From a bacterium (GTDB lineage: Bacteria; Patescibacteriota; Doudnabacteria; UBA920; VMFF01), in assembly GCA_021842385.1 (NCBI GenBank), contig JAKCAE010000011.1:1-40116 (forward strand): a stretch of 40,116 bases of DNA, given 5' to 3'. The translations under genes and the position numbers were made by a program. The notes below the pieces were generated by a model that saw only the letters and a program-made list of their open reading frames with translations, did not search any database and was not told the DNA's origin. This document shows, piece after piece, positions 1-40,116 of this stretch. Numbering within the stretch: position 1 is the stretch's first letter; the number at the start of each line of letters is the position of its first letter.

Positions 1-2866
1 CCGGATGAGGAAAATGAGGTGGGGCAGGAGGTGTTTCTCCGCTAGATGAAACTGGTATCCCCTTAGCTTTCATATCAACCAATAATTTTTCCTCTAAACG
101 CTTCTGGCTAGTGCCAACCAAAGAGAAGTTTGCTAATTCCGCTTCACTAAGCCCCGCTTCTTGTCCATTTTGATCTAAACGGTAGTATACATTTTTTCCA
201 CCAGAACCTTTTTTTCTGAAAATTACTCTCTTTTCCTCACCCGGCTTAACCAAGTTCTCTACCTCTGGTGGCAAGTAATCTTTATAATCCCTATGCCCAG
301 GGTTAACGTTACGAGCACGGTTATAGTATCTAATTGCTAAATCTCTATGATTCTGTATTAAGTATTTAAGCTTCTGAACTTGTTCGATATTCTTAAATCC
401 TCCGACCATACCAGTATTTTTATCAACCAAAGAACCCATACTGTCTTCCATCGTTGATTGACTAAGGGGCACATTCCTTTCTTCCATCTTTTTAATAAAC
501 GCTTCGTAAACTCGATTAATTTTTGGTGAACCGTCGGAATTTCTTTCGCCATACTTATCAAAGAACTCCATACCCTTTGTACTAATCTTAGACAGGTCTT
601 CAGTACTAAAATTTTCCAATTGAGCAAGAAGTCTCTCTTCTCTTGCAGCAGTAATCTCCTTAACCTGCTTACCAAGCCTTCGCACCTCTGAATTCACCTC
701 TGGATTATTATATATATCAGCATCACTAAATCCTTGGCTACGTAACTTAGCAACTTCAGAATCAAAAGCACTATCCGCTGCCTGAAATTCTTTTAGATCA
801 ACAAGTTGTAGACCAATCCCCAAAGGATTTTTATTCTTCTTTGCAATATCATTAAGAGTATCTTGCAGTCTTGTTTGATCATGTTCACCATTCAAAACTT
901 GTGACAAAAACCTATAATTCCCTTGTGTGGAAAATTTACTACCATCGCCACCTAGCGCAACAGAATTGTATTCATCATACAACTTCCTCTGTTTGTTATT
1001 CATGTATGTAGCCTGCAGCAAGGAGTTGATTTGTTCTTGAGTTTCATGGTTTGGTTTGGTAGCCATTTTAGCCATCAGGCGTCTAAGTATTTTTGCATTT
1101 TCAGCTGGGGACTTAGTAAGGTATTGAGAAAGATATTCCTGCTCTTGCTTCTCTATTGCAGTTTTCATGCCTTCATTAATCTCGCCTGTTTCCCAATAAT
1201 GTTGCTGTTCTTGAGCTGCTCCTTTTATCACATCTTTTGCTTTCTCTTCATGGTGATGCTGTGCTTCCCAATACTTCTCTGCGACAATATCAGCATTCAA
1301 AGCGCTAAACCCAATTTTCTTAGCCAAACCCTTAACACCTCTAGCAAAATTGAGACCACCTTTGCGCTCTCCTGTTATTGGATCACGGTCGTAAAAAGTT
1401 TCCCCTCTGGCATTAGTAAGCGGCGAACTCCAGTTTGCCGTTGCTCTTCGCTTGTACTTTTGTGCTCTTGAATATGCACTCTCTAATCCCATCTCTATTG
1501 GTTTAACGCCAACAAAGTGTGTTGCTTTCTCCACAGCTCCGGTAATAGCCCCCGCTCCGAAGGTACCCAGCTCTTTGGCAACTTCAAGTCCTGCCATTAA
1601 ACAAACAAGCAACAAAATGCTCGACAGCGAGTTATACGCAAATTGAGCTGCAGTGTTTACTCCACCTGTAGTTAAAGATGTGTTTTCTGTTGCTTTGGCA
1701 AGAAACTTTGACTGAGAAACAGCAATTACAGCACAAAGATGTAAAAAGAATCCTAAGATTGGCGTCTGAAAAGCATACTTTAAGAAATTACTCCACCACT
1801 TCATTGCTTCGTGATGTGTATCAGGTAAAATCATGCCAACATAGGCAATTGGAGATAACATTAACAAAAGCCAAAGAGCAACAATTCGAATTACCAAAAA
1901 AGCGGCAATGGCTGCAAAAACAAAGAATGTCCCAACCGCGAATATGAAATATACAAGGGTTGCGATTAAATCAGCAAAGCTGCCATGGAAAACACCCTTA
2001 GAAATATTCTGAAGAGGAGAAACCATCAATTGATGCGCGAGAGCATTTAAAACGTCCTTGTTGTTTGGTAGAAACTGCGTTTGGAAAGTATCTGCAACCC
2101 CAAGAATAAGCTGTGCTACCACTAAGCTAAAATTAACAGCAATAGCCATTAAAACCAGCTCAGGAATCAAATGTTTGTAGTTATACTTTTCAACACGCAA
2201 AAGCGTTGCCATGCCAAGAATTATCATGGCAATAATGAAAAGAATGTTCGCAACATTCCTGACAAAAACCCAACCAACTAATATAACTGCGGAAAATGAA
2301 GCATCGTGTGGCTGAATAGTTAAAAGAACCTGAATTATCGGAATGATGATACTATTCAACAAGAAATATAAAAGCCCAACTATACCAAAAGCCAAAGTTT
2401 GTAAAATCTTATTTACGATCCCAAAAAGCGGATCAAGAATGGTATCAGCAACAGTTTTTCCTGTGCCTTCGATAGCAGGAGGGGTTGTTACTGCTTTTGC
2501 CTCACTAATTTTACCCTGAGCTTGATACGAAGTATTTGCTTGAAGATCTTTTACAATCACCTTAACAACACTGCCATCAGAAGCAGCAAATTGGATGGGA
2601 TTTTTGTTGTCATATCTGGTGACCTGGGCCTTGTCATCAAAGTTCCAATGGATTTCAAACCTATTTGTATTACAGGAGTTGTTAGCACAGGAAATTGGAT
2701 TGCTGTTAAACAATACTGTCGCAAAATAGTCCATAACAGCGGCATTTACTGCTCCTGTCTGCTTAAATTCAACCTTTAAAGATATGGTATCAGCTGCGGA
2801 AACCTGTGCGTTTGGCGTTAAAAACCCTAAAAAACTAAAGACCAAAGCAAAAAATAGCCCAGCCAT
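1..2866 (-). CDS. VirB6/TrbL-like polytopic membrane protein with long cytoplasmic C-terminal region (partial, runs off left edge)
   Basis: Manual reverse-strand translation from ATG at 2866: MAGLFFALVFSFLGFLTPNAQVSAADTISLKVEFKQTG... then several TM segments (ILFIIAMIILGMATLLRVEKYNYKHLIPELVLMAIAVNFSLVVAQLILG...) and a charged tail. Open to position 1, so absent from the ORF track. Confidence 0.65.
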   Translation of the reverse strand, partial: MAGLFFALVFSFLGFLTPNAQVSAADTISLKVEFKQTGAVNAAVMDYFATVLFNSNPISCANNSCNTNRFEIHWNFDDKAQVTRYDNKNPIQFAASDGSVVKVIVKDLQANTSYQAQGKISEAKAVTTPPAIEGTGKTVADTILDPLFGIVNKILQTLAFGIVGLLYFLLNSIIIPIIQVLLTIQPHDASFSAVILVGWVFVRNVANILFIIAMIILGMATLLRVEKYNYKHLIPELVLMAIAVNFSLVVAQLILGVADTFQTQFLPNNKDVLNALAHQLMVSPLQNISKGVFHGSFADLIATLVYFIFAVGTFFVFAAIAAFLVIRIVALWLLLMLSPIAYVGMILPDTHHEAMKWWSNFLKYAFQTPILGFFLHLCAVIAVSQSKFLAKATENTSLTTGGVNTAAQFAYNSLSSILLLVCLMAGLEVAKELGTFGAGAITGAVEKATHFVGVKPIEMGLESAYSRAQKYKRRATANWSSPLTNARGETFYDRDPITGERKGGLNFARGVKGLAKKIGFSALNADIVAEKYWEAQHHHEEKAKDVIKGAAQEQQHYWETGEINEGMKTAIEKQEQEYLSQYLTKSPAENAKILRRLMAKMATKPNHETQEQINSLLQATYMNNKQRKLYDEYNSVALGGDGSKFSTQGNYRFLSQVLNGEHDQTRLQDTLNDIAKKNKNPLGIGLQLVDLKEFQAADSAFDSEVAKLRSQGFSDADIYNNPEVNSEVRRLGKQVKEITAAREERLLAQLENFSTEDLSKISTKGMEFFDKYGERNSDGSPKINRVYEAFIKKMEERNVPLSQSTMEDSMGSLVDKNTGMVGGFKNIEQVQKLKYLIQNHRDLAIRYYNRARNVNPGHRDYKDYLPPEVENLVKPGEEKRVIFRKKGSGGKNVYYRLDQNGQEAGLSEAELANFSLVGTSQKRLEEKLLVDMKAKGIPVSSSGETPPAPPHFPHP

Positions 2867-2990
2867 TCTTTTTTTACTGCTCTGCTTTTTGTGGATTATT
2901 TTTGTTTCGGAAATCAAGTTATTTTTATTAACTTTCTCAAAATTATTATCTCATAAATCCAAGCAAAAGACAAATTTTGTCAAACTAAGT

Positions 2991-3015
2991 TTAAAGGCGG
3001 CAAAGCCGCCTTTAA
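2991..3015 (-). terminator. hairpin terminator (TTAAAGGCGG-loop-CCGCCTTTAA)
   Basis: Perfect inverted repeat between the genes ending at 3029 and starting at 2866. Confidence 0.5.
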
Positions 3016-3028
3016 GGATCATTAAAAA

Positions 3029-4012
3029 CTAAAACTGGAAATCGTTGGGATTAAAGTCCACCCCTTCCTTAGAGACATCTTCTTGCAAGGAATTTGGACT
3101 ATCTTTAATCGTATCACCGATTTTTTGAGAAGTTGTTTTCTTTCCGCCGAGAAGCATTTTGATAAACTGCTGCATGACATCAACATGGTCTAGTGGCTTT
3201 AACTGTTCCCCGAAGATTTTATCGATCTTGGTGTCAATTTGATCAGAAACAAACTTTGCCGAATTTTTGATGTTACAAACAAGGTTTCCTTTGTTATCTT
3301 TACTGCTGCAATCAAGCTGGTCTTTGTTGCCCTGACTATTTTGTATGTTTGCTGCTGCTCCTGACTGAGCTTTTAGCCAATCTGTTTCTGCTTGAGCTTC
3401 ATAAACGAGCTTTTGTCCTTGTGGCGTAGAAACTAAAGGATCTTCTAAAACACTTGCCGCAGCATTTCCAGCTGCTGTATACACTTGAGAAAAATCAACT
3501 GCGTTTATAGCTTTTTTCTTGTATACGGGTTTTAAATCAAGAGTCTTTATGCTCTTGTCTGTTGCTGAAAGGATTCTTTGAATATTAGCTTTAGTCAAAA
3601 AGACATCACCAGCTTCTCTGTTTTTAAGCTGCTTGGAAAGATACAAAGTATTAGCAAGGTTCTTTTGATATCCTAAATAATCTGAAATTTTATACTTCTT
3701 CATGACATCATTAACGTAATTTAGCGTGTATTTATGATTTTCTGCGCGAATCATATCAGCGACACAGCTTTTCAAAAGCTCGGTTGCGTTTGCTTTCTTG
3801 TCATCTGTAGGAACTTCAGGAGCACCAAACAATGAAGCCAAAAACCCTGTGGCAAGGCTGGTTAAATATCTGCCAGTCGCGCCTGAAATTCCACCGCAAA
3901 GACTTGTTAAACTAATAGCTTGGGTTTGTTTAGGCAAAAAAACAATACTGCTGGTTGTACCCAGAGCAATTATTAAGAAAAGAGAGGCTATGATTTTTTG
4001 TTTGACTTGCAT
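3029..4012 (-). CDS. secreted/periplasmic hypothetical protein of the T4SS-like cluster
   Basis: ORF from M8 of the track ORF, preceded by GGAGGTGCAATAAT-ATG; N-terminal signal peptide (MQVKQKIIASLFLIIALGTTSSIVFLPKQTQA). Confidence 0.75.
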   Translation of the reverse strand: MQVKQKIIASLFLIIALGTTSSIVFLPKQTQAISLTSLCGGISGATGRYLTSLATGFLASLFGAPEVPTDDKKANATELLKSCVADMIRAENHKYTLNYVNDVMKKYKISDYLGYQKNLANTLYLSKQLKNREAGDVFLTKANIQRILSATDKSIKTLDLKPVYKKKAINAVDFSQVYTAAGNAAASVLEDPLVSTPQGQKLVYEAQAETDWLKAQSGAAANIQNSQGNKDQLDCSSKDNKGNLVCNIKNSAKFVSDQIDTKIDKIFGEQLKPLDHVDVMQQFIKMLLGGKKTTSQKIGDTIKDSPNSLQEDVSKEGVDFNPNDFQF

Positions 4013-4013
4013 A

Positions 4014-5000
4014 TTATTGCACCTCCGGAGCATTCTTAATAATATTTGCGGCTTGAGTCACAGAATCTGTGATTTGAGCAATGGTATCACCCAAAGATGA
4101 ATAGACGCTGTAAATCTGATTTGATTCTTCAGAAGCAGCCTGAGTTGCCGGGTCAAGATTAAAAGAAACTTGAGAAACAAAGTCAAGATACTGCTGGTAT
4201 GCCTTAACATAGAGCTGACTTAAACCTAGCAAAGCAGAAGGAACTGAAACTTTTTTAACAGCATCCAAAACTTGGTTTGCTTGAGCTATGTATATATCAA
4301 GACCGGCTGTACTTTGTGCGTCAAAAATATCTCTGGTTGTTGTGTCATCATGCACGATATCAAACCTCTTGGTTGCATCTGAAAGCTCAGTGATGTATTT
4401 AGTCATTGTGCTCTTGTTGTTATCAGGCGTTAAAACAAACATGGTCACATCAATTTCTGGAATCAAAGGCAAACTCTCACGAGCAGACAAGCTGTCTGTG
4501 GAAATGATGACATCATCACCACCTAAACTTCCTGTATTAATACTTTGCACTGTTGATGCTCCATAATATTTATTTATGAAATCCATTGTTGGCATATTGT
4601 AGTCAGCAAGCTCTCTTTGTTCCAAAGGAGTATACCCAGAAGGATCAACAACTTGCTTGTAATTACCGTTTGCATCAGGAATCAACCCTTGATTTATAGC
4701 TGTCTGGTAATCATCAAAGGCTGGCACATTAGCAGCTGTAACAATAGGCTCATCAGAGCGCGGCGTAATTGTTGCAAAAGGCTTTGTCGGATCAACAACA
4801 ACTTTAAACTCGCCCCTGCCTAAACCCGCAGGACTTGGTGTTACAGAAACAAAACCACCAGTTCCTGTTGTTGTGTTATCAGTTGTTCCTGGTTGATTTG
4901 TGTTCGGTTTATTTGATGCCAAAATGGCGATCAAAACGATCGCCAAAAGTGCGGCTATTCCGCCTATGATCAATGTTGTTTTCTTGCTTAAGCCAAACAT
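4014..5000 (-). CDS. membrane-anchored hypothetical protein
   Basis: 328-aa ORF, N-terminal TM (TTLIIGGIAALLAIVLIAILASN), Thr-rich linker. Confidence 0.75.
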   Translation of the reverse strand: MFGLSKKTTLIIGGIAALLAIVLIAILASNKPNTNQPGTTDNTTTGTGGFVSVTPSPAGLGRGEFKVVVDPTKPFATITPRSDEPIVTAANVPAFDDYQTAINQGLIPDANGNYKQVVDPSGYTPLEQRELADYNMPTMDFINKYYGASTVQSINTGSLGGDDVIISTDSLSARESLPLIPEIDVTMFVLTPDNNKSTMTKYITELSDATKRFDIVHDDTTTRDIFDAQSTAGLDIYIAQANQVLDAVKKVSVPSALLGLSQLYVKAYQQYLDFVSQVSFNLDPATQAASEESNQIYSVYSSLGDTIAQITDSVTQAANIIKNAPEVQ

Positions 5001-5024
5001 TTGTTTGTATTTTCAATCTCTGCA

Positions 5025-5648
5025 CTATGGCAGAAACAATTGCACGCTGTTATAAAATCCTTGCTTGATATTTGAAAGTTGATTTCTAACTGCTGACAAA
5101 ACCGCATCAATATCTGATTCAGAAACTCCCTCAAAAGTTGCCCCTTGTTTTTGGGAAAATTCTAAATTGTATTCTGCAAGCAACAAGCGATGGTAGTCTT
5201 CAAAAACACTTGGTACGACTAGATTCCCAAGGTCAACCAAAAGCTTATCCTGTTTTTCTAATAGATCCGGAGTCTGCTTAGCAAAAATTAAACCCGCCGC
5301 ATTTTCGCTGTCTATAATTGTTCTAACCTGATTTGCATATTCTGCTAAAGCAGTACTTGAATTATTAGCAGAAAGAGTCACTTTAATGTTTGAAAACTCC
5401 TTGGCAATGTTTGGATTATACTCCGTAGCTCCCAAAACCTGGGCTCCGGTAGAATTACCGCCAATATTTCCTGCAAGCGGCTGATTATTCCAAGATAAAC
5501 CATATTCTTTAGAAGCAAGACGCATCGGACTCTGCACAAAAGCAAAAGAAATCAAAAGAATAGCCACAAAAACAATAAGTGCTACATTCTTAACTCCAAA
5601 ATCCTTTATTTTTGTTTCCACTTGATTTTCCAAGATATTGAGGTCCAT
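5025..5648 (-). CDS. membrane-anchored hypothetical protein
   Basis: 207-aa ORF with N-terminal TM, same strand and cluster. Confidence 0.7.
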   Translation of the reverse strand: MDLNILENQVETKIKDFGVKNVALIVFVAILLISFAFVQSPMRLASKEYGLSWNNQPLAGNIGGNSTGAQVLGATEYNPNIAKEFSNIKVTLSANNSSTALAEYANQVRTIIDSENAAGLIFAKQTPDLLEKQDKLLVDLGNLVVPSVFEDYHRLLLAEYNLEFSQKQGATFEGVSESDIDAVLSAVRNQLSNIKQGFYNSVQLFLP

Positions 5649-5715
5649 AAATTTCTCTTAAGTTATTTAAACCCCCACAAAAATCAACGTATTCTTCCCC
5701 CCGATTATATCATAA

Positions 5716-6579
5716 TTAAGAGGCTTTCGCAAGAAAATCTTTAAGACTCATATATAGCTTAAACCACTGTTCCAAAGAAAGCTCCTGTGGCCTTGCTTTT
5801 GAGTCCACCAAAGAGGCCTCTAACGCCTTTAAAAGAGTTGTTTCTTCCAATCCCAGGTTGTTTTTAAGAGTATTATGGATTTGTTTTCTCTTGCCAGCAA
5901 AAGCTGCTTTAACAAGCCTGAAAAACTCTTTTTCTGAAACATTGAATTTAGGTTTTGCAAGCATGTCTAAGACGAGAATCGCTGAATCAACTTTTGGAGA
6001 TGGAAAAAAGTCTGACTTTGGAACAAAACCTACGATCCTGGGGTTAGAAAAAAGCTGTACTGAAATTGCCAAAATGCTTAAATCCCCTGCTTTTGCTGTA
6101 ATCCTTTGAGCAACCTCTTTCTGCATCAGCAAAACAATCTTAGAAGGTCTGTTTTTAGCAGTGAGTAACATTTCAACAATCTTTCCAGTAATGTAGTATG
6201 GAATATTAGCAACAACTTTGTAACCAGGCTTTAATTCTTGCTGAAAATTAAAATGAGTGATGTCTGCAAAAACTAACTTAACGTTGGCTTTTGATTTCGG
6301 AGTTTTAGAATGCGTTTGTAAATGCTCCCCTAACTGATCTTTTAAAATCGGAAAGTATCGTTGATCCTTTTCTACTGCCAAAACATTAGCTCCTGTTTCA
6401 GAAAGGAGTTTTGTTAAATTTCCAATCCCAGAACCAATCTCTAAAACATCATCACCAGCAGAAAGTTCAGCAGCTGAAACTATTTCCCTCAAAGCATCTT
6501 CATTGATTAAAAAATTCTGTCCTAAAAGGTCATTTGGTCTAAACTTGTACTTTGCAAGCAGTTCCTTAATCTCTCTCAT
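5716..6579 (-). CDS. rsmA: 16S rRNA (adenine1518/1519-N6)-dimethyltransferase RsmA/KsgA
   Basis: Motifs LGQNFLINEDALREIV, VLEIGSGIGNLT, VVANIPYYITGKIVEMLL. Confidence 0.95.
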   Translation of the reverse strand: MREIKELLAKYKFRPNDLLGQNFLINEDALREIVSAAELSAGDDVLEIGSGIGNLTKLLSETGANVLAVEKDQRYFPILKDQLGEHLQTHSKTPKSKANVKLVFADITHFNFQQELKPGYKVVANIPYYITGKIVEMLLTAKNRPSKIVLLMQKEVAQRITAKAGDLSILAISVQLFSNPRIVGFVPKSDFFPSPKVDSAILVLDMLAKPKFNVSEKEFFRLVKAAFAGKRKQIHNTLKNNLGLEETTLLKALEASLVDSKARPQELSLEQWFKLYMSLKDFLAKAS

Positions 6580-7121
6580 ATTTCTACAGTCCTTACTTCC
6601 AAATTAGAAATGTTTCCTATGAGCACACCGGTGATATAGAAATACAGGACGCGTATAACGCCCTCACTTGTAACTAACAAAATAGGCTTGTCGTTACCGG
6701 CATTTTCAAGTTTAACACGTTCCAAAAATTCAACGACTCTTCTTGTGAAATGCTTAACATTTTCTCCACCAATATCTGAATAGTCAAACTGCAGGGCATA
6801 ATCTTTTTCCAAAGTATGACCGGGATATTTTTCTTCTGCCTCTTTCCAACTTAAACCAGAACAATCTCCGTAATCGCGCTCATTAACATCAGAATCGTAA
6901 ACAACAGGAAGATTTAATGTTTCATTAATCAAAGCAACGGTTTGTTTAACCCGCAGCAAATCTCCACCATATATTTTAACAATATCCTTAGGTAATCTCT
7001 TGCCCAAATCACGCACTAAATCAGCACCCTTAGGATCCAAGGGTTCATTTGAACGAATACCGTTTAAAAGACCTTTTTCGTTCATCTTTGTCAGTCCATG
7101 TCTAACCATTATTAACTGCAT
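6576..7121 (-). CDS. histidine phosphatase (phosphoglycerate mutase-like) family protein
   Basis: MQLIMVRHGLTKMNEKG (RHG motif). The track start at 7298 would run through a terminator and a tRNA-like element; M60 (7121) is preferred. 4-nt ATGA overlap with rsmA. Confidence 0.85.
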   Translation of the reverse strand: MQLIMVRHGLTKMNEKGLLNGIRSNEPLDPKGADLVRDLGKRLPKDIVKIYGGDLLRVKQTVALINETLNLPVVYDSDVNERDYGDCSGLSWKEAEEKYPGHTLEKDYALQFDYSDIGGENVKHFTRRVVEFLERVKLENAGNDKPILLVTSEGVIRVLYFYITGVLIGNISNLEVRTVEI

Positions 7122-7141
7122 ACATACATCATACCAAATAC

Positions 7142-7167
7142 AAAACCGCCTGTAGAGGCGGCTTTTT
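7142..7167 (-). terminator. intrinsic terminator downstream of tRNA-like element
   Basis: Minus strand AAAAAGCCGCCTCTACAGGCGGTTTT. Confidence 0.6.
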
Positions 7168-7240
7168 GTATTCTTTGGGGTAATTCCCCGGAAACAGCTT
7201 ACCATTAACACAATACCAAGAAGAATTAAAATAGTCAAAG

Positions 7241-7316
7241 TGGTGGACGGGAGGAGAATCGAACTCCCAAAGAAACAGATGGTAAGCCATTTCCACACAC
7301 CAGTGTTAGCCCGCCC
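7241..7316 (-). tRNA. tRNA-like element, anticodon not assignable
   Basis: Minus strand GGGCGGG...GGGAG-TTCGATT-CTCCT-CCCGTCC-ACCA: 7-bp acceptor stem (one GU), T arm, encoded CCA, 76 nt in total. I could not fold a normal 5+7+5 anticodon arm. Confidence 0.5.
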
Positions 7317-7361
7317 ATAACCGACAAGCTAACACATCAAGATTAAACAAAGATTAACTAA

Positions 7362-9467
7362 TTAAAACCTTCCCACGATCTTGAAATCGATCTTTTCTTC
7401 TGGCAATGCTTTTAATATTCTGGATGGCGGAAAACTTTGTACTTGTCCAAAGAGTCTTCTTGATTGCGCATAGATTAAATACAGGTTTCTTCTGGCTCTG
7501 GTCATGCCAACATATGCCAAACGAACCTCCTCTGAAAGCTCTGATGGATTTAACAAGGAACGCGAATGCGGCAAGATTCCTTCTTCCAAACCAATCAAAA
7601 ATACTGTATCAAACTCCAAACCCTTTGCTTGATGCAAACTCATGAAAGTAACAGCGTCCTTGTTGTCCTTCATGTTATCAATCTCTGTCATCAGGGCTAC
7701 TTCTTCTAAAAACTGCTCCAAACCTTCCTGCCAATTTAAGTTCTGATATTTTGCAGCAACGTTAAAAAGTTCTTCAATGTTCTGCCAGCGATTCTCACCC
7801 TCTTCAGTACCATCACGCAACCATGCTTCATAGCCGCTTTTTTTCAAAACCAAACGCATCAAAGAAAGAATGTTTTCAGAAACATCAAACAAAGTAAATT
7901 CTTCAAGAAGCAAAAAAAAGCCTTGTACTGCGTTGAATTGTTTTGGCGGCAAGATAATATCTGCAAGATCAACTCTAAACTTCGCTAAATCCCCTTCTGA
8001 ATTAAAAACAAAATCTTTCAAAACCTGGTATGACTTTTCACCAATGCCTCTTGCTGGTTCATTAATAACCCGCTTTAAAGAGACAAGGTCGCGATAGTTG
8101 CTGACAAGCCTTAAATATGCCACAGCGTCCTTAATTTCCTTGCGCTGATAGAACTTAAGACCGCCAACAATCTGATACGGAATTTCTGCCTGCAAAAAGA
8201 CTTCCTCTAAAGCCCTTGATTGAGCGTGTGTTCTGTACAAAACCGCATACTTGTTCAAAGTATCATGATCCTTAGAAAGCCTGGGTACTGAAAACATGTT
8301 AATCGGGGTTCGCGCTGAAAGCTTTTGTTTCTTTAAAAAATGATCCAGGATTGAATATGTTTTAACAGGTTCTTCAAAATCAGGGATGCTTTCAGATTCA
8401 TAAACCAGATCATCTTTTGAATTGCCGCCTGCTTTTGCAATGATTGTTTTTGCAACGATTTTTGCTTCCTCAACCTCATCCTCTACTTCTAAAAGCTTAG
8501 TCTTTGCGCCCTCTTCATTTTCTGTCCACAAAGTTTTTGGTTTCTGTTCCTTGTTAATCTGTATGACCTCAGAAGCAACAGAAAGAATATTCTTTGTTGA
8601 CCTATAATTTTGTTCAAGCTTAACAATTAAAGCATCAGGAAAACTCTCTTCAAAACTCAAAATGTTCCTTAAATTAGAACCCCTGAAACCATAGATTGCT
8701 TGAGCATCATCACCAACAACAAACAGATTCCTTAAAGCAACATTTTTCTTTGTACCAATAGCCAACAAAAAAAGAAGCATAAACTGAGCATGGTTTGTAT
8801 CCTGATATTCATCAACAAGAATGTATTTAAAAATACTTTGATATTTAGACAAGACCTCTGGAAAGTTCTGTAAAATCTTAACAGTGAGCATTAACAAGTC
8901 ATCAAAATCCAAAGAGTTTTGCTTGAAAAGATAATTCTGGTATTCAAGATATACCTCAGAAACCATATTCAAAACATATTTATCAATCCCCAAATCAAGT
9001 TCTTCTGGGGTCTGTAAAACATTTTTAGCTGCAGAAATATAGTTTTTAAAAAAGTTGGGAGGAAACTTTGCGCCAAAGTTTTTTTGAACACATATCTCTT
9101 TCAATATTTTGTTTTGATCATCATCATCAACAATGACAAACCCTTTTGTGTAACCAAGCGCTTGAATCTCTTGTCTTAAAATCCTGGCGCAAACTGAATG
9201 AAATGTTCCCATTGTTGGCATACCAATATTCGGAAACAAACTTTGAACCCTGCCTTGCATTTCTTTTGCAGCCTTGTTTGTAAAAGTCAAAGCAAGAATA
9301 TTTTCAGACTTGAACAACCCTTCAGAAATTAAATACGCGATGCGATGCGTTAAGACCTTAGTCTTACCGCTGCCTGCGCCTGCCAAAACTAAAACCGGCC
9401 CTGCTGGGGCGGTAACTGCTTGTTTCTGCCGATCATTTAAACCCTGCAAAATTTTTTCTGATTTCAT
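7362..9467 (-). CDS. UvrD/PcrA-type SF1 DNA helicase
   Basis: LNDRQKQAVTAPAGPVLVLAGAGSGKTKVLTHRIAYLI, ILALTFTNKAAKEM, ILVDEYQDTNHAQ, VGDDAQAIYGFRGS, VTFMSLHQAKGLEFDTVFLIGLEEGILPHSRS. Confidence 0.95.
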   Translation of the reverse strand: MKSEKILQGLNDRQKQAVTAPAGPVLVLAGAGSGKTKVLTHRIAYLISEGLFKSENILALTFTNKAAKEMQGRVQSLFPNIGMPTMGTFHSVCARILRQEIQALGYTKGFVIVDDDDQNKILKEICVQKNFGAKFPPNFFKNYISAAKNVLQTPEELDLGIDKYVLNMVSEVYLEYQNYLFKQNSLDFDDLLMLTVKILQNFPEVLSKYQSIFKYILVDEYQDTNHAQFMLLFLLAIGTKKNVALRNLFVVGDDAQAIYGFRGSNLRNILSFEESFPDALIVKLEQNYRSTKNILSVASEVIQINKEQKPKTLWTENEEGAKTKLLEVEDEVEEAKIVAKTIIAKAGGNSKDDLVYESESIPDFEEPVKTYSILDHFLKKQKLSARTPINMFSVPRLSKDHDTLNKYAVLYRTHAQSRALEEVFLQAEIPYQIVGGLKFYQRKEIKDAVAYLRLVSNYRDLVSLKRVINEPARGIGEKSYQVLKDFVFNSEGDLAKFRVDLADIILPPKQFNAVQGFFLLLEEFTLFDVSENILSLMRLVLKKSGYEAWLRDGTEEGENRWQNIEELFNVAAKYQNLNWQEGLEQFLEEVALMTEIDNMKDNKDAVTFMSLHQAKGLEFDTVFLIGLEEGILPHSRSLLNPSELSEEVRLAYVGMTRARRNLYLIYAQSRRLFGQVQSFPPSRILKALPEEKIDFKIVGRF

Positions 9468-9507
9468 AACTTCTTAAACATTATATATCAAAGCTAAAAC
9501 AAACTGA

Positions 9508-9537
9508 AACGACGCCCTGCGGTTGCAAAGCGTCGTT
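9508..9537 (-). terminator. terminator of GC-rich cassette 1
   Basis: Minus: AACGACGC-TTTGCAACCGCAGG-GCGTCGTT followed by TTCAGTTTGTTTT. Confidence 0.65.
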
Positions 9538-9554
9538 CTAGTCAAACGTTGTTG

Positions 9555-10055
9555 TTAGCAAAGACTGTCGCTGATGTCAGCGGTGGTACCGACCAGGACA
9601 GCATCGTGATCGCCATCGCCATTCGGCGACGCGACAGCTGCCTCGAAGGTTCGAGGCGCACTGCGCCGTGACGTCAGCAGACGCACTACCCGAACATACC
9701 AGGTGTCGTGGATGGTGCCGTCTGGCTCTTCGACTGTCATGATCTCGACACTGACCCAGTCATACCAGGCCGGACCATGGTGGTTTTCCGGCCTGGGATC
9801 GATCCTGGCCAAGACAGCCTTGATTTGGTCAGTGATGCTGAGATTGGCTGGCCCGCATTCCATGAGCCAGCTCTCAGCTTCAATGGTGCCTTGGCTGAGC
9901 CCGGCGTTTTGGAAGACCGTCATCCAGCTCTTCTTGGGCTGGTGCAGATCTTGAGAGATCTGATCCACAACGATACGGCCAACCACGAGAATGGCCAAAA
10001 CCACCACGACGAAGCCTAATGCCAGAACAACTAGGATGCTCATGTCCGAGCCCAT
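9555..10055 (-). CDS. orphan membrane-anchored protein (GC-rich cassette 1)
   Basis: ORF from M25 of the track ORF; GGAGGCTGTGGTT-ATG; N-terminal TM (SILVVLALGFVVVVLAILVVG). Composition clearly more GC-rich than flanks. Confidence 0.65.
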   Translation of the reverse strand: MGSDMSILVVLALGFVVVVLAILVVGRIVVDQISQDLHQPKKSWMTVFQNAGLSQGTIEAESWLMECGPANLSITDQIKAVLARIDPRPENHHGPAWYDWVSVEIMTVEEPDGTIHDTWYVRVVRLLTSRRSAPRTFEAAVASPNGDGDHDAVLVGTTADISDSLC

Positions 10056-10162
10056 AACCACAGCCTCCGCGAAGGGGTACAGACCACGTGCGTGAACTAT
10101 TCCACCAAGCGCACCTTGCGCTTTCAAACAACGAATATTAACCCTTCTTTAAACTGTTGTAT

Positions 10163-10191
10163 ATATTCCCATAAAATATAGATAAAATCAA
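10163..10191 (-). promoter_or_regulatory. sigma70-like promoter of cassette 1 (TTGATT-N17-GAATAT)
   Basis: AATCAA 10186-10191, ATATTC 10163-10168 on the plus strand. Confidence 0.5.
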
Positions 10192-10197
10192 GGGATA

Positions 10198-10338
10198 GGT
10201 TTACTCCTCCCCATAATGGCTTATCTAAGCCAAATGTGGAAAAAAAACCGCATATCTAAGCCATTTTTTGGCTTAGATTAGCCAAAAACCTTGATTTTGA
10301 TGTTCATAGCTGGTAGTATGTGTTAGTTCGGAGTAAAC
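10198..10338. promoter_or_regulatory. nested palindromes between divergent promoters
   Basis: TGGCTTA-TC-TAAGCCA (10217-10232), ATCTAAGCCA-TTTTT-TGGCTTAGAT (10254-10278), TTTTTGGCT-TAGATT-AGCCAAAAA (10265-10288), outer inverted pair GTTTACTCC (10199-10207)/GGAGTAAAC (10330-10338). Confidence 0.6.
10291..10319 (+). promoter_or_regulatory. sigma70-like promoter of LysM-CHAP gene (TTGATT-N17-TAGTAT)
   Basis: Direct sequence read. Confidence 0.5.
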
Positions 10339-10607
10339 ATTAAACCAAGTATTTAGGTTTATTTTCATTTCAGGATACCTTTGCCAAAAGGCTTGCAGAA
10401 CGATAAAAAATACGCCAAACACTTGGAATCGGGGTATATATAAAAGGGTACGTAAACACGCTCAAGCAGTTTCTCCAGAAAGCTTTTGAAACACAGAAAA
10501 GCAAACTGCCTGAAGCTAAAAAATCTGCAAGCAGATACGTCAAAGTTGTTAGCTCCAGCGTTGAAAAGCATTTCAACTCATTCCATGCCCTACACTCACC
10601 TTTAAAG

Positions 10608-11684
10608 ATGGGGCGTTTGGACTATACTTTCAAATTCAGCACAGAACTCATTGTTGCTGGTCTTTCAGTTATTGTCATATCAGGAAATATCTTTGCCGGA
10701 GCACACTTTACTCAAGCAACCAACTCATTTACAAAACTGCTCTCCTACCACCCAGATCAAAACCCCGCTCTCTACAACAAAGCAACAACAGTAAAAACAG
10801 TAATTGCTCAAAATAACAATACAATCATCCCTTCCGCATCTGCTCAAGTAGTTTTGGCATCAAACGATGCATTAGCCAACACTATTCAAGCAAATGAAAA
10901 CGCCACAGCCTCAGTAATCACAGAAAACACCATTCAGAAGGAAAACCCAGACAACATCAAAAAGCTTGTTGTTGATCAAATCAAAGTATATGACACTGTT
11001 AAAGGTGATACCTTAAAAACAATAGCTGACAAATTTGGTATTAGCTCTGAAACAATCATCTGGGCAAACAATTTACCAAGCTCAACTATAAAGCCTGGCT
11101 GGAACCTTGTAATCTTGCCAACTAGCGGTGTTTTGCATAAAGTCACAAACAACGATACTCTTCCTGACATTGCTAAAAAATACAAGGTTGATATAGACAA
11201 AATAATCGCCTACAACGGATTAGAGGATGACTCTGACATTGAACCAGGCGATCTTTTAATTATCCCTGGTGGCGTAATTATTACTCCTGCTAAACCAAAA
11301 CCAGCAATTAAACATACTCTTCCGGGGAATGTTTCAGTATATGAACCACAAATCGGCGGCAATGATAGCGATGAGCATATCTTCCCATGGGGACAGTGCA
11401 CCTGGTATGTTGCTTCCAGAAGAAAAATTACGTTTGGCGGAAATGCTAAAAACTGGCTAACTAATGCCCGTGCCGCAGGATACTCAACAGGAAACTACCC
11501 AACAGTCGGATCTGTAGTCGTTACAACAGAAAACAGACGCTATGGACACGTTGCCTATGTTGAAAAGGTTGATGAGGAAGAAGGCACCATAACAGTTTCT
11601 GAATCAAACTACATAAGAAAAGGGTTCATTGATACAAGAAAGATAGACATGGGAAGTAAAGTAATTCGCGGATATATATATTAA
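10608..11684 (+). CDS. LysM-repeat plus CHAP-domain cell-wall hydrolase
   Basis: N-terminal TM; two LysM-like motifs (YDTVKGDTLKTIADKFGISSETIIWANNL; HKVTNNDTLPDIAKKYKVDIDKIIAYNGL); CHAP core FPWGQCTWYVASRR...GHVAYVEKV...ESNY. Confidence 0.85.
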   Translation: MGRLDYTFKFSTELIVAGLSVIVISGNIFAGAHFTQATNSFTKLLSYHPDQNPALYNKATTVKTVIAQNNNTIIPSASAQVVLASNDALANTIQANENATASVITENTIQKENPDNIKKLVVDQIKVYDTVKGDTLKTIADKFGISSETIIWANNLPSSTIKPGWNLVILPTSGVLHKVTNNDTLPDIAKKYKVDIDKIIAYNGLEDDSDIEPGDLLIIPGGVIITPAKPKPAIKHTLPGNVSVYEPQIGGNDSDEHIFPWGQCTWYVASRRKITFGGNAKNWLTNARAAGYSTGNYPTVGSVVVTTENRRYGHVAYVEKVDEEEGTITVSESNYIRKGFIDTRKIDMGSKVIRGYIY

Positions 11685-11695
11685 AGAAACAATAC

Positions 11696-11726
11696 AAAAG
11701 ACCGGCTAAGTTAAGCCGGTCTTTTT
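11696..11726. terminator. bidirectional terminator
   Basis: AAAAGACCGGCT-aagtta-AGCCGGTCTTTTT between convergent genes. Confidence 0.8.
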
Positions 11727-11734
11727 AAATATCC

Positions 11735-13501
11735 CTACTTAATTCCACCCACTGTATTAGGATCATTTGCTGTTGTAATATCATCAGCAGTTAAATTAAC
11801 AGGAACTGCCACAAACGAATCTGTACCGTTAAAAACAATATTGCTTACCAAAGTCATCTGAGATCCTCTGTTAGTTGTACCCGGCGTAATACTTACATTA
11901 AACTGCAAATTTCTGCTAGGCACAAACTCCCCGGCATGCGCAGGAACTGAACCGATATTCCAAACAAGTTTTTTAATACTCTGGTCATAGGAAACATTAG
12001 CAACCTCTTCAGGATTTAAAGACTTAGTATCAAAAGAAGAAGAATTAGGAAGATTTAAAGTTAACTTAGAACCAGAAATGTCATTTGTTGAATTGCTTAA
12101 AGCAATATTAACCTGATATGTTGTAACACTGCCGACTTTAGCAGGTTTTGCTCCACTGTAATATGTTAAGGAAGTTGAAAGATCAGCATCAGTCAAAACC
12201 TTTAAAATACTGCTTTGGCCCTTAAAAGGCTGTGTGTTTTCATTACTTCTAATCTCAGAAGCAACTGAAACAGAAATATTTTTTTGACTTGTCCTGGTTA
12301 TGGGACTTTTCAAAGAAACAGTAAACCTTAAATCACCGCCATCTCCTGGAGCAAGTGCTGCTAACTTAGAAATCTGCGCTCCATCCCATGAAACCACGTT
12401 ATTATCAACAACAGCACCCTCTGCACGAATTGATTCAAGGTCATATGCTGCACTTGGTGCAAGAGTTGCGCTTAGATGCACTCCTGTTGCTACAAAACTA
12501 CTATTATTCTTGTAACTAACTTTGTAAATTAGGTGGTCCCCTGCTTTAACATAGTTTGCGTTTGAGGTTGCATCAATACTAACATCTGCAGAAAGCGGCT
12601 GACTTGAAATATCAACAAAAAGCTGGGCAGCTGTTAGAGCAAAGCTTGGATCCCCTTTTATAGAACCATTAGCTTGCACAGAAATTGTTAACTGATCCCC
12701 TGTATGCGCACCTTTAAAATTACCAAGGAGCTTAATTTGACCGCTTTGATTTGCTTTAAGATCCCCAATATTCCAGGTGCTATTAAAATTAGCCTTAGGC
12801 TCTGAAGACAAAACATTAAACTCCTTAGGCAGGGTTGCTGAAATGGAAAAACTTGAAATAGTTTCTGTCGTAAAATTAGAATATGAGACAATATATGTCA
12901 CATCCTCTGAGGCATTAACACTTCCCGGTCCGTCAATTTGTATGGCTACATCTGCGGTCTTAATCTGTGTTTGACTTTGTGCTGAAGCAACGAACTCAGA
13001 GGTGTTGGTGTTAGAAAAACGGTAATGCATTATGGCATTTAAAGTCTTAGTTTCTGAAGCATTACCAACAACGTCTCCTTTAATCATAATCGTTGTTTCC
13101 TGACTTGGGTCAAGCGGCGGCAAACCAAACTGGGTACCGTTTAACTTTGTTGGTTTTGGCACGCTGTCTAAAAAAGTAAACCCTTGAGGATATACTAAAT
13201 CCAAACTGATATTTTTGATGCTGTCTGAATCGTTGTTTTTAACGCGAACTTTGTATATTAACTCAGAACCCGTGGCAACTGTCTGGGGAGCATCAATGCT
13301 TAAGGTGACTTTTGGTTGAATGTTTTTAGAAGAGCTGGGTGTACGAAAGATGAAATATATTGCAACTGAAAGCACGAGTACAGAAGCCACAATAGTCCAG
13401 ATTGCCCATTTGTTCTGCTTGTAAAAAGAAACCGGAGCCTCTGGCTCTGTTGCTGGTATATTGGGCTGTTTTGGCGTTGTTTGTATTTGTATTTCTGTCA
13501 T
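11735..13501 (-). CDS. membrane-anchored surface protein with DUF11-like beta-sandwich repeats
   Basis: N-terminal TM, repeated units such as ATGSELIYKVRVKNNDSDSIKNISLDLVYPQGF and KAGDHLIYKVSYKNNSSFVATGVHLSATL. Confidence 0.75.
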   Translation of the reverse strand: MTEIQIQTTPKQPNIPATEPEAPVSFYKQNKWAIWTIVASVLVLSVAIYFIFRTPSSSKNIQPKVTLSIDAPQTVATGSELIYKVRVKNNDSDSIKNISLDLVYPQGFTFLDSVPKPTKLNGTQFGLPPLDPSQETTIMIKGDVVGNASETKTLNAIMHYRFSNTNTSEFVASAQSQTQIKTADVAIQIDGPGSVNASEDVTYIVSYSNFTTETISSFSISATLPKEFNVLSSEPKANFNSTWNIGDLKANQSGQIKLLGNFKGAHTGDQLTISVQANGSIKGDPSFALTAAQLFVDISSQPLSADVSIDATSNANYVKAGDHLIYKVSYKNNSSFVATGVHLSATLAPSAAYDLESIRAEGAVVDNNVVSWDGAQISKLAALAPGDGGDLRFTVSLKSPITRTSQKNISVSVASEIRSNENTQPFKGQSSILKVLTDADLSTSLTYYSGAKPAKVGSVTTYQVNIALSNSTNDISGSKLTLNLPNSSSFDTKSLNPEEVANVSYDQSIKKLVWNIGSVPAHAGEFVPSRNLQFNVSITPGTTNRGSQMTLVSNIVFNGTDSFVAVPVNLTADDITTANDPNTVGGIK

Positions 13502-13516
13502 AGATTCAGTGTATAT

Positions 13517-14251
13517 TTAAAGTTTACCTAATAACTCCGAGGCATTCAAATCGCGTTCTAAAATATGCTTTGCAAAAGACACAACTAAACGATGGATCTC
13601 AGCCGAAAACTCTGCCCCTTCTTGATCAATTTCTTCAAAATCTTTTTGCTGGCTTTGTAAATTAGCGTGCTTTGAAACAAGGGTATATACAGAATTACTG
13701 ACTTTCAAAGCATCAGAAATCTTTAAAGCGCAGGACTCGCAGACAAAACCTCCTCTTCTGTTGCTAAAAGAAACATTTTCTGAAAGTTTCTTGCCGCAAA
13801 GCACACAGTTTTTTGCACTCAAAGCATAACCTGACAAAGCCAAAAGCTCTAAAACAAAAATATCTGTACAAACATGCTTTGAAACAGCGGAAACGTCAAG
13901 ATGTCGCAAAAGCTCTAAAAACAAATCAAAGATTTCAGAGTTTTCTTCCTGATCAGCGGTTGATTTTAACAAAACCTCTAAAGCATACAAAGCATAGGAA
14001 GCTTTTTGCGGATTTGAATATATGTTCTGAAAAACCTCCAAGGATTTTACTCCCGTAACTGTTGGTAGTTTTTTGTTGGGTAATAGCTCGAGCTCTGTTA
14101 AAAAAAAGGTTTGCAAGGCATGAGAAAGTTTGCTCTTTGGTGACTTCACTGAACGCGCAAGCGCGCGAACCTTGCCAAGTTCGCGCGTATATATTGTTAA
14201 TATCTCGCTGCCTTCAGAAAAAAGGCTTTTCTTCAGAACTATCGCTTTCAT
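13517..14251 (-). CDS. recO: DNA repair protein RecO
   Basis: MKAIVLKKSLFSEGSEILTIYTRELGKVRALARSVKSPKSKL; CxxC...CxxC zinc motif (CVLCGKK...CESCA). Confidence 0.85.
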   Translation of the reverse strand: MKAIVLKKSLFSEGSEILTIYTRELGKVRALARSVKSPKSKLSHALQTFFLTELELLPNKKLPTVTGVKSLEVFQNIYSNPQKASYALYALEVLLKSTADQEENSEIFDLFLELLRHLDVSAVSKHVCTDIFVLELLALSGYALSAKNCVLCGKKLSENVSFSNRRGGFVCESCALKISDALKVSNSVYTLVSKHANLQSQQKDFEEIDQEGAEFSAEIHRLVVSFAKHILERDLNASELLGKL

Positions 14252-17232
14252 ACTTTTTGAATTCCCAGCCAAATTGCTTTGTCTTCAATCAAAAGCTGTG
14301 CTTCAATTTCAGGCTCTACCTCTAACTCTTTTTTAACCTGAACGACAAATGTTTTCTTGCGATCAAACTTGTTGATTAAAGCCATCTCCAAACTAACAGC
14401 TTGGGTGTTGTAATACAAATCAATCAAATCTCCAACTTTCAAGCCATTTTTCTTGCGCAGATCCTGAACTTGTCTTTCTAACTCTCTGGCATAGCCTTCT
14501 TCTTTTAATTCAGGGGTTAACTTTGTGCTTAAAAGAATCTGAAACTCAGAATTTTCTTTGAAAACTGTTTCTGGCATTTCTGAAATCTCCGGACTTTGAT
14601 GAACCTCTTTAACATTAAGTTCCTCTGAAAGGATTGCCGAAAGCTCAATAGAAAACTCCAAAGTGCCTGTCTTTGATTTGTAAGCAACATATTCCAAAGG
14701 CTGCCTTACTTTAATATTAGCCTCTTTTCTTGCAGACAAACCAAGCTCAACTATATCCCTTAGAGTCTGCATTTGTACGATGAGGGCTTTTTCTGATTCT
14801 GAAAGTTCAGAAACATTAACATTCCAAGATGCTAAATGCACGCTTTCATTGCCTGTCAAATCACGGTAGATGGTTTCTGAAATGAACGGCATAATCGGAG
14901 CAAGCAACTTTGAAAGTTCCATTAAAACATAACCCAAAACATGCAAAGATGTTTTTGCTTGATCATCACTGCTCTTAAAACGATCTCTGCTTCTTCTGAC
15001 ATACCAGGTTGAAAGGTCGTTGATGAAGCGCAAAACCGGTTTTGTTGCTCTGACCGTGTCATAGGCGTCCATTTGTTTTGTTACTTCAAGCTGCAATTCC
15101 TTCAAGAGCGCAAGAATCCAAAGATCCAAAACGTTTTCTGAAGAAGGAACAGAACCAGGATCAGATATTTTTTCGCTGCTGTACATCCTTAAAAAGCTAT
15201 GCACGTTTCCCAAAAGCAGGGTTATCTTCTTGTATATTTCATCCAAATCTTTTTCTGAAAAAGAAAGATTCTCTCCCTGCATCACAGGAGAAGACATCAA
15301 GTAAAAACGCAATGCATCAGCGCCATACTTGTCAAAGATCAACCAAGGATCAGGAAAGTTCTTTTTAGACTTTGACATTTTCTGGCCGTCTTCTGCCAGA
15401 ACAACTCCTGTAGTGACAACGTTTTCAAAAGGAGCCTGATCCCACAAAATCGCACTCATCACATGCATGACATAGAACCAGGCGCGGGTTTGATTGATGT
15501 ACTCTGCAACAAATTGCGCTGGTCTTCTTTGCTGCACTGCTTCTTTGTTTTCAAAAGGATAATGAAACTCAGCAAAAGGCATGCTTGCTGATTCCACCCA
15601 GCAATCAACAACCTCAGGAACTCTTTGCATGTCATGGCCGCAAACACCGCAAGACATCTTGATCTGGTCAATATATGGCTTATGCAAATCAACCTCAGAT
15701 ATATTTTCTGACTTGTAAACCTCATTGTAATTCAAAGCTTTTTCTGAAAGCTCTTTTAATGACCCTATGCAAATTGATCTGCCGCAGCTTTTGCTGCTGC
15801 ACTTCCAAAACGGCAGTGGTGTTGCCCAGTACCTGTTCCTTGAAATATTCCAATCAGGGGCGCTTTCCAAACCCTTTTTAAAACGTCCTTCTTTTAGATG
15901 CTCTGGATACCAATTAATATTTTCATTCAGCTCTAAAAGCCTTGGTTTAATCTTTTGGATATTAATAAACCAGGAAGGAAGAGCGCTGTAATACAACCTG
16001 GTGCCGCAACGCCAGCAAAAAGGAACTGAGTGTGTGTATACCTCTTTTTTAAAGAGAAGATTGTTTTCTTCTAGGGCTTTAACAATTTCAGGCTCTGTAT
16101 CTTTGTAAAACTTACCCTTTAAAAAATTAGGTGCTTGCTCATTAAACACTCCCTGAGCATTAAGCAGCTGAACTGCAGGCAGCCCAACTTTTAATCCAAG
16201 CTCGTAATCTTCTTCGCCATACATCACAGCAGTATGCACAATACCAGTGCCATCCTCTATGGTCACAAAGTCAGCTGCATAGACTTTAAAAGACTTTTCA
16301 GATTGCAAAACAGGAACCTCAAAAAGCGGCTTGTAAGCTAGACCAACAAGCTCTGAACCTTTAAACTCTTTTTCAACCTTTGGATTATTAAACAAAACCT
16401 CAGCTTTTGCTTTTTCAAGAATATACAAAGCATCTTCAATTCCATCTTCCAAATCCCCTGCACCTGGCTTAACCAAAACATAATCAATATTAGGACCTAC
16501 TGCCATGGCAACATTCCCAGGCAATGTCCAAGGCGTTGTTGTCCAGGCAAGCAAATATGTTTTTGCACCAAACTTGCTGTTTAAAACCTCCGCCTTAACA
16601 ATGACGGAGTCTTCTGAAACATCATCATATGAATTGTCAGAAGCAACCTCAAAATTTGAAACAGGAGTTTCACAACGCGGACAATACATCAAAACTTTAC
16701 GACCTTCATAGATCAAACCCTTGTCCCAGGTTTGTTTCAAAGCCCACCAAACAGATTCCATGTATGCAGAATCCATGGTTTTGTAGGAATCATCAAAATC
16801 AACAAAACGTGCCATTCTTCTGACAGTTTTTCGCCACTCTTCAACATACCTTAAAACATCAGTACGGCATTTGTTGTTGAAAGTATCAACACCGATTTTT
16901 TCAATTTCTTTTTTTCCGGAAATTCCAAGCTCTTGCTCAACAAGCTGTTCAATCGGCAAACCATGACAATCCCAACCCCAGCGTCTTCTGACAAAACGTC
17001 CTTTCATTGTCCAATATCTGCCAAAAACATCCTTTGCCGTAGAACCTAAAATATGTCCGTAATGAGGAAGACCTGTGGCAAAAGGAGGACCATCGTAGAA
17101 AACATACGGCGGATTAGCTTCATTCTGCTTTAAAGACTTTTCAAAAATCTTTTCTTTGTCCCAATATTCTAAAAGACTAACTTCTTTCAAAGCAGCACTT
17201 TGTTTTTCTGTGTTTTGTTCTTGTTCTGTCAT
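14248..17232 (-). CDS. ileS: isoleucyl-tRNA synthetase
   Basis: PPFATGLPHYGHILGSTAKDVFGRYWTMKG (HIGH), CHGLPIE, GQKMSKSKKNFPDP (KMSKS). Confidence 0.97.
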   Translation of the reverse strand: MTEQEQNTEKQSAALKEVSLLEYWDKEKIFEKSLKQNEANPPYVFYDGPPFATGLPHYGHILGSTAKDVFGRYWTMKGRFVRRRWGWDCHGLPIEQLVEQELGISGKKEIEKIGVDTFNNKCRTDVLRYVEEWRKTVRRMARFVDFDDSYKTMDSAYMESVWWALKQTWDKGLIYEGRKVLMYCPRCETPVSNFEVASDNSYDDVSEDSVIVKAEVLNSKFGAKTYLLAWTTTPWTLPGNVAMAVGPNIDYVLVKPGAGDLEDGIEDALYILEKAKAEVLFNNPKVEKEFKGSELVGLAYKPLFEVPVLQSEKSFKVYAADFVTIEDGTGIVHTAVMYGEEDYELGLKVGLPAVQLLNAQGVFNEQAPNFLKGKFYKDTEPEIVKALEENNLLFKKEVYTHSVPFCWRCGTRLYYSALPSWFINIQKIKPRLLELNENINWYPEHLKEGRFKKGLESAPDWNISRNRYWATPLPFWKCSSKSCGRSICIGSLKELSEKALNYNEVYKSENISEVDLHKPYIDQIKMSCGVCGHDMQRVPEVVDCWVESASMPFAEFHYPFENKEAVQQRRPAQFVAEYINQTRAWFYVMHVMSAILWDQAPFENVVTTGVVLAEDGQKMSKSKKNFPDPWLIFDKYGADALRFYLMSSPVMQGENLSFSEKDLDEIYKKITLLLGNVHSFLRMYSSEKISDPGSVPSSENVLDLWILALLKELQLEVTKQMDAYDTVRATKPVLRFINDLSTWYVRRSRDRFKSSDDQAKTSLHVLGYVLMELSKLLAPIMPFISETIYRDLTGNESVHLASWNVNVSELSESEKALIVQMQTLRDIVELGLSARKEANIKVRQPLEYVAYKSKTGTLEFSIELSAILSEELNVKEVHQSPEISEMPETVFKENSEFQILLSTKLTPELKEEGYARELERQVQDLRKKNGLKVGDLIDLYYNTQAVSLEMALINKFDRKKTFVVQVKKELEVEPEIEAQLLIEDKAIWLGIQKV

Positions 17233-17246
17233 ATTTTAAATATATT

Positions 17247-17391
17247 AAAAACACCGTAACTGAAGAGCCCTTTCTTAGGACGGTACCATCTTCATTGGTG
17301 CTTGATTATGCTTTTTACGCAAAGCTTGCGGACTGGTCTACTTAATATTTCTTCAGTCAGCTCCCTGATTGATGTATCAGGTCAAACGCTT
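17247..17391 (-). ncRNA. T-box riboswitch-like leader of ileS
   Basis: Minus: GAAGATGGTACCG (TGGTACC T-box core, 17281-17293), alternative pairings GAAGA/TCTTC (antiterminator) versus ACCGT/ACGGT followed by TTTTT (terminator), and upstream hairpin CCTGAT-ACATCA-ATCAGG (17364-17381) with AUC in its loop; immediately upstream of ileS. Confidence 0.75.
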
Positions 17392-17397
17392 TTCTTT

Positions 17398-17426
17398 AGT
17401 ATACCAGAAAAACAAATATTCTCCAA
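17398..17426 (-). promoter_or_regulatory. promoter of ileS leader (TTGGAG-N17-TATACT)
   Basis: Direct read; 17-bp spacing, TGG immediately 5' of -10. Confidence 0.55.
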
Positions 17427-17435
17427 AAAACAACT

Positions 17436-17471
17436 AAGGCTGTCGAAATCATCATGACTTCGAACAGCCCT
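17436..17471 (-). terminator. terminator of GC-rich cassette 2
   Basis: Minus: AGGGCTGTTCGAAGTCATGATGATTTCGACAGCCTTAGTTGTTTTTT. Confidence 0.7.
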
Positions 17472-17499
17472 AGTGCGTAACCCCTCAACTTCCTCCTAA

Positions 17500-18036
17500 C
17501 TATTCTGCAAGCAGCTCCTTCAGCTTGACCTGGCCGGTCATCAAGGCTTTGGCTGCGCGATACACCTTGTAGACGAACACGCGAATCGGCCCGCGCGTGT
17601 ACCACTGGACCGAGTAAGGATCGTATGGCACCTGAACCTCGGCTCGAGAGATCCAGGAGTGCTTGATTCCGCGCTCAGCGAGCTGCCGTCTTAGCAACAT
17701 ACGGCAGAAACGGTAGTGCTCTTCTTTGCAGAGAAGCACGAAGTTTACCTTGCTGAGATTGAAACCACGCTCGACAAGCCCGTCGAGATGACCTTTCACG
17801 ATGAGATGAGAATCGCGCGAGTACTTGCGCTCGTGCGCTATCCCTTCGACAACACATTGGGACCAGAACCCGTTTAGCTCGACGATGTAGTTAATCTCCT
17901 TCTGAAAGGAACGATGCACGAACTCGTTCCAATGTGCAATTGCCCACCAGGCCATAACCTGGTTGCTGTAGCCTGGTTCCCAACTCGAGCCTTTTCTCCG
18001 AAAACCCCAGGAGAAGCCCAGCAGTACCTGCTCCAT
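17500..18036 (-). CDS. orphan 178-aa protein (GC-rich cassette 2)
   Basis: GGAGGCGGG-ATG start; GC-rich composition compared with flanking ileS/argS. Family not recognised with confidence. Confidence 0.7.
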   Translation of the reverse strand: MEQVLLGFSWGFRRKGSSWEPGYSNQVMAWWAIAHWNEFVHRSFQKEINYIVELNGFWSQCVVEGIAHERKYSRDSHLIVKGHLDGLVERGFNLSKVNFVLLCKEEHYRFCRMLLRRQLAERGIKHSWISRAEVQVPYDPYSVQWYTRGPIRVFVYKVYRAAKALMTGQVKLKELLAE

Positions 18037-18089
18037 CCCGCCTCCGTATCAACAGTGTGGTATAGAAAAGCAATATTGCGAGACTAAAC

Positions 18090-18118
18090 ATCTTGCCATT
18101 ATCAAGACTCCTTGTCAA
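18090..18118 (-). promoter_or_regulatory. promoter of cassette 2 (TTGACA-N17-CAAGAT)
   Basis: TGTCAA 18113-18118, ATCTTG 18090-18095 on the plus strand. Confidence 0.55.
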
Positions 18119-18127
18119 CGGGGTATT

Positions 18128-18151
18128 AAAAAAACACCCACACTTGTGGGT
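18128..18151 (-). terminator. argS terminator
   Basis: Minus: CCCACA-AG-TGTGGGTGTTTTTTT. Confidence 0.75.
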
Positions 18152-18166
18152 ATTAAAAAAACAAAA

Positions 18167-19906
18167 CTACATTTGCTCCACTGTTTTAATTCCAAGCAAA
18201 GATAACCCGTGCTTCAAAACATTAGCAACAGCAGACAACAAAACCAAGCGCTGTTGTTTCTTTTCTTCTGTCTCTGCCTGCAACACTGAAACTTGATCAT
18301 AGAAAGCGTTAAACTTAGAAGCAAGCTCAAAAAGATAGCTGCAAACTGCTGTTGGTCTGAAATCTCTAGTTGCATTAACCACTGTTTCGTCATAGTGCAA
18401 CAAATGCCGCAGCAAACTTTGTTCTGTATTCTCTGTTAATTCAGATGGTGCTTCCTTAGAAAGACCCCCTGCCTTAGCAAGAATGCTTTTAATACGCGCG
18501 TAAGTGTATTGCAAATACGGTCCGGTGTTTCCCTCAATGGCTGCTGTTTCTTCCAAATCAAAATATATTTTCGTATTCCTGTCATATTTCAAGTATCCGT
18601 ACTTTATGGCACCATATGCAATGGTTTCAAGCAAAGCATCATCATCTGCAGAACCTTTAACTTTCTGAGATGCTTTCATGACCTCAGCAACGCGTTGTTT
18701 GGTTTGAACAAGCAAATCATCTGCAGAAACTGTATTACCTAAACGAGAAGACATCTTTTCTTTTCCTAAATACACATGCTCATATGGCAGGTGCTTAAAA
18801 CTTCCTGCCCAAGGAAACTTCATTAACTCAAAAAGCTTTGACAAGACCTGAAAGTGATATGCTTGTTCTGAAGATGTTGTCACAACAGCTTCCTCAGGCT
18901 TGTGCTTTTCATTCCTTAAATACCAAAGATACAAATCCTGGGTAATGTATATGGTTGTGCCGTCTTTCCTTAAAAGATACTTCTTGTCCAAGCCCTGCTC
19001 TGTTAAATCAACAGAAACACTACCATCCGCTTCTTTAACAAAAATGCCCATATCTACGCCTTTCATAACTAGGTCCCGGCCTTTGTCATACAACTCGCTT
19101 TCGTGCTGAACCTCATCAAAACTTGATCCTTCCGAAAGATATGTTTGTTTAACTCCTTCATAAAACCAGTTATTCATCCTCTGCCACAAAGCTCTGGTCT
19201 CAGAATCCCCTGCTTCCCACTTGCGTAAAAGCTCTTGAGCTTCTTCTTCCAAAGGAGTTGGTTTGTCGTCTACTTTCTTCTGATTTTCTTTTTCAAACAT
19301 GGCATAGAATCTGCCAACAAAATGATCTGGTTTTTCCCCTTCGCTTTCCGGAGTTTCTCCATTACCATGCTTTAAATACATGAGCATGCTTTTCATAATA
19401 TGGATACCGCGATCATTTATGACCTCGCAGGAAATCACATCGTGACCTGTTGCTCTCAACAAATTAATACAAGCCATGCCAAAAACATCGTTCCTGGTGT
19501 GTCCAATATGCAAAGGCTTGTTAGTATTAGGAGAAGAATATTCAAAAACAACTTTTCTACCTAAACCAATTGGATCAATCTTAATCTCTCCTGTTAAATC
19601 TAAAACATTTTGTGCTACTGCTTCCTTTGAAACAAAAATATTAACAAAACCGCCCACTACCTTGACCTGAGAAATCTTTTTACCGCCTTTTGCATCAAGC
19701 TCAGAAAGAGCGCGGGCAATAATCTCTGCAACATCAGGTGCTTGAAACTTTCCTTCTGCAGCAATAATCATAGCAACATTGGTGCTGTAATCTCCGAAGC
19801 TTTCTTTGGGAATATTAAAATTAAAAGCAGGCAATGCCGATATTTGCCCGTTTTCAAACATAGTGCCTAAAACTTCCGAAAGAAGCTTTTCCAAATACCT
19901 TTTCAT
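18167..19906 (-). CDS. argS: arginyl-tRNA synthetase
   Basis: VFEYSSPNTNKPLHIGHTRNDVFG, KMSSRLGNTVSADDLL, NTGPYLQYTYARIKSIL. Confidence 0.97.
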   Translation of the reverse strand: MKRYLEKLLSEVLGTMFENGQISALPAFNFNIPKESFGDYSTNVAMIIAAEGKFQAPDVAEIIARALSELDAKGGKKISQVKVVGGFVNIFVSKEAVAQNVLDLTGEIKIDPIGLGRKVVFEYSSPNTNKPLHIGHTRNDVFGMACINLLRATGHDVISCEVINDRGIHIMKSMLMYLKHGNGETPESEGEKPDHFVGRFYAMFEKENQKKVDDKPTPLEEEAQELLRKWEAGDSETRALWQRMNNWFYEGVKQTYLSEGSSFDEVQHESELYDKGRDLVMKGVDMGIFVKEADGSVSVDLTEQGLDKKYLLRKDGTTIYITQDLYLWYLRNEKHKPEEAVVTTSSEQAYHFQVLSKLFELMKFPWAGSFKHLPYEHVYLGKEKMSSRLGNTVSADDLLVQTKQRVAEVMKASQKVKGSADDDALLETIAYGAIKYGYLKYDRNTKIYFDLEETAAIEGNTGPYLQYTYARIKSILAKAGGLSKEAPSELTENTEQSLLRHLLHYDETVVNATRDFRPTAVCSYLFELASKFNAFYDQVSVLQAETEEKKQQRLVLLSAVANVLKHGLSLLGIKTVEQM

Positions 19907-19942
19907 ATCTCAAATTATACCATAAACTACAGGTAGGAAGTC

Positions 19943-20386
19943 ATGAAAATACTCGTAAACAACAGAAAAGCAGCCTTTGATTACAACATTTCTAATGAAA
20001 TGATTGCGGGTTTAGTATTGTCAGGATCTGAGGTTAAAAGCCTGAAAGCCTCGCAAGCCTCCCTAAAAGGCGCGTACATATCCATACGTCACAGTCCAAA
20101 CCCTGAAGCATACCTTGTTAAAGCGCATATCACCCCTTACAAATATGCTGGCATTAAAAATCCTGATCCTGAAAAAGAGAGGAAGCTTCTTTTAAACAAA
20201 AAAGAAATCTCTTCATTAATCGGCAAAGAAAAAGGAACTGTCATCATTCCCTTAGAAATCTTTGTCGGAACAAAAGGATTAATTAAGTTAAAAATCGGTG
20301 TTGGTAAAGGTAAAAAGAAATACGACAAAAGAAGTAGTATAAAAAAGAGGGAGATTGAAAGAAGAATTAAACGACAGGAAGATTAA
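19943..20386 (+). CDS. smpB: SsrA-binding protein SmpB
   Basis: NRKAAFDYNI, AGLVLSGSEVKSLKASQASLKGAYISI, KKYDKRSSIKKREIERRIKR. Confidence 0.95.
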   Translation: MKILVNNRKAAFDYNISNEMIAGLVLSGSEVKSLKASQASLKGAYISIRHSPNPEAYLVKAHITPYKYAGIKNPDPEKERKLLLNKKEISSLIGKEKGTVIIPLEIFVGTKGLIKLKIGVGKGKKKYDKRSSIKKREIERRIKRQED

Positions 20387-20387
20387 C

Positions 20388-21254
20388 ATGGCTACAGAAA
20401 GACCGGGCTTTGGCGAAGAGCAAAGCAGTAAAATTGAGTATCTGCAAGAAAGAAGCGCTGAGTTTAACGAAGCGCTAAACGGTCTTGATCTTGAATTAAT
20501 TAAACGCCTAATCCAAGAGGAAGCTCTTAAATCTGGCCGCGAAAAAGGCAGCAACTTAAACTTTCTGGATCAAGGAAGGATTGGAGAAATAGAGGCAAGG
20601 GGTCATGAAAGCTCTATGCCCATCTCCTTTTACAACTCCGCAACAAATGAAATAGAGGTGGATTTTAACGGCTTAGCAGAACAAGCAGAAAGACAAAACC
20701 CTTTCTTAACCAAAGAAGGTCTTAAAGCATACCTCGTAGCAGTTCTCATTCATGAAGAACTTCACGCGGCCACAGAGCTGCAAGCCTTGGGGTATGTTGG
20801 CTACCAACATTTTCGCAGCTATCAGGTTTGGAACGAAGGCGTTACAGAAAAACTGGCCCGCGAATTAACGGAAAAATACTACAAAACAACAGCAGACTTT
20901 TCACAATACGACCAATCAAAAAGCTACAATTACGAAAGCGCTGTCCTGCTTTTAGATGTGGTCATTGCAAAGCTTTCTGCGGCTACTGGCTTTGACCAAC
21001 AAACAGTATGGAATGCCATAAAAAGAGGGATGTTTGAAAACACCAGCCTAGAAAGCAAAGAACTTCAAGAACTCTTTGAACAAACACTTCCTGCAGATTT
21101 CTTTAAAAATCTCAGGACCGCAAATCCTTTAAACGAAACAGAAATACATACATTAATTGAAAAGATGAATCAGGGATCACTGGAAAAAATAGTTACCAGA
21201 CTAATTAAGTTCCTGCATTTTGAAAAGCCTACTGATTCTCGAAAAGCCGCTTAA
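20388..21254 (+). CDS. putative zinc metallopeptidase (HExxH), cytosolic
   Basis: Starts directly after the smpB stop (taacATG); LIHEELHAATELQALGY...WNEGVTEKLARELTEKYY suggests HExxH plus downstream Glu ligand; no signal peptide. Confidence 0.6.
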   Translation: MATERPGFGEEQSSKIEYLQERSAEFNEALNGLDLELIKRLIQEEALKSGREKGSNLNFLDQGRIGEIEARGHESSMPISFYNSATNEIEVDFNGLAEQAERQNPFLTKEGLKAYLVAVLIHEELHAATELQALGYVGYQHFRSYQVWNEGVTEKLARELTEKYYKTTADFSQYDQSKSYNYESAVLLLDVVIAKLSAATGFDQQTVWNAIKRGMFENTSLESKELQELFEQTLPADFFKNLRTANPLNETEIHTLIEKMNQGSLEKIVTRLIKFLHFEKPTDSRKAA

Positions 21255-21774
21255 AAATCCTTAAATACTGCTTTCTAATCCCCTCAACTCTGCCAATTTC
21301 CAAAACCTCATCATTGTAAACTGCCGCAGAAACCGTATAGTTAAAACTCCCTGAAGCATAAGCTTTGTCTGTAACCAACATCTTAATATGCATTAAACCG
21401 CTTTCCTTTGGCACTATCTTTAGAACAATGCCGTATTTTTTTAATTTATTAACCCAAGGTTTTTCTTCTGGAATTTCAACCTGATTAGAATCCAAAACTC
21501 CTAAGACTTCCAGCCCACGAAGCTTTGCCGCTATCAAAGCATTAACAATATTCTCCTTGGTGATTGTGTACACCGCAAAATAGACGAACTTTTCAGCTTG
21601 CTGAATTTCTGAAACCAACGCCTCGTCTATACCCTCCTCCATTGAATACAAAACCTTGGTCTGAGCATAGGCATTCTCATAAAGCCTTGTTTCCAAAGAA
21701 AGGTTTCTGAAAAGCAAGAAAATAAAAACAAGAGGGGTTAATATGGTTATGCTTAAACGAAAAAATCTGGACAT
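21229..21774 (-). CDS. phospholipase D-like domain protein, N-terminally anchored
   Basis: Single HKD motif HIKMLVTDKAYASGSFN; N-terminal TM. 3' end overlaps the convergent metallopeptidase gene. Confidence 0.8.
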   Translation of the reverse strand: MSRFFRLSITILTPLVFIFLLFRNLSLETRLYENAYAQTKVLYSMEEGIDEALVSEIQQAEKFVYFAVYTITKENIVNALIAAKLRGLEVLGVLDSNQVEIPEEKPWVNKLKKYGIVLKIVPKESGLMHIKMLVTDKAYASGSFNYTVSAAVYNDEVLEIGRVEGIRKQYLRIFKRLFENQ

Positions 21775-21812
21775 TTATCCAGATTAACACAAAGAAATTA
21801 AATATATATTAA

Positions 21813-22031
21813 CTACTGAGAAACATTAATTGGTGCGGGCTTTTTCTTGAAAATACCAAAAGATGTTTTCTTTTCACGAGCATTTCTTAACATCTGAATG
21901 GTTTGCATATCAACAGATTCTGCTAAAGCATATTGCTGATCAACAAAACTGTTGTAAGCAATGTAAAAAACAAGACCTCCGGCTAAAACAAAAAGCAAAG
22001 ATATTACAATGGTTACACGACTTAAAAACAT
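21813..22031 (-). CDS. small membrane protein
   Basis: MFLSRVTIVISLLFVLAGGLVFYIAYNSF...; internal Met of the track ORF. Confidence 0.6.
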   Translation of the reverse strand: MFLSRVTIVISLLFVLAGGLVFYIAYNSFVDQQYALAESVDMQTIQMLRNAREKKTSFGIFKKKPAPINVSQ

Positions 22032-22087
22032 AAGGGAATAATAATAGAAAAAGAACAAACTGGCAAAAAAACATATCCACAAACACC

Positions 22088-22122
22088 AGCGCCCGCTGAC
22101 CAGAAAGGATCAAACGGGCGCT
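22088..22122 (-). terminator. 3' hairpin of GC-rich cassette 3
   Basis: AGCGCCCG...CGGGCGCT perfect arms; only weakly T-rich downstream. Confidence 0.45.
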
Positions 22123-22137
22123 CAGTAGTTCTTGGTG

Positions 22138-22263
22138 CTATCGCGGCACAACAGGCAGCGACGCTGCCATCATGCTGATGAACCACAGCGCAAAGATACC
22201 CAAAAGACACAAGAATACCTGCACTGCGGCTCGAAACAACCGACGCAGAACAACCAGGTTCAT
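22138..22263 (-). CDS. 41-aa predicted membrane microprotein (GC-rich cassette 3, second ORF)
   Basis: AGGAGGATTT-ATG; manual translation MNLVVLRRLFRAAVQVFLCLLGIFALWFISMMAASLPVVPR*. Below the track length cutoff. Confidence 0.55.
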   Translation of the reverse strand: MNLVVLRRLFRAAVQVFLCLLGIFALWFISMMAASLPVVPR

Positions 22264-22271
22264 AAATCCTC

Positions 22272-22736
22272 CTATGGTCTCCTTTTGGACACATCAACTA
22301 CTCTCCAACGAGCATCAGCTTCTGAACGCTTGGCAGACCAGTGCCAGGTCCCATTCAGCCAAAAGAGAAAGAAGCCGAAGCTTTCGTGACTTGAAAGCAC
22401 TGCACTGTCTCTTCCCAAAACCTCGATCTTACGCAGCTCAGAGCTTGAACGGGTAAAACGAGGCCTGCTCCGCAATCTGCAAGATCTGGAAAGGTCAGCC
22501 CTGATCGTATCAAGGACAACCCCTCCAAAAAAGCGCGGGAGCAAAGCCTGAGAAGCTGAGTCGCAAGGGTTTTTTGCAAAAACCGGCTTCAGCTTCAAAA
22601 CCTCAAAAACAAGGTTTCTAAGCTCAAATTCAACCAATGCTGACTCAGAGAGCGTTGAGTCCTGTTTGCCCAATCCTTGTCCCTGCAAGGACAAAGCAAA
22701 CAGACTGCTAATTGCAAACAACAAAATCCGCTGCAT
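22272..22736 (-). CDS. orphan exported Arg-rich protein (GC-rich cassette 3)
   Basis: GGAGGGGCAG-ATG; signal peptide MQRILLFAISSLFALSLQGQ. Confidence 0.65.
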   Translation of the reverse strand: MQRILLFAISSLFALSLQGQGLGKQDSTLSESALVEFELRNLVFEVLKLKPVFAKNPCDSASQALLPRFFGGVVLDTIRADLSRSCRLRSRPRFTRSSSELRKIEVLGRDSAVLSSHESFGFFLFWLNGTWHWSAKRSEADARWRVVDVSKRRP

Positions 22737-22783
22737 CTGCCCCTCCAAGGTTAAGGAAATACTCTGACTGCGGATTAAAAGAC

Positions 22784-22812
22784 AAATTAACACAAAAAAA
22801 GAAAATGGTCAA
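22784..22812 (-). promoter_or_regulatory. promoter of cassette 3 (TTGACC-N17-TAATTT)
   Basis: GGTCAA 22807-22812, AAATTA 22784-22789 on the plus strand. Confidence 0.55.
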
Positions 22813-22815
22813 AAG

Positions 22816-22845
22816 AAAAACACCCCAAATTTCTTGGGGTGTTTT
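22816..22845. terminator. bidirectional-looking terminator
   Basis: AAAACACCCCAA-attt c-TTGGGGTGTTTT. Confidence 0.75.
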
Positions 22846-22859
22846 AATGTTTGTCTAAA

Positions 22860-23411
22860 CTACTTTACTTCAATATTTAGCGCAGTCAAATCATCTGCTA
22901 CTAAAGCCACAACAAACTGTTTTGTTTTCAAAGATGAGAGAGGAATCTCAGAACCTTCTGACAAAATTACAGTCTGTGCTGATGTATAGATGGTTTGTTG
23001 TTCTCCGGAGTTATCATTTAGAGTAATCTCATTTCCATTAATGCTTGCAATGGTTCCAGAAATTCTCGTTCCTGCTGTCATCATTCCGCCTCTGCCAAAA
23101 GAGTACATCATGTTAGTCCCTTTGTTTGACCAAGAATCAGCATCTCTAGAAAAAGTAACAAAACCATTACCCATCATTGCCCTAAAACCAGAGCCATACA
23201 TACCGATACCAATTCCAATTTTAAAAACCAACAAAATAACTAGTGCAATTAGCAAAATCTTGGCAATGCGCCAAAAAGGATTGCGATGAAAATATCCGTG
23301 GTCACCACAGCAATATTTTCCATTGCAATAGCAGTTGTCGTTGTTTGGAGTATTTTTTTCCATATTTTTCCTTTGTTTCATTATATTTTTAATATATAGA
23401 TATTTTAACAA
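22860..23411 (-). CDS. membrane protein with C-terminal DUF5666-like domain and N-terminal Cys-rich segment
   Basis: NDNCYCNGKYCCGDHGYFH, one TM, then GTIASINGNEITLNDNSGEQQTIYTSAQTVI. True start may be an internal Met. Confidence 0.65.
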   Translation of the reverse strand: MLKYLYIKNIMKQRKNMEKNTPNNDNCYCNGKYCCGDHGYFHRNPFWRIAKILLIALVILLVFKIGIGIGMYGSGFRAMMGNGFVTFSRDADSWSNKGTNMMYSFGRGGMMTAGTRISGTIASINGNEITLNDNSGEQQTIYTSAQTVILSEGSEIPLSSLKTKQFVVALVADDLTALNIEVK

Positions 23412-23442
23412 TTCTTAAAAGAAAAAACAAATCAAAAGCAAC

Positions 23443-23506
23443 AAAAAAAGGATGCCTCCCAACATCCCTTGCCCTCTTTGTTCTCCCCGTCCCAGTAAGG
23501 GACGGG
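23443..23506 (-). terminator. double hairpin terminator of GC-rich cassette 4
   Basis: Minus: CCCGTCCC-TTACT-GGGACGGG, then GGATG-TTGGGAGG-CATCC-TTTTTTT. Confidence 0.7.
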
Positions 23507-23542
23507 TTTCTTTGATCCTCCGTTTCAGAACTCCACCAGCTA

Positions 23543-24139
23543 TCAGGCAACTGCTTGAGCAAGCAGCAAACGCGCCCGATGCAGACGCATCTTTACTGCT
23601 CCTTCGTTGACATTCAAGGCCTTGGCAATATCCTTGTACTTCATCTCCTCAAAACAAGCAAGATATACAACCTGAGAAAGGGGTCTGGAAAGACTGTTCA
23701 GACATCTCAGCAACAGTTCATTCTCTTCCTTGAGAATGAGTTGTTCCAGTGGGTCCAGCGAAGAATCAGCAGGACACCACTCCTCAAACTCAACATTTCC
23801 AGGCACCTGCTCGCAATGCTTGTATTCGCCCTTCTTGAACTGGTCTTTGAAAAGGTTGTACAACATCCGCGAAACCCAGCCATCAAAGGTCCCGCTACCG
23901 TTAAAACCACGGATATTCCGCAGAACCTTGAGCCAGCAAACTTCCACGATCTCCTCAGCAGCATCAGCATCGCCATTGAAAAGCTTGAGTGCTGTCTTAA
24001 AGAGCCAGCCATAGTGTCTGCTGTAAAGCTCGTTGAAAGCTGACTCCTCGCCGCCGAGAAACCTCTGGATCAACTCCGAATCGCTAGGTCCTAAAACCAC
24101 AGCGTCGGAGCCGTTAAAACGTACCGAACGTTTTGCCAT
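23543..24139 (-). CDS. sigma-70 family (ECF-like) RNA polymerase sigma factor (GC-rich cassette 4)
   Basis: GGAGGCGCA-ATG; SDSELIQRFLGGEESAFNELYSRHYGWLFKTAL (region 2), MKYKDIAKALNVNEGAVKMRLHRARLLLAQ (region 4). Confidence 0.85.
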   Translation of the reverse strand: MAKRSVRFNGSDAVVLGPSDSELIQRFLGGEESAFNELYSRHYGWLFKTALKLFNGDADAAEEIVEVCWLKVLRNIRGFNGSGTFDGWVSRMLYNLFKDQFKKGEYKHCEQVPGNVEFEEWCPADSSLDPLEQLILKEENELLLRCLNSLSRPLSQVVYLACFEEMKYKDIAKALNVNEGAVKMRLHRARLLLAQAVA

Positions 24140-24181
24140 TGCGCCTCCGCGCCAAAGGAAAAGGAACCTGCTAACATCTAA

Positions 24182-24210
24182 ATTATTCCATCCTGCAAAA
24201 AAAGAGTCAA
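24182..24210 (-). promoter_or_regulatory. promoter of cassette 4 (TTGACT-N17-AATAAT)
   Basis: AGTCAA 24205-24210, ATTATT 24182-24187 on the plus strand. Confidence 0.55.
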
Positions 24211-24223
24211 ACAAAACCTCTAG

Positions 24224-24994
24224 CTAATCTGTCTGCCCCGTTTCTTCGTTATCCCTTTCTCTGTGGGAAGCTCTTTGAGCTCTTTGTTTTAATTCTCTGA
24301 TTACTTGTTTTGAGTCCATATCTTCTTTACCACGCTTTAATTTCAGGTGTTTTTCATTCTTTATCTCTGAATCTTCTGAAACCTCTGTTTGTTCAGGGAT
24401 CTCTATTTCTTTTGAAAGCTCGTCTAAAACCTCTGTGTGTTTTCCTAAAGAAACATCCAACTTCTCATCCAAATCCGCAGCCTTAATTTTGCTTTCATTT
24501 TCACTTACTTCAGTTATTCTTTTTTTAACTTCGTCATTATATTTTGTTAAATTTTGAGTAATCTCTGCTTTCCTAACTTCATCAAGGTGTCCTCTTTTAG
24601 ACAAGACTTCTGCTTCTTTCAATCTTTTAAGGGTCAACTCTGAAGCAACCCTTGCTTTTTGTTCAGAAGTTAAAGCAAAAGAAGTTTGTAGTCTTTCATT
24701 AACCTGAGTTTTAACAGGGTACAAAAAATCACCGGGAAGAGATTGTTCCGCGGCACGGGAAATTCCTGCTGTTGAAAATATCAAAACCAAAAGAGAAAGC
24801 GTTGCCACCATTCTCTTGTTCAAAAAAAGATGCAAAGAAAATCTAAAAAAAGATGTTGCCTTCTGATCCTTCCTCAATCTCTCTTCTGCAATGGCATATC
24901 TAATACCCTTAAGCATCTCATCTTTCTCGGCTCTGCTTAAACTTTGGGACTTAAAGGTTGCTATTAATTTTTCAAATTTATCTCTCTTCATCAT
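24224..24994 (-). CDS. DUF5667-like membrane protein, candidate anti-sigma factor
   Basis: TM followed by AAEQSLPGDFLYPVKTQVNERLQTSFALTSEQKARVASELTLKRLKEAE; overlaps the upstream sigma gene. Confidence 0.7.
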   Translation of the reverse strand: MMKRDKFEKLIATFKSQSLSRAEKDEMLKGIRYAIAEERLRKDQKATSFFRFSLHLFLNKRMVATLSLLVLIFSTAGISRAAEQSLPGDFLYPVKTQVNERLQTSFALTSEQKARVASELTLKRLKEAEVLSKRGHLDEVRKAEITQNLTKYNDEVKKRITEVSENESKIKAADLDEKLDVSLGKHTEVLDELSKEIEIPEQTEVSEDSEIKNEKHLKLKRGKEDMDSKQVIRELKQRAQRASHRERDNEETGQTD

Positions 24995-25484
24995 ATTCTT
25001 CTAAATTTAACTTCTTCTTTAACATCTTAACCCCTCTGTGCAACAGGACAGAGGCTGAGTTTTCAGAAATACCGACTGTTTTAGCAATATCCCCGGGTGA
25101 GGCATCTTCAATATATCTCAGGGTTAAAACCTTTTGATATTTTTCAGGCAACTGTCGCATTTCCTTCAAAACCCACTGAAGTTCCATAAAGTCGATGGTT
25201 TCTTCACCCTCCTTGACGAAATCAAAGCCGTTTTCTTTCAAAAGATCCAAAGAAACTTCTTTGTGCTTTCTGTAATAGTCTATAACCAGGTTTGTTGCAA
25301 CCCGATACAAAAAAGCTTTTATGTTCTCTATTTGTTTGCCTTTTTCAAGAGAATTCCATGTTCTAATGAAGGTTTCCTGGGTTAAATCCTTAGCAACTTC
25401 CCTATTTGATACACGGAAAAAACAATATCTGAAAATATGATCTGCGTACTCATTATATATCTTTTCAAAATCTGTATCTTTCAT
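24978..25484 (-). CDS. ECF RNA polymerase sigma factor
   Basis: FEKIYNEYADHIFRYCFFRVSNREVAKDLTQETFIRTWNSLEKG, LTLRYIEDASPGDIAKTVGISENSASVLLHRGVKMLKKKL. Confidence 0.92.
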   Translation of the reverse strand: MKDTDFEKIYNEYADHIFRYCFFRVSNREVAKDLTQETFIRTWNSLEKGKQIENIKAFLYRVATNLVIDYYRKHKEVSLDLLKENGFDFVKEGEETIDFMELQWVLKEMRQLPEKYQKVLTLRYIEDASPGDIAKTVGISENSASVLLHRGVKMLKKKLNLEEYDEER

Positions 25485-25513
25485 TAAAACAAAGTATACA
25501 CCAAAAAACAGAT

Positions 25514-25542
25514 TGTAAGAAAGTTTCCCTGACAGCGTCTAA
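25514..25542 (+). promoter_or_regulatory. ECF-type promoter (TGTAAG-N16-CGTCTAA)
   Basis: Direct read; resembles the TGTAAC/CGTC-type ECF consensus; upstream of the DUF5666 gene. Confidence 0.5.
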
Positions 25543-25612
25543 TCTACTGAAAGGTCGAAAAGACTGATTAAAACTAAACACAAAGAAAACATTTAAACGA
25601 AAGGAAAATTAC

Positions 25613-26257
25613 ATGCTAAAACTAACAAAATATATAGCTACAGGAGCCATGGCACTAAGTATCCTCCCTTTTATGGCTTCAGCACATGGATTTGATGAGG
25701 ACAAAGGTGAAAGAACAGAAATGAAAGCCTACTTTGGCGAACATCTAAACCAAGGCCTACAATATGAACATAGGGCATTCACTGGTTTGGTGACAGCGCT
25801 AAGCACAACAGGCTTTACTCTAAAAGACGCTAATGGAACTGTCTACACAGTTGTTACAGCTGACGCAAGACTTGTAAGACCATTTACAGGAAGCATTGTT
25901 CTTTCTGATATAAAGGTCAATGACAAAGCTGTTGTCAAAGGGGAACTAAAAGATAACAACACCATAGAAGCAAAATCCGTTCAAATAATGCCGGCAAATA
26001 CTCACCCGGCACTAACTAACGGAACTATCACAGCGGTCAACGGCAATACCCTAACTCTTCAAAACACACATCTAGGAGTTGTCAGCAATGTAAATATAAA
26101 GACAGATGCTAACACTCAAGTTACAAAAGACGGACAAGCGGCAACATTAGCAGATGCCACTGTTGGAACGAGAGTTAGAATAAAGGGTCTTTGGGATGAA
26201 ACACTAAACATCCTAAATGCAATTAGAATCAATATCAGAACAGCGCTAAACAAATAA
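25613..26257 (+). CDS. secreted DUF5666-like protein
   Basis: Signal peptide; repeated AFTGLVTALSTTGFTLKDANGTVYTVVTADARL / NGTITAVNGNTLTLQNTHLGVVSNVNIKTDANTQV. Confidence 0.8.
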   Translation: MLKLTKYIATGAMALSILPFMASAHGFDEDKGERTEMKAYFGEHLNQGLQYEHRAFTGLVTALSTTGFTLKDANGTVYTVVTADARLVRPFTGSIVLSDIKVNDKAVVKGELKDNNTIEAKSVQIMPANTHPALTNGTITAVNGNTLTLQNTHLGVVSNVNIKTDANTQVTKDGQAATLADATVGTRVRIKGLWDETLNILNAIRINIRTALNK

Positions 26258-26298
26258 CTTAATAACGGATAAAATCAGTTGATATGCCAACTGAAACA

Positions 26299-26324
26299 CA
26301 AACCACCCCGCAAGGGGTGGTTTT
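26299..26324 (+). terminator. terminator of DUF5666 gene
   Basis: AAACCACCCC-gcaa-GGGGTGGTTTT. Confidence 0.8.
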
Positions 26325-26339
26325 AATATTGTTCAATTC

Positions 26340-26368
26340 TTGACCTTAGTTAAAAACTAAGATATACT
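26340..26368 (+). promoter_or_regulatory. strong sigma70 promoter (TTGACC-N17-TATACT) with palindrome in spacer
   Basis: Spacer region contains CTTAGT-TAAAA-ACTAAG (26345-26361). Confidence 0.65.
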
Positions 26369-26373
26369 GGATA

Positions 26374-26445
26374 TGTCTTTCGGTTTGTCATAAACTGAAA
26401 GGGTATTACATCCTAGAATCACCCTTCGCAAGGAGGGTGATTTTT
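26374..26445 (+). ncRNA. candidate small RNA, about 72 nt
   Basis: Follows the promoter; hairpin CTTTCGGTTT-gtcat-AAACTGAAAG (26377-26401) and terminator ATCACCCT-tcgcaagg-AGGGTGATTTTT (26418-26445); no ORF. Confidence 0.55.
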
Positions 26446-27013
26446 ATATCCCCTTCGACTTTCGATGTTGCAATGCCTTACCCCAAATATGTTCACCTAA
26501 ATCTAAAATTTCAAAATACCCATCAGCGCCAGTTCTTAATTCTTGCGAAATATTATTTTTCGAAGAAAAAATGTACACTTTTTTGCCTCGTCTGCGCAAA
26601 TATGAAACTAGAGCCAAGAAATCAGAATCACCAGTGAAAAATATGGCGATATCATAGTTTTGAAAAAAATGTACGGCATCTATCGTCATTTCAACATCCA
26701 TATTACCTTTTTCTTGAATCGATTCACCAAACTCATCAACTATACTTATCCTCTTAAGCTCTTTTTTTACAACTTCAAATTTTAAACCTTTTTTCAAAAA
26801 TGTAAAAAATTTATGTTTGGCATCTAAGCTGTATCTCCTGGTTCCCTCTGCTGGGTAGGCAGTATAATAGAATACCTTTACCTTATTTAACCTAAACTGT
26901 CTCTTTATATGTTCAAATAATTGCTGATAATCCAGGAACCTTCCTTTAGATTTCTGAGCTTGCCAAAGATTAGATGCATCAATGAAGACATAAATTGTTT
27001 TGTTGATATTCAT
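26444..27013 (-). CDS. NYN/PIN-like (LabA/DUF88) ribonuclease-family protein
   Basis: IYVFIDASNLWQAQ, KGNMDVEMTIDAVHFFQNYDIAIFFTGDSDFLALVSYLRRRGKKVYIFS. Confidence 0.88.
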   Translation of the reverse strand: MNINKTIYVFIDASNLWQAQKSKGRFLDYQQLFEHIKRQFRLNKVKVFYYTAYPAEGTRRYSLDAKHKFFTFLKKGLKFEVVKKELKRISIVDEFGESIQEKGNMDVEMTIDAVHFFQNYDIAIFFTGDSDFLALVSYLRRRGKKVYIFSSKNNISQELRTGADGYFEILDLGEHIWGKALQHRKSKGI

Positions 27014-27110
27014 AGACTTAAAATAACAAGGAACACATGGAAAGAACCTAAAATATTATTAGTATATTTATAAATCCTCTTTAATACAAAAAACTTTTTT
27101 GGTCAAACAA

Positions 27111-27130
27111 AAACCGCCAAGAGGCGGTTT
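27111..27130 (-). terminator. tmRNA terminator
   Basis: Minus: AAACCGCC-TCTT-GGCGGTTTTTG. Confidence 0.75.
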
Positions 27131-27143
27131 TGGAAACAATATC

Positions 27144-27528
27144 TGGTGGAGATGGCGGGAGTTAAACCCGCGTCCAGAAAAGGTTCCCTTAACAATTATT
27201 CACAAGCTTAGCGCGCTTTAAAGCCTTGTAGCAACAAACGCGCGAACTAACCACAAGGTTTAGTTTACAAAGATTCTTTCAGACGCGTAAACCAAACATC
27301 TGAATATATCCTGCAAATGAGGTGCGTGATCTTTTGTCGCAGGAAAACAAAAGGCGCACGTTCTTACCTAAAGATTAAGCAAGAACAAGTGAAGGAAACG
27401 CAAAAGCGTTCTTCACCTTAGCAATGAAATTGCCAATTATGATTGTGCTCAAGAATATTACGAGATTTTGAGCATACTCGGCTTGCATATTTTTAAAGGT
27501 CACTTCCCTGTCAAAATCCGGCATCCCC
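27144..27528 (-). ncRNA. ssrA: tmRNA; tag reading frame ...(G)NFIAKVKNAFAFPSLVLA*
   Basis: 5' GGGGATGCCGGATTTTGACAGGG; 3' GGACGCGGGTTTAACTCCCGCCATCTCCACCA; 5' GGGGATG pairs with 3' CATCTCC; tag ORF 27375-27434. Confidence 0.92.
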
Positions 27529-27570
27529 TTAAATTACTTGCCCTTTTAGAGCAAAGACTAGTATGACACA

Positions 27571-27594
27571 AAAAAAGCCTTTTTTCAAGGCTTT
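27571..27594 (-). terminator. terminator
   Basis: Minus: AAAGCCTT-gaaaa-AAGGCTTTTTTT. Confidence 0.65.
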
Positions 27595-27602
27595 AAATAG
27601 TG

Positions 27603-27767
27603 CTAAGCATGAAAGAAAATCCCAAAGGTTTTGTTAACCAGCATCGCTATATACATCCTAAAAAACCCCCAGATGCCGTGATGTTTGTAACCTTCAATTA
27701 AAGCCTCCCTGTAAAGCAGTCCCATTATGATGATAACAAGGAGAACAAAAAGAATTGCTGATGTCAT
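27603..27767 (-). CDS. 54-aa small membrane protein, possibly leaderless
   Basis: Manual translation MTSAILFVLLVIIIMGLLYREALIEGYKHHGIWGFFRMYIAMLVNKTFGIFFHA*; TATACT lies 6 nt upstream of ATG. Confidence 0.6.
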   Translation of the reverse strand: MTSAILFVLLVIIIMGLLYREALIEGYKHHGIWGFFRMYIAMLVNKTFGIFFHA

Positions 27768-27862
27768 ATATATAGTATAGCACCTTTGACTTCTGACCTG
27801 AAAATAGATATAATCTATTTGATCTAAAATTAAATTAGGATCAAAAGGACTACTTTAATAGT

Positions 27863-28369
27863 TTGTTAAAAACTAGAACAAACAACCAAATACGCGTCCC
27901 AGAAGTCCGGGTTATTGATGAAGACGGGCAGCAGCTCGGAGTCATGAAAACCTCTGAGGCTTTAAGCCTGGCGCAAGAGCGAGAACTTGATTTGGTGGAA
28001 GTGTCTCCCCAAGCACTACCGCCCGTAGTTAAACTCATTAACTTTGACAAGTACCGCTATCACCAGAAAAAGCTAGAGCAACAGCAAAAAAAGAAAATCA
28101 AGAAGATTGACGTTAAAGGAGTTCGCCTTTCCCTGCGCATTTCAGAACATGATATGAGCATTAAGGCTAAAAAGGCTTCTGAATTTCTTGAAGAAGGACA
28201 CAAGGTAAAAGTAGATCTCTTAATGCGCGGCAGAGAACAAGCACACCCGGAAATGGGTTTTGAAGTCATCAAAAAGTTTCTAAACTTTGTGCCCAACTAT
28301 GCCACAGAAGTTCCGGCAAAACGCCAGGGACCATTTATCTCAATACTAATAACTAAAAAAACAGCTTAA
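27863..28369 (+). CDS. infC: translation initiation factor IF-3 (apparent TTG start)
   Basis: [61 protein letters not shown]; followed by rpmI-rplT. Confidence 0.95.
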
Positions 28370-28370
28370 C

Positions 28371-28565
28371 ATGCCTAAAATGAAGACCCACAAAGGAGCC
28401 TCCAAGCGTTTCAAGAAAACTGGCTCCGGAAAAATTGTTTACCGCAAAGCTGGACAAGATCACTTCAACTCCAGGGAAAGCGGAAAAACAACCAAGAACA
28501 AGAGACGCGACATGACTTTAACTAAGTCAAACCCAGGAATCGGAATTTTAATCACACATAAATAA
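28371..28565 (+). CDS. rpmI: 50S ribosomal protein bL35
   Basis: [22 protein letters not shown]. Confidence 0.95.
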
Positions 28566-28566
28566 C

Positions 28567-28911
28567 ATGACAAGAATAAAACGCGGAGTAGCCGCATCTA
28601 AAAGAAGAAAGAACTTACTAAAAAGAGCAAAAGGTTTTGAAAACAGAAGAAGCACAAACTTTGTCGCAGCAAGAGAAGCGCTCCTGCATGCAGACAAATA
28701 TGCTTACAGAGACAGAAGAAACAAGAAGCGCGACATGCGCGCACTCTGGCTCATTAGATTAAACGCTGCTTTAAGAGACAATGGCACAACCTACAGTAAA
28801 TTCGCCGGAGCCTTAAAGAAAGCAAAGATTAACCTCAACAGAAAGACTCTTTCTGAACTGGCAATCAAAAGCCCGGAAGCATTTGAAGCATTAGTAAAAC
28901 AGGTTAAATAA
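28567..28911 (+). CDS. rplT: 50S ribosomal protein bL20
   Basis: MTRIKRGVAASKRRKNLLKRAKGF, DRRNKKRDMRALWLIRLNAALR. Confidence 0.95.
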   Translation: MTRIKRGVAASKRRKNLLKRAKGFENRRSTNFVAAREALLHADKYAYRDRRNKKRDMRALWLIRLNAALRDNGTTYSKFAGALKKAKINLNRKTLSELAIKSPEAFEALVKQVK

Positions 28912-28919
28912 TAAGAATA

Positions 28920-28947
28920 AAACACCCGCCGTTTGGCGGGTGTTTTC
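28920..28947 (+). terminator. terminator of infC operon
   Basis: AAAACACCCGCC-gttt-GGCGGGTGTTTTC. Confidence 0.8.
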
Positions 28948-28967
28948 TTTGGCCTTAAAACTAAAAG

Positions 28968-29546
28968 TTATTTAGTTGGGGCTGGGGTCTGAGTTGCTGG
29001 AGGAGTTGTTGCTGGTGTTTGTGCTGCTGGAGTTTGAGTTCCTGCATTTGCATTAGCACCGTTCTTCTTGTATTCCTCAATTGCTTGAGCAACACGTCCG
29101 TCTGCTTTCAATTCTTCAAAGAACAAAATTTGATCTCTGTTGATTTGCATAACGTCATCAGGACCGTGCAACTCATTACCTAATTTAACCAAGGACAACT
29201 GTGGCTGTTGGTTTTGGGTTTGGGTTGCTGGCTGACCAGATTGCAACTGTTCTTGCTGGTTAACCTGGAGGTAATAAATATCTTTCAAGGTTACATATTT
29301 ATCTCTCATATCAGAAACTTTACCAAAGTAAACCTGACCATTGGTTAGGAATACTGCCTGATAACCGGAAAGCTTTGTCTGGGACTTTGAACCCATACCA
29401 AGCTTGTCTCTAAACAAGAAACCTAAAACTGCTAAAACTACAACTACCACAATTACCAATACAACCCAAGGAGCGCGTGAGCCCCCCTGTGCTGGCATTG
29501 GTTGTGCCGAACCCATTTGAGGTTGGCCGTTCATCATTTGATTCAT
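28968..29546 (-). CDS. membrane-anchored hypothetical protein with Pro/Thr/Gln-rich tail
   Basis: TM VVLVIVVVVVLAVLGFLF; tail TQTPAAQTPATTPPATQTPAPTK. Confidence 0.75.
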   Translation of the reverse strand: MNQMMNGQPQMGSAQPMPAQGGSRAPWVVLVIVVVVVLAVLGFLFRDKLGMGSKSQTKLSGYQAVFLTNGQVYFGKVSDMRDKYVTLKDIYYLQVNQQEQLQSGQPATQTQNQQPQLSLVKLGNELHGPDDVMQINRDQILFFEELKADGRVAQAIEEYKKNGANANAGTQTPAAQTPATTPPATQTPAPTK

Positions 29547-29600
29547 ATGTTTATATATAACTATTAATTAATACCTAAAACTTTAAACCTCCGATATTTT

Positions 29601-30233
29601 TTAACAACGCAAGATCTCAAAAAGAACACTATTAACAACAAGCACAGAATCCTTTGGTTTAAAACCAAGAGATTCAGAAGAGTAGGATGTTTCTAAAACA
29701 TCACCTATTGCCTGAGAAAATTCGTAACCAAAACCATTTGAAGAAACGATGGCAACTTCTTGTTTAGTATTTGAACTTACTAAACCAAACCGTGCTATCT
29801 TTGGCGTTTCTTTAAAAACCAAAATATGTCCGACAGATGAGTTTGTAAGATTATTTACTGCCAGAGTTTCCTGATATGAAAAAGAGCCGACATTCAAAGA
29901 AAGAGAAAAACAATTAAGCTCCTGATTCAAACTAAAAGTATTCTGCAACTTTGGAATATATATTGCCCGTCCTGCAACTTCCGTATTACAGCTATCCAAT
30001 GCAGTTGCCTTAGCAACAAAACGTTTTTCAACAAAAACACCGCTACTATCAATTGCCGTAACATACTGGATATTCTTTGTCTCTAAAACAAAGCTATCTA
30101 CTGCAACAGGAGTAATTGCGGCGTAGGAAAAAGCCTCTACTCTAAGACCATAACTAAGTATGGCCAAAAGCGCAAAAATACTGTAAAAAACCGTGAATAA
30201 TTTGAACTTTTGTATGGATTTCATTAGGCTCAC
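29601..30233 (-). CDS. exported hypothetical protein
   Basis: 210-aa ORF, N-terminal hydrophobic segment. Confidence 0.65.
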   Translation of the reverse strand: MSLMKSIQKFKLFTVFYSIFALLAILSYGLRVEAFSYAAITPVAVDSFVLETKNIQYVTAIDSSGVFVEKRFVAKATALDSCNTEVAGRAIYIPKLQNTFSLNQELNCFSLSLNVGSFSYQETLAVNNLTNSSVGHILVFKETPKIARFGLVSSNTKQEVAIVSSNGFGYEFSQAIGDVLETSYSSESLGFKPKDSVLVVNSVLFEILRC

Positions 30234-30387
30234 TTAACGATTATATTATACCACGTTTAAGGTCTTTTTCCAAAAGAAACAAGACTCCCCTGTGGACAAG
30301 TTTAGAACATAAATTGTTAAGAAAAAAGTTAATCTGAAATTAATGTTGATCTGTTAAACTTTGTAAAACCATTAAAACTCAACAAAG

Positions 30388-30789
30388 ATGTTTTCTGATT
30401 ATACAACAGCTTTCAAAAACTGGTGCAGGTTAAAAATCAAGCTTTGGAACAGGCCCAAAACGACGGTTTTCAAGCAAGGAGATATTTGGTGGTGTAGCTT
30501 AGGAATGAATTTGGGTGAAGAAATCTTTGGCAAGGGTGAAAAACTTACCCGTCCGGTTTTAATCTTTAGAAAATTCACATCTAATTCTTTTCTAGGCTTA
30601 CCGTTAACTACCCAAGAAAAACAAGGTAGTTGGTATGTAGAAACAGAACTTAAAGGAGTCAAAAGATGGGCTATGCTCAACCAAGCTCGTATATTAGACA
30701 AAAAGCGCCTGACTAGCCGAGTCGGGGCGCTTGATAACGGACAATTAAATAGGGTTAAGAGACACTTCTTAGAGCTCTATTCTTCCTAA
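30388..30789 (+). CDS. PemK/MazF-family toxin-like protein
   Basis: FKQGDIWWCSLGMNLGEEIFGKGEKLTRPVLIFRKFTSNSFLGLPLTTQEKQGSWY...MLNQARILDKKRLTSRVGAL. Confidence 0.8.
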   Translation: MFSDYTTAFKNWCRLKIKLWNRPKTTVFKQGDIWWCSLGMNLGEEIFGKGEKLTRPVLIFRKFTSNSFLGLPLTTQEKQGSWYVETELKGVKRWAMLNQARILDKKRLTSRVGALDNGQLNRVKRHFLELYSS

Positions 30790-30844
30790 AAATCGTCACC
30801 CCGCCTTTTAAGGGGCGGGGCTCAGTGGGAAATCCCAAATTGTG
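30788..30844 (-). ncRNA. candidate small RNA antisense to the toxin 3' end
   Basis: Promoter TTGACA-N17-TATTGT (30850-30878, minus) followed by CCCCGCC-CCTTAAAA-GGCGGGG hairpin and TGACGATTTTT; no gene in between. Confidence 0.35.
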
Positions 30845-30849
30845 TATAT

Positions 30850-30878
30850 ACAATATCAAAAGATTAAAAGTTTGTCAA
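30850..30878 (-). promoter_or_regulatory. sigma70 promoter (TTGACA-N17-TATTGT)
   Basis: TGTCAA 30873-30878, ACAATA 30850-30855 on the plus strand. Confidence 0.5.
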
Positions 30879-30885
30879 AAATGAG

Positions 30886-30904
30886 CGAACTCATACAGAG
30901 TTCG
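30886..30904 (-). terminator. terminator of giant surface-protein gene
   Basis: CGAACTC-ataca-GAGTTCG; minus downstream GCTCATTTTTG. Confidence 0.55.
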
Positions 30905-30913
30905 TCCCATTGT

Positions 30914-33900
30914 CTACGGTGTTGTTGTGCCTGTATCCCCTGTTGCAACTGTTCCTGATGTGTCAGCTGCTGCTGTTGGCGTATCGCTTACTGTAGGAAC
31001 AGCACTAGGTGCAGGTTCTGTCACAGTTATGGTTTGATCGGTGGTTGCTGCTGTATCAGTTGAAACGGTTGAGCTTGTGTCTGTTGAGCTTGCTGTCGTA
31101 TCAGTTGGTGTTGTTGTTGCGTCAACAGGTGTTGTTGCAGTGTCAGAGCCTGTGCTTTGAGTTGTTGTTGTATCTGGGGAAACAGAAGAGCCCGAAGAAG
31201 CAGCGGGAGCGCTTGTTGTGTTCGTTGGTTCTGCATTACCACTAACATAACTGTTATTAATCATCAACAATACTCTTACTTTTCCTGATCCAGAAACCAA
31301 GCCATCCAAAGCTATACCAATTACAGGCATTCCGCTTTCATTTGGCTTTAATTTTCTTGCATGCCCTGAGACATCAGAGATTGTTAACTTGTCACCAGGC
31401 AATATTGAATTTTGAGTCAAACCATCCCCTGCTTCCACATTAATCATTCCAAATGTTCCAGAAGTAACAACATTCATAAACTCACCCTTAGGAATTACTG
31501 TGTTGCTTGAGGCTTTGGAAACAGGAGCTCCAGGGATGTCAAAATCTGACATGTTTCTGTCAGCAACACCGACAACGATTGTTGCTTTGATAACTTGGGA
31601 GTCGCCACTTGGAGATGTTACTTCTGCTAAACCGTTTGTTTCAGAGGCTAAAGATGTGTCTGCTTTAGAAACACTTAATATTGGGTTATTACCGACGATT
31701 GTTTCACTTTCAACACCTCTTAAGACCACAACATCACCTTGAGCAATATCTACATCACCAATATTTCTGGCAAGAATTGCGGTTGAACCAAGAACTTGTC
31801 CTAAAGCAACTAAGTCTTTCTTAACAATTAAGCTTGCGCCAAGAACTGCTCCGCCCTTTGCCCTGATGACAAATTGCTCAATGCCGTTGTTTCTAATGAC
31901 AAAGATGTTCTTTCCGGAATCCAACGCAATGCTTGTGTTGATACTGATAGCGCCGTTTGAGGCAATCATGAAGCGATTTACTTTTCCAGACTGCACTTGC
32001 AAGATGTCAGCATTAACTGCGGCTGTTGTGTTTGCAGTATCTGTAGCATTTACTGTTGTATTCACAGCTTGTCTGATGACAAAGGTTAGGGATGAGCTGG
32101 AAGAAGCAATTGATTCTGCAACATCTGCAGAACCTTGGGTGGTTGCAGAATCACCAGATGCAATCTGTTGAGCAGTTAAGGCTGCAATATCGTCATTTCC
32201 CAAAACAAAGGTGTTGTTAATTTGCTCGTATGCTGTTCTTAAGGAAACAAGGACCTTGCCTGTATGGATTGTTAAACCATTAACAACTTGCGAATTTTCT
32301 GAAGCATTAAAACCTGCCAAAGCCTGACCGACAACTCTTCCTGAAACTGTCGCGCGCATCGCAAATCCAGGGATTGATGAAGATGCTGTTAAGAAATCGC
32401 CTCTGGAAACAGGACCATTTTCATCAGTAATGTTTACCAAAGTTGTACCACTGTATGCCACGCTCTTTATGGCATCAACCGAATTAACAACCTCACCGTC
32501 TCTTGGCATACCTAAGACAAAGCCGCCTTTTTCAACTATCACACCAAAGATTGAAGAATCATATGGCTTAGTTGCTTTTGAAATATTTGCACCGATTATG
32601 GCAACAACATCTCCTGAAGAAGCATCGTCTGAGATGACAAATTCCTGAGTATATGTGGAAGCGCCGGTTGTAATGAACTGTCCACCAATTGTTATGGATC
32701 CTGAAACAAACATGTTTCCTTCAGTTGTAACTCTTAACTGGGTTGTAGAAACACCGCCAACCTCTGCCACTATCCTGAAGATGTCCGCAGCAACTCCTTC
32801 GGCAAAGTCAGCGGTTGATTGAATTGTTAAGCCTACCACTGCATCTGTGCTGTCGTCTGAAATATGAACTCTGGTTTCAGGAGTGCTTGTGCCAAAACCA
32901 ACATTGCCGTTTGTAACAATCAAACCATAATGCTTAACACCAGTTGCACCCATGTCATTAAAGATTGGGTTAATTAAGACTGCGGTTAAGGATGTTGCTG
33001 TTTGGGTTGTTCCGTCTGCTAAGGTTTTAACAGCATTCAATCCGCTTGCAATCTCAAAGGCAGCGCTTGGTGCTTCTGTGCCAAAACCAACATTGCCGTT
33101 TTCATCAAAGACAAATTGTGCTGGAGCTGTGTAGTACTGAGGGCGGATCAAAACACGAATTGTTGTAACAACAACTTTTGGATCAGCAGCAACAGGGTTA
33201 CCTAAAGCATCTAAAGGCGCATCTTTTGCCGCAATTGCCTGAGCTTGTTCTAAGCTGTAACCTTCCATAGCTACACCAACAACATATCCGGAAGAGGTTG
33301 CTTTTTTACCAACACCAGCAACAGAAGAAACTGTGATGTAATCACCAGGCTTAATCTCTCCGCCGTCAAGATTTACTTTTACCGACAACTGTCCAATCAA
33401 ACCAACAAGGGTGTTGTATGACGCAAAATGTGCATCGCAATCACTATCATCAACTTTACAAATTGGACCGTTTCCAACGAAGCCGGCGTTGTTAGAAACA
33501 ACACCAACTATCGGAGCAACAGAGCTGGTGGCTTTCTTAACAGTTTTTCCGGAAGAAACATCAAAGGCAACGATTTCTGAATCCTCTAGCTTGTTATTTG
33601 CGTCAGCATCTAAGAACCATTCTGCCAAGTCAGCACCAGTTGTGGTGTAAGCAACAGCAGAAGCACCACCTTGAATCTTACCTGCAACTGTTCCATCTGC
33701 TGTAGCAAAACCAATGAAGTAGTTATTAGCGTTTCTGCTACCATTTGCAATACCCAAGCTAATTAACAAACCATCTGCAGTTGTGCTTGTGTTTGTGTTA
33801 TTTATCCTTGCAACATACGTTGAAGCTTGAGAATCCTGAACAATGAGCTTGTAGCTAGAAGTAGCACTGGTTCCGAAAGCAATATTTCCGTTGTTTGCGA

Positions 33901-36900
33901 TATTTAATGATTTGTTCAAAGTCGTATCAGTTGCATAAGTTCCAACTATGCTCTGTCCGGTAGAATTATTATAGTAAAAATTCAGGAAAGATGTTGAAGA
34001 CAAAGCAGTGCTTGATATATATACGCCTAAAGTAACAGAAAAATCTATTTTGGTTCCAAAGCTTAAAACAGTGCTTGAAGATATTGTTCCTGTAACTGAA
34101 TATCCATTAAAGGTTGATGCGTCAGCGTAAGAAATGGCAAAGTTAGTAGCATCTAACATGGCAACTGCTGTGTGTATTGCATTATCTGTAGTAAAGTAAT
34201 ACTTAGACCCGAATGTGATTGTGTTTCCTGAATATGTCGCAGCAGCAGCAGCACCGTAAGATGAATTTCCTGTATCCTGGAATGAAACAATGAATCCTGT
34301 TGTTGATATGGCATCCATAGAAATCCAGGCAGTGTTCAATGAATTAAATGTAACAGCAGTTCCAAAGGTGATTGTAGTACCTGCGGTAACATCACCAATT
34401 ATAGATCTGCCGGTAGTTGCAGAAAGATAGCTTACCACAAATTTTGTTGAGGAAAGTGCTTTAACAACATTGTAGCTTGCTGGAGTTGCGGAAGCAGTAT
34501 AGTTTACTGCTGTGCCGTATGATGAAATTGTTGTGCCGGAAACAACACCGACTCTTGCCTGACCTCTGTTGTTTACACTGTCATTGTAGACTATGACAAA
34601 GTGCGTTGAATCTAAAGCCGCAACAGAAACATAATAGTTGTTAGTTGCATTTCCTGGAGTAACCGCAGCGCCACAACTAAATGTATTCCCTGAAATGGAA
34701 CAGACTTTTGCATAAATGACGGCGCCAGCTGAAGAAACCCAACCAACTACTATGTGTGTGCTATCAAGCACAGAAACACTGACCTGACCATGCAGAACCG
34801 TACCAGATGTTTCTATAGCTATTGATCCTGGCGTAGCACCCCATGAAATTGTATTACCCACGTACGTTCCAATGTTTACAGTAACAGCGTCAGCAGGACC
34901 TCCGTTATCGTAAACATACGCAGCAACAACATGGCTTGCATCCAACTTTACTAAAGACGTTGCTTGAACTGCTGCAGCAATAAACTGAGTTTGGGTGCCA
35001 AAGGAAGATGTGTATGTTGTGGCACTTGCCGGAATTGTTCCAATTATACTCTGCCCGGTAGATGTTGAGCGTCCGTATATATTCAAAAATCTAGTAGAAG
35101 AAAGCGCTGCATTTGATATATTTAGATTTTGGACTGATGCTTCTATGGCAACTTTTGTTCCAAAACTTAAAACAGTACTTGAAGATATTGTTCCTGTAAC
35201 TGAATATCCATAGCTGCTGGTCCCAGAAAATGTAATAGCAATATTTGTAGAATCTAACATGGAAACAGCTGTGTATGTCACAGCATCTGTTGTGAAGTAA
35301 TACTTAGACCCAAAGGTGATTGTGTTTCCTGAATATGTCGCAGCAATTGCAGCACCATTTTGTCCGTTTCCTGCGTCTTGATAGGTAACAATGAATCCTG
35401 TAGTAGATATTGTATCCATAGAAATCCAAGGAGTATTTGCTGAATTAAATGTAACAGCTGTCCCAAAGGTAATTGTTGTACCAGCTGTAACATCACCGAT
35501 TATTGATTTTCCTGTAGAAGAAGCTGTATGACTGACCACGAATTTTGTTGAAGAAAGCGCTTTAACAACATTGTAATTTGCTGTTGTTGAAGTTGCTGTG
35601 TAGTTGACTGCTGTGCCGTAGGATGAGATTGTTGTGCCGGAAACAACACCGACTCTTGCCTGACCTCTGTTGTTTACACTGTCATTGTAGACTATGACAA
35701 AGTGCGTTGAATCTAAAGCCGCAACTGAAATGGAATAGCTTGTACCAACAGTTGCAGGACTGTTAGAAGCGCCACAACTAAACGTTGTTCCAGAAATTGA
35801 ACACACTCTAGCGCTTATGGCACCGCCAACTGTTGTACTCCAAGCAACAACAATGTGCGTGCTATCTAATGCAGAAACACTAATATATCCTTGAGAAATA
35901 GCTCCTGTTGAATCATTAACCAAGTTTGACCCTGTAGCCCAAGCAATGGAATCATTAACATATGTTCCAACTTGCACATAAACCGAGGCATTTACACCAT
36001 CGTCGTAAACATATGCAGCAACAACATGAGTTGAATCCAATTTGACAAGAGATGTTGCTGCGGCATTGCCGCCCAAAAACTGTGTTTGTGTTCCAAAAGT
36101 AATAGGATTTCCCGGTCCATTTACGGCAAAGAGTGCGCTTGTGCTTACAGTTGTCTGAGAAATCTGAGCATTGCCTAAAACATCCAAGGCCTGAGTTGGG
36201 TTTGTCCCAACACCAAGCCAACCTGCTGAGCTAACTGTTGTAAGTGCTGTCCCTGCAGAATTCTGAACCTCAAAGAGATTTGCGCTCTGACTTGGAGCAG
36301 CTTGTACTACCAAAGGCTTATCATTTGCATCAATGGAGGAGATGAACTCACCACCGTTTGAAACTAAACCTCTATTTGCAGCAACTGTTGAAGCGGTTGT
36401 TCTGGCATAAACTTCAGGCACTGTATCTTGAACTAACTGCGCGCCCCAAGCAATGATTGTTCCGGTTGAACCATTTCCAGGCAAGATAACGGCTTTAATA
36501 TTTGAAGGCGTTCCTGTAAAGTTTTGAGTCACTGAAAATCTTTGCCAGGTTGTTGTTGCGGTATATGTTGTGGCTGTTCCTGTTGTTGGGGTTGCACCTG
36601 TTGAATCAATTCTTAATCCTGTTGTTACAGTTCCAGAGGTTGTTTTTGCCCAGAAGGAGAAAGTATAGTTGCCATTTGTTGTTGTGGTGTATGTTTGAAT
36701 GAGTGAGCTTGCGCCGGTTCCTGCAAGAGTATCACCAGTTGTAGTTCCATCAGGAGCTGCCGTTGAATTAGCAGTAACTGTAATACCAGTTGCAGCCCAT
36801 GCTGCGTTATCCAACTGCTCTGAGTATGTTAACAAGTTCTGGAATCTTCCTAACCCACCAAACCCGTTATTCAAGTTACCAGTGAACTCCTGATCACCAG

Positions 36901-39900
36901 CTGCTGTTACTCTCAAAGTATTTGCACCAGTAGAATCTTGAATCTGTAATGAATCAGCTGTTGCAGATGCAATCTGCTTTATCTTCGCACCAACGTTTCC
37001 AACAGCAGTTTGGTTTACATCTAATTGTGCGGTTGGAGTGCTATCTGTACCAATACTTACTTTTCTTCCTGACAAAATCATGGTGTTTTGAACGCCAGTA
37101 CCATCTCCAGTGACTTGTCTAAAATAGATATCTGCATTTTCTGCTGTACTTGTGTGCGATGTATTCTTAACACCAATCTGTGCTGCGCTGTACAAAGCAG
37201 CCACTGAGTTATTTGTCTGGAAAGACATCAACATTCCGTTATTTGCTGTAGTATCTAAGTTTCTAACAGAAAGCTGTGGGAAACCACTAAATGGAGATGT
37301 ACTTGTATTGTCATACCTTGTAATCAAAGCATAATCAGCAGCAGTTTGAGTAACGTCTAATTTGGCTGCAGGTGTTACCGTCCCAATACCGACATACCCA
37401 TTTCCATCTAACACCATTTGTGCTGTGGCAGAATTATTAGCAAAACCAAGTAGTCTTGTGGCTGCGCTAGAACCAGTTATATATCCGATATACGCGTTTG
37501 CTGTAACTCCATCTGTTAATCTCAAGGCTGACCATGTGGTTGTTCCACCAGTAGTTCCTAAAGCCAAAGTATTTGCGGTGTTGATTGCAGCTCCTCCTGC
37601 TGTCTCTATTTCTAATTTTCCAAGTGTTGGACCGGACACGCCGATACCAACGTTGCCACTACCGGCATTGATAATAGTGTTGTTGCCCTGGTTATTTAGC
37701 TGCAAAGGCTTGGAAGCCCAAGATTGAATATATGCATAAGTAGCATCTGAACCGACGGTTAAATTGGTTGTGCCCTGGTTAGCCAAAGCAATACCATAAG
37801 TTCCAGGTGTTCCAACCGTAACATTTGCCGATTGATTAGATGTCAACAAATTAGCTGGACTTACAGTGCCTACTCCCAAATTCCCGCCATTGAAATATGA
37901 AGAGCCGCCGCCGTTAATAACAGCGTTGGTGCCAAAGGTTCCAGTGCCAGCTGTTTTGAAATTACCCGTGTTTGAAGAAAGTTCCGCTACAATCGAAGGA
38001 GTTGTTGATGATATAGTTCCAGACTCCCAAGTCCAACCATAACCTGCAACGTTTTCAATGAAGCTTCGCAAGCCCCAGCTTGTAACATATGTACCAGTAG
38101 GAGCTGTAATATTTCCGGTTGGTCCTAAACTTGTACCGGCAGCAGGTCCCATATATTCAGCCCAAGCATTATAGGTCCCGATGTTATACCAGCTTATACC
38201 AGAAGCTGCATTAGCGCTTCTCGCAATCGCAATCTTAGGAAGAGTCGCTATGCCTGTTCCAGAGTTCATAGCAAGACTTCCAGTAATATTTGTTGTGTCT
38301 GTTGCGTAATTTCTATCAATCCACCTGGATGGTGTGCCAGCGTTCCATATCAAAAGACCTGCTTGTGGTGAACTCCCATTCCACGTTTCCATAGAAACAC
38401 CAAAACCAGTCGTGAATTGCGATCTGAAACCATAGTTCGTAGTTATTGTTGCAGGATCAGCCGTAGTAGCGCCAGCACTTTCGGGAGACCTAAATGATCC
38501 TGTATTCGCAGCACCATTTCTTACTCCTGAACTTGAATAATATATAGGAGTAGTTACAGAGGTGCCAATGACGGGTGCTGCGGAGAATGAAGGAGCACCT
38601 GCATTAGCAACGAGCACTGTGTTAGCAGCACCTTGAGCTGTGGCTTGTATTGCTCCTGTGCCATTACCATAGAGAACTCCGTTAGAAGTAAGGGTGGTTG
38701 CTCCAGTACCGCCATACGGCACTGTTACTGTAGAACCATTCCAAGTGCCTGTAGTAATTACACCAGTGTTTGCAGTAACAATTAATCCATTGTATGAAGC
38801 AGCTCCTGTGATTGCACCGGCAGCTGAGATGTTGATGCTTCCTGATGTTAAAATATTATCCCAACCAGTTCCAACATTAATTGCATTTTCGGTTCCTGCT
38901 CCACCAGTAATCGCGTCAAGCTTGATTCCATTTTCTGTAACACCAGAAGCAGCGGTGCTTCCTACTAATCTTAGACCACTCCATGTTCCACCTGTAGTAC
39001 CGCCTGCTGTTAAATCTACTCTCATGGCAGAAGCTTCCACAGCAGCTGCGCCTCCTACATATGTAACAGCAAGTGCATTTACTCCGGCAGTAGTGACAGC
39101 TTGTCCGGTATTTGTAATTTGTACCATATCAGTAGTAGGAACGGCTGAAGCTTGGAACTTAGCAATACCGGCTCCCACTAGATTAAAGGTTGCTCCAGCT
39201 GTTCCTGAATTAAAGACCAACCCTGTTGCGCCTGTGGTGTTACCAATTGTAATTGTTTTGGCATTAGCCCCTGTTCCTATATTGAGCGCATTAGTTGTGG
39301 CTGAATCAACCGAGAGTGTTCCCGTTGAAGTAAGAATCGGTGTTGTAACCGAAGTTGAGAATCCGCCAGTACCCACAACCTGCAAATTATACGAGGTAGG
39401 GCTTGTTGTACCGATACCAACGTTGCTGCCTAAAAATGTCATTATGTCTGTCATTGTGCCTACATTATCTGTCAGACCCATCGTGGCGATTGCCGTATTG
39501 CCAATTTGTCTGCCTCCTTTCACGAAAAAGCCTCGATCATTGTTGTGGTTAACACGTAACACACCGTAAGTATTATCAGAGTCCGCGCCTCCCTCAAAAC
39601 GCGCGACCTCGACATTGCCGGTACCACCGCTTACCTTTACATGAAACTGTGTGGCAGCGGCCGTGTCATCGATTGAATATGGCGTCGTTGTCCCAATCCC
39701 AACATTTCCATTGCCAAGTACTGAGAGTCTGGTTCCTCCAACAAGGGTGTAGGCTGCTCCTGAGTTTGTTCCTGTCCAAGCATCTGTTGTTAGGGAGGTG
39801 TTTGATGCAATTGCAGAGATTGTTCTTGTTTCTGCATTTACTGTGATGGTATCACCTACTTTGAAGGTGTTAAGGAACTGGGTACCTACACCTGTTACTG

Positions 39901-40116
39901 TGGTTAGTGTTGCTGTTGTTGATACTGTTCCTGCTCCTGTTGTTCCTTGGGCTACCTGGAGATTTGCTGTTGGAGCTGTGGTACCTATACCGACGTTGCC
40001 AGAATTTAAGATAACCATTCTTTTTGCCGGAACATAATTAACTCCGACGGTAAGACCTGTGTCATTCCAAAATTCTGTAGAACCATCTTGACGAAAATTT
40101 ATTCCGGAAGCTGCTG
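30914..40116 (-). CDS. giant repeat-rich surface/adhesin-like protein (>3,067 aa; 5' end beyond window)
   Basis: Frame stays open from 40018 to 40116 (...ASGINFRQDGSTEFWNDTGLTVGVNYVPAKR-MVILNSGNVGIGTT). Recurrent NVGIGTTxP motifs, lectin-like NLLTYSEQLDNAAW... segment, two propeller-like blocks, three GD(Y/F/K)(I/L)T modules, Ser/Thr-rich C-terminus. Confidence 0.9.
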   Translation of the reverse strand, partial: AASGINFRQDGSTEFWNDTGLTVGVNYVPAKRMVILNSGNVGIGTTAPTANLQVAQGTTGAGTVSTTATLTTVTGVGTQFLNTFKVGDTITVNAETRTISAIASNTSLTTDAWTGTNSGAAYTLVGGTRLSVLGNGNVGIGTTTPYSIDDTAAATQFHVKVSGGTGNVEVARFEGGADSDNTYGVLRVNHNNDRGFFVKGGRQIGNTAIATMGLTDNVGTMTDIMTFLGSNVGIGTTSPTSYNLQVVGTGGFSTSVTTPILTSTGTLSVDSATTNALNIGTGANAKTITIGNTTGATGLVFNSGTAGATFNLVGAGIAKFQASAVPTTDMVQITNTGQAVTTAGVNALAVTYVGGAAAVEASAMRVDLTAGGTTGGTWSGLRLVGSTAASGVTENGIKLDAITGGAGTENAINVGTGWDNILTSGSINISAAGAITGAASYNGLIVTANTGVITTGTWNGSTVTVPYGGTGATTLTSNGVLYGNGTGAIQATAQGAANTVLVANAGAPSFSAAPVIGTSVTTPIYYSSSGVRNGAANTGSFRSPESAGATTADPATITTNYGFRSQFTTGFGVSMETWNGSSPQAGLLIWNAGTPSRWIDRNYATDTTNITGSLAMNSGTGIATLPKIAIARSANAASGISWYNIGTYNAWAEYMGPAAGTSLGPTGNITAPTGTYVTSWGLRSFIENVAGYGWTWESGTISSTTPSIVAELSSNTGNFKTAGTGTFGTNAVINGGGSSYFNGGNLGVGTVSPANLLTSNQSANVTVGTPGTYGIALANQGTTNLTVGSDATYAYIQSWASKPLQLNNQGNNTIINAGSGNVGIGVSGPTLGKLEIETAGGAAINTANTLALGTTGGTTTWSALRLTDGVTANAYIGYITGSSAATRLLGFANNSATAQMVLDGNGYVGIGTVTPAAKLDVTQTAADYALITRYDNTSTSPFSGFPQLSVRNLDTTANNGMLMSFQTNNSVAALYSAAQIGVKNTSHTSTAENADIYFRQVTGDGTGVQNTMILSGRKVSIGTDSTPTAQLDVNQTAVGNVGAKIKQIASATADSLQIQDSTGANTLRVTAAGDQEFTGNLNNGFGGLGRFQNLLTYSEQLDNAAWAATGITVTANSTAAPDGTTTGDTLAGTGASSLIQTYTTTTNGNYTFSFWAKTTSGTVTTGLRIDSTGATPTTGTATTYTATTTWQRFSVTQNFTGTPSNIKAVILPGNGSTGTIIAWGAQLVQDTVPEVYARTTASTVAANRGLVSNGGEFISSIDANDKPLVVQAAPSQSANLFEVQNSAGTALTTVSSAGWLGVGTNPTQALDVLGNAQISQTTVSTSALFAVNGPGNPITFGTQTQFLGGNAAATSLVKLDSTHVVAAYVYDDGVNASVYVQVGTYVNDSIAWATGSNLVNDSTGAISQGYISVSALDSTHIVVAWSTTVGGAISARVCSISGTTFSCGASNSPATVGTSYSISVAALDSTHFVIVYNDSVNNRGQARVGVVSGTTISSYGTAVNYTATSTTANYNVVKALSSTKFVVSHTASSTGKSIIGDVTAGTTITFGTAVTFNSANTPWISMDTISTTGFIVTYQDAGNGQNGAAIAATYSGNTITFGSKYYFTTDAVTYTAVSMLDSTNIAITFSGTSSYGYSVTGTISSSTVLSFGTKVAIEASVQNLNISNAALSSTRFLNIYGRSTSTGQSIIGTIPASATTYTSSFGTQTQFIAAAVQATSLVKLDASHVVAAYVYDNGGPADAVTVNIGTYVGNTISWGATPGSIAIETSGTVLHGQVSVSVLDSTHIVVGWVSSAGAVIYAKVCSISGNTFSCGAAVTPGNATNNYYVSVAALDSTHFVIVYNDSVNNRGQARVGVVSGTTISSYGTAVNYTASATPASYNVVKALSSTKFVVSYLSATTGRSIIGDVTAGTTITFGTAVTFNSLNTAWISMDAISTTGFIVSFQDTGNSSYGAAAAATYSGNTITFGSKYYFTTDNAIHTAVAMLDATNFAISYADASTFNGYSVTGTISSSTVLSFGTKIDFSVTLGVYISSTALSSTSFLNFYYNNSTGQSIVGTYATDTTLNKSLNIANNGNIAFGTSATSSYKLIVQDSQASTYVARINNTNTSTTADGLLISLGIANGSRNANNYFIGFATADGTVAGKIQGGASAVAYTTTGADLAEWFLDADANNKLEDSEIVAFDVSSGKTVKKATSSVAPIVGVVSNNAGFVGNGPICKVDDSDCDAHFASYNTLVGLIGQLSVKVNLDGGEIKPGDYITVSSVAGVGKKATSSGYVVGVAMEGYSLEQAQAIAAKDAPLDALGNPVAADPKVVVTTIRVLIRPQYYTAPAQFVFDENGNVGFGTEAPSAAFEIASGLNAVKTLADGTTQTATSLTAVLINPIFNDMGATGVKHYGLIVTNGNVGFGTSTPETRVHISDDSTDAVVGLTIQSTADFAEGVAADIFRIVAEVGGVSTTQLRVTTEGNMFVSGSITIGGQFITTGASTYTQEFVISDDASSGDVVAIIGANISKATKPYDSSIFGVIVEKGGFVLGMPRDGEVVNSVDAIKSVAYSGTTLVNITDENGPVSRGDFLTASSSIPGFAMRATVSGRVVGQALAGFNASENSQVVNGLTIHTGKVLVSLRTAYEQINNTFVLGNDDIAALTAQQIASGDSATTQGSADVAESIASSSSSLTFVIRQAVNTTVNATDTANTTAAVNADILQVQSGKVNRFMIASNGAISINTSIALDSGKNIFVIRNNGIEQFVIRAKGGAVLGASLIVKKDLVALGQVLGSTAILARNIGDVDIAQGDVVVLRGVESETIVGNNPILSVSKADTSLASETNGLAEVTSPSGDSQVIKATIVVGVADRNMSDFDIPGAPVSKASSNTVIPKGEFMNVVTSGTFGMINVEAGDGLTQNSILPGDKLTISDVSGHARKLKPNESGMPVIGIALDGLVSGSGKVRVLLMINNSYVSGNAEPTNTTSAPAASSGSSVSPDTTTTQSTGSDTATTPVDATTTPTDTTASSTDTSSTVSTDTAATTDQTITVTEPAPSAVPTVSDTPTAAADTSGTVATGDTGTTTP
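33925..36105 (-). repeat. two tandem copies of an about 1.1-kb coding repeat
   Basis: GTQTQF...LDSTHVVAAYVYD block occurs twice (about 36077 and about 34982); a roughly 98-bp segment at 34527-34624 recurs at 35628-35725 apparently unchanged. Confidence 0.85.

What the first reader, a model, noticed from the sequence alone, without database searches (positions are those of the whole stretch)
9508..24210. Four scattered GC-rich autonomous expression cassettes sharing one architecture
Intervals about 9508-10191, 17436-18118, 22088-22812 and 23443-24210 are all visibly GC-richer than the AT-rich core genes around them, all on the minus strand and all about 0.65-0.75 kb. Each has a promoter with exactly 17-bp spacing (TTGATT-17-GAATAT, TTGACA-17-CAAGAT, TTGACC-17-TAATTT, TTGACT-17-AATAAT), a GGAGG-type SD, one or two short ORFs and a 3' hairpin. 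They sit singly between housekeeping units. The ORFs look unrelated (TM protein, soluble orphan, exported protein plus microprotein, ECF-like sigma). The host-like promoters argue against simple unadapted foreign DNA. They may be a class of mobile or lineage-specific single-gene modules with distinct codon usage, or independent acquisitions fitted with host signals. I saw no common boundary repeat.
Basis: partly seen in the sequence, partly recalled or inferred. Interest (0 to 1): 0.8.

Follow-up and report, generated by a model that had tools for sequence, protein, structure and literature searches.

The report
GC-rich single-gene cassettes in Patescibacteria
The four GC-rich mini-genes belong to a genome-wide second class of about 36 self-contained accessory genes in a tiny AT-rich bacterium; relatives of some recur in distant members of the phylum, and their high GC content has not decayed although most shared ones are old and inherited in place.

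Summary
All four intervals have the stated promoters (17-bp spacing), GGAGG sites, ORFs and 3' hairpins, with GC3 0.50-0.69 against 0.27-0.48 in neighbouring genes. They are not four oddities. The host is a Candidatus Doudnabacteria (Patescibacteria), and its genome is bimodal in GC3: 444 host genes mostly below 0.45 and 36 cassette genes at 0.55-0.8; a sister species is alike. Cassettes are Shine-Dalgarno-led (69% versus 9% of host genes), have a ~60-nt leader, mostly 17-bp promoter spacing and a strong terminator (76% versus 20%). GC is raised over the whole transcript. About half have sister-species orthologues, mostly in place, diverged at fourfold sites at least as much as host genes; none changed class. 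Decay from a GC-rich donor would need an impossible ancestral GC4 of 1.11. Relatives of two cassette families recur patchily in distant Patescibacteria, mostly again as GC-rich SD-led islands, and in two IMG/VR contigs beside diversity-generating retroelements. Three empty sites show turnover. Best reading: moron-like accessory transcription units, mostly vertical, sometimes mobile, whose GC-rich structured mRNAs are maintained, possibly by selection on the RNA. Functions are mostly unknown.

The parts
10163..10191 (-). Cassette 1 promoter TTGATT-17-GAATAT
   Evidence: Pattern match; conserved in the congener G001, with part of it (GTGAATATATAC) visible at the G002 site
10064..10068 (-). Cassette 1 Shine-Dalgarno GGAGG
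   Evidence: Sequence
9555..10055 (-). Cassette 1 ORF, 166 aa, N-terminal hydrophobic (membrane-anchor-like) segment, no family hit; GC3 0.68
   Evidence: diverged homologs (26-27% aa) in G001 and G002, at the same site
9508..9537 (-). Cassette 1 terminator hairpin AACGACGC...GCGTCGTT
   Evidence: Sequence; conserved in G001 and G002
18090..18118 (-). Cassette 2 promoter TTGACA-17-CAAGAT
18041..18045 (-). Cassette 2 Shine-Dalgarno GGAGG
17500..18036 (-). Cassette 2 ORF, 178 aa orphan, GC3 0.69; a diverged copy in G001 (contig edge), absent in G002 where 28 bp lie between the flanks
17438..17469 (-). Cassette 2 terminator hairpin
   Evidence: Sequence
22784..22812 (-). Cassette 3 promoter TTGACC-17-TAATTT
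22742..22746 (-). Cassette 3 Shine-Dalgarno GGAGG
   Evidence: Sequence
22272..22736 (-). Cassette 3 ORF 1, 154 aa, signal-peptide-like N-terminus, orphan; 57-60% aa identity in G001 and G002
22138..22263 (-). Cassette 3 ORF 2, 41-aa hydrophobic microprotein with its own AGGAGG; homolog in G002
22088..22122 (-). Cassette 3 terminator hairpin AGCGCCCG...CGGGCGCT
   Evidence: Sequence
24182..24210 (-). Cassette 4 promoter TTGACT-17-AATAAT
24144..24148 (-). Cassette 4 Shine-Dalgarno GGAGG
23543..24139 (-). Cassette 4 ORF, 198-aa ECF sigma factor (sigma-70 regions 2 and 4); homolog in G002
   Evidence: Pfam Sigma70_r4_2 5e-15 and Sigma70_r2 1.2e-10; G002 copy read in frame
23443..23506 (-). Cassette 4 3' hairpins (CCCGTCCC...GGGACGGGG, then GGATG...CATCC with a T run)
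   Evidence: Sequence

Best explanation
The four intervals belong to a discrete second class of about 36 autonomous accessory genes ('moron-like' cassettes) in a Candidatus Doudnabacteria genome, of a kind also seen in distant Patescibacteria. Each unit has its own sigma-70-type promoter with 17-bp spacing, a leader of about 60 nt, a strong Shine-Dalgarno site, one or two short ORFs and an intrinsic terminator, whereas most host genes lack a Shine-Dalgarno site and, where promoters can be placed, tend to carry the -10 box just before the ATG. Self-sufficiency lets a unit sit between host genes and be expressed without disturbing them. Shown: class bimodality, shared anatomy, in-place conservation of most shared cassettes over deep divergence, three empty sites, patchy far-flung relatives that are mostly again GC-rich SD-led islands, and retained GC without decay. 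Inferred: units occasionally move between Patescibacteria (phages are one possible carrier), then persist vertically. Inferred, weaker: high GC is maintained by selection on the transcript itself (folded, A/U-poor, leadered mRNA), because GC is raised in the UTRs and at all codon positions and the ORFs fold more stably than synonymous shuffles.
For: Bimodal GC3 in two genomes; SD in 69% and 63% of cassette genes versus 9% and 7% of host genes. GC about 0.5-0.55 from about -40 (G002: -60) to stop+60 and 0.35-0.40 outside; cassette -10 boxes mostly 50-80 nt before ATG, host ones peaking at 10-20 nt. Promoter spacing and terminators. 358 reciprocal best hits: 342 host-host, 16 cassette-cassette, none mixed; fourfold divergence 0.45 and 0.52, or 0.56 without one identical pair. 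Amelioration would need ancestral GC4 1.11, 95% range 1.01-1.21 over both lineages. Sites aligned or occupied in G002 for most assessable islands, with three empty sites. Two cassette proteins hit 9 and 10 other genomes of 380, none in the same order except the congener, and a third query hits 28 of 380; most inspected distant loci have GC3 0.6-0.93, SD and a hairpin. Two IMG/VR contigs carry a family member beside a retroelement. Cassette ORFs fold beyond synonymous shuffles: z -2.03 +/- 0.20 versus -1.05 host and -0.43 in genes of 50-59% GC genomes. Highest host GC3, including EF-Tu and ribosomal proteins, is 0.40-0.46.
Against: No transcript or protein data. Gene calls come from my own script, with some wrong-strand calls (for example the ECF gene in G002). 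Movement is inferred from patchiness, not from a phylogeny; there is no common boundary or integrase. Cassettes 1-3 have no detected homolog outside the genus (cassettes 1 and 3 searched in 50 relatives only). The distant-cassette folding signal is weak (z -1.14, P 0.05) and vanishes with context-preserving shuffles. Some homologs are not GC-rich (L219, L220; L216 is unclear), so high GC is not obligatory. The 16S 3' end was not found, so the anti-SD was not checked. The amelioration model treats host genes as near equilibrium and assumes equal rates in both classes.
Confidence: 0.6

Rival explanations
1. Ordinary horizontal acquisitions from GC-rich bacteria, still ameliorating toward the AT-rich genome.
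For: GC-rich codon usage; some members are ordinary enzymes (cytidine deaminase, OMP decarboxylase, an ABC-F-like ATPase); patchy distribution; three empty sites.
Against: Shared pairs show fourfold divergence at least equal to host genes yet GC4 0.68 and 0.64; a donor GC4 of 0.9 would have decayed to 0.58 and 0.54, and matching the data needs 1.11. Almost no gene of intermediate class, no class switch. Leaders and 3' ends are GC-rich too.
Confidence: 0.12
2. Translational selection: these are very highly expressed genes with optimised codons.
For: Strong SD, strong promoters, marked codon bias (AAG 0.85, TTA 0.01); ribosomal and EF-Tu genes lean slightly to higher GC3.
Against: Ribosomal and EF-Tu genes reach only 0.41-0.46. 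GC1, GC2, amino-acid content and UTRs are shifted as well. Proteins evolve fast (median identity 0.63 versus 0.91).
Confidence: 0.1
3. A local mutational or repair bias (GC-biased gene conversion, or constant homologous exchange of these loci with relatives) keeps them GC-rich, without selection on the RNA.
For: All codon positions and UTRs are affected; cassettes diverge fast, with cassette 1 only 26% identical between congeners although its promoter and terminator are conserved.
Against: The GC-rich domain begins near the transcript start and ends near the terminator, which fits RNA better than recombination tracts; excess folding over synonymous shuffles.
Confidence: 0.18
4. The cassettes are expressed, or their RNA is exported, in a partner cell of this presumed episymbiont, and are tuned to that cell's signals and codons.
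For: Canonical sigma-70 promoters, SD sites and GC-rich codons stand apart from host genes that mostly lack SD.
Against: No DNA or RNA export signal seen; the genome's own tRNA set includes anticodons for GC-ending codons; several products look like ordinary internal enzymes; the partner is unknown.
Confidence: 0.03

Closest known systems
Phage morons (autonomous single-gene transcription units with atypical composition, inserted between phage genes)
   Same: Own promoter and terminator, one or two short accessory genes, atypical GC, no dedicated boundary repeat
   Different: About 36 of them in a cellular chromosome; composition retained over deep vertical divergence; shared leadered SD architecture in a genome with few SD sites
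Integron gene cassettes
   Same: Small single-gene units of unrelated function
   Different: These carry their own promoters and terminators, are scattered singly, and show no attC-like common end by eye
Diversity-generating retroelement (DGR) target genes of Patescibacteria (DGRs in the global microbiome incl. CPR: PMC8144416)
   Same: One cassette here (contig C6) is a DGR variable gene with template repeat, Avd-like ORF and reverse transcriptase; relatives of another cassette family are DGR targets in IMG/VR contigs
   Different: No other variable repeat matches the template; the four window cassettes are not shown to be DGR targets
Horizontally acquired ORFan genes in prokaryotes
   Same: Short, fast-evolving, mostly without family
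   Different: From general knowledge such genes are usually AT-rich; these are GC-rich and form a separate expression class

Membership tests
Phage moron | Autonomous unit with own promoter and terminator | tested here: met
Phage moron | Composition differs from surrounding genes | tested here: met
Phage moron | Located between genes of a phage or prophage | tested here: not met
   Window cassettes lie between host genes (uvrD-like, ileS, argS and others); among the cassette proteins tested PHROGs hits only the sigma factor
Integron gene cassette | Common recombination site at the ends | tested here: inconclusive
   No shared end motif seen by eye in the up- and downstream flanks of all cassette genes of two genomes; no covariance search for attC was run
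Integron gene cassette | Promoterless, tandem array behind an integrase | tested here: not met
   Cassettes have their own promoters and most are single and scattered
DGR variable gene | Variable repeat differing from a template repeat at adenines, beside a reverse transcriptase | tested here: not met
   Met only for the C6 cassette; no second variable repeat for that template in the genome, so none in the window cassettes
ECF sigma factor (cassette 4 product) | Sigma-70 regions 2 and 4 | tested here: met
   PHROGs sigma factor 1.1e-22
Recently transferred foreign gene | Composition relaxing toward the host | tested here: not met
Leadered SD-type transcript class | Mapped 5' ends and ribosome dependence on the SD | not testable with these tools
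   Needs RNA-seq and ribosome profiling

The most novel reading that the evidence does not exclude
Patescibacteria carry two kinds of protein-coding transcript: AT-rich core genes mostly without Shine-Dalgarno sites (many apparently leaderless), and a pool of accessory genes, partly circulating between lineages, whose whole transcript is kept GC-rich, structured and SD-led by selection, forming a separately translated and regulated second expression class that moves as ready-made transcription units.
Probability: 0.3. Interest if true: 0.87.

Novelty: new variant of a known kind. Interest (0 to 1): 0.72.

Why it matters
Patescibacteria have tiny genomes with many genes of unknown function. A sequence-recognisable class (GC3, SD, 17-bp promoter, terminator) would pick out in any genome the accessory genes that turn over and may serve interaction with partners or phages. 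It also contradicts the usual assumption that odd GC means recent transfer: here odd GC persists after more than half of fourfold sites have diverged, so a maintaining force must exist and can be tested. It would further give a natural contrast between SD-led and SD-less genes in one small genome.

Tried and rejected
Common boundary repeat or integrase: none seen. Vehicle: two single-protein scans of viral contigs and tblastn in phage and plasmid records found nothing; a family alignment found two contigs, one with clear phage genes. DGR as the explanation of the class: true for one cassette, no other variable repeat; my genome-wide A-only mismatch search returned nothing even for the known pair, so that part was not used as evidence. 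Structured RNA islands: several GC islands are tRNA clusters or 16S rRNA rather than cassettes and were left out by the gene-based analysis. tRNA mismatch as proof of expression elsewhere: rejected, anticodons are present. UpA avoidance: seen, but it may simply follow from GC-rich composition. Correlation of host GC with distant cassette GC3: Spearman 0.51, P 0.11, not decisive. Defence function of the window cassettes: no PADLOC hit. Literature: eight searches found no description of this class; the library is open-access only. No structure prediction was run, since alignments of two or three orphans would be too shallow.
Full report
What was claimed and what is there. Composition confirms them: 500-bp GC peaks of 0.57, 0.54, 0.49 and 0.49 and GC3 of 0.65, 0.69, 0.50 and 0.53, against 0.27-0.48 for the surrounding genes. 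The four promoters occur verbatim with 17-bp spacing, and the SD sites, ORFs and 3' hairpins are readable in the sequence. The second ORF of the third unit is a 41-aa hydrophobic microprotein. Only the fourth product has a family, an ECF sigma factor.

Host. The window is contig 3 of a 565-kb, 45-contig, 90%-complete genome of 39.1% GC. Its nearest named relatives are Candidatus Doudnabacteria and related Patescibacteria bins; two congeners (G001, G002) have IleS 88-90% identical.

A genome-wide class. A scan found 62 GC-rich stretches over most contigs, some of them tRNA or rRNA. With a two-model gene caller written for this purpose, GC3 is bimodal: 444 host genes lie mostly below 0.45 and 36 genes at 0.55-0.8, with almost nothing between; the sister genome G002 gives 443 and 30. 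An SD (GGAGG or AGGAG) precedes 69% and 63% of cassette genes but 9% and 7% of host genes. Start choice used the same SD bonus for both classes. Host -10 boxes peak 10-20 nt before the ATG, while cassette -10 boxes mostly lie 50-80 nt before it; GC is 0.5-0.55 from about -40 (G000) or -60 (G002) to about 60 nt past the stop, and 0.35-0.40 outside. Of 26 cassette promoters scoring at least 9/12, 21 have spacing 17, versus 114 of 342 in host genes; a hairpin plus T-run at or below -12 kcal/mol follows 76% versus 20%.

Inheritance. Most islands that could be placed in G002 are aligned through or occupied at the same site. Window cassette 1 is in place in G001 and G002 with conserved terminator and (in G001) promoter but only 26-27% aa identity. 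Cassette 2 is in G001 (cut by a contig end) and absent from G002, with 28 bp between the flanks. Cassette 3 is 57-60% identical in both congeners, and the ECF gene is present in G002. At one empty site (C15), G002 keeps the cassette promoter and terminator joined directly, with only the body missing; at two others the whole unit is absent. The three species are about equally distant (0.82 nt identity in ileS), so gain and loss cannot be told apart.

GC is maintained. Of 358 reciprocal best hits, 342 are host-host, 16 cassette-cassette and none mixed. Fourfold sites differ at 0.45 in host pairs and 0.52 in cassette pairs (0.56 without one pair that is 100% identical). With W/S relaxation rates taken from host genes, cassettes decaying from a donor GC4 of 0.9 would now be at 0.58 and 0.54; observed are 0.68 and 0.64, which needs an ancestral GC4 of 1.11 (bootstrap 95% range 1.01-1.21 over both lineages). 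Simple acquisition and decay is therefore excluded under these assumptions (host near equilibrium, equal rates).

Spread. A response-regulator-like cassette protein matches 9 other genomes and a 307-aa cassette protein 10 (one of them the congener G002) among 380 sampled Patescibacteria; apart from that congener none lies in the same order. A third query, a distant relative of the 307-aa protein, matches 28 genomes in many families, including one in the same order. Of the distant loci inspected, most have the match in a GC-rich ORF (0.54-0.65, GC3 0.6-0.93) with an SD and a hairpin, often in a 34-48% GC setting; L219 and L220 are not GC-rich and L216 is unclear. Two distant loci share a conserved leader (L217, L223). 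Two IMG/VR contigs carry a family member; one also has terminase subunits and an integrase, and in both the gene sits beside a diversity-generating retroelement whose variable and template repeats differ almost only at template adenines. The window's own genome has such a retroelement too, with the C6 cassette as target.

Why GC-rich. Third positions, GC1 and GC2, amino-acid content and UTRs are all shifted, which argues for pressure on the nucleic acid rather than on codons only. Cassette ORFs fold more stably relative to synonymous shuffles (z -2.03 +/- 0.20) than host ORFs (-1.05 +/- 0.16) or genes of 50-59% GC genomes (-0.43 +/- 0.15); with shuffles that also keep codon neighbours, cassettes are at -1.17 and host at -0.46. 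The distant cassettes are weaker (-1.14; P 0.05). I read this as a hint of selection on mRNA structure, not proof. EF-Tu and ribosomal genes reach only 0.41-0.46 GC3, so high expression alone does not explain it.

Verdict. A real, discrete gene class, best compared with phage morons but chromosomal, mostly vertical and compositionally maintained. Class existence and lack of GC decay are well supported; transfer by phage, RNA-level selection and the function of single members are inference. No earlier description was found in the open-access library.

Noticed in passing
window 17260-17395, minus strand: A T-box-like leader before ileS with the TGGTACCG core; below Rfam's gathering score (27.8 versus 93 bits, E 5e-4). 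The region aligns in G001, G002 and G004.
   Followed up: partly
L008 (own genome contig C6) 3723-6309: A complete diversity-generating retroelement: GC-rich variable gene, template repeat at 4766-4893, Avd-like ORF 4930-5310 (minus), reverse transcriptase 5245-6309.
   Followed up: yes
L019 2337-2390 and L023 3924-3977, minus strand: Type III hammerhead ribozymes directly downstream of two copies of the response-regulator-like cassette gene.
   Followed up: partly
L010 (C8) and L047 (C45): Stretches 99% identical to contig C7 of the sister bin although the rest of the genomes is about 80% identical: recent transfer or a contaminant in one or both bins.
   Followed up: no
L041 about 200-330: The 16S rRNA gene appears interrupted near its 3' end by an intron-like insert before the contig edge, so the anti-Shine-Dalgarno was not found.
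   Followed up: partly
window 30914-40018, minus strand: A 3034-aa ORF with no Pfam hit and GC3 0.29.
   Followed up: no
G002 contig C33 about 6800: A stretch resembling a sequencing-adapter remnant (GCTCTTCCGATCT) inside a public bin.
   Followed up: no
L215 and L221, downstream of the cassette gene: Similar 3' sequences that look like a small pseudoknot (CCGGT...GGCAGAT...ACCGG...CTGCC) in two distant genomes, where other copies have a hammerhead; no Rfam match.
   Followed up: partly
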